A stretch of 64,000 nucleotides of DNA from positions 16,860,245-16,924,244 of the forward strand of contig CM040761.1 of the NCBI GenBank assembly GCA_022829145.1. The letters run 5' to 3'. Positions 1 to 64,000 of this stretch are shown here, one piece after another. Within the stretch, counting starts at the first letter, position 1, and each line of letters begins with the position of its first letter. Origin of the DNA: Albula goreensis (Eukaryota; Chordata; Actinopteri; Albuliformes; Albulidae). Position numbers and translations under genes: made by a program. The notes under the pieces are model-generated. The model was not told where the DNA came from and did not search any database. It worked only from the letters and a program-made list of their open reading frames with translations.

Positions 1-834
1 CCCTAACCCAAAATTTATTATACGACTGTTTTTGTCACGCTTCCAGGCTGGCACCCTCACCAGAAAGGCATGTCATCAACTTTCACTCCTTACACTTCTG
101 TGCATCCAATTAGTACCTGGACAGAATGCCCAATTTTCTCAGGAATGCAAGCAAACGTATCTACACTGACTCTCTCTTTCTGCTGAGGAATTGTGTTTAT
201 ATAAGTCTATATATGTCTATATACGAGTACGAAAAGTATGAGAATTATAAAAACACATAATATAAAAACAGAAACGTATAAAATACACAAGATATAACTC
301 ATACAAAGGGTTATATGATGCGTTTCTTACATCCACACTTCCACAATATAACACATTGCTGAAAAAAAATCACCAATGTTCGCCCAAGATCCTGTCCTGG
401 TTTCCTTCACAGCTGCTTGTCCGTCCTTCAGATGTAATGTTGAGTAACGAACTTAGATAACGAGGTCGTCCAAACGACGACGAGACGTGTAACGGACACC
501 TTGCACAGAACGGGAAGGGCGAGATCATTTGCAGTTATGATTTGCAATCGACGACACTGACACCCTGTCCAAGTCATTGCAATTGCCTGAATGCGCGTTG
601 ACAGTTCCTTGTTGTCCCTGACCTTTCATATACCTTTTATTGTCATTACACATATATGTCTCAAACTTTCATTTGATGCACTTTTTTGGAAAAATGGAAT
701 TGTGCCCGGAGGGTGTGGTTTGCGCAGCTGACTGGTCGCAGTTGTCCCTTGAACACTCATCTTAGTTTGCTTTGCTAAAGTTCTCTCTGAGAGCGTGGGC
801 GCAGAAGCGCGTTTGTCCCCCCAAATTGAAGGAC
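1..834. other. Upstream flank and 5' region of MORC3 copy 1
   Basis: No supported coding exon. The first ~400 bases are AT-rich; CpG frequency rises from about 440 to 820, as expected around a vertebrate promoter, and the stretch just before the start codon at 835 probably holds the transcription start and 5'UTR. No clear TATA box was found. I cannot tell whether a gene on the opposite strand shares this promoter. Confidence 0.4.
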
Positions 835-3800
835 ATGGCTTCACAAAAGGATAAAGGAATTCCCCTAAGTGCGGTGAGTAACGTATTTAGTTACCATGGT
901 GTGCCACTCCTGATAATTTCTTAACATTTTTGTCGGCTTTATTGTTGAACAGTTGGTATTGTGGCCAGTTTGCTAGATAAGAACGGCGTGGATTACCCTG
1001 AGGGGTCTGTTTTGTTAGATAACTGTACCATCAGTTGTGGTATACTTAGCCGTCGGCCAAATAGCTATGCAGTACAGCTGTAGGAATGACGCAGAGGAAG
1101 ACTTTGCTGTTGAAGTCACTGGGAATGTTTCGTGGTTCATTTGCATTTAATATCGGTAACGGTCCGTTGTGCTTTTAAATTTTACTTGCCCTATCGTAGC
1201 TATAGACCAAGTTTAAGTACTTATTTCATGACGTCTGTTTTCAGTCAAATGCCGTTTTATTTGTTCCAGTCTTTCCGTAATGTGAAAAGTTGTTTATTAT
1301 ATGTACAAGAGAAGGAGGTGAATGCTATCGTTTACTCAATGCAGTCGTCAATTTGATTTGAGGTAAACTTCATGAAGTGCGTAAATATTCACTTGAGCGA
1401 ACTGAACTCTCCTTGACGTTGTGGCGTCGGTTTTCACTGCTTTGGAGTACGTTAAAAAGTTCTCATTTGACAAAACTGTAATAAAATAAATGCAATTAAA
1501 TGAACGCTAAATTCTCCATGCTGATTCTTCCTTTGTTTGCTTTGAGTTTTTGCCTTGTACCAAATTTTCAGTATACTCTTTTCGTCCTTGCACAGTTGAA
1601 TCCTAAATTCTTGCACACAAACTCCACCAGCCACACCTGGCCCTTCAGTGCCATCGCTGAGCTTATCGGTGAGTGATCCACGAACTCCTATTAGATTTTT
1701 TTGCAAAGTTTCGATTAATAAGGTTCTATACAAAGGTGTTACACTGTGATATGAAAAATCCAAGTGAGATGTGGTCAGGAAAGAGGCATTGAAGTGCTTC
1801 ATGTAAACAATAGTAAAAGACAATCGCAAGTATTTAATACCTGGTGTACCTGGTGTTTTTTACTCAGAACATTTCATTGTTTTATCTTGTATTTGAATAT
1901 TGCTGTTGTGATAAAAAATGATCCTGGTTTTGAAGGAAATTTGAGTTGAAAATAATTCCTCTGTTGTGAAGCAATTAAGGTTAAATATCTTGCTGAGATA
2001 TTTTTTGATGTTGATTAATGTGATATTTTTAAAAGTCTTTTGGAAACTCTCTTTTATCTTCATTCTGCAAAACATACATCAGTACCATCTGAATTGCTAC
2101 AAATGTCTCAAAGGATATAACTTTATACTATACAGATGTGTGTGAAAAAGACATCAGTACACTGACACTGTAGCTTAGAAATCATCACAAAAATGTGAAT
2201 AAAAAACATTTCCATTTTCTCTTTGACATAGCTTATCAGAAGTATCATTTCCCACATATCCAGTGTGTTCAACAGCCATGAGTTAGCCCACAGGTTTGGT
2301 ATAGAGATTCAGTGCATGTGGATTAAGCTGTTTCTAAACAAGTCTACCACTCCAGTCTTAGCTTGCTTTCTTTTGATGCACAGTGTGCGTATCATGTTCT
2401 TTGGAAAGCACTCTGAGAATGGAATTGAAAGACATTGCAGGAATAAAATGTATTATATTTAGATATGTTGTCTCCTGGGACACAGCACTGAAGTGTTGTA
2501 TTTCAAAGAACTGTATCAACAGAATACATTTACAATGAGAATGAGGCTGGGCTTGACAGACTTTCAGACTTTCTCTGCTACTGATATAGGCCATGGATTT
2601 TATATGTTTTTGCTAGCTTTAACTCACATTTAAACTGGGATTTTTATTTTGTTTTTTAACAAATATAATTTGGTGATTTCAGTATTCACCAGTATCCTAG
2701 TACACACAGAACAAATATGACAGGATTCCAAGAAGTATCTAAGCTGCTCTGAATGCAGTTACTTGTTGATATATTGCTGGCTGGCCCCTACACAGACATA
2801 TATAGGTGGTAAACACATACTTCTTGTAACCATCCGATTTTTCTTCTAGATAATGCCTATGACCCAGATGTCCGGGCCAAGCAATTTTGGATTGACTGGA
2901 CACGGATAAATGGCCGGGACTGCCTCACATTCATGGACAACGGTGCTGGGATGACCCGGAACAGAATGCATAAGATGCTGAGGTCAGCCGCTTTGCCTCT
3001 GCAGCACAGAGATCAAAATCACAGAACATATAACAAAATCACAGAACATGGAACAAAATCACAGAACATATAACAAAATCACAGAACATGGAACAAAATC
3101 ACAGAACATATAACAAAATCACAGAACATGGAACAAAATCACAGAACATGAAACAAAATCACAGAACATATAACAAAATCACAGAACATGGAACAAAATC
3201 ACAGAACATATAACAAAATCACAGAACATGGAACAAAATCACAGAACATGAAACAAAATCACAGAACATATAACAAAATCACAGAACATGGAACAAAATC
3301 ACAGTCACTGAGAAAGCTCTTTTTCTGTGATGCAGACCTTGTTGATATGTAGCATATATATACTCAAATACAGAATGAACACATTTACATGAACGAACTG
3401 TTGCATGTGCAGTGCATATAACTAGTTCTGTACAAGCTGACTGATATGAATGTGAAGGCTAAGTTTACAATATGTAAATACATAGCTATTTATTTTCATT
3501 GACTTATTTCACAACAAACTGCAACTCCTTTTGTTTTCTCTCAATATGATTTTGATGTCACAGTGGTTCATTCTGTCGCAAATCTACAGTAGAGAATGGT
3601 AGGCAAGCATTGAACAGCTGATTAAAAGCAGAGTATTGTGGATTAGTTCACAAAAACTCCAGTATTGCCCTCCTGGCCCCACAATGTCTGTTTTGTGGTG
3701 TCTGTGAGATATCGGACCATTCTCTTCAGCCAGTTTGGAGAATTTACATTTATTGCCTCCTGACCTTAACCACCCTTCATACATGAAGGTGTCTGGAGGG

Positions 3801-5809
3801 GACAAGGCAATAATGACCTCCTTATGGTCATGGCAATGTAAACAGATTTAAGACCTGAAGTGTAGGCCAGTAACCACTGTTCTCATAGGTTAAAGGTCAA
3901 AGGTTGAAGTTTTAGCCTTTGTCACAAATAAATAAAACATTGACAATACAGAGAAGTCACAATGGAAAATGTAGATATAAACTTGCCATAAGTGGCACAT
4001 ACAAGCTGCGTGTGGTGAATCAGTGGCAATGGCTACCTGCACATCATCAGGCTTAGGGCAGAAGGTCCAAAGTTGACTCCTAAAGGATCAAGGGAGGCTT
4101 TCAACATAATTCATAATATTTGCACTATCCACTCAGAAAAAAGCACACTTTGTTGTAAATTAGTTTTGGGACTTTAGGGGACTTCAGTAGCTGAGCTTCA
4201 GACTGCAGACCCTGCATCAGTCCCAAATAAACGTTCTGTTTGCGAAGAGGCCAGAAGTTTAAGATCAGGACTATTAGGGCTGGTGAAGTCCAGTAGTCAG
4301 TTTGTAAAATTGGAGTATAACATAGTCATACACATCCAGGCTTTGCTATTTCTTTAAGTGGACACAAATGCTGTAGAAGCTGTTGTATGTCCTTGGTTAT
4401 TTTAAACAGATATAAGTGTGGTGGTTTTTACATTTACATGGTGTGAAATGTTTTGTGGTGAGTTTATTGGGTCATTGGTTGAATTCTTCAATTGTGGTAT
4501 ATACAGCATATTGGATACATGCCAATTGAGCTGAATGGATAACTCATGTTCAAGATTATATTGCCCACACAAATGGGTGATGATAAGCAGATAAATGAAA
4601 ACCTTTTTGCAAACTTTTCTTACTAGAATATTAGGAATTGCCAATTTCACAATATTGCATAAGAAGTAAATAACAGTCCATTCAGAAGGTAGGCGTGTTG
4701 TAAATTTTGATCAGATTGAATCTAGGGCAGTGCATTTAGGTGGATTGAGTGTTCATTGACTTGAAGGATGTATCACCTCTCCCTTAGGGCATTGTGAGCA
4801 AAGTAAAATTCAAAGCTCAAAGGAATAATCCAAACTCTACATCCAAGTTAATATGATACTGTAACTAATCTACCCCCATTCACTGTCTCTCTCTCTCTCC
4901 CTGTTTCTTCCCCAATCAGCTTTGGCTTCAGTGATAAGCACACAGTTAAAGGCCATGTGCCGGTGGGTCTGTATGGAAATGGTTTCAAGTCTGGATCCAT
5001 GCGTCTGGGAAAGGATGCCATTGTATTCTCCAAGACTCGGGACACCATGAGCGTGGGACTGTTATCCCAGTCATATCTGGCCACTGTTCGAGCTCAGCAT
5101 GTGATAGTGCCCATCGTTACCTTCAGACGCTACGGACAGAACCAGTATCCTTCTTAGGTGAACACTAGAAAGCCGTAGCCAGTGGATTGATAGACTAATA
5201 GCATTAATTAACAAAAATCATCAGTTTAAAAAAATCAACAGATTTAACTACCCTTGTTGATGACTAGGACTCCCTAGAGGGCCATAGTATCTGCAGGTTT
5301 TCGGTAAGTTTCAGCACTTGCGATTAAATAAGTTAGGTTGACAGTGTCCACTCTAGTTGCTCCCCAATACTAATTTTCTTCCCTAACCTGGACTCACTCA
5401 TCTCTGTTGTATGGGTGGTTTGTAGTGTGGAAAATAGTTGTTGTCTTATGATGGCAATAGAAATATCACCAAAGTGAGTGAAGTCAGCAGAATACTCCCA
5501 GAGACCCAGTAGTGCTCTTTAATGCCACTTTGTGTCAGCACAGTTGTGTTTTTAAAAGGCAACAGCACAAGGGTTTGGACACCAGCTTAGCAGTTGACCA
5601 ATAACCTTGACCTCAGACCTCACTCAGGGTTGAGGGAGCCGCGAGCCTGCAGGCCATTCTCAAACACTCCCTCTTCAAAACAGAGAGGGATCTGTTCTCT
5701 GAGCTCCGTGTCATCAATGCCACAGGCACCACCGGGACCCGCATCATCATCTGGAACCTCCGGAGGTGCGTTTTTCAACACACAGCCTGTGTGTGTGTGC
5801 TGGTGCAAA

Positions 5810-5861
<52 letters not shown>

Positions 5862-8800
5862 TGGGAAGCATGGGATGAGTTAAACTGGATCTTTGCATGT
5901 GAGCGTTTCATATTATTTTCTGCCTGTTTGTTGGTTTCCCTTTTGTCAAATGTATGAGGGTTGGATATGGGTATATACATAATGCATGTGAAGTGCATGT
6001 TGGGATGTTTTCTTCCCCTTCAGCAGACAACAACTTCAGATCCCCATTCACCTTTGATTAACCACAGGAGCTTCCTCAGCCAAATGAATCTGAAGTTTGC
6101 GTAGTTATTTTGGTTGCGTCTATTATTATTAAACTGATATGGCTGAGAGCTGAAGGTTCTCCAGCCAAAGTTTGGGTTTGCCCCACATTGCCCATAATCA
6201 GCAAGTACTTTTTCATGACTGAAGGATGGAGCTTTGTATGGACCAGGCTGAAAGGGGGTTCCTCCTTTGGCTGAGTGAACAGTGCATACATCATTTTAAT
6301 GTTTCGACCAGACCTTCAGACAGTGTGCATGTTTGTGTGTATTTTATAAGGTGTTAGTAAGGGCCCTTGAGAGTAGTTTTATTATGTACTATATAGTGTA
6401 GATGCATATGCACTCGACAGGAGAAGTGGAAAATATCAGATCATTGCCCATATATATATATATGTGTGTGCATGTGTGTGTGTGCGCATGAGTGTAGGAA
6501 TTGGAAAAATCAGTTTGTTAGGCGATTGAAATGCTCAGAAAAACATCTGTCTCTTGGCATGGCAGAACAACAAACGGGGAGACAGAATTTGACTTCAGCA
6601 CAGACAGGTATGACATTCAGATCCGGGCTGATATGTTGGAGGCCCACGGAGCGAAACACAAGCAGCTGGGTCGGAACTCGGACTTGATTCCCGAGAGCGA
6701 GTACTCGCTGAGGGTGAGCACTGTGGGAAATGGAACATGTGTGTTTCCCTTCGCTAGGGAGGAAGTGTGCCAAACCTAGCTTAAGTAGTCACTGCAAAGC
6801 AGCAGTGCTAACAACACAATCAAATAAATCTTTACTTCATCAGTATATATAGTTACACTTGATGTTTTTATACTACATTGTGTTAAATCATTAAAAGTAG
6901 AAAGGCTGTTTTTTTGTCTGTAACTTGTTTTCCAGGCATACTGCAGCATTCTGTACCTGAAGCCCCGCATGCAGATTATCATCCGGGGACAAAAAGTGAG
7001 GGCTCAACTGATCTCAAAAAGTCTGGCCTATATCGCCAATGACAACTACAGACCTGCCTTCCTTGTATCCTTCTTTCTGATGCGCAGAATTTCCACTTGT
7101 CTAGATTCCATTGTGTTTCAGCCTATTGTGTTCTAATAATTTTTTTATCCAGAGTGTTTGTCTGCCTGTCTGTCTGTCCCTCTTTGAGTTTCCTTAATGA
7201 ATTTTAGAGCAAGCGCATCCGTATAACCTTTGGGTACAACACAAAAAGCAAGGAGCAGTATGGCATAATGATGTACCACAGAAACCGGCTCATAAAAGCT
7301 TATGAGCGGGTGGGCTGCCAGCGTAAGGTGAGAAGAGCTGAAATTCATCTCTGTTTTCTCTAATACCTTCCTGTATGTCCATTTACATAAAAAGGGGGAC
7401 AGTTACAGATCGTCTGTACTACACTTTCAGTCATATGAATGTTATTGAAATGTAACATAAAACAAGCTGCCTATGTTAACTGAAGCACCAGACATGACAT
7501 GATAGCCGACTGCTCTGTTATATATTGAAACCTTCTTACCTAGGTAATGTGCCATGTACAAGACTTTAGAATAGCATTTGCCTCACAATTTATTACATTT
7601 ATTATATTTCTACGCTTTTTAAGTGTTGAGCTGTTGCAATAAATTGGGGCTTCCAATATAGCGACTGAGCTCCCCTCCCATATTCCTCCTTTTATTGATT
7701 CCTTGCATAGATTTTTACATTCCATAAGTCATAACTCCTTTCTTGAACGTCTGTACAGGCTGACAGCAGAGGTGTGGGAGTTATTGGTGTCATCGAATGC
7801 AGTTTCTTGCAGCCAACGCACAACAAACAGGATTTTGACAACACCGATAAGTACAGGTAATTAGTCACATGTGTAATGTGTATATTAATCAACGGCACTT
7901 GGTGAGCTGTGCTTTGAACGCTAAGAGAGTCACATTACAGTCAAAGAACAACACAGAAAACAATGTGTGTGTGTGTATGCATATAAATATCCCATTGAAA
8001 CCTTGACATTTATAATGCATAATGCCATTTGTTGTGTCCAGGAAAACCATGCACAACCTGGGTGTTAAGCTGGAGGAGTACTGGAATGAAATCCGATACA
8101 AGCGCAAGAAGGAGGACCCGAAGTGCACTACACCCATAGAGGATGCCGTGTGAGTAGTCCTGAATATTAAAATAGAATATTGCCCTTTTAGAATAGTAGC
8201 CACTAGCCAGTAAACAGGACAATAAAGAATGACAACTTGAGAACATTGTACTGACAAATACAGGCCAACTGTATCTGTGCCTAAAATAACTATTAAAAGC
8301 AAATATACAGGAATAAAAATAAACATACATATGGTAAGTAAATGGTAAATAAATACAAATATAAATCTACATGTCAGATAGCAAAGAAATCAAATATAGA
8401 ATCTAATAACATACATAGCAACACAACTGGCATAAAAGCAAGACTTGCAGGTTGGGTCCTTGAATGAACCTCGGTTCTCTTGATTGCACTTCAAATCCTG
8501 GTGAGCTTATTCCATTAGTAACTCACTATTTCCTCCTAAGGCCAGTGTGAAGTCTTCTGTGTGCGCCCTCTAGGTATTTGTGTTGTAGACCACGTCCAGC
8601 CAGATGTGCATCCTGTGTTTGACCTGTGTTTTTCCCCTTGGAGCTCAGGAAGTTTCCGGATCAAAGCTGGGTCCAGTGTGATGCCTGCCTGAAATGGAGG
8701 AGGCTTCCGGATGGCATTGACTGCGACCTGCTGCCCGACAAGTGGTTCTGCCAGATGAACCCAGACCCCCAGTTCAGGTGACTGGCATGAAGGGCAGAAA

Positions 8801-11800
8801 GTTTGCCTCATTATGTTGGTGGTTGGGTCACAGAAGCTGCTTTTCGAGTGCCTGATTAGTTTTGATGATAGTGAGTTTTGCCATCATCACTGGCTTTTAG
8901 GAGTGTTTCATACTGTGTGTGGTGCGTTGACTTCATTTGCATGGGGCACAGATCTCTTCTCTGGCCTCAGGCCCTTGCTCTTGTCTTGACCTTTATGTAA
9001 AATGCTTGTCAAACCAGGAGCTGCCAAGCAGAAGAAGAACCCGAGGATTCAGATGAAGACCAGCGGACATACCCAAAACCCTATAAACGACAGTAAGATG
9101 ATGTTTGGTCTTTAGAGATGGGAAAGTGACGTTTGGATGGAGCTCATAATGGGTGCTACAATGAGCTGTCAATCACCTGCATGGACCAGTCAAAAAGGGT
9201 TTTCTCTGTACAATGCTGCATTATTTGTTGAAAGAATAGTACACTGTTTGTGTGTAATGATTACATAGTCCACATCAAAAAATGGTTACATTTTCAAGCT
9301 ACAGAAATGTGCAGTGGTATTCACATTTGGGTTGACATGTGTTTTTGTGACATAGGAGAAAGACCAGTAAAACTCAACTTGATGAAAACATCAAAGGACA
9401 GGTAAGAAATGTGTATAATACTACTACAATTACTACTACTACTACTAATAATAATGTAATTAAACTGTCCATCTCTCAAAATCTAGATTTCATCTATTTC
9501 ATCATATTACACACACTTATTCATGTCAGGGTCTGATGTCTTGAGATGCACCCTATCCCAAGAATACCAAAATAAGGATCTGTTATAGATCTTTCAATAA
9601 CAGTAGCAAAGTACTGGTATCAGTTTATGACTTCTTTCAGCACCTGCTTCCTCCACAGGCAGCTTCATCAAATCCTTGGGTAAGTCTATCACCATGATGT
9701 GGGAACCATCAGCAAAAGAAAAGAGGATAAACACTTGGATGAGTCCTAAAAATAAACGACCCCCATGCATCGTGCCATAACATCATGCATTCCTGTTAAA
9801 GCACCAAGGACTCTTAATAGTCTCAAAGGAATGTCTCCCCCCCTCCACTGAAATAGATGCCAGGGTGAGCTGACCCACCAGCTGTGATGAAATCCCTGCA
9901 CCCAGTCTGTGTCACTTGGCACGAGGGAGAGTGGAGCTTCGGTGTTCTTCTTAGAAGTGTTACACATAGAAAAGCCTTTTTAGAACTGGCAAATCCATGG
10001 GGGAAAAAAATCTGTATGAGATTTGTTTTAAAACTAATAACATGGAGGCCTTCATGTTTAGCTTTCTACAGTGTGTGTACTGATATAATTAACACTATAA
10101 CTATATATGTGGCTTCATAACAGAAGTGAAGAGATTGTGCATCCAAGTGAACAGTTTTACACCCCCTTTTTGGTCATAATCTCAAACCCTGAGTGTCTCA
10201 CGCAGGCCTTTAGAAAGAAGAGCAGATCAGCAGCAGTGTGGTGTGCTTGTTGTGAAGGACAGGACTGTAAATCACATTAATGGACAGAATATGAGGTCTG
10301 GGTTCTCAGCAGTTAGTAGTAATAACTCATATGCCACCACATTCTCCCCTCTCCTTCTCTCCTCCCTCCTCTCTAGACCTTTCTGGACACAGCTGCATTG
10401 ACGGCTTTTGCAGGTGTGGTGTCTGGTGGCAGGACTGTCTTGGGGCCAGTGGGGGACGTTCTAACTAATGCTGGTAGCCTTGACTCTGCTCCTCTTGGCT
10501 CCAGCCCTCTTGACCCCATTCCATTGGGCCATGCAGGTGTGTAAACAAGAGAGAGCTTGAACACAGCTCAAACACTCACAACAACAAAACATGCATGACT
10601 ATGAGTGTTACATTTTGGTGTTAAAGTAAATTTTCCCTTTTATAATTCCCCCACTGTTAAATTACTTTCTGCAGGTTGCCGCCTTTCCGCAAGCAAAATG
10701 CCCATTGTCAACGTGAGCTCCTTCTCCTCAACCCTCGCAAGGTACTGAGCTATGTGAGCATGTAACTAATGTACTTCAGCTGTACTGTAGTTTTATGTAA
10801 GAATTGTACTGTAAAACACAAATACAGGGGCAGGGGATCTCATTCTTGGTGGGCTGCAAGTGTCCGATTCATGGGGAAGGGACCCCCAATGACATATTCA
10901 GCTGAAGCATTTGTTTTCAGTGCAGCGATGTGACCTGTGCACCAGATGTATTCCTTAGCATTGCTATTTTTATCCCATGTGATGATGTAATGGGTAGTTC
11001 AAAACCAAAACATTAAGAATCTGAAAAATGATGAGAGAAGAGAGAGAGGGGATCGCCAAAGATGACCTGACCTATGCAAACTTTAACATAGACAGATTTG
11101 AGTTGACATGGCCCCCTAGTGTGCTGGATGTGTGCGGACACGTGTAGAGTTACTCAGAGGTCGGTCACTTCAACACCTGGGAAAATGTTTCAGTCACGTA
11201 AGGCTCTGCCAAATCAAATGCAGTGTGAGTGAACCTGTCGGTGAGATTTCAAATCTCTGTCAAAGCCTCACCCAGTAGGTCTGAATGAACAGATCGCAAA
11301 CAGTGCCATCTGAAATACACATGATCTTGGAGATCAAAACCCATAAAATGCCTGGGGTTTGACAGGTATCGCTGTCAATAGTCCTGGACTTGGGCTGTAA
11401 CAGTGTAGAATATTCCCCACCTGGGCAACACCACACAGTTTGCGATATCAACACCAAAACTCTAAAATAAAATGGCACTTGTATGACCATTAACATGTAA
11501 ATAAAATACAGTCATAACATACTGTCACTGAAATAACTTTATTATTTTATTTAAGAAGGACCGTGCCCATCACACCTGATGAGCCAGAGTTAGCTCCAGA
11601 GCTCATTTTCATCTGTGGTCCCTGGGCAGGGAAGACATTAAAATAAAACTCTTAATACTGAATTCTGGTTTCAATAAAGGTTACCATTAATTCATTTGAA
11701 CTACTGAGCTGATGCATGAAAATACTGTATAGAAATTAGCGACTGATAGGAATTGATGTCACACAAGGTCACAGAGCCAAGTGGGTAAGCTCACCTCATT

Positions 11801-14800
11801 GGTTGTTTATTCTGTGGTCTGGACAGTACAACATGCTGAGAATGTATGAGGTAAAGATACTGAAGGAGATGGAGATTTCCAAGGAGCTGATCGAGGTGCA
11901 GATGGGGTTATATAAAGACATAAGATGCTGTTTGCACTGCATTTACCATCATTATTGAAGTCTCTGTTTGGAGAAAAAGAAAACTTCTGATAAAGACTGG
12001 GTATGAAAAAGCAATTTTCAGGAAATGGTATGAGCAGAAATTGTAGATACCAATTTTTATAAAATTTTGTGTCAGTTCCCCCTTGAAAAAGTGATTTAAA
12101 CCTTAGTTGGGGTCTACATGGTCAAATAGAGTATAAATAAATACATAAAATAGATAACACACTTTGTGGCTGTGTTTTATCAGGGTGAAACGAAAGCTGG
12201 CTGCCCGTGCTCCTGTGGAATCATCTGCGGGGTCCTTTGCTATGGCAACTGCTGCCTCGCCATCACCCAGGCCAGCAGCATCCATCAGGGGCCAGACAGA
12301 CCGCAAACCCTTGGTCAGGGGGGTGGAGAGGAAAGGACAGGTGGAGACAGAGGCAAAGAGGGAAAGTGCAGGGGTGAGGGCTGAGGAGGTGGAGAGATGG
12401 GGTTGGACATGGAGGGGGCTCCCTGGCCAGAAGAGGAATGGGATGATGGGCAGGCCATGCTGGAGGGGTCTGAAACCACCAAGGATGGAGTGAAGGCCGC
12501 AGCAATGGAGGCGGAGAGTGAGGAAGAGGAGGGACAAGAGAAGAAGGAGCAGTGGCTCCTGCTGGAGGAGCAGCAAGAGCAGCAGGACCGGCTCTTGGAG
12601 CTGATGGAGGCGGCTTCGCAGGAAAGGGACCGGTGCAGGGAGCAGGTGCAGCAGCTCCAGCAGGAAGTGGAAGAGCTGAAGACCAGGTGTGCCACCCTTG
12701 AGTCCAGAAGGAGGGAGAGCTCGCAGCTCAGCAGGAGGGTGAGTTCAACCCGAAGTGGCAGCGTTGAGTAGTCCAGAAGGAATTGGGCATGTCCCAGGTC
12801 AGAGGATGCAGGCGGCAGGCTCAAATCCCAGATGGGCCTTAATTATCAACTTACTTGCTCCTGGATTATATCCAGCTATATGAATACATAATGTGTAATA
12901 AATAGAAGTAAACTATGTGATATACCCTATGCCTGGGCATCTTTAAAGGTAAAAATTAAAAAAGAAGGTTTGCAATCAATCAAGCTATTGGCTGTTTTCC
13001 ACATTATCCAATACAGGTAGCTTCCCATCATATTTTAGTAATGAGATGACAGGTTTATCTCCGATTTTTGGGATAAAGGGTTATGTCAGTCTCCTGTGTC
13101 CTCTGCTCAGCTGGAGAGTGTGGAGGCAGAGAGAGGCAGTCTCTCCTCTCAGTGTGAGCAGCTGAAGAGAGAGCTGGAGGATCTAAGGAGAGAGGCTCAG
13201 GACAGAGCAAGTGAAGACTACAGGTACAGTTTGAGCGAGCATGAGCACTAGCATTATTCAGGACTGTGTTCTTGTCTGAACCTCAGATCTTGAAGTCATG
13301 CACATCTCCACCATGTCTGCTAAAGATCTCTTTGGAGTTGCCTGGCTCTTACAAGTCTTTCAGATCAATGGTGCATTTTCATAGGGGAAAAAAAAGTATA
13401 GCAATCAAACATAGTCACATTTTCATTCCGCCTTTTTTAGCATTATATGTACCAAAGGAATCCTAAGCAGTTCTCACTAACAAACCCATGTATATATCAT
13501 GAGCATTTTGCAATACTTTGAACCTGAAACAACCTTATGATTAAGTCAGGGCTATCATTAGTGCCATCAGAAATTAGTCACTCACTACTAACCGGTAAGT
13601 CCATCCTCCCAGAACAAGGAAGTTTCTGTATCTGATCATCCTGTGATGGAAATTTGTATTACTCATATATGAAATATGCTTTTTATATGAATTATTGATC
13701 ACTAGTCATTAACCTGAATTATCCATATACATGCGCTGAACTACTAATTTGTATTGGTCACACACATGATTTTCCTTATATTCATACGTTATTCAGCATT
13801 ATAAATCACTGTTCTGTGTTCACTGTTCACAGATTCTGCATGCCTGTTTAAACTATGCTAAAAGGCTTTTGCTTGTGTAAAGTAATTAAGATATAAATTC
13901 AGGCCTGGTGTCCTTGAGTGAAAGAAGTCTAGTGCCAATTGGTTCTACAACTGTCTGTGTGTGTGTGTGTGTGTGTCCACACCCATTCAGGCTGCTATTA
14001 ACCCCTGACCTTCCACTGAGTATACAAATGTATGCTGGTGCTATTAACCTGTTACAAGTAATTATCTAATATCCATGTATTGATATACACTGGTGTTATT
14101 ATGCTGTACATTTATTTACCTATAATTCCATACACTGTGCATTCTGTTTTAAAATCATGTAATCCTTTGTTTGTGAGAATGTAAGCTGGTGGGAAAATAC
14201 TAGACAAGAAGCATCTCTGACCCTTATCATATGTGCCGACCTTGAGTGGTGGAGCTTGGCTCTTCTTCCTTTGTAACTTTTGAACACAATCCACATTTGT
14301 TATTATTAGCCATGTAGAAGCTGTAACCCCTAGCAACAGGTGGCAGATATATTTTAGGTGAAAAAGTTATGCACGGATGATTCCCCTGGACCAATTAGAG
14401 AAGGGTAAACTAACGATGCCTCGCCCAGACTTTGACTGTATAATAAGAGTACTGTCCACTATATTCTTTGGACAAAGCTGGTGCATTGCTGAATGTACTG
14501 CTTCTCCAATATTGCAATATTAAACAAGAAAAAGACAGCTTTTCTGCTCTCCATTATTTAAAGACATTTTTGCCAAGACAATCCCATGCAGTAATCATCT
14601 CCAATTATCTTCTAATTACCATAAAAAGGTGTGGTCACTGTGCCAGACAGGGAAAACACAGAGAACTGGATTAAGGAGAACAAAATAGCCAGAAGCTGTT
14701 TACTTGAACATTAAACTTCAACTTCACTCTCTCCACCAGGCTGAGCAACCTGCGCCGGAGTATTGGTCGCCTCCTGGTGACCTTTGTGCCTGCGCTGGAC

Positions 14801-14872
14801 CTGAATCAGGTCGACTTCAACAGTGACATCATTGATGAGATCCTGGACCGGGTCCTTTATGAGATCACTTAG
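835..14872 (+). CDS. morc3: MORC3-type GHKL ATPase / CW zinc finger protein, tandem copy 1
   Basis: Coding exons read from splice signals: 835-873, 1596-1668, 2850-2982, 4920-5144, 5628-5765, 6566-6713, 6936-7064, 7208-7327, 7759-7856, 8042-8149, 8649-8777, 9018-9092, 9356-9401, 9641 (or 9659)-9679, 10377-10536, 10675-10741, 12184-12738 (with a frame break or an 80-base intron 12374-12453), 13111-13223, 14740-14872. They sum to 816 codons if that intron is removed. Start ATG gives [13 protein letters not shown], then exon 2 begins [19 protein letters not shown] as in vertebrate MORC3. ATP-binding motifs visible: [33 protein letters not shown]. The CW finger is in exon 11. The tail reads [16 protein letters not shown], matching the MORC3 C-terminus. 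Known family role: nuclear ATPase at PML bodies that reads H3K4me3 and silences chromatin; activity here is inferred. The a/b paralogue assignment is not decidable from sequence alone. Confidence 0.9.
3014..3304. repeat. 20-bp minisatellite with 100-bp higher-order period, intron 3 of MORC3 copy 1
   Basis: About 14.5 head-to-tail copies of a 20-base unit, core AAAATCACAGAACAT followed by a variable end. Three variants occur: ATA-TA (T), TGG-A (G) and TGA-A (A). Their order is T G T G T G A T G T G A T G, so the pattern T-G-T-G-A repeats and the true period is five units (100 bp). The array starts about 30 bases after the exon 3 donor. Confidence 0.95.
5145..5627 (+). other. U12-type GT-AG intron 4 of MORC3 copy 1
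   Basis: The 5' splice site is GTATCCTTCT, a close match to the minor-spliceosome consensus (A/G)TATCCTTT. A branch-site-like CCTTGAC lies with its adenosine at 5610, 17 bases before the AG at 5627. Phase is 2: the exon 4 end CA joins G of exon 5 and gives [15 protein letters not shown] in frame. Reading through the donor meets a stop after Y-P-S, so splicing here is required. Confidence 0.85.
5814..5854. repeat. (TG)n microsatellite
   Basis: Uninterrupted TG dinucleotide run of about 20 units beginning about 50 bases after the exon 5 donor of MORC3 copy 1, preceded by a shorter TG run at about 5788-5799. The run itself gives long repetitive open frames on both strands that are not genes. 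Confidence 0.95.
7065..7207 (+). other. U12-type GT-AG intron 7 of MORC3 copy 1 (143 bases)
   Basis: Donor GTATCCTTCTTT and a near-perfect U12 branch site TTTCCTTAAT with its adenosine at 7197, ten bases before the terminal AG at 7207. There is no long polypyrimidine tract next to the acceptor, as usual for this class. Phase 0: RPAFL joins [11 protein letters not shown], matching the MORC3 family. Confidence 0.9.
8649..9092 (+). other. CW-type zinc finger exons (11-12) of MORC3 copy 1
   Basis: Exon 11 encodes [17 protein letters not shown], then [16 protein letters not shown], and exon 12 continues [14 protein letters not shown]. The four zinc cysteines (C-x2-C, then C and C) and the conserved tryptophans of the CW histone-reader fold are all present. 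In human MORC3 this domain binds methylated H3K4; the same role is inferred here. The fourth cysteine lies just after the exon 11/12 junction, as in copy 2. Confidence 0.88.
12184..12738 (+). other. Coiled-coil exon of MORC3 copy 1 with internal frame break
   Basis: The 5' part is open in one frame ([18 protein letters not shown]...) until about 12395; the 3' part is open in another ([14 protein letters not shown]...[21 protein letters not shown]), with a stop at 12382 just upstream in that frame. Removing 12374-12453, bounded by GTGAGG and GGCAG, rejoins the frames exactly; alternatively one missing G in the GGGG run near 12400 would also do so. The homologous exon of copy 2 (26411-27404) has no intron here. 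The 3' half is a heptad-rich coiled coil. Confidence 0.7.
12770..12910 (+). repeat. Degenerate tRNA-derived SINE fragment
   Basis: Contains a B-box-like GGCTCAAATCC followed by a stretch (TATATCCAGCTATATGAAT) shared with the SINE-like sequence near 31940. No target-site duplication could be defined. Assigned by resemblance to common fish tRNA-SINE bodies; only moderately sure. Confidence 0.4.
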
Positions 14873-15172
14873 CCCTGCCCCACACATTTAGACATAGAGA
14901 AGTTACCCAGCTGCCTGCAACACATTGTTTCCTTGGGACAGCGAATCAAATGGTTTCTCTTAAATGTCTTGATGTTTCATGTTAAATATGTTTCTAAATA
15001 TGTTTTGTACTGTAAGTGACATCTAGATACATGCATTTTTGTACATGTTGACGCTTAATGTTTTTCCATTTAAAGACGATTATAATAACAGGTTTTGTCC
15101 TCAATGGCTTGCCAGCATCCTAGCATTCACTTTATTTTTTTACCCCGCAATTATTTTGTATAGTAAAATAAA
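14873..15172 (+). other. 3'UTR of MORC3 copy 1 with poly(A) signal
   Basis: About 300 bases of non-coding sequence follow the TAG stop. An AATAAA hexamer lies at 15167-15172, so cleavage is expected about 15-25 bases later. The rest of the gap to copy 2 (to about 15950) is AT-rich and shows no exon. Confidence 0.65.
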
Positions 15173-15981
15173 CAAGGTTCAGAGATCATAATAACCACTT
15201 GTTGTGAATTTGTTTGAAAAATACATTTCCATTTTTGTACCGTTGTAATATTTTAGAGAGGCTCAAATGCACCAAGTGGGTGGGGGGGGTTGCACTTCTC
15301 TAAAAACCAGCGCATGGAGGAAAATAGCAGCACACATTTACCGAACGGGAGAATGGGACCACTTGAAATTGTTTTTTAATGCAAGTATGCCCTTCATCAA
15401 CTAGTACAGTAGCTAATAAAATCTTGTATTAAAATAAGGAAAATCCGTGAGTCATTTGTACCAGTACGCAGGATCTCATTGAAATTATATTAGGAAATTA
15501 CGCTTTAACACTTTTTTTTTCAGAATATGACTTTTGCCATGATAAATTACCTCATTCTGTAAGACACAGTGGGAAAACAATATTTACTTTTGAGACGGCT
15601 CTCAGTTGTATATAGTTCAGGAATATTTCAACTCGTGTCACTCATAACAGGCGTTTCCTTGCCCGCATAGTGCAATTGTTCCGCGCAAGATTAAAGTCAA
15701 AACAACTTTGTCAAACTTGTCGGATGGGTTATTTTAGGCCTCCATGCCGCCGGCTCTTTTTGAATGCAAGCGTAATGTAAAACAAAACAGCCTTGTTAAA
15801 ATTTAAATCAATCATGTTGATCTCAGTACATTTGCTGTGTAAAGTATTTGCCATCTAATAGGCTATGTAGTAAAATATTGCAAATATTGTTTTGTTCCAT
15901 TTTCCGTCAGAACATCTCAATTCAAAAAACATTTTTCCTATTTAAATTTTTAAAACAGACAAGCATGTTTCCGATCTGAAA

Positions 15982-15991
15982 GGGGCGGGGC
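15982..15991 (+). promoter_or_regulatory. GC box upstream of MORC3 copy 2
   Basis: The decamer GGGGCGGGGC (Sp1-type site) sits about 60 bases before the copy 2 start codon in a short GC-rich island, and no TATA box is evident. This suggests a proximal promoter with transcription starting within the next few tens of bases, giving copy 2 its own promoter only about 0.8 kb after the poly(A) signal of copy 1. Confidence 0.6.
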
Positions 15992-16048
15992 TTGCGGGGT
16001 ATTAACGTGAGAGCCGAACTTTGCCTCGGCCTTCAAGCCTCGGTGAAA

Positions 16049-19000
16049 ATGGCTGGACAAACTACTGGCAATATACCCCTATGTGCGGTAAGTGAAATTT
16101 AAGTCTACTAGACTTACTGTCATGCTCTTTGATATTTGTAATTCCTTGTTGTGGAATGGTTTGCATTCAGTGAAGCTAGCGAGTTAGTGAGTCCCTCTGC
16201 TTCGCCAACTTTAGCATATGACAGCTGCATGTCCAATCTATACGACATCAGGTCGTGAAATCTGTAACCAGCGGTGGCGCTTAACCAAGGCGATTTACAA
16301 GGTAGTTGTCAAGATAGGCAGTCATAAAATGACAGGCATATTGTAGAAGAATAGGTCGCCGGGAGAAAGTGAAATATTTTTCAGTAAACCGTTCTGCTAA
16401 TGGGATCAACTAGCTTGTAAATAGCCCAGTATTTCAGATATCTCTAATTGCTAAAGGTGTGTTTAGTTCGAACTTCCCTGCTGTTTGTTGAAATGTTTTG
16501 GCTGACATGTCTCGCGCAAAAGTACATTTAATGTCCTTTAGAGTAAAATATGGAAATTGGGTTTCCTGAAAGATGCGCCAAATTGACATATGATGAGCGA
16601 TGTCAAAACCACTGGAAGGGAGATGGTTTCACTTTCGTTTCACTGAAAACCACCCCATACGAAGCTGCAGAGCATGACAGTAATCACTCCCATCAGCGGA
16701 AACGATGAGCCATTATCAACTGATATGTGATACACTGCTAACAATGGACAAGTGTCTCTTTTTCTGGAGCTAATGTAGACAGTGAGCTGTCATAGTGCAA
16801 ATAACGTTAAAATGAATACATACACTTAACCAAAGTAAATACATAATGTAATGTTGAACTGTCAAGTTGGCTGTCCACGGGCGGGGTGTTCTAAATGGTC
16901 CACAGCGTGTGTTACTACCGTAGTTAGATGAGTTTTGCACAGTCCCAAAATGCGCCACTACAGTTCTGCAGGGCTGCAGTCATCGAGTCAGTTTGCACAG
17001 GTGACAGTGGTTTCTGGGGATTGGGAATGGAGGCTGCAGTGGAAGTGATGAGGCAGTCTGAAATTGCAGTTTTTGAGGTGGTGATTCACTGAATATCTGG
17101 AGTGAGAAATTACATCGGTTTAATTGGATGGGCCCTCGTTTTCTCACTGCAGATGCAGATTATGTCATTGTGTCATTTTGGATTTGACATTGAGGAAGGA
17201 GGGGGTACAAACGTGAGCTTCTCCGTGAACTTTCGCTTTTGGAATTCTTCAGTTTATCCAGAAACAGAAATGCACATTTCCACATTCAATATGCACCTCT
17301 TACACCAGGTTGTGAAGTATAGTTAAATGTGGCAGTGGTCTATTTTTTAGATAACTCAGTTATAGCTATGACCGTTTATCAAATTTGCAATGTATATTTG
17401 ATACAATTTTACATCATTTTGGAATCTCAACATACAGGGTGCAGTGATTCTTTAATTTCGTCCTCTTTGCAGCTCAACCCAAAGTATTTATATTCAAACT
17501 CCACCAGCCACTCCTGGCCATTCGGTGCCTTTGCTGAGCTAATCGGTAAGATAATCGTACTTTTTAATATCTCACTGACCGTTGATAGAATACATACTTG
17601 CATCTACACAAGAGAAAGGGTTGCCAGCTTGGGGTATCACAGACAGATCCTCCTTAAACGAGAGAGATTGGCCACTTTAATTCTAGAGTGTATTTTGTCA
17701 ACTTTCACATTTTACACGTTTTTATTTACATATACAACTAACCATTTCTGCATTTGTTCATGTTCTTTGTAATATCATGATCACTGTTATTTATTATATG
17801 TTTATTTTTATACTTGATATGTCAGATATGCTTCTGGCTGTTCTCAGCCCAGGGTCCATTTGATTGCAGAGTATACTGATATTTCTTTCCACCTAATTGG
17901 CCCACTTAACTCATTCCTACATTCTTAGCTCTATGTTGCGTTCAGTTGTTTGAAAATGCTGTTGCACAATGATGAAAGTCTGAAACTAATATTGCAATGA
18001 AGGTATGAGTAATTGTACCCTGAAAGTACACTTTCTGCCCTCTTTTGAAGGTGAATAATTTAAACAACCAGGGTTACAGGGTTTTTTCTGTGCCCTCAGG
18101 CATTACAAAATTTGCCAGGAAGGAATTCTGCGCTCTATATCATTGATTCACTCTTTCTCAATCCACCCTATTTTTTTTCTCTTTCACCTTAATTTCTTCT
18201 TTCTTTCAGAACTTTCACCTTCCTCTTTTTCAGCTCAGTCTGTTCGTTATATTTGTTCCATCGAGTAAATTAAACCTTTCAGGCCAGCCACTGGCTATGA
18301 TCTCTCAGTTTTGGAAATAGAAATCTGAAGTCTTAAGTATCACATTTTATCAGCTTTCAGAAATAGAACATGAGATCATGAGTCACAGCACCGCTTAACA
18401 CTTGAAAAGTTAATGTGTTACAATTTTTCCATGCATTTTTTAAAATCCAGATGCAGGCTAACAATATGATAACAATTATTATACTATCTGCCTGAATTTT
18501 TTCCACCAAAAGTGTACAGCTTACGCATTAGTTAATCATGCAATACTGTGTAAATAGGTCAGGCTCAGGATATTGGAAGCATGCTAGGAAGATACTGGTA
18601 AGAGGTGGTGGCCTCTAAAACAAATTTAGGGGGTGTAAAACACATCTCCCTTACCCCCACCCCATCCTTCTTTTCGCCGGATCAGTGGTCTGCTCTGTGA
18701 TTTGATCCTCTGGAGTTTAAATGAGATTTATGGCGGCATGTCTGTCGCATGCCACCAGATGCCTCTCGGTGTCGGTTTTCTCCTCCACTGAAACCATCGT
18801 GTAGATCCACAATGAACATCAACCGGATAATTCATGGCGAACAGAGAGAGAGCGAACAACCCATCTCTGCTGACCTTTGCAGTGTCATGGCAAAGGCCAC
18901 CAAAAGTTTAACCAACAGCTGCTTTAGATAGTAAGAGACAATATTAGGATTATGTCACTATTTCACCATTCACATGTGCAGTGCAGTGGTGAAGTATTTG

Positions 19001-22000
19001 ATTTCAGTGTTTGGTGCACCATAAATAATAATAATAATAAAAAATATTTTTTGGTCTAATGCCAATAATTTTTGTGCTGTGTAGGTGCCAGTAATGGGGA
19101 ATAATGATATGGCAGGTCTCAATGTAATGCACATAGGAGTGAAATGATTGATGATATATAGTGGCTTTAGCCACTGTGGCAGTTGGTGAGTGAAAGGTAA
19201 TGACATTGAGAACCAAATGAACAAAACCAAAATTGCATCAACTGTAAAATTGCATCACTGCAAACTTTATTTTATTAAAAACAACCAATCAAAATTTAAA
19301 AAGTTCACGCCCAGATAAAACCAGGCACAACTATGCAGGGGAGCCACAAACTACCTAAATATACAGTGCACTGCAGAGGGTCATACAGGTTTAGACAGAT
19401 TTGTGAAGTAGAATTTCTCATAATTCTCATTTTATTGAGGTGTCATGGAGTAGCATTGCCTGTGACAGCCCATATTCATCACTGTGCTCCTAGACAATGC
19501 CTATGACCCGGACGTCAGCGCCAAGCAGCTCTGGATCGACAGAACACAGGTCAAGGACGTTGAATGCCTGGTTTTCATGGACAATGGAACAGGGATGGAA
19601 TATGATAAAATGCACAAGATGCTGAGGTTAGTGAAGGCCTGCAAGGTCTGAAGTTGAAGTCAGAGAAGACGAATATTACTTCCGCTGTTTGGCACATTTA
19701 GTCCTTGTGACTTTTTTTGTTTTGGTTGGAGTTGCTGATTTATCCTAATAACGCATTTATTTTTAGGGGTGTGTCTGTAGAATCTTTTTCATAACCTCCG
19801 ACTGTTCACTGCTGAACTGTCAATCTGACCCTTTTTCCCCTTTGTGTATCCTTTCAGCTTTGGGTACAGTGAAAAGAAGGCAGTTAAAAGCCATGTCCCT
19901 GTGGGTTATTATGGAAATGGGTTCAAGTCGGGCTCCATGCGTCTTGGGAAAGATGTCATTGTGTTCTCCAAACACAAGAACTCCATGACTGTGGGGCTCC
20001 TGTCACGCTCATACCTGGAAGCCATTCAGGCTCAGCATGTGATGGTACCCATCGTCACATTCAGTCAAGCCGGAGGGGACAAATATATCCTTTCCTAGTG
20101 AGAAAAAAAACATAAACAGGCCACCCAGTGTTCCCCTTACATCTGATTACCTAAACAGTTTTGATTTGTGTTCTCCAACTCATCACTGCGAGTGAGAATT
20201 GAGAATATAGGTTGACCAACCTGTTTAATTAGTGATAAAGAAGTAGGTGTTAGACCTGCGCAGTCCTGTTCGGTCCTCCTTGACCTGTAACCCTACTCAG
20301 TGCTGTGGCGGCGCATGAGGACAGCCTGAAGGTCATCCTGGAGCACTCACCATTTAGAACAGAGGCGGAGCTGCTCTGCGAGTTGGAGGCCATCAATGCC
20401 ACCCATCCCAAGGGCTCCACAGGTACCCGAATCATCATATGGAACCTACACAGGTACGCCTTAGCAAGCACACATTTCCTTTAACAGGTATGCATATGCT
20501 TCAAGCTTGGTATTTATCATTGACATAACAGCAGTTTTTGTAATGCTAAATTATGCTTTGTTAGTCCCAGTGGGTTATGTCACCTCGACCATGGCATGAA
20601 AATATAATAGACATGCATTTCATACTTTAGCTTTTGGTAAAAGTTCTTCCAGATACTGATGAAAATGCTGAAAAAACTAGACACTAATAGTGGTTCACTC
20701 ACTAAAATCTGTTTGGCATTATTAATGAACAAATAAGTAATTTGGACATTTGGTTTCACATCAGCTCACATCATTTCTGTCCTCACTCAGCACCTCCAGA
20801 GGACAGTCAGAATTCGATTTTGAAACTGATAGGTATGACATTCGGATTCCGCGTATAAACTGGTCTGACGTCCAGGGTGGTCTGGACCCCATCTTGGAAT
20901 CAGACCCAAAGAGCACCTACTCCTTGCGTGTGAGTATATTGACTGTTTGGGGGGCTGAAGGGACAAAGTGGTTGGGCAGTTAGCTGGGGTAGTTCTGGGC
21001 CGTTGGCAGGTGGGTGATGGGTCAACATCTGAGCATCTAAGAGAATGTGAATTTCACATTGCCCTGCCATTCTGACAGCTAAGACCAAAGCATTTCCTTT
21101 ATTGTGAATTTATCATTTTTTATGTGAATGGTATTACTTGTTTTCAAAGTGAGAGGGGAGGACAGAAATGATCCAAGAGATGCTTTCAGATGCTTCCATT
21201 GTAATGTGTTTAACTTCCATGGAAATTTTGTTTGTTTTAAATCAAGAGATCAACTTTGAGAACACCTTGTCAGATATCAGCTCGTCAGTGTGACCGCTCT
21301 TCTAAACCACATTAAAGGGAATAGACACACAGAATTAGCTAGCAGTGGCTATTATTATCTGCAGCTCCATACATGTAGATCAAATTTCATTCCTCACCTG
21401 GACTCTAGTTTACTGTAGTACAGAAGCATATACTTTCCTTGCAGCCTGCAGCAGCTCTGCCCAGTAAGACAATGAGGTTTTACTGGCATCTAATCAACAC
21501 TGTTATGTGGGAACAGTGGTGTTCTCTACCTGTCATTGGGAAAAGATCAAAGGGCAAGAGTCTCATATGCTAAAACATTTGTCTCCACCCTGTTAGTAAA
21601 CTGTGGTATGTTTATGGTGGTGTGCTGTGGGTGAGCCACATATAGATTCTCAAATAAAGCTTATTCAAACATCAAAGGGCTTTAGTTTCATGAGCTGAAA
21701 AGTGATAACGAAATGTAAAAGTGTTACTGAAAGCGATATTACACATTATCTTTCTTTATTAGTCTTTGGGGAGTTTTTCTCCCTAGGCTTTTAATTTTTA
21801 TTCTTTGTATGGACTCAGGCATACTGCAGCATTCTATACCTGAGACCTCGGATGCAGATAAACATCAGGGGATTGAAAGTGAGGACTCAACTGATCTCAA
21901 AAAGTCTGGCCCACACCTTCAAAGACCGATACACACCAAAATTCCTGGTATCCTTCTGTCATAGCCTAACATGATATGTGGTGTTTACTGTGTAATGGTT

Positions 22001-25000
22001 GTGTATAAGCCTGATTTGACTGTAAGTACAGTGGGCTCAGAGACCGATGCAAATTGTTTGTATACAATGACAATGCACACAGATACCTAGTAAATGTGAC
22101 CCAGTTGGCCATTTTTCATTTGAAGTTTTTATGTGCCAAACTTAGGTTTTATTGTTAAGAGTCTTGCAGCTAAGACAGATATAGTTATATTCGGAATGTA
22201 ACCAGTATGACTTCAATGTAATGAAGGAGGTCTAAGGTGAAGACAAGAGCGAATTACACAGTTTACATTTCTACACACTATCCATTTATACAGCTAGCTA
22301 TTTGACCAAAGTAATAGCATTAGCTGATGAAAAGCTGTACAGTAAAGGTTTTTCTCTACTACTGAGCCAATATCGAATCCTGATAGATTAGAGATGGCTG
22401 GTTGATTGCAACACAGCCAGCAATGTGCCAAAGTTGGCCCTTTGTGGTGACGACTGAAATTATGTGTATGGTACTCCCTTATCTCTCTAAAAGCAATTTG
22501 AAATGATCGATTTTGGTTGGTGTCTCAGCCTAGTATGAAATCTCATGTGATTGTGATTCTTCTGGAGGAAGTTGCCCAGACAGCAGGAAACCTGCCTGAA
22601 ATCATCAAACTAGTTGAGTTTACAATCATGACAAAATTTCAGTCTGCATGTACAACAATTTCTTGAGCATTACAGAGAAAGACTAAAATTGTAGTTGCAA
22701 CCATGTACAGTCCCTTAACGGTTTATATTAAAATGACACCATTATGAAACATTGCACTCAGTTATATTCCACTACATATGCAAATTATCACACAGCAGCA
22801 TGGTGACGTACTGAAACATTTGAAGAGATGAGACATTTAAAGAGCAGCCATATTTGCTAAATTTGTCCTCAAAGCCATGGATACCCCAACACCTTTGATT
22901 GTGTTAACATGGCAGTGGTGCTCAATGCAAGATTTCTCACTCATCGCATATGAAACTTGTCTCTGTCACAGTGGACTGGCATATTCCACATACAGACCAA
23001 CTTCCTTTGGTGATGCATTTATCGAGTTGGTTGAAATAAAGTCAAGGAACTTGTTTTAAGCCTCCAGGATGTTTTTCTGCCTTTTGGCGTTGTTGTCCTC
23101 AACTCTTTTTACAGAAGAAGCATATCTCCATAACGTTTGGGTACAATAAGAAAAACAAGGAGCAGTATGGCATAATGATGTACCACAAAAAACGCCTGAT
23201 TCGCGCCTACGAGCACGTTGGCTGCCAGCTAAAGGTGAGAAACCCTGAACTTGTTTTTTCTTTGGTGAATTTAATTGAAGCAGTTGGAAAAGTTGTACAT
23301 TTTAGTGCTTCATAGTGTCCAATTGTAATTGATTTTTATCAGTTTGCTGATACATCCCACTCTCTTTTTCTCGACAGGAACGGGTGTAGGAATAATTGGT
23401 GTCATAGAGTGCAACTTTCTTCAACCAACACACAACAAACAGGACTTTAATGACACAGAGGAGTACAGGTAATTGGGCCCTGCTTTATCTTAAGTCTGAT
23501 TTTGTAGATGGCTAAGTATTTGATAGAGCAGGTTTTCATTTGTCTATTCTGTTAGACATATGAAAGTAGTCTTTTACAAGATCACAAAAAAAGTTCAATT
23601 TCTAGTTGTAATCTTCATCTTTAGGAAAATAAAAGTCAACCTTGGGACAAAACTGGAGGAATATTGGAAAGAAATTCGCTATAAAAAAAGGAAAGATGAT
23701 CCCAACTGCAGCACGGCTATCGAGGACACAGAGTGAGTACTATGAATGAGATGTTTTTTTTTTTTTTAAACTTTACACTTTGTCAGTGGTGTAAGGGAGG
23801 TGCTAAACCGAAGATTCAAGCCTACAACCATCTGTAAATAGACAGCTATATCTCTGGCTTTAGGAGGACTCCGGATCAGAACTGGGTCCAGTGTGTCACA
23901 TGCCAGAAGTGGAGGAAGCTTCCAGATGGAATTGATGCCAAAAAGCTTCCTGAAGCGTGGTTCTGCCAAATGAACCCAGACCCCCAATACAGGTGATGCC
24001 TAGTCTCCCATTATTACTATAGGTGTTGGAACATTATACCATTACACCCATCATACCATTCCAAAATTGTATTTGCATAGGAACTCAGGTGGAGAGTTTT
24101 TATGAGTCATTTGTCGGTTACTGGGTTCTTCTAGGACCTGTTGCTTTGTAAATTCTTGATAGTAAATTTTATACCCCGCAGGACCTGCCAAGCAGAAGAA
24201 GAGCTGGAGGATTCAGAAGACGAGCAGCCCTTCCAGAGGACCTATAAACAACAGTAAGAGCATAAGTTCTTATCTGTTTTGCATTTTTCCACCATGACTT
24301 TGGAACTAACAATTGACTCACTTAAGTTTGTAGGAACCTTCATTGATAAAAAAATTGCCCCCCTACATTTCTTCAAATTGCATATCTTTTAAAAACTTAG
24401 AAATACCTCTTCAAGGTTAAATGCTTCATGAGATCCTGCGTTTAATTAACTTACTCTTATGCCAATCACACAATAAGTGCAGAACATGGTATGTGCAGTC
24501 CTGTGCTACATTGGCCACACTGTCTATTTTTCCACCATAAGTCATATAGTGTAACTACCTCAGAACAAATGGCGATCAGGGGCTGAGCACATTTCCCATT
24601 TCCAGAGGCTAGCAACTAACAGTTTCTTGGTGAGTTGCTAGGAAGTGCTAATACTGTAGAGACCAGAGAAATGCTGGTTGACGAAAGCCCAACCCTCCCA
24701 TAGTGAGTCAAAGCCAACTTCCCACTGTAGACCCTCATTTATACCTGGCTAAAGTGAAATCATCATCCTAGACTCTCCCAGGGCTATAAGGCCTGTATAT
24801 GGGCTCAAGATCCCACAGGAGTTTGCATGCTTAATCTGCCATATAGATTTCAGATGAGTATTATTTTTTTTATTTATTGATTTTCTTCCGACAGGGAGAA
24901 GAACATGAAGCTGCAGGAGAGGAACAGACGGCAGGTGGGTGGTTTGTGTGTTTGTGCGCTCATCAAACTAATCCCCTGCAGTGACAGGCATTCTGACTGA

Positions 25001-28000
25001 AGGGTTGTGTGACAAAAAAAAGAGTCGGCAGGCTGCTGATGCCCTCTTGTGGCTCAGTGGCGATAGGTGTTAAGGAGTGTTTCTCTGTTACAGTGTATGT
25101 TGTATGTTCAGTTACTGATTTTGGAAATATGTGAAACTATGCTTTGGAAGTTTTCCAAGCTCAGAATATCAGTGCTTGTTTGCAGAAGCAGGTGTTATTC
25201 CCCATATAACACAACGCTGAAGTACATTAGACATGTTTTAGTAATGCTTTTTGGTTTATAGTCCACAGTTTCATTGAAGGACCCATGTCTTTCCATAGTA
25301 TTACTCTTCTGGAACATTTGGAATCGAACTGCCTGAACAACCAGGATCATGTGGTCCTGTTGTCTGTCACTAATAGTCTGTTTTATGTTTGACATACTAT
25401 AGAGCTCTGATGATCCCATTCCTTCACCGAGCACTTCAAATACTCCTTCAACACGCGTTACACGGCAAACAGCAGGGCAAGTTGAAACCTGCTTCACCCC
25501 ACCTGCCTCTGCTACTCCCAGCTCAGGTAATAATTCTTACAATCGCTGGCTAATTACAAAATGTCTTAAACTGATCTGCTACTGTTCTGGATGGACTTTT
25601 GTCTTTTCACCATCTAGTGGTAAAACATCAGTATTACAGGTGCCACTCCTGCCTAGAGGATGTGAGTGGGTCAGTCAGTGTATAACTTTTTCGGAGCCGC
25701 CACCTGCAGTTGAAGCTAGGACCTCTCTCTAAGTGCTGTACACACAGGTAGAACTGAAGATGCTGTGCAACTGAGCAGCAAACTTATACTGTAAAAGAGC
25801 AACATGGCCTGTTTATCTCTTCTGTTTGCAGGTCGTAGGGTTTCCACTCCACACCGGCTCCTCATCTCTGATGTGCGCTCCCTGTCCACTCCAAGGTACT
25901 ATTGTAGTTCAGTTTTACAGCGTGTGCTTGAATTGGCTGAAAAATGCTGTGTCTGTCTTTTGATGGATTTTGTAGGTTTTTTCCCTGTATTTGTTTTCCC
26001 CAAACATGGTAGTGTAACAAATACACAGGTGTGTCACATAATTTTGTTTTAAAGAAATTACAGGATTGACTTAAAGGCTCATCCTACATGTCAGCAAAAA
26101 AGAACACATTTCATGCATTTAACATTTCTGAGATACTATTTAACTTAATTTGTTCAGGATCAGACTTCATGATATCCTCAAGGGGAAATTGCCCCATCTG
26201 GTAATTTGGGGAATGTGTACAATTTTGGTACAAGGAAGCTTTTAGGGACTTTTATTAATATGCTTCATGAACCCTTTTTTCTTTAGGATATCATGAAGTA
26301 TGATATAATAGATACTTCAGATGTAAATGAAATTACAGGTAACCTAGACAAAAAATTTCATTTTCCTGTGGACTTACCACAGGTTTAATAAACTGCACTT
26401 CTGTCTTCAGGGGCAAGAGGACACTGTTTCCCAATATGCAGAGCAAAGTGGCAAAAAGGGCAAGGGTGAGCAGTCCACAACACAGCACAGCAGTGGTAGG
26501 AGACTCTGCAGAATCTTCAGATCCGAGTTCACCTTCGTCACACATCACCCCGGACAATGATGACATGCTACTTGCCGAAATGCCAGCTGAGCACTGTGTC
26601 ATAGAGGGCGTGGGGACAAACTTGGAAGCCAGCAATGAGGCCTTTGGAGAGGGGTCCATGGAGACAGATACCACAGTGATGGCTGTGTCCACTCCATCAT
26701 GTGTGCAGCAGCAGGTGTCCAGGACCACCCAGACGGAGCTGCTGGTTGAGTTGAAGGAGGAATGGGAAGAGAGGATGACAGGAACGAGCATGGCAGAGGA
26801 TGAGTCCATGCGTGTAGTGGAGAGGGAGAATGCAGGCACTGGGGACAGAGCGCAGACGGACCGAGCAGCGGCCAATATCAGCCTCCTGGAGACACAGCAG
26901 GACCAGCTAATGGAGCTGATGCAGACTGCAGCACTGGAGAGAGACCAGTTCAGGGAGCAGGCAGAGTCAGCCAGGCAGGAGAGAGACCGGTATAGGGAGC
27001 AGGTGGAAACAGCCAATCAGAAGAGAGACCAATACAAGAAGCAGGTGGAGACAGCCAATGAGGAGAGAGACAGGTACAGGGAACAGGTAGTGACAGTCAG
27101 TCAGGAGAGAGATGGGTACAGGGAGCAGGTTGAGACAGCCAATCAGGGAAGAGACCAGTACAGGGAGCAAGTGGAGGCAGCCAATCAGGAGAGAGATCGG
27201 TATAAGTCAGAGCTGGACCAGTTAAGCTGCCAGATGGATGACCTGAAGGAGCAGCTTCAGGAGCTGAGGGCAAGCACTGTGAAAAAGGAATTGTGTCACC
27301 AGGCCACAGAGACAAATGGGGAAGATGAACTCGCACTGCAGGTGGACTCCATCCTTCGTGACCTTGAGCACAACAACCAAGAGAGAAATGAGCTGAGGAG
27401 CCAGGTTAGTGTCCTCTCTCTCTTAGCAAGTCATTTTGGTCCTTTTCATTAATATTGTCAACGTTTTTATTGCAAACTGTTTTACTGTTTTATGTACATG
27501 TGTGATGCTGTGTGAGCTTCATAGCTGCTGTCTTGCCATGTCTTTTATAACAACATTTTAATCACAATAGACATTTCCTGCTTAAATGAAGTACAAATAA
27601 ATATAGTCGACCAGAGGCAGAGCTTACATGTACTTAGAAAAAATGGATTGCATATTTTAGCCAGCGTCTAAAATCAAGGCCCAGTCCTTGTAAGCCAGTG
27701 AAGGCCCAGTGCATCCCAGTCAGCCCTATCAGTAATCCTCTCCACAAATCAGTCAGTAGGTCTCTTGAGCTGTATTTCATGTTGAGTTGCACTGAACGTG
27801 TTGAGACAGTGCCCAGCTGTCAATCTGTATCACCCAAGTTGCCTGAGAAAATGTCTCACATTTTGTCTGTCTCGTCTGGCCACACCGTCCTGCAATCCTG
27901 TTGGTTCTCCTGCTCAGCTGCAGAGTGTGGAGGCGGAGAGAGCCAGTCTCTCCTCTCAGTGTGAGCAGCAGAGGAGGGAGCTGGAGGAGCAGAGTAGGGA

Positions 28001-28786
28001 GCTGGAGGAGCTGAAGAGGGAGGCTGGAAACAGGACCAGCAGCCCCAGTACAGAGGCAGGCACCCCAAACAGACCCATCATGCAGGGAAACCCGGATGAC
28101 ACACATAGGTATGGAGAACAGCATCAATGAACCAAGAACAAGGTCCTCAGCACTTTTTATTTGAATTCATTTTATCCTAGGCCATTGTTTTCTCCTCACA
28201 GATTTTTAAAAAGCATTGCATATTATTTTAGTCATAAACAAGTTAAACACTGGGAAAGCCTTGCAGAGTTGTATCATCCAAGCACTGAGCACTGCAGTGT
28301 TAACAGTTATCAAAACCAACTTAACAGAAAACAGGAGATTTCAAGCGACCAGCTTACCAGAAAAAGATAATTTTTTTGGGTATTCATATAATATTAAAGC
28401 AGGAGATGCAGAGAAATATACCAGAAAACAGGAGAATATGAGTAACATGTTTTCAATATCCAGTATAGCAAAATAAAATATTTTGAATAACCAACCTAAC
28501 AGAAAAGTTAATGTTGAAAATGTACTTGTGAATATATGGTGGTGTACAATAATTCCACTTGAGTCTAGTACTGGGTAGTATTTTCCCTTACGTATGAGTC
28601 TTCTCTTATGTGTGTTCACTCTCTCCGTATCTGTCTGTTGGAAGGCTGACAAATCTGCGAGTCAGTGTCAGCCGTCTTCTAGTGACCTTGATACCCGACC
28701 TGGACCTGGGCCAGGTCAACTACGACACCAACGTCATCGACGAGATCCTGGAGCAGTTCCTAGATGGTGTCAGTCCCTCCACATAG
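16049..28786 (+). CDS. morc3: MORC3-type GHKL ATPase / CW zinc finger protein, tandem copy 2
   Basis: Exons: 16049-16087, 17473-17545, 19494-19626, 19858-20084, 20297-20453, 20791-20929, 21819-21947, 23115-23234, 23378-23468, 23625-23732, 23864-23992, 24182-24253, 24895-24934, 25403-25526, 25832-25895, 26411-27404, 27918-28108, 28645-28786; about 990 residues. Visible motifs: [34 protein letters not shown], the CW finger ([26 protein letters not shown]), a long coiled coil with 14-residue repeats, [12 protein letters not shown] as in human MORC3, and the tail [15 protein letters not shown]. Exons 2, 3, 7, 8, 10 and 11 have the same lengths as in copy 1. The exon 8/9 junction is out of frame (exon 9 is 91 bases instead of 98), so the copy is either functional with a sequence error or unusual splice, or recently damaged. 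Nuclear chromatin-silencing role inferred from family. Confidence 0.87.
16626..16643 (-). promoter_or_regulatory. ISRE/IRF-like element in intron 1 of MORC3 copy 2
   Basis: On the minus strand the sequence reads GTGAAACGAAAGTGAAAC: three GAAA cores, including GAAAGTGAAA, which fits the interferon-stimulated response element pattern GAAANNGAAA. It lies about 0.6 kb after the start codon, within plausible promoter-proximal range. No equally good site was seen near copy 1. Function is inferred. Confidence 0.5.
20085..20296 (+). other. U12-type AT-AC intron 4 of MORC3 copy 2
   Basis: The donor is ATATCCTTTCC, the exact minor-spliceosome AT-AC consensus. A U12 branch site CTCCTTGAC has its adenosine at 20283, and the intron can end at AC 20295-20296, 13 bases later. 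Using these ends gives phase 1 and the in-frame junction [19 protein letters not shown]. Using the nearby AG at 20299-20300 would shift the frame (t+tg ctg tgg cgg), so only the AC end is compatible with coding. The paralogous intron in copy 1 is GT-AG and phase 2. Confidence 0.85.
21948..23114 (+). other. U12-type GT-AG intron 7 of MORC3 copy 2 (1167 bases)
   Basis: Donor GTATCCTTCTGTC and a branch-like GTCCTCAACT with its adenosine at 23102, 12 bases before the AG at 23114. Same position and phase 0 as the 143-base U12-type intron of copy 1, but eight times longer. Junction KFL / [11 protein letters not shown] is in frame. Confidence 0.8.
23864..24253 (+). other. CW-type zinc finger exons (11-12) of MORC3 copy 2
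   Basis: Encodes [17 protein letters not shown], then [30 protein letters not shown]. All four zinc-binding cysteines and the aromatic residues are kept. Exon 11 is 129 bases in both paralogues. Methyl-H3K4 reading is inferred from human MORC3. Confidence 0.87.
26411..27404 (+). other. Long coiled-coil exon of MORC3 copy 2
   Basis: A 994-base exon, phase 2 in and phase 0 out, encoding a basic start ([19 protein letters not shown]), an acidic/serine-rich middle, [18 protein letters not shown], a 14-residue tandem repeat, and [20 protein letters not shown], which matches a segment of human MORC3 that contains a SUMO-consensus VKKE. Copy 1 lacks both the repeat expansion and the VKKE segment. 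Confidence 0.85.
26937..27209 (+). repeat. 42-bp coding minisatellite in MORC3 copy 2
   Basis: Six complete and one partial 42-base units in frame, consensus protein unit [14 protein letters not shown]. Units start at 26937, 26979, 27021, 27063, 27105, 27147 and 27189 with no indels between them. The 14-residue period equals two heptads, so length changes preserve coiled-coil register. Copy 1 has a single equivalent unit ([15 protein letters not shown]) near 12620. Confidence 0.92.
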
Positions 28787-31124
28787 ACATTCCAGTGGAC
28801 CAGCTCCAAGGCTTTGCTAGGAGAAACTGGTCCCTGGCAATCTGTCCTCTCAGCACAAGGGGGAGCTGGTCAGTGGTGCTTAAATTTACAGTCCTCTTAC
28901 ATTTACTTTCCATGTTTATGTGTATCTGTCTTTAACTTTTTTTACAATAAGATCCAGTATATCACATTTGTTGAGGTAATTTTTGTCTTTTTCTGTAGCA
29001 CCAAGCTTTATGAATTAAGTATGAATCTTACATTGAATGGTCTGAAACATGACATACATGAAACATTTTGGAATGATGAAATGGAAGTCTTTTGTTTTTT
29101 AAAGTATATCTAATGTGAAACCCATGCACTGTTCTCCTCTTTGGAAAATGTGAAGAGAAATTGTGTAATAATATAATGCTCTTTGATTTATTTTGTTTCA
29201 TTCAATGTATTTCCTTGATTAATAGCAAATTACTTAATTTTAATAAAAGTGAACTGGAAATACTGCTCAATTACATATCCAGTTTTTGGGAGACTTCACA
29301 GTTTTTTATGAAATACATTTTAAACAGTTCTTCTCTCAAGTTCTCTCTCATTCCTGTAAACTGTTCCATAAACAGCACATTTTGTCCGTATTTTCATGTC
29401 TTTCTGTATATCCTCCTGTATTGTCATATCATCTGAATAAGCTTGATATTACCACATTCTTTGAAGGTCTTATGACCAAGTTTTCACCTTAACTCTTACA
29501 AGATGTTGACCAAAGAACCAATAGGAAATTAAGGACCTAGATTTATTGGGAGGAAGTTAGAGATTCTTTTTGTCTGTAATTGACACATTGTGAGAAAAAG
29601 TTTTTCAGGTTGAGCTCAGTCAGAAGAACAAGGGGGGATAATTGGAAATTAGTGAAAGGTCAGCTGTGAATTGACATGAGGAAATATTATTTTTCATTGG
29701 GTGTTGACCATGCCGCTTGCTGGGCCATGCAGTAGAGGCCCATAGAGATCTGTTCCTGTCATTGTATGCTTTGATCCTCCTCTCTGGGAATCTCTTAATC
29801 CAGTGTAATACTGAGTGATATAACATGGTGTTTTCACAGCTTCCTCCCTGCATGTTCACATAGTTTTTATTCATGTAGGCCAGTAACATACTGTACAGTA
29901 ACATTCCATACTGAGTGTCTCTGTCTCACAGATATAGTGAGATATAGTCTAACACATAGGTCTGAAGCAGTTTTTTTTCACCCCAGGACTAGAGGGATGC
30001 TCTGTGCAACAAGATATGATGAACCCTCTCAACTAAGACCAAGATTCCTGTTGCTTTTTCAGGGTTGATATCATATTCTGGTACAGATGTTCAAGGGGTT
30101 GTGATTCTGGGCATTTCAATAGCACCATGGAGTTTGAGGATGACATTTTGCATGAATCTCATAAATGCTTACTTTGTATAAAGAAAATATCTCACTGGAA
30201 TTTTGAGAATGTTTTTTTTTTTTTACCTCCCTTTGTAAGTCCATTGCCTGTTACAAAATTGATTTCCATACTATAGAACTGCTTTGTCTTAACATTTTAA
30301 TAAAATGCTTCAGTTTGAGTAATATTTATGTGTGGTCAATGTTCATGAATACGCTGTGCAGCATCAGTAAGAGTGCTTATGAAATCCACCCACATGGAGC
30401 CATTGATATTACCAAGGGAACACGCTCAAGGTATCTCAGGTGTTCAGGCACAACTGTTCTTCTGCCTTCTAGCCTAGATACCTTCATTATGATCTATTTA
30501 TTTATACTTCAGTAAGTTTCAGCTACCAAGACTCCCAGTGCCTGCTCCAGTCTTGCTAATAGAGCAGGGATACTAGTGCTGCTTTATAATAGGCCAATTT
30601 AAATGTTTTTGGAGTGTCCGGCAATTGTGAGGATAATTTTTTGATCTCAACATTAGATTTGCAAAATTGATTGCTTTTCCATTTACAATGTGGATGCCCT
30701 CACACACATTGTCTTTGTGTCGTTAGTAATACTCTGTAAGTAGTGATGCTTTTGCATGTAGATGCTCTTTGTATAAGCTGTCAGCCTAGGGAGGCTGACT
30801 GTTCTCATCATCATACATTTGGTTTTCCAAGATTGCAGACTGTACTGTGTGATTATGAACTCATCTGGGTTTTTCGTAGTCACATTACTTGTGAGCTGAG
30901 CATTTTGAAATTAATGAATGTGAGTGAAAGAAAACAACTTCATGTTTAAGTTCCTTCAATGAGCCATTGAGTAACACATTAGCAAAAAACTATTGACATT
31001 TAGCAGTGCTATTTACATCAAAGAAAATTAGTTTTCATTCCCTGCTCTTAGGTGACACTCTCTGGGATCCCTCAGGTGAGTGCATTACCATACTGATCTG
31101 CAACAGGTTGCCATCTCTCTGTCT
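28787..31124. other. 3' flank of MORC3 copy 2
   Basis: Probably begins with the copy 2 3'UTR. AATAAA hexamers occur at 29242-29247 and 30299-30304; which is used cannot be decided. The sequence is AT-rich, with short chance open frames only. No further exon, RNA gene or conserved coding pattern was recognised. Confidence 0.45.
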
Positions 31125-31132
31125 GTCTAAAG

Positions 31133-31319
31133 CAGTGGTTCTTAACCTTGTTGGAGATACTGAACCCCACCAGTTTCATATGCGCATTCACCGAACCCTT
31201 CTTGATGGCCAAGTGGGGCGTGTCATCATGAATCATATGAGTCAGGTGTGTGTCTTGAACCCCTGAGACTGACTCACCAAACCCCTGGGGTTCGATCGAA
31301 CCCAGGTTAAGAACCAGTG
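31133..31319. mobile_element. hAT-type MITE with 8-bp target-site duplication
   Basis: A 187-base non-coding element bounded by inverted ends: CAGTGGTTCTTAACC on the left and GGTTAAGAACCAGTG on the right (one mismatch). It is flanked on both sides by the direct repeat GTCTAAAG (31125-31132 and 31320-31327). An 8-bp duplication with CAGNGGTTCTTAACC ends is typical of hAT non-autonomous elements. No transposase is encoded. Confidence 0.85.
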
Positions 31320-31799
31320 GTCTAAAGAAACACATCCTTAAATATCTGGCCTGCTTTTCCTCTTGCTTGTTTGTGTCTCTTTTAATGTTGTTTCAGTTTA
31401 CATGCTCATTACACAATTCTGTATTTTTATATTGATTAAATTGTCTGGTTTGCAAATTTGAATACAGTTTATTATTCAGTTAGATATCACGCAGTTGTTT
31501 GGCTGAAGAAATCCATCACATTGAGTGAATGCCTACATGTTGTTTTTTGCTTTTAAGAATTTTTCAAAGACTAGTACATCAAAGATATGTTTTAGATCCA
31601 GACAGACCGCCTGACAGTGCACTGTAAATACAATTGAGTAAGAAGTTTATGCTTGTCTTATTATCTCCATCTCATTGTTTTTGTGTATCTCAGGCTTGCT
31701 TCTGTTTTCTTTTTCCTTTTCTGTCTTTTCCTGACCTCCTACCCCCACTCTCTCTCTCCCCATCCCTCCCTCCCGCCCCCACAGGCACACACTTGCCCT

Positions 31800-32015
31800 C
31801 TCTCTGGTCGCTATGTAGGAACCCCAGAGTTGCGTTGAATTGGTTATTATCCTGCAACTGTAACTCAGTTTTCAGATTCAAATTCTAGTTGGGGCACTTC
31901 CTGCAGTTTTACCCCTGGGCAAATAGCTTCAGTAAACACCCAGCTATATAAATAGATAATGTGTAATGTAGGTCATGCAAGTTGTTCTGGATAAAAGCAC
32001 TTACATATAAAATAT
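31800..32015 (+). repeat. Degenerate tRNA-SINE with fish-type 3' tail
   Basis: Contains TTTTACCCCTGGGCAAATAG, a CAGCTATATAAAT motif and a 3' end reading GTTGTTCTGGATAAAAGCAC, close to the shared tail (GTNGCTCTGGATAAGAGCGT) of many fish SINEs. The 5' tRNA-like head is not clear, so the left limit is approximate. Confidence 0.55.
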
Positions 32016-32039
32016 ATGAATAAAATTGCCATTTTTGCC

Positions 32040-32345
32040 CATCAGTCTATATTCAATAAGCCATCATGACAAAGTGAAAACATGTTTTCAGAACTTTTTG
32101 CAAATACATTAAAAATAAAAAACTGAAATCTTTACATAATTATTCAGACCCTTTGCTGTGGCACTCCATATTGTGGTGCATCCTATTTGCTTTAATCATC
32201 CTTGAGATGTGTCTGGAACTTGATTGGAGTCCACCTGTGGCAAATTGAATTGATTGGACATAGAAAGGCACATGTAAATTACATCTACAACACAAATGCG
32301 CAAAAAGTGAAGGGGTCTGAACGCTTTCTGAAGCCACTGTATACT
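32040..32345 (+). mobile_element. Tc1/mariner remnant
   Basis: Terminal sequence at the right end (AAAAAGTGAAGGGGTCTGAA, then CTTTCTGAAGCCACTGTAT) and internal stretches (TTGATTGGAGTCCACCTGTG, GAATTGATTGGACAT) match the untranslated region of Tc1-like elements common in teleosts. No transposase frame remains, so this is a dead internal-deletion copy. Confidence 0.75.
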
Positions 32346-33035
32346 GTTCATTTGCTCTGCACCTGACATGCACATTTCACTGGTTATAACATTTCTAATA
32401 TGACCATCATAGTTTATTATTATTTAAATTCAGAAAAAACACTTTCATAATGGTGTTTGGGATACGTTCATGTTATTTGCTCATTATTTTGCTATAAAAG
32501 TGGATTGAAGACAGATCGTCCACTTTTCTGGTTTTGAGTTGCAGGTCTTTAATATGTTAATGTGACTTTACTAAGCAGCAGGTTTGGGAAGCAGGTTTTT
32601 CCTGCCTCTTTCATTTTTTGGGGGGAGAGTTTGACTTCATCTACACAGATTTTGTTTTCCTTCGTGCCTGCTTCACATTTTATCATGGCAAATAGTTCAC
32701 AGTTCTGTTTTCACTCACACCTGTATTTGATCATTATTTTCTGAAAGCAATGTCTATGAAAATAAAACCTTGAAATAGTGGAGGTTCAAAATAGTTTTTT
32801 AAGACATGACTGTTTTAAATCAGCAGTGGGATTCACACAAGGGTCTTATTTTATTTTAGGGAGTTGAAAATTGGAAATAATTCAGCCAGAATGCAGAAAG
32901 AATGCTGAAATGCTTAATGGAAATAAAATGGAGTCAGCTGAATTTTTAATAAATGATCTCCATTCATATTCTGGATATGATGAGGCTAGAACTGAAATTT
33001 GACACTTTTACTCACATGGGAATATGCATTGCACC

Positions 33036-33061
33036 AAAAAAAAAAAAAAAAAAAAAAAAAC
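33036..33061. repeat. Poly(A) run
   Basis: About 25 consecutive adenines inside intergenic DNA, followed by CAGGAAGTAG. It could be the tail of a retroposed sequence, but no target duplication or recognisable body was found beside it. Confidence 0.9.
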
Positions 33062-33529
33062 AGGAAGTAGTTTTGTGTTCTGTACTGAAAGGCACTGCAC
33101 ACAGAGTTACTGGGTCTCTGCAGTGTGAAGGCAGGAGTATAGTAAAAACTTCAAAGAATATCTGTAGGTACTCCCAGTAGTTTCTGCTCAGTCCTCTTCC
33201 AGGATGGAGTTGAACAGATTTCATTTGGGTATGGCTTAAACCTTAAGCAGGGTTGCAGATGCAATGATTTTGACAAAATCTTTGAAAGGTCTTTTGTATC
33301 AAGAAACATTTAACAGGTATTAGTTAATGTACTTCAATTTTATTGTTGAGAGACATTGCAGATAATCCTGAAAAGCTTCAAGTCCATGTTTACACAGTGT
33401 ATAATGTTAAAAATCTATTCCAGGTCCGAGTACACACAGCTGCTTGGTTTGCAATTATAATTTATTACTTAGACAGTATTGTAATTTTTAGCAGCAGTCA
33501 TGCCATACAGAATTTCTCTTGCCTTATGG

Positions 33530-33950
33530 CTGAGGCTATGGATGAGTAAGGAAGGTCATAGCTATTGGGTGGGAGACTTCCAAGGACAAACCAGGCTGGT
33601 GCTGGAGGTGGGTGTTATTGGATCAGTAATGTGCAGTTCTATCTCCGGGCTGGGCAGAAAATTCCAAAATTCGGTGAAAGTGATACTGTATTGTAAGACA
33701 TATCATCTTTTGAGATCACTGTCCTGACCTTCTGCAGTCATTGAAGTTCCCAGAGTACTCTCTACAAAGAGTTTGCCAGTGTCCTGGCAAGATTCCCAAC
33801 CTGATTCTCTACCATTAATCACCCACATTTTACAGGGCTCAATAATATTTAATAATATAAGACAACCTATGCAGAGCAGTCTGCCACAAAGCGGCTGCCT
33901 CAAATCAACCCACAGGGGTGATTCCAACCTGCCGCTGTAAATTGGCAATT
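33530..33950 (+). repeat. 5S-rRNA-derived SINE copy (degenerate)
   Basis: The segment at 33567-33606 (TTGGGTGGGAGACTTCC, then ACCAGGCTGGTGCTGG) resembles the 3' half of vertebrate 5S rRNA (TTGGATGGGAGACCGCC...ACCAGGTGCTG). The following ~330 bases resemble the body of a common fish 5S-type SINE, including CACTGTCCTGACCTTCTGCA, CTCTCTACAAAGAG and TTCCCAACCTGATTCTCTAC. It is diverged and not a functional 5S gene. Confidence 0.65.
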
Positions 33951-34205
33951 GGAGAGCCTGTGATTGGGTGAAATGCATAATATAGCAATTCATAGTAACT
34001 GCTCATGTACGAAACTTCTGTGCAATAGGTTGAATTTCCTCTTTTTTTTTGTTGTTTGTGCTCTCCACAACTCCTTTCTCCCAGAACATGGGTTTGATAG
34101 TCTGTTATAGGTACAGAAAAAGAGGAATTGTTGCCGCAACGGTTCTTGTCACAGTTCCACTTAAAACTGCTATAATGCAACCCATACTTATTAGTCCCCA
34201 GGAAT

Positions 34206-34213
34206 CACACACA

Positions 34214-34303
<90 letters not shown>
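34206..34303. repeat. (CA)n microsatellite
   Basis: About 45 CA units with one early CAGACA interruption. Long enough to be highly polymorphic. It yields spurious repetitive open frames on both strands. Confidence 0.97.
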
Positions 34304-34304
<1 letters not shown>

Positions 34305-35377
34305 CACAAGTAAACCAACACAAATCTGAAAGTTAACTCATCCAGGCTGTCACATGGAGGCATCACCAAAATCGATTCAAATTCAGTATACAAATGATAG
34401 CAAAATCACAACGTCCACCCGTAGTAGTGTGTGCACAGCAGACTCCCACAGATACAACTGCTGGTGTGAAGCAAAAACATTTCATGTGTACTGATTCATT
34501 TAAGTTCACATGAATACATTTATAGGAGCTAAATAGTGTATGGCCCTTTTATTTTACTCTGTCGGTGATGTCATATCCTCAGACAGATTGTTAGCCTGCC
34601 CCCTGTTGCTTTCCCTAACGGCCACTGTAAACAGAGGCAGACTGTGGCTTAAATATCAGACCTATAAACAATGGATTAGGATGAATGAATTCTCCATACT
34701 CAAAAACCCTATTGTGTTATTCGGGAGTGGGGGCCGGGGGGATTCAGTACTACACTAAAATACCATGTCATATCTGTATTAAATAGCACGTGTATCTGTG
34801 TTGAGAGATGCAGTATTGTTTTATTTGTAGCTCTTGCAGGTATGCTTAAATATGTGCATTGAAGTTGAACTGTGAAGCGCAGTTGAAGGGCTCCTTGAAA
34901 ACCAGGCAGTTATGAAAAGGTCTGCCTTTTGGTTGGAAATCTGTATGAGTTGCACTTCTCCAACCACCGGATTATGAGGATATGACTTGTTGATATGAGC
35001 TTTTGTTGTCTTCATATTCATTTTTGCAAAAATACATTTCATACATGACCCAAATATTACAGACAAAAGTGGTACACAATTTCATTAGTAAATTACTTTA
35101 GTCATAAATAATACATAGAACAACTTTGACATTTCTCAGTAAGTTATAAAATATTTTGAAATTATTTTCTTACATAACGTCACATTTAATATTTTTTTAA
35201 AAATAATATGGATTACCAATGTTGATGTTATGTTTTTTAAACCCCCTCCGCCCCACCCAATCAGCCTGGGTATCACCATTTTTCAGCCACACCTCTTCCT
35301 GTTTCCTCATTGGCATACCACTGATTTTATCACCATAAGGTTAGTCAGACTGAATCCTTATTGAACTTAAGTCTTAT

Positions 35378-35405
35378 ATAATATCATATGCTCATATGAT
35401 ATTAT
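35378..35405. repeat. Perfect 13-bp inverted repeat with 2-base loop
   Basis: ATAATATCATATG and its exact reverse complement CATATGATATTAT are separated only by CT. The palindrome is AT-rich and could extrude as a hairpin or mark the centre of a deleted palindromic element. No gene is near. Confidence 0.8.
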
Positions 35406-36780
35406 CGGAATCAGTCGAAAGTGCATTTGACCGTTTCCTAGCTTTGGGTGTCCACTCAACTTTTTCTGAATAATAGAAATAGGGCTGATGGCAACTGCAC
35501 ACCAGTGCATATTCTGTCAGCTCCGAAGAGAGAAGTTCAGAGTGCCGTTTTGTCAGGAAGCTTGTGATGAAAATAGGCCCTTGAGTATTTCAAGGCTCAT
35601 AACATTTTGTGCTGTCCAGATCACAGCCAGCACTGTATCAAGCCTGGTCTTGAACACCCCAAGTGTCTCTGCCTCTTCTGTATGCTCAATTGTGTAAGAT
35701 ATAATGGTAATACCTGTTACTGGGGATGGATTATCGAAAAGAGAAATCTGTGTCTACAGACACAAACAGCCCTCAGCTTTGGTCTCTTTACATTAGTGGG
35801 TTAGAACTGAGGGTGGTGTAAATGCATGTCCTTGAACCTCTTGCCAAAATGAGATCACTTCCTGTTGTGAAATTTTACAAAGGCATCAGGTTTAAACCTG
35901 AAGTGTCTTGGGTTTCTTGGAGCTTATCAAAATCTTTCAAACATATGATTTCTTTGTGATGTTTATGTGTTTTGTATTGGGTTCACCCTCTCTACGGTGA
36001 TCTCCCCATCTGGAAGAAAAGAGTACGCTTCTTTACTGAGAATCTCATCGCTCAGAAGATTCTAAGCACACTCAGAGGGGATTAAAAGGTGTGTCATTTT
36101 TAAATGCTTTATATGTAATTGTTCTTTGAAATGTTTAGCTCTGTATGTTTATCTCTCAGCATTATTTAAAAGCACAAAGCCCGATTTCTCCGTTTGTAAG
36201 GCCCACCAGCTGAGACACAGTACGCGGCCTCCAGCAGACAGCATATGGCTGCCATGAGAAAGCAATGTATTAGACAACTGCTCTTTCATTAGACAACTGT
36301 TTATCTTTATCCTACTATACAGCGCCAGAACATGGAAACAACCAAACAAACATCTGGCTACTGTCAGGAGCAGAAAAACCACACAACTGCAGTTTAAACC
36401 TGAATCCATGTAAATATTTCAAAATGTCAGTAATTTGATCCTATCTGAGGAGCGCTACAGCCATGTCATGCCTCCAGCTTTAATCGGATAACACGTTTTT
36501 TCTACCATGAGACTTACGTCTCGTTTTGACTTCACTTTGTCACTTCTATGAGTCTGTTTTATATCTTAAAGCATCTAATGTAGTGGACTTTAGTACGTGT
36601 TGTTTTTAAAAAACTTTGGGATCAAACAAATTCTGTCACATACAGATATTAGATATCAGATTCCAGGATATGAGTGTTCTTTGGTTTTATATCTTAAAGA
36701 TTTCATCTAATGTAGTGGACTTTACAGCACACGCTGTTTCAGGAGCTCCTAAAATGATTCACCAAAGCTTTTTAAAAAAT

Positions 36781-36880
36781 GTGTGTGCTTTGTGTGAGTG
36801 TGTGTGTGTATGCGTGTGTGTGTGTATGCGTGTGTGTCTGTGAGTGTGAGTGTGTGTGTGTGTGTGCGTGCGTGCGTGTA
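36781..36880. repeat. Imperfect (TG)n / TGTGTGCG low-complexity tract
   Basis: About 100 bases of TG-rich sequence with interspersed TGCG and TGAG units, ending in GTGCGTGCGTGCGTG. Intergenic. Confidence 0.9.
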
Positions 36881-37699
36881 TCCACGCCAGTTGGACAGTC
36901 TGAGTCATCATGAAAACTGGCTAGGCCGCCACCATGCCTGTCCTGTTCCAATTATGCTTCTGCACTAAGAAACCCAAAGTCAAGACGTGTTTCTGGCTTA
37001 GTCTCTCCCAGTCACCCTCAGGACTCTTGATATTACAAAAAGGGACTTGTCACAGTCCCAGCAACAAGCCAACAGCAAACCACTTGTGAACTTAGATTGA
37101 AAAAGTGGAAATTGCATTGTGGGGGCCATTGCTAATGTTCTACAATTACTTGCCTCCAAGAGGATTCTCCTGTCTGAAGAATGTCATTTGTTCTCCCCTC
37201 TCTGTTTCATTCCATCTGAAAAGAACGAGGGATCCTTTTAATTGCTCTTGATTAAACTATTTTAAAGCCCCATGCTCTAGGCAACTCATTCTACCTTATA
37301 ATTAACATGTTAAACACTGTTACACACAGCTTTCTATTCTCATTTGAAGTGCTGTCCAAGCTACCCTCACACTGCACCTCACATAGCCAGAGTAAAGAGC
37401 TTAGTCATGTCTGCATCCTCTGATCATCTGGACCTGTTCTATGACCAGAATTGCAGCCAGTCTTAAAATGAAACACTGCTCAAATCCTAACAAACAAAAT
37501 TTATTTTGCAAGTGCAAGCAGAGTTGGTTGTCAAACTGCCATTAGAGCATTGAATGATATTCCGGAAGGCAGATCTGGACATTTTCCCATCCTAGTCTCA
37601 TACAAGTACAATTCCTGAATGCTGCTCTGTGTTCTTGTGCCACTGGTTGCCCTATTTAATATGATTAACTGCCCTCTCAGTCAGAGCAAGATGCATGCA

Positions 37700-37865
37700 G
37701 ACCGCAGGTGTTTGATTGACCAGTGGGGGTCGCTGGAGACATGAGACATGAACATCCCTACTGACTGAGATCTTGCCATCCCCGGGTGACACTATGGCCA
37801 ATTTTGTGTCGCATTGGGGAGCCTGCCTGTACACTGTAAAGGTGCCCCATCAGCTTGAGCTATCC
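37700..37865 (+). repeat. Probable interspersed-repeat fragment
   Basis: A GC-richer block containing GACCAGTGGGGGTCGCTGGA and GGTGACACTATGGCCAATTT that resembles a dispersed element found in several fish genomes. I recognise the pattern but cannot assign a family or exact ends. Confidence 0.35.
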
Positions 37866-37999
37866 AGCAGCTCCATACTACATTTACAGTTTTAACAATA
37901 TTACTATTTATTAAGAACAATTTCATTCATCCTGATCAGTGTAACAAATTCACATCACCCTTTGAGATTGCTCAGTGAGGGTGACCTTTCCTCCTAACT

Positions 38000-40900
38000 G
38001 TGTGCCACGTCACAGTTAGAGCCCTGAACCCCAGCAGTGTTATCTAACATATAGGTGAGACGTAACAGTCTCTCCATTGTTACATCCTTACCTGTGACGA
38101 CAGTCTCTTACTGTCCAAAGAAGCCCACAGACACTGCTGTAAGGAGCAGCCGAGTACAGTTTGTAACTTTACATGAGTGAGGGTAATTGTTGAGAGTAAA
38201 TCTCACAGGCGAGTGGCTGATTACGTCGATTTAAGCAGAACCTGCAAGGCAAGCGGACAGATAGCTATTTGAGTACGTCATAGATTCCCTTCAGGGAAAG
38301 TAGAAAACATCCACATCAACAATACCATAAAACTAGATTCCAGGAAACAATTTATACCATAGATATAAAACACAGGACATATTCTGGATTTATTTAACAG
38401 AATAGGAAGTGCGGCAGCGATGGAGGGAACTCTAAGTGGGGGCCAAGCAAACTCTAAGACCAGCTCAACCTAATGGAGAATTATGGCTAGGGTGAAACGT
38501 CATGAAATTAATTTATCATATTTAACATATAATGCCTTCACTAAGACTGACACCTTTCCCCAAACTGCCCCCCACCCCAAACCCATACTCTCCACATCCC
38601 CCAGGGAAAAGGAAAAAACTAAACATCGACAAATTCAAATGAAACACTTACAAATACAACTACGGAAATGAAGATGGAAAAGAAAATGAAGAATATGCCA
38701 GCTAACCCAAGCCATTCCCAGAACATGTGAAAAAGAGGAGCGGGGGGCGGCCCTTCATCTGTTACATGTAAGAATCACATCCAGAGCAATTTGCTAATTT
38801 TGCTTTAAGTCAGGGTGAAGCCTAATTCAAGGCTACACTTCAAAGCCTCTACAGTGCCTCTCTTTTCTGTTTGTGTTTATGCAGCTGTTTGTTCTGAATT
38901 GCGGCTTCAGAAAATATTCAAACTTGGAGGAGCTGGAGGAAATCTTTCAAAAAGTCCAAAATGCATTTATACTTTTCAGATCGGAGTGAGCGTAGCCAAA
39001 TGTTAGCAATTTTAAAGCAGAAAAAAATGACATCAGCAAGGTATATACTTTTTACAAGAGAAGACTGGATATCATAAACTCATATTCATGTAGAAACAAA
39101 TGCTTATTTGGGTGGTATGCTGTTAGTTTGATCCATTAACATCAGATAAAAAAATAACCCTTTCTGTGCTGTAACAGAGCACCTTTCATTAAGAGTTTTG
39201 AACCTTGTGCCATCAAACAAATCAGTGTCTGTCTCAGTATTTGTTCTATATCTCTGTATACCTCCAAGGGACATTGTACTTGTTCTACTTCTCACAGGGT
39301 TGTGTTTCATGACTGTATGTGCTACAAAATAGACACCCTCAAATGATCAAATGTAGTATTCTTTGGATATCATCGCCATTGACCTGTTTCAGCCATGCCA
39401 GACAGGATGGCTGGCACATATGAGCCATCAATGTGAAAAAACTTGCCAGTCAGTGAGCTCATACCTCTCCCAGCCTCCAGTAATGCGAGGTGTGACATTA
39501 TGCCGATTTGCTGACTGAGGTGGTGTGAAGGAACTGATGTAGTACCAGCATCATAATCAGAAATTAATGGGTTTGAACAACTGCAAACACTTTGAAGCTT
39601 ACGACAACACCATCCATACAACATCGGCCTCCATGGGAATAGCTTTCTCTATGTGTGGTATCTGTCAGTCAAGGAACAAATGATGTAAGGAAGCAGGGAA
39701 TGGCAGGGAAAGGTTTCATAAACCCTACTATGGGTGAAGCCACCAAGAGGTTATCCGTAGTGACTGATATGAACCAATCATTGTTTTCTGTTTTGGGGAG
39801 CGCTGTCTTTTTATTGATTTATATGGGTTGGTGGTTAACAGCATATTGAAGTTCTCTCTCTCCCTTTAATAAACCACTGTATTCAACTTTTGGTGATGCC
39901 TTTGTTTTCATTAGCGTATGAATTATGTTTAGCCAATTGTGTAGCTTAATTCTGGGTGGAAAGTGCCCACCCACACGAATGCAGAGATCTTTCTGGGAAG
40001 GATAGAACAGTGCAACAATAGAACACTGTCAGGGATATGTCATCATCATACAGTCACTAGCCAATGCCCAAATCCTGGCACAGCCAGAATGTCCACTTGT
40101 GGAAACAAGCCTTACCAGTTTTCCACCTAAGGGACTGCTATTGGCAAATAAAATACAACAAAATAGACCAGAAACTGGGAATGGGGCAATGGTGCCCAAA
40201 CTGGATCATGAAAATCATGTGGAAACATTTTTCACAATATTACTTGTTATCAGTTGAAACACTTTATATCAGCTGAATAAAGTTTTGCATGAATAACAAA
40301 CAATGCTTTTACTGCATTTTAAAGTTGTCTTGACATTGTAACACCACTCAAAAAGCAACAGTTTATTGAGATGACAGTTGTAAATAGAATGCGCTCAACA
40401 ATTCAGTAGTTCAGATAGTTTATAAAAGACAGTGCTGATGGACAGAGGCTGTTAAGAGGCATATGGAACATGATGACAATTTTGAGATGATCCACTGCAT
40501 GTGGGAGCTGATAAGTCTGTATATGTGAATGAGTGTGTACATGTGTTTGTCTACAAGATGTATGCACTGCAAAGAAACTGCAGGTGTTTTTACTTTAAAA
40601 TGTTAGCAAAACCCTGCATTATTATTTTAATTTATGCCAACTTATTTTACCAAATTGAGTGTCACCTAAAGTTTTTATATTTTCAGCTGAATAAACAGAA
40701 AAGGTTAAATTACCTGACATTAAGTTTTTTTATACAGAATAAATAATCTGCGGTTCTGGGATCTTTAATGCTGAGTAGCCTCTTCAGCTTTCTGCTGCAT
40801 TTGTATCCTCCAGATTTTAGCATAGTGCCTGTGTACCTGAGAGATGCCAGACTGTGGAATTTTCATATTTAGTCTTTGCATCAATATGAGCATTCTTAAA

Positions 40901-43100
40901 GAAATCTTAACAAAGATCATTAAAAATGTGATCCTTGACCCATTGTGTGATATTTTGGAATGCAGGGGTACATATGCAGAGTAGTTGGTTTGACCAGATT
41001 TCCGTCAAAAGGGACAGCACAGTACAGAAACCAGGACAATCTTCCATCTCTCTAACCTATCTTCAGAATATTCCAGATTTGTTTCCCTGCAATCTGATTG
41101 GATCTATCATGTTTATGCAGTGGTATTTTATGATGGTGTTAGCTTGATTTGCAGTGTCCAGTTGGAGCCTCACCAACAAAACATTCATCTGAAGCACCTG
41201 GCCATTAATTTTTTAAAGGAAACATTGGATTGACACATCTCACATCAGCATTTGATCTCGTCGAAATTTTATGATTTACAATGTTGTGCCTGAAAATGTA
41301 GGATACCAAACTCCACATTGATTATGAGAGATATGAGAGGTAGCACTGCAGGAAGTGAAAACACAGAGACATCCTTTCTGCCTTGATTCAGGTGATGTGG
41401 TTGGGTCCGTCCTACATTTAGCTACTGTTGTAAATTACCCAGTGTACAAAATGAGACATTCAGAAAACATACTTTCTCCACCTGAGTCTCAAATGAAACA
41501 TGAATTAATGTAAGTACAATACAACACAAATCCTTTGCTGTGCAGTTTATTGTTACAAAATGTCTTGTATTTGATTTAATTTTTCATTGACATGTTCTAA
41601 CATTAATTTTTGGTGGAATTTTATCTCCAGGGCACTCCATGCAAAAGAAAGTACATGATTGAATTAGTCAGGGGGCAAGTCTAGCAGATTCTCCAGTCAT
41701 ATAAGACCACAACAGGGAAAACAGAGGTTAGACTCATGGTGACAAACAGAAACCAAAAGGAAAAAAGCCTTGAAGCATTGCTGTACTATCATCCCTAGTG
41801 AGGAGACTTAAAACGCCATGTAGATGGCCTGCCAGGCCGGTGCAGGTAGTGTTGTAATCACCTGATTGGTGCAACCTCTCAGCTCCACTGCTAACATGTT
41901 ACAGCAGACTCGGCTAGTTTTTGTATGATGCAAACTCTAAACGGAGCTTCCCACCTGAACTGGATTTACTTGATTATGATAAAAGAAGGTATTTGTTATG
42001 TTGAATGAGAATGCCAATGAATACTTAAAGTAACTGTGTCTGGAAATCGAAACATTTTATGTAGTTTACACAGATTTACAAGTATCATATTTTATCTCAG
42101 CTTTAAGTTATAAACCCTGTGGATTGCAAAACATACCAAGTCTCTTTGCACATAGAGTGAAGACTGTTTGTGAATAGGTAAATAAAACTGTGAATAAGTA
42201 TTACTTATGCTTTAAAAATGATAGACTGGTTATAAAATTTGTGAGATTAGTGGCCATTACCTAAATGAACTGCAAGCCTATTGGCTCATTATTAACTTTG
42301 TGTTTGGTGTCCTTGCTCAAGTTCACCCACAACTTCACCTTTCTCTGTTCTCTCCTATGTACATGTCAAAAGCAAATTCTCTTTAATTCTGTAATGTTCT
42401 GTACATTACATTTTTTATAAAAATATTTTAAAATACTGTGTAATTGAAATACATATTACTTTCTAGTACTGAAACACATTTTATCTAATAATTCAGACTA
42501 TGCTTGGGGAAATAATCACATCTTCCAAATGTACTTATATGCTTCCTGACATTGGAATATCTTCTCTTTGAAATAATTTTCCATGTTCAAAATAATAATT
42601 TGGGTCAATAGGTAAAGTAGTAAACTTTAACATAGACACAATTTATGCTTTGTAATATTTCATTATAGTAGCCAATTGCAAGTAGCCTTTTTTCAAAACA
42701 AAAAGTTTACAATTGTACAATGGAAAATTAAATAGACATACAACAATTTGCACAATAGTATACTAGCAAAAAATAGAATGTATGACTGTACTAACTAGAC
42801 AATAGAAGGATTTCTAATTTATTTAAACTGCGCACATGAAGTACATTGTAAAAACGAACAAACGACAAGCCTTTCTAAATAATAAGCATTAGCCATCAAT
42901 GTCTGTATTAATTTTAAATATGTTAAATACACAATTTTAAATTATATGTCGACTGGATGATTGGCGGGACAAGATTTTAATGCAAGTATATTCCAGAGGA
43001 TGCTTGCATATTGTTTTACAACAATCAACTTGTCAGCTAACGCGCATTAAGAAAGACAACGCTGATGTCAGCAACCTATCTTGACGTAGAAAAAAGAAGG
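38000..43100. other. Gene-poor intergenic DNA
   Basis: About 5 kb of AT-rich sequence between the repeats described and the promoter of the BTB gene. Only chance open frames are present, none with recognisable protein similarity or exon-like structure. I see no RNA gene. Confidence 0.5.
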
Positions 43101-43139
43101 GGCAAAAAATAAACCATACAAATTGAGTGACAGTCGTAA

Positions 43140-43522
43140 TGACCAATCGCATTGTCCTGGGTGGGAAATTCTTAAAAGAGTCTACTAATAGGCATTGACG
43201 GAGGAGGGGGACGTCGTGGATGTTTGAATGAGGCTAGGTTGTCATGTGGCAACTAACAGAAGGTTACGAGTTAAAGAATTGGATCATTGGATCATATGAC
43301 TACGTTAAAACAGAAACATCCGAGATGAAAGCGACGGTCGTGACAGGATCTATGTATTTCAAGCTATGACTTTATTTAACTGCATTTTTCGTTGTTCCAG
43401 GAAGGCACCTCGCGCGTTACCTTGTTTGACTCGTTGCGCCGTGGCCAGCCAGTCAGCAAGCTAACTGTTAGCTACCTAGCTACACTATGTAGCAAGTTCG
43501 CTAGCTATTAGCTGAAGAAACC
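43140..43522 (+). promoter_or_regulatory. Probable promoter and non-coding first exon of the BTB gene
   Basis: CpG content rises here, a CCAAT box lies at 43143-43147 (GACCAATCGC), and a strong donor (AACC/GTAAGT) follows at 43523, about 1 kb before the start codon. A cluster of GCTAGC/TAGCTA/GTTAGCT motifs at about 43460-43510 is typical of teleost 5' regions. The exact transcription start is not visible. Confidence 0.4.
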
Positions 43523-44552
43523 GTAAGTTATTGGAGGGACAGCGGCAGCAAGCGAGACTTGCTGGTGTGAGAAAATTTGCTTTTCCTTAAGATTAAATTG
43601 CTATGTCTGGTGGCAAGGTGGCTAGGGTGACAGTGCACTGTTAGGATACATTGTTTCCGTTCGCCTTTTCAGAAATAATCGTAGACAGTAGTTGCTAATG
43701 GTTTATTTTTCCATGCAGCTTTTTGCATGACACCCTAGTTGGAGCATCCGGGGTGGACTTACTCTTCAATTTGCATCATGGTTTCAGCAATATCTTACCC
43801 ATTTTAATAGTTAACAAGCCAACATCTTCACACGTTATTGCTTCCTATCTTCCTAGCTTGTTAAATAAACTTTTTCTTTTTATAAACTACACTAAAACAG
43901 TCTAGTTCACATAGGTAACAACGTATTTCAAATTGTGTGAAATTCGCAAGTTGTGAATTCTGTTACATTGTATTAGTGGATAACGTCATAACAACATTTA
44001 AGCTGTATTCGTAGAGAATGTATCCAGAGTGCAAGTTGGCTGCTCAAAAGATAATTTTTTATTAACGCTGGGAACAATTAGCTGTTATGATAGTGATTGG
44101 CTTAGACGTTAAAATGTTCGGCTGGATTGCCTTTGAGATTTGGCAATAGAAAGCTTTTAGAAATCATCTTACCTTGGCTACATAGGCGAAGCAATAAATG
44201 AAACACATTTACCAGTGTTCTGCTTACAACTTCCCAAATACCGTAGCAGTGGGGTATTTTCATCTGTTAAGATTAATTAAACGCTAGGTAGTTAATTATA
44301 CTCATACGGTGTCGTGGTAAAATAAAGTTTCATATCTGAACTGTAACATTGCCCGAATCCGAAAAGTTTTTGGAGGACTGACGTCCCAGACTACGTCCCG
44401 GACGGGTAGGCTTCAGAGTGTGGCAACGCACATCACTTTGATTACTAGGATTGGTTTGTAAAAGGCTTCAACTAGAACATTTACTGACCAGAGGGCTAAG
44501 GAAAACGGAAATAAACAAAACAAAGCCCCTGTAAACAGGAAAGCCGGTGAAA

Positions 44553-46894
44553 ATGGCCGGCGACTGCATCTACAACCCACACTACGCTAATGATGACACT
44601 TTTGGAAACAAACATTTGTTGGGTAAAAAACAGGAACTTGCCCGGGATTTCAATGTCCTCGATGCAATGAAGGGCAATGCATCGACGTCAGTGGCGGCTT
44701 CTTCGCCCTATTTCGAAATAATAGACGGGGTGCTGTATCGTAAAAAGTTGGAAAAGGGATACACAAATTACAGAGAGGTGTTAGACAAGGACAGGCGACA
44801 GAACGCGATCGCCACGTTCCATCTGAAGGGAAAGGGACACCACACCTTGGAGGACACCTACAGATTCGTAGCAGAAAACTACTGGTGGGAAGGTAGGTAT
44901 TGGCGATGCTGGTTTACGACTGTCCGAACCATAAACACCCCAAATCGTGTAGGCTTAGAGCATCGTTCCTTGTGAACCAAGTGCGCTGCTACAGACAGGG
45001 TCCAGTACATGCAAGGAAAATAGCCCGCCCTGCCCTATGCTCTTCCCTATCAATGTCAGTGCTAGCTATCCGGTTAGCTTGCCGGCTAACTTGCATTTTA
45101 TGATTGTATATCGTCTGCTGTCATGAAAGTTAACATTGTGTTTGAACGCAGTGCCACCTGTTTCCGTGTAGCATTTTCTCTTAAGCTCGCCAGTGATATG
45201 CTTTTTCCCAGTTAGCAGGAACCTGCAAACAAATGTGTAACTCCGCTTCATGGTCCATAGGCTATGCGACCTCTATGCTATACATGTGCAAAGCTTTTCT
45301 TGCCTAGATCTCCCTGCCCAATTGAATATTGTAGGAAACGTAGTGGAACTCGGATTCCGTACTAAGCTGCTGTTCTGAAAAGGCTTTGAGCGTTCGTAGA
45401 AATAAATATTGAATGAAATGCAGAATTATGCTTGAGGGCCGCCTACACTCTGGTGCTGAGGAAATGTTATGCATATTAGCTAATATCATGGAAATATTAT
45501 ATGGGGTATTTCTTATGTATGCTATTCTTTCCTTATATAAGCTGCTTCTTTTGTATGTAGAATGTCTATGTGCATTAAGCAGGTTCAATTTTAAATGTTA
45601 TTTATTTTACGTGTATTTAGTCAGTATGTATGCAAAGTTCCATGGATTGAGTTGGGGAATACGCATTTTCAAATTCTTGGAAGAATTTGCTCATCTACCT
45701 CAAGAAGCAAAACACTGGTCTGCGTAGTGTGCGCTTGCTGCGTTTGATTGGGAAAAACCTCGTTTTAGCTCCGGTTTAATTAGTTGCGTGAAAAGCACTG
45801 GCAACATCTAACAGTGGCTAGCTGGTGACACCGCCGTAAGTTATGAACTAAACACAATTCTCCCTTGTCACAATTATGAATCACAGACTGTTTAGCTAAA
45901 ACTGAATTAAAGGCAGATTTTCCTTGGACCACAGTAACGAAGAACAAGATCAGAGGTATTCGCTTTTATTGTTGCCTCTGATAAGAGGGGTAATGGGAGA
46001 CAGTGCATGTAGCCTAATGTTTCGACTGTCCGGCAGAGACATATACGAGGATAAAAAGTTACTGGGTCCACATTGGAGGGTTCCCAACTCAGAAAATGTC
46101 TTGGGCATGCGCTCTTCGTGTTTTTATAATTGAAGATTAAGATGAAAGTGTTCAGGAATGGAAACAATTTGGTGAGAAATGAAGCTCTATTTCACTTTTT
46201 GTGTATGGGAGGGGGGCACACTATTGTATTTGGAGGAATGCTGCTTAATGTTGAATAACCTGCATCTGTCTCTTGCCAATTCCTGTATTTGATCTTGACT
46301 TGATCTTCTCCTGTGTCTACTTTATCTGTCCACTATATCGTTTTGAGAAAAGGCAGTTCATGCATACTACATACTGCTTCCACTCCTTCACTGGAAAACA
46401 GTGTGCAACTGCTTCACCACATACCCAAAAATTAATAACTTCAATATGATTTCAGTGCATTTCTTTGATTGGGTTAAATGGGTGCATAGTTTTATTTCAT
46501 AGCCAGACAGCACACAGAGCACAGAATACCCTTTGGTTTTGTCTAGTCTTTACTAGAGGCCAGTAATCAGCAGCCAAAAAAAACAGCAGTTTGAAACGGC
46601 ATAGGTTTTCATATGTGCATGTGAGCTTCCTGAGTGGCGGCCACTACCAGACAGATTTCATTTAGGATGGTCACCTGCTAGTGAAATTAAGGATGGTGCC
46701 GACTGCTGTCAATTGGGAATGCTCTGTACTCATCTGGTTTATAGTCTCTGCGCCAGCACAGATGAAATCACATCCTATGGTGAGGGTGGTAAACTGATGG
46801 TCCGCTGTGTTGTCTCTCTTCAGGAATGTACTTCCACATCCGCGAGTATGTCCTGGGATGCCAGGAGTGCCAAGCGCAGCAGGAGAGAAAGAAG
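44553..46894 (+). other. Integrase-type H2C2 zinc-binding region (exons 1-2 of BTB gene)
   Basis: The translated pair of exons contains YFEIIDGVLYRKKL, then H-x5-HH at FHLKGKGHH, LEDTYRFVAENYWWEGMYFH and C-x2-C at GCQECQ. Spacing and the YWW-G core match the N-terminal HHCC domain of Ty3/gypsy integrases and of the host proteins GIN1 and ZBTB11. The intron falls at WWE-G, phase 1. Confidence 0.8.
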
Positions 46895-49800
46895 GTGAGA
46901 GCAGACTCTCTGAACGAAAAGAGCAGCAGAGCGTTGTATTGGCTTGGGAAATAAGCTTCTGACCTAGTGGCTGGGGGATCAAGCCCCAGAGTGCTGGTTC
47001 TGTGCTCTTGACCAGGGTGCTGAATAGCTTCATTAGGTATCCAGCAATTTAAGCGTATAGTATACAAAATGAAGCCTTAGAAAGTCACCAGAGATAAAAT
47101 CAGAAAAGCACACTGGTACTGACCGCTGGCTGACACTTTCCACGGTGTTAGTTACCTGACAGCCGCAGGGGAGGTTGAGCTCTTTAGCTCTGTGCTGAAG
47201 CAGCTCTTTATTTGACTTTATTTGTGAAACTTCTCCAGCAGCAGCAGGGGGTAAATGGTGTTTGTTGGAGCCTCACTGAGTTTTTATGTCTGTTCCCGAG
47301 TAGGCCCAGCCCGAGCTCTGTGTCTCCAGGACACTAGCATCCCATGGCAACAGCGTACTCAGCAAGCTGAGGGGCCAGCGTGAGGCGGGGCTCTTCTGTG
47401 ACATCACTCTTAAGACCAGTGGCCGCTCCTTCCCCGCCCACAAGGCGGTGCTTGCAGCCGTCAGCGAGTACTTCCAGGAGATCTTTGCCGAGATGGACTC
47501 TACCTCCAACCCTCAGGCTGATATTGACCTCACTGGTGAGATCTCTCTCTCTCTCTGCTGTCTTTGTCTCATTTCTCTCTCTCTCTCTTTCGCTCTCTGT
47601 TCTCTTGGTTCCCTTCACATCCTTCATTCCGTTTATCAGAAGCAAAAACTAAAACAAAAATGAAGTAGCAAAGGAATCAAGGACAACAGCAATGTTTGGA
47701 CAAAGAGAGCTTGCATATAGGCAACAAACATATAGATTTGCAAACAAAGCTGTGTAACCTGTGTTCCATGTTGTGTTGTATTTTGGTACAGAAATTCATA
47801 TTGTGGAATGTAAGATCAAATATTCCCCTCAGAGATGATTAAACGATTAAATTATTTGTTGTTTTTGTTATTTTGCCTAATTTTTAGGAATTGTTTTTAT
47901 ATGTTCAGATAATCTAATTTCTCTAGGGTTACAAACACCAAAGGCTTTGCAAATGTTTTGAAATAAGTCATGAGTAACATCACTCAATAAACAGGGTATC
48001 TTACATTTACAATAGATGAAGTGAAGGTATGAATAAGATTTTGTGAATATAAAAATAGGATATCCATCTCTGAGTCTATCCAAGCCCTCTTACCTTCAGT
48101 TCCAGAAAGCAGTATTCTGTTTTTAAGTGTCTGTCCTTGTAAAGGACCTTTTATAACGATCTGGGCCTGAGGGGTGCCATGGTTCTCCCCTGTGTTCACA
48201 GAGCTGGAGCTCAGTGCAGTCTTTGCTTCTCCTGTCTCCCTGCACTGGTAGAAGGAATTATACTGTTCTGAATAAGAGGGGAATGTAAGGGGGGTTTTAA
48301 GACCATGACCAAATCAAGAAATGGCTGAGTGGCCATCACTTCATTTCAAATACACAGAGATGGCTTCCCAAATAAGTAGTGTCACTCTTACATTATTTAT
48401 CGGTTTTCTTTGAACTGACAGTAGCCTATGTAAGCCTCGCATTCAAGCTTTGTGTTAATTAAGTCACTGATTGATTTAGGTGCTGCAATGCATGTCCCAG
48501 GACTACAGTCTGACACCCCTGATTTAAAGAAAGTCAGGGGAAATCCTGGTTCTAGATAAATTTATATCATTATTAATTCTGGACTACATAATATGCATCT
48601 AAGATGATAAAGGATTCATTACGTAGCTAGGTCCTAGACATAGTCCTAGGCTTTCCACAGACTAAGTGTAGTTTTTGCTGACATAACGTTGCTTCTGGAA
48701 CCTGGGAGAGACCACAGAAATTCAAAGTTTTTACATAACCAGCGCACAGTCGGTTAAGAGGAAAGAGATGAAGTGTTCCAAAAATGTCAGTGAATTTGGG
48801 GGAGGACTCTTTTAAAGCATCACACAACATCATCCCTTTATTGAGAACAGAATTATTGAACAAAGGAAGGCAAAATGGAAAAAAAATTAAGTACTGAGGT
48901 CTGTTCTTGAAGGCCATCACTTTCAGCAACATAGTAGGCTTGATTGGCACATCTAGGCTCAGCATGTCACCTTGAAATTGGTCTCTAATGCACCAGACCT
49001 TGAGGTCTCAATCCACTTTCAGGCTCAGCACACAGAGGAGTTGCAATCCTTGGATCATCTTTCCACTGAGAAGCAATGTTTGAGAACTCTAGAGTTGGAG
49101 TGCACATAAGCTCAAACTGGTATTTTAAACCATTTTTTATGATTCTGCACTCCTCAGCATATGTTGTGGACAGGCACTCAATGGGAATATGACATCCAGT
49201 GACTTCCCAGATTCATAGAATTGTACCATTTAGTTGCCTTATGCTGTAGCCTCAGGGAACACAATGCAGTTTTCTTTCAGTTCACATATGGTATTTCAGA
49301 CATCATGGACTGTTTTGCATAGTGTTGGTTCACTTGCACTACATAGATCTCCAGTCTCTCAACAAAATGTTCCAGATGCCAAAAACCTTGAAGTGATCAA
49401 TACTCTCAGAGCAAGGGGGTGGGACTCCCTTCTAAGACAGTCATGTGAAAGCACAGATCCAGACAAAGCTATCACAATCATATTTGTTTTGTTTTCTTAC
49501 ATATGGAAACCTTTGACAATGTTGATTTAGTCTGAGTCATTCATTGGGTTTGTCTTATCTAACTCTTCCCCTGCCTAGCCTTTGTGGTACTTATTGGCTG
49601 TCTTTAACATAGCTCAGATAATCCATTCTCCTCCAATACAATGAGAAAATTTCATTAACCTGAAGTAAACCTTCCTCCGAGATTTAATTCATACTCACCT
49701 TCACCTTGTTCTCAAGAAGCTGGAATTTTTTTCTTTAAAAAAAGAAGACTTTTTAAATCCAGATTAATGAAAGGAGCGGAGGTTTTCTGCACTCCTCCAA

Positions 49801-52800
49801 ATTGAATTGAGGTAACAAGACATGCCCATGAATATAATTGGAATTTGTGGGGAAAAAAGGGAAGATAATGTAAAGAAAATGTAATAATGGTGTGGAAGTC
49901 TGGCATCAGATAGCCACAGTACCCCAATTGCCAATACATGCCAGTGCTTGTTATGTTGTGTGTAGCCTTGTACCTCATTACCACACATGCCCAGGAAGTA
50001 CCTCATTATCTATAAGATGAAGTCCATGCAGGTCAGGGCAATAATCCCCCTTTCTCTCCTGCAGGCTTCAGTGAAGAGATCTTCCTTCCCTTGTTGGAAT
50101 TCTCCTACACCTCCACCCTGTCCCTCCGGGCTGAGGACCTGGGTGAGGTGTCCACCATGGCACGCCACTTCCGCATGTGGGCCGCGGTTGAGGCCTGCAG
50201 GGACATCCAGAGCGAGCAGCGGAGTGGGCGTGGCCGGGGTGGAGCCACCGCCAACAATCTGAGAAGCACAAACTGCCCGCCACCCTTCTCAGTCTCCCCG
50301 CAGCTTGCGAATGGCCAGCAGTACCGTCCCATGGGAGCGGGGGGAGTCCACGGGAAGAGGAAACGGGACAGGAGTGTTCTGGAGGAAGAGCCTGCCGGGC
50401 CACACCGGAAGCGCCTTCCGCCACCAGCAACCCGTGAGCGCATCACACATGAAAGCCTGAAGCCGTCCGAGGGTGTGGGAAGGCCGCCCACCCGGTCACT
50501 GACCAGATGCCTGCCACAGGGGGAGAACGGACTTCCTCTTAGCCCCACCCGCCGGCTGAAGCTGATGGACTTCAAATCTCCATCCAGTAAAGTCAAATTG
50601 CCCCCTGCCCCCCGTGCTCCGTCCTCCTCTGCCCCAGCAGCACCAGTTTCCCCCCAGGCTCACCGGCAGCCCACCCGGGTCCTGCGATCAGGCACCATGG
50701 CCCCCCAAGTGCGGCAACCCAAAGAAGTGGGGTCTTTGGAGAGGAAAGCATTGAAAGTCCCTGCCCTTAACTCCACCCCCACCCCTAGCTCCACCCCCTC
50801 CTCCAGTAGATGTAAGCAGAGGCTGAGCTTCCCAGAGGCAGGGCCAGGGGCGGGGCTGGGGATCAGCATGGTAAAGGAGGAGCCGGTGGAGGAGGAAGTG
50901 CAGAGCTCCAGCATGCTGGAGAAGTACAGGCTGCTTAGCGTGCTTGGCCTGCAGCGGAAGTCCCTGCTCCCAGATCCTGTGCAGCTAACCGGCTGGCGGC
51001 AGAAGAAGCGCCTGCGCAAGCTGAAGGTCAGTAGCTACTCGCTGACTGCCCGCCGCAAGCCCCGCCTTGCCAGGCCGGTCATCTCCCCCAGCGACACCAG
51101 GGACGCTGCAGTCCTTCCACTGAGACAAATCAAGGTGGAACCCCCTGAGCCTGTGGCTGTGGAGGAGGTGAGACTGAAGAGAGGCCCCGGTCGTGGCAGG
51201 AGCACCAGTGGGGCAGTGGAGCCACAAGAGCGACGGGAGCTGAGGCGTTCAGTCAGGATCCGCGACGCCCCCCCGCTTGGTCTGCCCCGTCTCCGTGCCA
51301 GGAAGGCAGAGACAGGGTCCCGTATACTGAGGAGGAAGCATGTCCGAGTCAAGAGGGAGCCTGCCACCTTTGCCATCACTCCACCTGTTCTCCCTTCATG
51401 CAGTACACTTGGCCTTCACCAGGGGGAACCCTTCCTCTCCCTTAGAGCTAGGGGCTCCATCCCTGACAGCAGCCCACCAAGCAAGTCATCGGCAAGGGTT
51501 GGCAGGAGAGCCAAGTATAACAGCACCCGGCCAGGTAAAGCAGCAAAGCGGGACCGTGCCAGTGTTGCCAAGAGGGCAGATGTGAACCTGGGCAGGATGT
51601 GCGTAGAGCTGGCAGCTATGCCCCCTTGTGGCAGGAGACCAGCACTGCCCTGAGCGGCATTAGGAACCATGGCAGCTGCAGCAGCAGTGCTGACGCTCAT
51701 CTCCACACCCTGCGGATGGCTATCAAAGATGAGCCAGCAGACCCTGTACCCGTGACCACCCCCATCGCCATGACGATGGAGCTGGGCAAGCGTCGGAGCA
51801 AACCCCCGATCAAGCTGCTGGACCCTGGCTTCCTGTTTGATTTTGGAGGCGTGAAGAGAGAGGAGGAGAGCGTGGACATCTGCCTGACCCGCTCTGTGTC
51901 GCAGGGCCCTGGGCGGCCTCGCCGGGCTGCTCTGGGGACTGGGGCCCCACACAGGTTCGACAGGGAACAGCCACGACTCAGAGGTGTGGTCTCCGGGCCC
52001 ATGCCAAAGAAGAGGGTCACAACCCGTCTGCGTGGAGGCGGAGGGGCACAGGGTGGTCCTCACAGACCCTGCCCGGCCAATTCAGGGAAGCCAAAGGCTG
52101 TAGGGAATCTACCAAAGGTATGGCAGCTCAGCTTTTGAAAAATGTTTATTTGTTTTTCAAGTTACAAATTTAATATACTTGGGAGGGAAAGGTCAGAAAA
52201 ATTGGGACAAATTGTATGAAAATCTTCCATGTGGAATGGACAAATTCCTTAATGGCAAAATAAAACAAAAAACACAGGAATACTGAAAAAATAAGAATGT
52301 CTGGCCATTTAATTGCTTTGTAGTTATTGTCATTCAGTTCATCCAGGCGCTCGTTAGAAGTGAATATATCCCATTGGAACACATGTGGAACATCTTAAAT
52401 ACTCTGCACAATTAATGAATAATTACTAGTAATGGCTCAAACTATGAAGAAGCTTTTTCTATAGTGAATTTTCACCAAGAACCTACATCAGGAAAATATC
52501 ATCTGTTTCTATTGTTACGCATCTGCATCCTCCTTCATTCTCTCAGGTGTGTTGGTCATGGGCGTGGCAGATCGTTCCCCTGTTAGTAGAGGTTGAACAC
52601 AATGAGAGAGATGAGCGTCAGGAAAGTTCTCATCCATAGATAAGGGGTGTTTTCTGGCATGGTTTTCAGCCTCTGATGGCTGATTTAGGAGGCGTTGAAT
52701 GGGCCCTTATCTCACTCTGGTGTCGGGTGGGCTGTGGAGTTGAGTTACGTTGAGCCTTGGCCCATGCTGATAGCTGCTGTATCAGATCCAGACGTCGCTG

Positions 52801-54179
52801 GCACATGCTGTTCTGCTCCTGTGAGTGTTAGAGGAAAAGAGGAGGTTTATCTCCCACTGAAAAGTGTGAGGTTTTAATACTATCAAGGATGTACCTTCCT
52901 ACACAACTGTGCAGTTGAATGGCCTGGCAGCCAAAATCTTTCCTGTGCTTCCATTATGTCTACAGTAAACGCTGCTTGGTTTTTTTTTTTTTAAATTGGT
53001 TTAATTTTTGAGTCTCAAAATATTTTCATACAAACACATACAAAAAGAAATGCACATAAAAATTAAACAATGATAATGATTATAAAATATGCATAAACAA
53101 TGTATAAAAATTATGTAATTTGCATTCCTTGCCTCAGATTTCCACATGATAAGTCTTTGACTGCGCAGTAAAAGTTGAGTTATAAAGTATTGTGTTGGTT
53201 GCCTCTCCAGAAACGGCGGCAGCAGCTGCCACTGCAGTCCCGGCGCCTGCGGCTGCTGGAGTCCACGCGCAGAGTGCGCTGGAGGCAGCTGAGAGGGGTC
53301 GCGTGGACACGCCCCTGTGACATCACACACCTGCGTCCAGTGCAGGGCCACGTACAGGAACTGCGACTCGCTGATCATGCACCAAATCCGCCACATCGAG
53401 GGAAAGCACTGGCCCTGTCCCGTACGTGCGCTCCTCTTTCTCCCCCATTCCTTTCTCACTCTGTTCTGCCTTTCTTCCTCTCTGTCCTACTCCATATCCT
53501 CATTTTTAACCCTTTTCCACCCTTCGTTGGGGTATACCAAAACACTAACCTTTATTGGCCCCTAAAATCCCTCTTACTTTTTGGCATGTCTGCTTTTCCC
53601 TCTCTCGTTCCCAGTCTTCCCCCTTACCACTCCCATGTTTTCCTTCTTACACTGGGAGCAGACACCTGTGATGGCATTGTGTGAGGTACTGAAGATTGCT
53701 GAAGAAGTTTGCTGGTTTCATAGTCACTTGCTACCAAGCAACAGCTGTTTAGCAATGTGGTAAAGAGCTGCTGAGTCAGCTGTTTGCTCAAGAAGTTAAA
53801 AATGATGTGCATAACATTTAGATTTATGAGTGACATCACATTCTTTTGTCAGTTCAGGCTGCTTTGTTAGCCATGTGATGTTAGTCTCCATTTCTCATGC
53901 CATAGCAATAGTCACTGTCCCCTTAATTTTCCTTCATCTCGTATCCATTTCTTCATTTTGGCTTCCTCTCTCATCTTTCTCTTTTTAAAATGTCTTGTGG
54001 AAACATGTCGTTACCGGTTTGTTTCACTTCTGACTATTGGGAATCTGGAAACATGCCTCTTGTACTTCTCTCCCCAGCTGTGCAGCAAGACCTTCTTCAG
54101 GCAGAGCAATGTTCAGAACCACATCCGAACACACGACCAGAAACTCTACAAATGTCGTGTCTGCATCTCGGCCGCATGA
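44553..54179 (+). CDS. ZBTB11-like protein: integrase-type H2C2 finger, BTB, C2H2 fingers
   Basis: Exons: 44553-44892, 46824-46894, 47304-47535, 50065-52117, 53211-53421, 54078-54179 (stop TGA). Exons 1-2 encode FHLKGKGHH...ENYWWEG-MYFHIREYVLGCQECQ, the H2C2 zinc motif of retroelement integrases also found in ZBTB11. Exons 3-4 give a BTB domain (GLFCDITLKTSGRSFPAHKAV, SEYFQEIF, FLPLLEFSYTS). The middle is basic, with five SUMO-type motifs (VKEEP, IKVEP, VKREP, IKDEP, VKREE). The end has C2H2 fingers. A transcriptional regulator is inferred. Two frame breaks interrupt it: near 51590-51640 and near 53293-53317. The domain order matches ZBTB11 but it has far fewer fingers, so it may be a fish paralogue. 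Confidence 0.75.
46960..47080 (+). repeat. tRNA-SINE fragment in intron 2 of the BTB gene
   Basis: GGGGGATCAAGCCCCAGAG, TTGACCAGGGTGCTGAATAG and TATCCAGCAATTTAAGCGTA resemble the body of the same fish SINE class as near 31940. Strongly diverged; ends approximate. Confidence 0.4.
47304..50260 (+). other. BTB/POZ domain exons of the BTB gene
   Basis: Exon 47304-47535 encodes LSKLRGQREAGLFCDITL, FPAHKAVLAAVSEYFQEIF and ADIDLTG; exon 50065 onward gives FSEEIFLPLLEFSYTSTLSL and ARHFRMWAAVEACRDI. This is the full BTB fold, used by ZBTB proteins to dimerise and recruit corepressors. FLPLLEF.YTS.LS is shared with ZBTB11. Confidence 0.85.
53211..54179 (+). other. C-terminal C2H2 zinc fingers of the BTB gene
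   Basis: Exon 5 holds a finger HTCVQCRATYRNCDSLIMHQ-IRH; its end HIEGKHWPCP joins exon 6 LCSKTFFRQSNVQNHIRTH to make a second complete C2H2 finger across the intron (phase 0). The protein then stops after KLYKCRVCISAA, which has a C-x2-C but no histidines, so a third finger is absent or is a short zinc-ribbon-like end. Confidence 0.75.
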
Positions 54180-57100
54180 GGTGCGTGTCACCTGACCTGA
54201 CCTGGCTTTTCCCTCTGATGTGATGGCAATGGCAGAGGGAATCTCCCACAGACCCCTGAAATAGGAGGAGCTACACGTGTGCTGTCGATCACTGAGTCAC
54301 CCAAGCCAGTCAAAAGAATGTGCTCTCCATAGCAGAAAGCATTGTGAGTCATTTGAATATGTGAGTCAGTGGTAAAAGGCATGGTGGCTCTGCCCATTTT
54401 GTGGGAAGTGAAGGTGTCCTCTTCCATCCCTACTGTTTGACCCTCCCTGGAATTTCATGGCTTGTTTTTCATACCAGGAGAAAAGGAGTTACAGAATTAC
54501 AGTGCGATGTTTTGAAAGAGATTGCGCTCAATGACTGTCGTTCATAATCACTGTTTCAGTGCAACATGTCTTAACTGACAATGTTAACAGTCCTTGATTT
54601 CTGGTTAAGTGCCTGTACTTGATAACAAACCATTTTGTTTGGATTGTACTGATAGAATTTGCTGTATAATGAGCTTACGTCTAATTTTATTCTGATTTTC
54701 ATTTTAGGTGTAACTTTGTGAACATATGATGAAGAAAGAGTTTATTTGTTTTTAATGGACTGATAGTAAATACAGGGATTTTGTCAGAGATGAGAATAAT
54801 TTTCAGTTTATGTAATTATTGTTATTATCATGAGTTTTATTTAAATAAACAATGTCAAGATGCCGTCTCCTACCAATTTTATATTTGGGTAGCTGCAGAG
54901 GTTAAACTTGAACGTTTGTGTTGTCATGGTGACAGAAAGAGGACCTAGATGTTACAGTAATTGTAAATGAGAAATATTATAAAGCTGGTACCAATAGTTG
55001 TTATTATTGTTTTTATTCTATTTTTTTCCAATGAATATTGAATGCACTTAAGTAGTAGCATTGTTTTAAACCTAAGAAATCCTTCTTAAATTGGATGATG
55101 ACTTGGTCTTAGACCTGGGAATACTTGAAGGAATGTAAGTTATGAATATGTATTCTTATTACGCCTTTGTCTGACAGCATTAGTCTGACGATTGCTTGGT
55201 TAACTGCAGTGCTGCAGTGTGTTTATGTAACAGAATGCTGCCTATTTAAAAGGGAAAAGCGTTAGACTGTCAGGTCGAAGTGTGACTTCTACAGTGTAAG
55301 TGACAGAATTGTGACTGAAGTACTGCAGTTTTATTGATCTTAGTGGGAGGCTGTAATTTGCCTTTTTTGTATTTAAGAACATCCTTCATATTTAAATTAA
55401 CAGGAGCATTTCTGAGAAAGATTTTTAAATTTAAAATTTGGTTTTCAAGTCTGGAATTGTTGAAATGTTGATTTTAGACTACCAAAACTGTAAAAAGAAA
55501 TAAAATAAAATTTTGATAAATTTGCATTTTTCAACTGCTCTGCATGTTTTCATTTTCTGTGGCATACTGAAGAATGGTGTATCACTGTGTTTGACCTTAT
55601 TATGTTCAGATATTTTTCTCCACATTTTTATCCAGTTTTTGTGGAAGAGAAATTCAGCTCCCTTTGGGCACCCACTAGGGGGAGTGATGGTATCTTTGAG
55701 AGAACAGAAACAATGGGACACGGTTTTTAAAGTGCCTGAACACTATGCTACTAATCAGCTGGGGTCTTCAATATGTCTGAAAGGACATTTCTTTTGTTCC
55801 TGGATTGTACAATTTCCATTAAATATGTGAATACCAGGTTGTAGCTGAGAGAAAATACAAAGGAACCAATGTGTCACCCTCCCCATCACATACTCAATGT
55901 CTGACTGCTGACAAGGCCTACCTGTGAAAACACCATCCACCTGTCCATGGCTCTGCTTGATAATGACAGCGATGCTAAGTTGTCAAATTGGTTCTGCAAT
56001 TAAAATGGTGGAACTGGGGTGAGTTCAGATGGCATTATATGTGATCATAGGAGATCATGTCCACAGCATGCTTCCACTACAAGTAGACATCAAGTGTCAA
56101 CAAATCAGTGATCAGTAAGAAACTGGGAGAAAAAAATGTCCAGATTACCAGGTATCTCAACTGAGACAACACAAGTGCAGGTTAGGCCCTGTAGTTGCAG
56201 GTTTGAAACTTTGAATTAGGTATGTCATCCACCACAAGTCTGCTACATAAGGCATACATATGCAGAAAAATAAAGTTACTTAAATCAGAGTAGTTTGTTG
56301 ATATCTGTGCTCAGGACAGACCAGCTTTTTAGAGATTTTCTTGACCTTTTGAAACCAGATTACTTCTCATGCTTTTGCTCACCTGTTTGTCTTTCCAATT
56401 AAAGAGATTCAAAAGAACAGCTTTTCTTTCACTGTCATGTCTGGTGTATAAAATGTTCAGACTAATCTTGGAAAAGGTAATTTCAGACTAAGACTTGGGA
56501 CACAGTGCTACACAGATGCGTAGCAGATTCACTGATCTCTGTAGAGGCTGGATCTGCTGATACAATGAAAGGGATGACTCATTGGTGGAAGGATCTGGGC
56601 AACACCTGCTGATCACGACATCCTAAAATACAACCCCTCTTCTACCTTTTGAACTCACCCTCAGATTGCTCCATCCAGACTGCGTAATGAGACACACCTG
56701 GGATATTTGATCCTGCCGTTACTGGAATCCACACTGAAAAGGGGTGCAGTACAGCCAGTCTCTGTTTTAGCAAATTTTGCATCTTCACCAAAATAAGTAA
56801 AATTGCCTCTGCTTTTACTATTGCATTGTGGGATTGAAAAATCTAGCTGCCATTTTGTCTTTTTCCCCGTAATACAAAAATACAGATTACAAGGTCCTAA
56901 AATGATACGCTCTGAGCTATTTTCCTGAATATTTTGTGTGAAGGCCTGTAGGCAAATTGGTCTTTTTCAGAATTTCCTTCTCAAAAAAAGATGAGGACTA
57001 TGATGAGGAGAGGCAGTCTGAGCTGTTAAAGCAAGTTTGATTAACATTTCCTTGAGAATTTGTTAGGCTTAGGGTCTGAAAAATCACTGCATCTGTTGTT

Positions 57101-57690
57101 GATACAAGTAAGTTGACTGGCAGAGCATGGTGGTTGATACTGGCAGCCGGACAGGTTGTTGTGTCACTCGCATAAGGTTTGGTTTGAGATCTTTATCAGA
57201 ATATGATGCCAGTTTTACCTCAATCAGATTGGGTTATACATTTATTGGTGTACAGTAGATAATACCAGGAGACAGCTTCCTCAAGCATACAGCTGACATC
57301 AGTTTGAGTTTCACAGGCAATTTCTTATGAGGGATCATCCCAGCATGGACTGCTGTGCACAGCTCATCTTTTTCTACATGGTCTGGCTTTGGTCTGCCCT
57401 GACCTGGACAAACATCCTAGAGAAACATCAGCATTAATGATGTGTTTTTGTCAGGGAAATGTTTGAGTGATGGTAACACGGGCTTGGAGTGGGGGTCATA
57501 GAATTGACCATGACCTTAGTTCACTGAATGCTGTTTACTGTTGAGAAACTGAGAGCTCTCAAAAGACCTTGATAACTCTGTTTGTGGGGCTGCAGAGGGA
57601 TCCAGGCAGCTTGGTTTCATCAGCCTTGGCATGCATGTAGAGGAACAAACACAGTGAGGTGGGATGGCGGTGCCGAGCCCTCTGAGAGCA
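54180..57690. other. 3'UTR of the BTB gene and intergenic DNA
   Basis: The first part is probably the BTB gene 3'UTR; AATAAA hexamers occur near 54844 and near 55500, the latter in an AATAAAATAAAATTTT context. The remainder to 57690 shows no supported exon or repeat of known family. Confidence 0.45.
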
Positions 57691-57693
57691 TGT

Positions 57694-57724
<31 letters not shown>

Positions 57725-57750
57725 AGTGTGTGTGCGTGCGTGCGTGCATG
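57691..57750. repeat. (GT)n / GTGC microsatellite
   Basis: TG-rich run with TGAG and GTGCGTGC interruptions ending about 95 bases before the cystatin-like start codon, so it may lie in that gene's promoter or 5'UTR. Confidence 0.9.
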
Positions 57751-57843
57751 TGAACGTGTTTTATTTAACTGCTCCTTGCTCAATCTTCCATAAGCAGCAC
57801 TCTCCTCTTGGTAGAAGATACTGTGCTCTTATTGCTGTAGAAC

Positions 57844-60800
57844 ATGACTGGATCTGTGAGGTTCGTTGGCACCCTCCTCTCGCTCTCCCTCTTGGCTGTC
57901 GCTGCTCCTCCAGGGACTGTGACGGATGCAGACCCACAAGACCCCGAAGTGCAGGCCTGTGCCTCCTTCTTCCTGGAGAGCTTTAACACCATGGTCGGGA
58001 ACCCCCATCTTTATGTCATCACCAAATTCTATTCTGTCAAACGGACCGTGAGTAGCGATTTTCACATGCAAACAGCTCTTTATGTGTTATAGTGACTTAA
58101 TTAGCTCCTCATAATTCTCACAATATCTGAGAAATATATCACACTGAAAGTATTTTTTGTACTGTGCTATAAAACTGTACAGTGTCTGTACTGCTCTATT
58201 AATTAAAGTTTAAATAAACATTCTGTGTTATACCATACAAACTATGTTGAAGACAGGCAACAAGGTCATTTTTATTTTTCACTCCCTTATTTTTCATAGT
58301 TCATTCAGTTTTCTAAGACTAATAAAGTCATTTATTTGTTTTATGACTGTTTAGTGAGACCATTTGGTGGTTTTAAAGTCATAGTAGTGATGTTAAGTAA
58401 ATAAAAAAGGGATATCAAAGTGCAGCCCAAATGCAAACAATAATGAGATAAGCACTTTCACCAGCCAGACTGGAAAAGAAAAATATCTGATTTGATTACC
58501 AGTAACCAGATGCATGTATTTTTTTGTTATTTAGTCTGGAATATGTCACTATCTTCAATATATGTCACTACCTCAAAATCAATGTAAATGTCAATCATGT
58601 GTAGTGCATGCATTATATTGTTAAAATATTACTGCTAACAATATGCTTATTGTATACTAATTATTGAACATTATATTATGAAAACCTTACCAAGAAACTC
58701 AGGTAAAAACACAAAAAAGTTGAAATTGAAGGTTAAATGCTAATTTCATTATGAATTTAATGTGTTTAAAATATGTTTAACATCTGTTCTAAGTTAGCTA
58801 ATTCGTTAACTCATAATCGTAACCCTGTAATGTTGTCTGAGTGTGTGTGTGTCTGTGTGTTTCAGTGAGGGAGTGTATTTTTATATGATATGGTACCATG
58901 AAAACAATTATTTTCAATTACCTTTCAGGAAATTGGTGGGGGCCAGTATGACATAGACGTGCAGCTAACACCAACTCAGTGCAAGAAAGGGGATAATCTT
59001 GACCTGAGCTCCTGCAAACCCCTGGCCTCCCCTGGCAACCAGGTACTTTACCATAGTTTGCACCTCTGTCCCAGGGACAGGCAGTGACACTGCAGTCCAG
59101 CAGATGGACCTGTTCTCTGTCTGTCTAGCACTGCATGTAATATAATACAGTGTGATGGCACTAAATTGTGTTGCAGATTATCTAAACATGTTGCCTGTTC
59201 TTTGCTCTAAATGCCATAATTAATGGAAAATTGATTCTATATATCTGTTGACCTGGTGTGTGTATTTCAGGCAGTATGCTCAACCTGAAAATCTACATTT
59301 TGACTGAACAGAACTTTACCTAATTGGCATTACTAGACTTTACTCAAAGCTAGTGCACTGTACATTTGAAGGAATGACTTAAATGAAAATTTAGGCCTAT
59401 TCTTTCAAATGTTTTATTGAATTTTACTGTTAAACCCTTCATTATCATTAGATTTCTCTTGATGTGAGTTAAAAAGAAGGCCACACAATGAGACAATTCC
59501 AATTTTTTAAAAATAAGTTTTGATTCCTAGCCAATTGATTATTACAGTAATTTGCAAGCTTGTTGATCAAACTTACTAAATGGAAACAGGTTGAGACCAA
59601 TGTTTAGTTTAAAGGTACGGTTTTTGAAGGCCTGACTGTAGCTCTTGTCAGCTCTTGTCAGAGTGCTTTCAGTTAACACAATTTTCTGTACCACTACAGG
59701 GTCTGTGTTAGGGCGGTGAGGATTCATGAAACCTGTGATGGGTGGAGGTGCAATCTGACAAAAACCAACAAAAATATATTGCTTCACACAGCAGAGTAGA
59801 ATGATTAGTCCAAAAACTGAGTCAACATTACCACATAGTCTGCAGCATTCACCTCTGCCAAACTAACAAGCCCTCACAGCAACCTTGTACCATCAAGCAA
59901 ACTTGATCATTTACAAAGTTTTTTTCTAAATCCATTATCATACAAGACCTCAGAGGCAATTTAAAGTTCATGTCAATGATCACTCATTGATACTCATCAT
60001 TGAAGCGTATGCATCATTTTGCTGGGCATTATGATTTATTTTCCTACCAAATGTGAAATAGTTTTACTAATTGATGTTAGAATTGTCAATGGTCCACACT
60101 AAGTAAATATAATCACAGAGACAATACTGTCTGATTTCTTTAAAAAGAAAAAAAAAGTTATTCTGGACAAGCTATAGCTGAAAAACCTACAGGGAAACAG
60201 AGGGTCTTTGAGGCTTTCTGATCTGTGATCAGTGTGAAAGCATTGTTGAACTTGCATTTTGAGAGCATACGTTTCAGACTGGGTGATGGCTGGGACCACA
60301 GCTGGCAGAGCTTGGCTTGGCACACTGACCTTGGGAAACCCAGGAGCCCTTGACCTGTCACTCCCACACAAATGCAGCAGGGCGGCGCTGTAGAGGCTCT
60401 GGTGCATATGTGTTTCGGTTATAATATAGCAGATGTCTGCCTGGATATGCACAGCTACAGGCTGTTAAATTTAGTTTTGTTGTACATAACTTTATTTAAA
60501 ACAAAATACATAAAATGGTATGAAAATTTAATTTTGTCTTTGTATTTTTACAAAAAACGTAAGCTGCACTTAACATACTGATGTCCAGTAGAACTCTCTA
60601 CCACTGTCGTCCAATCAGGATGTCATTTTTCCCTTCAGTGTTCAGCCTGATGTCCATTGAGTCTCATCCTATCCCTGTCAGTATTTACAGTGCTGTCCAA
60701 TAGCAGACCTCATCACTCTGCTGTGCTCTTTCTGTGCCTCTTCTTTCTCTTTCTTTCTCCCTGTCCCTCTCAGGTGTCCCGTTGCCAGTTTGTTGTCCTA

Positions 60801-60854
60801 ACGGCTCCATGGAAACAGCAGAGGACTCTGATCCAGTCCGCCTGCGTTATGTAA
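57844..60854 (+). CDS. Secreted type-2 cystatin-like protein
   Basis: Three exons as in type-2 cystatins: 57844-58047, 58929-59042, 60774-60854, all phase 0, about 132 residues. A signal peptide is evident (MTGSVRFVGTLLSLSLLAVA). The mature start DADPQDPEVQACASFFLESF has the family's DxxDPEVQ pattern. Four C-terminal cysteines (TPTQC, SSC, SRC, SAC) can form the two family disulfides, and the PW hairpin is kept (LTAPWKQQ). The usual first-hairpin QxVxG is not conserved: the aligned stretch reads RTEIG before GGQYDIDVQL, so papain-type inhibition may be weak or lost. Poly(A) signal AATAAA at 61090-61095. Confidence 0.8.
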
Positions 60855-62551
60855 ACTCTGATCCACACCTGAGAGTATTCCGATGTCCCTTGTCTGAGAA
60901 ATGTGCAGGTTGAACCACACCTCTCTGAACACACACTGAGGAGGCTCACGGAAACAACATGGGCTCAGGAACTCCCAACCAGCTCATCAGTGTTCACTTA
61001 CAAATAATGGCTAAATGAGGGTTTCCTTCATGGGATGATGTATTTTTTTTTGCTTCATTTCCTTGAAAGAATCAAAGTGCGTGAACAATAATAAACTGAT
61101 TTGTTGGAATAGAATTCATTATGTCTGTGCGTAATTGTATTTCAGGTTCATTTATCTGTGTTCAGTTGTCATAAAAGACTGGAACAGATTGGGCTGAAGC
61201 ATCACCAGAACGTAGCAGTAGACTCTGTATGTGTCTTAGGGTGGTGCATTTATTGGGCATTCATTAGTCAGATGCCGCCTTACTATTTTCAAAACAGAAG
61301 CCATTGTAGGGGAGGACCACCATAGATGCAATTTGATTGGCTCATGGTGGTCATATTGTTGCACAACAGGACTTATCTCGATTGAGCCTAGAGTCAGACA
61401 TTGTAGCTGTGAACTGATTTTCACATGCATTATCATATTAGGTAAAGACTAAAAACATGTTTTTCAAAACCCAATATATAGCCTCCTAGATGTTTGCCAC
61501 ATTTGTGAGCCAGCCTGTGAACCTTTTGAAGACACAAGAGACAATTACCCAATCTCTTTGAGCTCTATGTGTTCTGTGCTGTGTATACCAAATTTGTAGG
61601 TTCTACATGACTTCAAAATAGGAACTTAAGGGAAGAAAACCTGGTCACATTTATCTAAATAACCAGGGTATTTTCCCTGCAAAAAAGAGAAGCAGTTAGC
61701 AGTGTCTATGGCTTTGACGATCTCCAAAAACTCAGAGGAATTGTCTGACCTCTATCTCGAGTCCCGGTTTCCTCTGACAGAGACTCCTAAGAACTCCCAA
61801 GAAAGGGGAGGGAAAAGGAACAGCTTAATTCCTGAGGAGTGACATCACCCCCGCCAGAGGCGGTCCTCTGCCCTGCTGAATAACGGTGGGCGATGGAGAA
61901 AGAGAAGACAGGGAGGAGAAGTAGGACAGGGGTGGAGGCGGGGGGCTCCTTTGTTGCCCTTGCACCTTTTTGAGTAACCAATCTAAGACAGTCTTTAAGA
62001 GGCCTTTTGGGGGAAACACTTATAAATATTCTGTGCATGGACTGTTTTGGGGAAAGGCACCTCAGAGTTCCTTAATAGGCTATGTGATACCATGGGGATT
62101 TGTGTGAATGCAAGGAAATTAAAAAGGGGATCTTCAACTGGCAAGGACTTCTAATGACATAATAAATCTCTACATTTTAATGCCAAAAAGCACCTACCCA
62201 AGGTAGAAACAAATAGGTCAAGACACATGAAAGAATAATGACTTCAATTTGTGGGGTGGGAATATGGGTGAAAGGTCATCATTATTATTGCTATTGTTGT
62301 TGTTGTTATTATATGTACATCATAAATTATTTTAAGGGGAAGAATGAGAGAAGAAGAATGAAAATCTGTATAATTTTACTTTTATTGGCTAGTATTATTG
62401 AAAAAAGTTAGACTTAGTGGCTGACATCAATAGAACTTATTTATGCACCATGGACACCCTAGGGAGAACATTGCTCCACAAGGGGATTTCAACTGTGTTC
62501 ACCTACTGAGATAATAAACCTAAGGGGGACTATAAAATAATCATTCGCATG

Positions 62552-62582
62552 ATCATGAGATCACATATCATGATCTCATGAT
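62552..62582. repeat. Perfect 12-bp inverted repeat
   Basis: ATCATGAGATCA and its exact reverse complement TGATCTCATGAT flank a 7-base spacer (CATATCA). No associated gene or element was recognised. Confidence 0.75.
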
Positions 62583-63174
62583 ATATGAATCAAGAGCATA
62601 ATGTGCCATACATGTCTTGTGGATCCTGTGTATGCCTAGAAAAAGATTTTCTGTCCAGCTCTCCCACCCTGCAGGTCAAAGATCAGATACTATCCACATA
62701 CTTTACATTTATTTCTTTGTTAACTCTGATTGTTGGTCTTGAAGTTGATACTTCCATTATCCTCTTTTTATTTAGTTTTATTATTTTACTGTCTCTGTCA
62801 TTCACTCCTCAGCCGCATTGCATTAGCGTTGTCTGACCCGGCGGCTGAGTCACAGACTGGACTCAGTGAATCAAAGCTCAGGCTACAGCGAGGGCTTCTA
62901 ACTCATGTCACCTCTTCACGCACAGCTCCCCAGATCTGTACACTTTTACTTTTAAAGCCCAAAGGAGGAATCCTAAATCATGGCTGTAGACCTTTTCTTA
63001 TTTCACAAACAAGTTCGCATATAAATGTATCTGTCTATAGAATTATATACAAAACTGCTATTTGTCAATATACCATCCTCAATATCAAACTGAAAAGAGA
63101 AATTAAACCTGACACATGCAAATTAAATATAAATTATTTATATGCATGCATACAGCATGTAAGTAGTTTTATAT

Positions 63175-63225
63175 TTATATTACATTTAAGGATTTTGTAG
63201 ATGCTCTTATCCAGATAATAATAAA
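63175..63225 (-). repeat. SINE 3' tail remnant, reverse orientation
   Basis: ACATTTAAGGATTTTGTAGA followed by TGCTCTTATCCAGA is the reverse complement of the common fish SINE tail (TCTGGATAAGAGCNTCTGC). Only the tail is recognisable. Confidence 0.5.
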
Positions 63226-64000
63226 ATCAAATAAATCAGATAAAGCAAAATAAGAAAGATTAAATATTAAGTGAATAAGTGAATTTCTGCCACTGTATAC
63301 CATATAAATATTATATTTGTATAAACAAATACAGCAGTTGTTTAATCTTTTACATACATCTCTCATGTATGCACAACAAATAAAATGTACTACATTATGA
63401 GGTAACAGTCTGAATCGTCTGCTCTCATCTGTAAAAAAAAATGCTCATGTCCAGATTGCTGTACAGCACACTAGCGACAAGAGGGCGCTATTGATGTATA
63501 TAAAAATATAGTACATAAACCAACCACAAGATGACGACCGAGCCAAAATTATTGGCTCAATACTGCCATGCGCTGTCCTTACAAAATATATAATATTCAT
63601 ACAAGGACAAATGGGTTGACACGGAAGAAGGTGAAGACAGGCCTTTACTTTGACCATGATAATCTACATACAATTAATGTGAATTTTATGTATTTTGAAA
63701 TTCATGCCACCAAATTTAGTCACTCATGATAAAGATAAAAACCCAAAACCTTTACATTACATTATTTAACATAACAGATGTTCTTACATAGCTCACAGTG
63801 AAATCCAACTAATGTTTACCTGACTGTATTTTTTCTCCTGGCAGGGGATATTCTGCACTAAATATCTGTGTTTGGGTTAAATCTCTCAATACATCCCCAG
63901 TCTAATTTATAGGTTCCTTTTGGTACAGAAAATATAATAAACCTAACCTAACTTCCTTGGACATTAAATCACCCAAAAATGTCCAATCCTTGTTAACCAC

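Follow-up and report, generated by a model that had tools for sequence, protein, structure and literature searches.

A likely one-step switch from AT-AC to GT-AG in a U12-type intron of tandem MORC3 genes in Albula goreensis

Minor (U12-type) introns occur in a rare AT-AC and a commoner GT-AG subtype, and changes from the first to the second are known. In the switches described by Burge, Padgett and Sharp (1998; cited here via PMC2831892 and PMC3584512), the place of the intron and its U12 signals are kept, and the terminal dinucleotides are changed. According to the extracts of these papers used here, U12DB holds 36 clusters in which both subtypes are present (PMC2831892), and a change of subtype from AT-AC to GT-AG is a rare event, perhaps owing to poor splicing of the intermediates. 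The mixed pairs AT-AG and GT-AC are disfavoured, and the optimal distance from the branch site to the intron end is 11–13 nt (PMC3584512). In human cells, GT-AG minor sites outcompete AT-AC sites directly, and AT-AC introns lean more on CENATAC, as stated in an extract of PMC8280824. A second group of related systems is formed by the vertebrate twintrons, in which U12 and U2 signals lie at one place, mutually shifted, with the U12 signals the older (PMC3564746).

Herein, a window of 64,000 nt of the Albula goreensis genome (GCA_022829145.1, CM040761.1:16,860,245-16,924,244, forward strand) was analysed. It carries a tandem MORC3 gene pair on the + strand, whose members start at 835 (copy 1) and 16049 (copy 2). 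Homologous introns of both U12 subtypes are found at one place in these genes, and the direction of the change can be read from four paralogues within this one genome. The locus is thus likely to represent a real minor-intron subtype switch with a direction and a one-step mechanism. Subtype switching itself is known; a route by one deletion that makes use of an exonic G is the variant here. Such a one-step deletion route was not found in the extracts consulted from the literature on MORC3, U12-type introns, subtype switching and twintrons.

Two subtypes at one intron position

The positions of exons 1–11 in both MORC3 copies were set by visual inspection and confirmed by translation. The Pfam domains HATPase_c_3, Morc6_S5 and zf-CW were identified in copy 1, and copy 2 is matched best, among solved structures, by human MORC3 (6o1e, E 7.1e-126). 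Copy 1 thus combines a GHKL ATPase, an S5 domain and a CW zinc finger, and the genes group with MORC3 and not with MORC4. Over exons 1–8, the two proteins are identical at 220/331 residues; NG86 values of dN 0.24 and dS 1.03 over the same exons indicate coding constraint in both copies.

Further members of the family were sought by using 258 residues of copy 2 as a query against the genome of this fish. The 22 matches comprise five exons each in copy 1, copy 2, contig C5 and contig C25, plus two weak matches on C4 that look MORC2-like. The genome therefore holds four MORC3-like genes, namely copy 1, copy 2 and the genes on C5 (locus L031) and C25 (L032), and no separate MORC4-like gene was present among the 22 protein matches. 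In a midpoint-rooted tree of six rows (the four fish copies, human MORC3 and human MORC4), the fish copies cluster next to human MORC3 (100/99). Copy 2 and C25 are paired in this tree (96/95), and copy 1 and C5, whose proteins are the most similar (345/433 identical), fork without resolution as sisters. The pairing given by NG86 dS over 351 nt disagrees with the protein tree: C5-C25 0.62, copy 1-copy 2 0.72, copy 2-C25 0.83, and 1.05–1.09 for the other three pairs, with copy 1-C5 at 1.09. Gene conversion between the tandem copies, or base composition, could be the cause of this conflict. The MORC2-like gene on C4 (L033) was also tried as an outgroup and set aside, as no U12 donor scoring ≥9 was found in the 9.9 kb covered and visual inspection did not locate the exon that follows EVII.

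The features around intron 4 of the two tandem copies are as follows.

4920..5144, + strand: copy 1 exon 4, 225 nt, ending AAC CA (phase 2)
5145..5627, + strand: copy 1 intron 4, U12-type GT-AG, 483 nt, probably the derived state; donor 14.3, branch site 8.6, branch A to AG 17 nt
5158..5163, + strand: GTGAAC from +14 of copy 1 intron 4, a U2-like donor out of frame (TAG)
5605..5611, + strand: copy 1 U12 branch-site core CCTTGAC
5622..5627, + strand: copy 1 ACTCAG, with AC 13 nt and AG 17 nt from branch A
5628..5765, + strand: copy 1 exon 5
19858..20084, + strand: copy 2 exon 4, 227 nt, ending AAA T (phase 1)
20085..20296, + strand: copy 2 intron 4, U12-type AT-AC, 212 nt, probably the ancestral state; donor 13.6, branch site 12.9, branch A to AC 13 nt
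20098..20103, + strand: GTGAGA from +14 of copy 2 intron 4, a U2-like donor that joins AG 20300 in frame
20278..20284, + strand: copy 2 U12 branch-site core CCTTGAC
20295..20300, + strand: copy 2 ACTCAG, AC end for the U12 intron and AG end for a possible U2 intron
20297..20453, + strand: copy 2 exon 5, counted from the AC end

In copy 1 the intron (phase 2) starts with GTATCCTTCT, and its borders read CAGAACCA/GTATCCTTCTTAG...CACTCAG/GGTTGAG, where slashes mark the splice borders. In copy 2 the intron (phase 1) starts with ATATCCTTT, with borders GACAAAT/ATATCCTTTCCTAG...CCCTAC/TCAGTGC; the intron itself thus runs ATATCCTTTC...CCCTAC and is followed by TCAG. Scored with U12 matrices built from the consensus, so that all scores are approximate, the donors reach 14.3 in copy 1 and 13.6 in copy 2, against ≤ -3.5 in 16/16 U2 control introns of both genes. 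A sequence-only reading of the window had proposed that intron 4 is a U12 intron of different subtype in the two copies; these scores, together with the shared core CCTTGAC at the same place, support this. By its sequence signals, copy 2 fits the AT-AC class, as its ATATCCTTT is a donor of the ATATCCTT type and its branch site CTCCTTGAC, close to TCCTTAAC, lies 13 nt from the AC, within the 11–13 nt of the class. Copy 1 fits the GT-AG class, with a GTATCCTT donor and an in-frame AG at 5627; its branch site AACCTTGAC falls outside the 11–13 nt range, at 17 nt from the AG, that range being an optimum and no limit.

On the + strand, strong U12 donors exceed the chance expectation. Scores of ≥13 were obtained at five sites on the + strand and one on the - strand, compared with a mean of 1.15 per strand after Markov shuffling (n=20), and four of the five + strand sites begin introns 4 and 7 in copies 1 and 2. 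The fifth, GTATCCTTTCAG at 19846-19857 (U12 score 15.6), lies where copy 2 intron 3 ends, overlapping the 3' splice site, and opens no intron in the gene models. A scan of the genome with a gapped U12 pattern was also attempted. It returned 25 scattered matches, none of them in the window, with 12 and 8 in reversed controls vs 13 and 12, and it was dropped because the pattern was too loose and used CCTTAAC, whereas these introns have CCTTGAC.

The possible splice ends were surveyed by combining every scoring donor with each AG or AC end that leaves exons 4 and 5 in frame. Three such pairs exist in copy 1, all with the donor at 5145, joined to AC 5618, AG 5627 or AG 5645. The sequence-only reading had held that only the AG end works in copy 1 and that an AC end would meet TGA; this is correct for AC 5622-5623, but the AC at 5617-5618, 8 nt from branch A, preserves the frame. 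Copy 2 yields seven in-frame pairs, of which two are plausible: AT 20085 joined to AC 20296, and AG 20300 reached from the U2-like GTGAGA at 20098. The remainder use unlikely ends (e.g., 1 nt from branch A) or a donor at 20045 within exon 4. With the AT donor, AC 20295-20296 is in frame and AG 20299-20300 is not, as had been claimed, but the further claim that only an AC end keeps the frame in copy 2 goes too far, since CTA/GTGAGA from 20098 to AG 20300 is also open and in frame. This GT-AG pair touches the very point that the sequence-only reading had named as speaking against itself. The AT-AC assignment of copy 2 is not overturned, because the GTGAGA donor is outscored by each of the 18 U2 donors in the two genes, but the pair has to be reckoned with.

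Direction and likely route of the switch

The two further paralogues supply the direction. In C5 the borders of intron 4 read AAC CAG T/ATATCCTTCT...CTCCTTGACCTTTGACCTTAC/TCAG/GGCACTG, and in C25 they read GAC AAG T/ATATCCTTTT...CTCCTTGACCTCTGACCTCAC/TCAG/TGCGATG, the second slash on the 3' side marking the AG. Both introns are phase 1 and of the AT-AC subtype; the AC of their ACTCAG end lies 13 nt from branch A, and the frame is open over the junction. Their AT donors score 12.3 (C5) and 13.6 (C25), and the branch site is CTCCTTGAC in both. Exon 4 is 2 nt shorter in copy 1, at 225 nt, than in the other three paralogues, where it measures 227 nt. Across the genome, intron 4 is therefore AT-AC in 3/4 MORC3 paralogues and GT-AG in 1/4, and CCTTGACC and ACTCAG, at the same spacing, are common to 4/4 copies. 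As AT-AC in phase 1 is the state of three of the four copies, it is taken to be ancestral, with copy 1 as the copy that changed; a single change there is enough whatever the tree, so the polarity holds irrespective of which copies pair. The opposite polarity, with GT-AG ancestral in fish and AT-AC arisen in the other copies, is very improbable even though the comparison covers one genome, since at least two changes in the disfavoured direction would be needed on any four-copy tree and human MORC3 is listed with an AT-AC minor intron in an extract of PMC8280824.

The human gene offers a further point of comparison. The legend of Fig. 5A of PMC8280824 names minor introns of both subtypes, AT-AC and GT-AG, for Morc3, without intron numbers in the extract available, and exons 4-5 of primate MORC3 served as an assay for a U12-type intron (PMC10098413, likewise from an extract). 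By our own reading of the primers in the latter paper as EHVVVP and KKGTRII, they appear to flank the same place in human MORC3.

We consider it probable, on the strength of these comparisons, that an old AT-AC U12 intron in phase 1 was kept in copy 2 and became a U12 GT-AG intron in phase 2 in copy 1, likely through the loss of one TA. From the observed motifs, frames, exon lengths and states of the four paralogues, we infer the mutation and its order as follows. The border of C5, GGACACAACCAGT/ATATCCTTCT, differs from that of copy 1, GGACAGAACCA/GTATCCTTCT, by one TA unit, and exon 4 of C25 likewise ends AAGT/ATATCC. Loss of the TA unit at the exon-intron border would have converted CAGT/ATATCC into CA/GTATCC, so that an exonic G would now precede an intact TATCCTT, creating a GT donor and shortening exon 4 by 2 nt. 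A U12 intron that starts with G is expected to pair with AG and not with AC. The AG 4 nt beyond the AC in ACTCAG would then have been used, removing 4 nt from exon 5. The total loss would amount to 6 nt, or two codons, with the frame kept; in the letters of C5, AAC CAG TTC AGG GCA would become AAC CAG GCA. As ACTCAG is equidistant from CCTTGAC in all four copies, the AG predates the switch. The two apparent border moves would thus be explained most simply by one 2-nt deletion and an AG already present. This bears on the phase change that the sequence-only reading had reported and attributed to a movement of both borders after duplication: the phases, 2 in copy 1 and 1 in copy 2, are as reported, and the movement applies to copy 1 alone, as copy 2 keeps the old borders.

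Several observations temper this reconstruction. The deletion was placed by hand, since the MAFFT gaps fell at the alignment ends. Copy 1 and C5 do not come out as sisters in the tree and dS is lower for copy 1-copy 2, so that the sister border behind the deletion reading is not firm. Exon 5 of copy 1 carries an additional 6-nt gap relative to the other copies, which indicates that the copy 1 border has been altered more than once. The junction falls within a segment whose length varies. Furthermore, the AG of copy 1 lies 17 nt from branch A, beyond the 11–13 nt optimum, its branch site scores 8.6 vs 12.9 in copy 2, and the AC end 8 nt from branch A is in frame as well. Such a distance and the lower branch-site score may be the price of the switch.

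Compared with known subtype switches, the G of copy 1 would derive from the exon by a 2-nt deletion and not from an A to G change, the intron would slide by 2 nt, and the phase would become 2 instead of 1 without loss of the frame. The path suggested for copy 1 would avoid an AT-AG or GT-AC intermediate as well as a frameshift. A parallel is found in LKB1/STK11, where the Peutz-Jeghers mutation IVS2+1A>G turns the start of an AT-AC minor intron into GT, as at the start of copy 1 intron 4. In LKB1/STK11 the outcome is cryptic splicing and disease (PMC8329584, cited from an extract), whereas in copy 1 an AG lies 4 nt beyond the AC and would be in frame after the deletion. A small deletion that shifts the donor onto an exonic G, with an in-phase AG just beyond the AC, may thus be a path for subtype switching. 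This path can be searched for by machine, as AT-AC introns preceded by an exonic GT and with an ACNNAG end. The tandem copies might also differ in splicing efficiency and in their dependence on CENATAC.

A possible twintron and other alternatives

The alternative that fares best is that intron 4 of copy 2 is removed, perhaps in addition, by the major spliceosome, from CTA/GTGAGA at +14 to AG 20300, with a product longer by three residues. Together with the AT-AC ends, this would form a shifted twintron, an arrangement that accounts for a third of the twintrons reported in human (PMC3564746). The U2-like pair is open and in frame in both copy 2 and C25, in phase 2 in each. GT donors at +14 are present in copy 1 (GTGAAC, 5.8), copy 2 (GTGAGA, 5.4) and C25 (GTGAGG, 6.5), and GT sites scoring ≥5 occupy 276/63,980 window positions. 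From +14 to +18, copy 2 and C25 agree at 5/5 positions and copy 1 agrees with each at 4/5, compared with 0–1/4 from +10 to +13 and 13–18/60 from +24 to +83 over six pairs. This five-base agreement is less striking than independent chance would make it, because the copies are homologous, with third codon positions 56–64% alike. The pyrimidine content at the 3' end is 0.70 in copy 2 and 0.78 in both C5 and C25 vs 0.57 in copy 1, with a random 95th percentile of 0.68; however, the 16 U2 introns span 0.49–0.86, so that copy 1 is not clearly different.

The remaining evidence weighs against removal by the major spliceosome. The copy 2 donor scores 5.4 with a textbook matrix and 3.2 with a window matrix, under all 18 U2 donors (minimum 6.5; 5.0 leave-one-out). 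C5 lacks a +14 donor altogether; a 41-bp minisatellite of 7.4 copies (L031:3834-4135) starts there, exactly at +14. In addition, MORC3 is absent from the table of 18 human twintrons (PMC3564746). A twintron in intron 4 is possible, and removal of the copy 2 intron by the major spliceosome is a suggestion to be held tentatively. Intron 4 would resemble the described vertebrate twintrons in having U12 signals and putative U2 signals at one place, mutually shifted, with the U12 form apparently the older, and would differ from them in that its two 3' ends lie 4 nt apart in ACTCAG.

A bolder extension, doubtful on the same evidence, would make intron 4 a conserved twintron of fish MORC3, with AT-AC as the minor form and +14 GTGAG to AG as the major form. 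Use of the major form would have kept the AG in phase, and the TA loss in copy 1 would have switched the minor form onto that AG, leaving a stop in the U2 form; in copy 1 as assembled, the +14 GT joined to the AG end is out of frame and meets a stop. If this were true, the twintron would be a bridge for the subtype switch. Twintrons have been proposed as bridges for switching of intron type, and no clear evidence for this was found (PMC3564746).

Returning to the TA loss favoured above, two other accounts of the copy 1 border were weighed. A stepwise switch, in which A changed to G at +1 and a separate indel of 1 nt or more in exon 4 later restored the frame, selection having been relaxed by the duplication, is unlikely. 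The cryptic splicing and disease that follow the first-base A>G change in LKB1/STK11 (PMC8329584, from the same extract) illustrate a cost of the direct path that a spare gene could bear. Against this, at least two events are needed where a single one would account for the TA unit and the loss of 2 nt from the exon, and both copies are under the coding constraint given above.

A still less probable account is that the GT of copy 1 is an assembly error, the true sequence being CAGTATATCC where CAGTATCC was assembled, so that 4/4 copies would be ordinary AT-AC. Addition of the two bases restores an AT-AC frame in copy 1 as in the paralogues, and three apparent 1-nt frameshifts occur in coding exons of the window, at the start of copy 2 exon 9, in the copy 1 long exon 12182-12739 and in the long exon of a BTB gene. 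These may reflect several broken genes or small assembly indels; should the latter hold, the assembly might also lack two bases at the border of copy 1. A 2-nt loss outside a homopolymer is a different kind of error, however, and copy 1 as assembled is in frame through the AG, for which a random 2-nt loss would need luck. Copy 1 has drifted also in its branch site, its pyrimidine stretch and its +14 site. Genome matches to the exon are the four paralogues in 4/4 cases, which leaves no second copy in the assembly for checking.

Intron 7 and other features of the window

Each tandem copy contains a second U12 intron, which the sequence-only reading did not mention.

7065..7207, + strand: copy 1 intron 7, U12-type GT-AG, phase 0
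21948..23114, + strand: copy 2 intron 7, U12-type GT-AG, phase 0

Intron 7 is U12 GT-AG in copy 1, copy 2 and C25, with a donor score of 14.3 (GTATCCTT) and branch sites of 11.7, 8.5 and 9.6, respectively. In C5 (L031:6233-6548), its donor GTATGCCT scores 2.2 as U12 and 6.5 as U2, the 3' end is pyrimidine-rich, and no U12 branch site was found within the intron. This matches the conversion of U12 to U2 introns by a C to G change at +5 (described in an extract of PMC2831892), an ordinary case and separate from the switch in intron 4. As judged from these sequence scores, one family in one genome contains both a subtype switch and a U12-to-U2 change, in different introns and different copies.

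Several minor observations concern the rest of the window. Short tandem repeats of the aacaaaatcacagaacat kind were noted by eye in copy 1 intron 3, at about 3010-3304. For copy 2 exon 9 (23378-23400), no in-frame join to exon 8 was found among the GT-AG sites inspected and one base appears to be missing near GAACGGG, as in a pseudogene or an assembly indel; the copy 1 long exon at 12182-12739 contains one frame change. Downstream lies a BTB-domain zinc-finger gene with BTB exons at 47304 and 50016, whose long exon (50016-52138) seems to shift frame near its middle. A weak Pfam match to Integrase_H2C2 at 44535-44972 (E 0.0036, under the cut-off) is probably an old retroelement piece, and cystatin-like exons are present at 57841-59087 (Pfam Cystatin, E 0.0069, under the curated cut-off).
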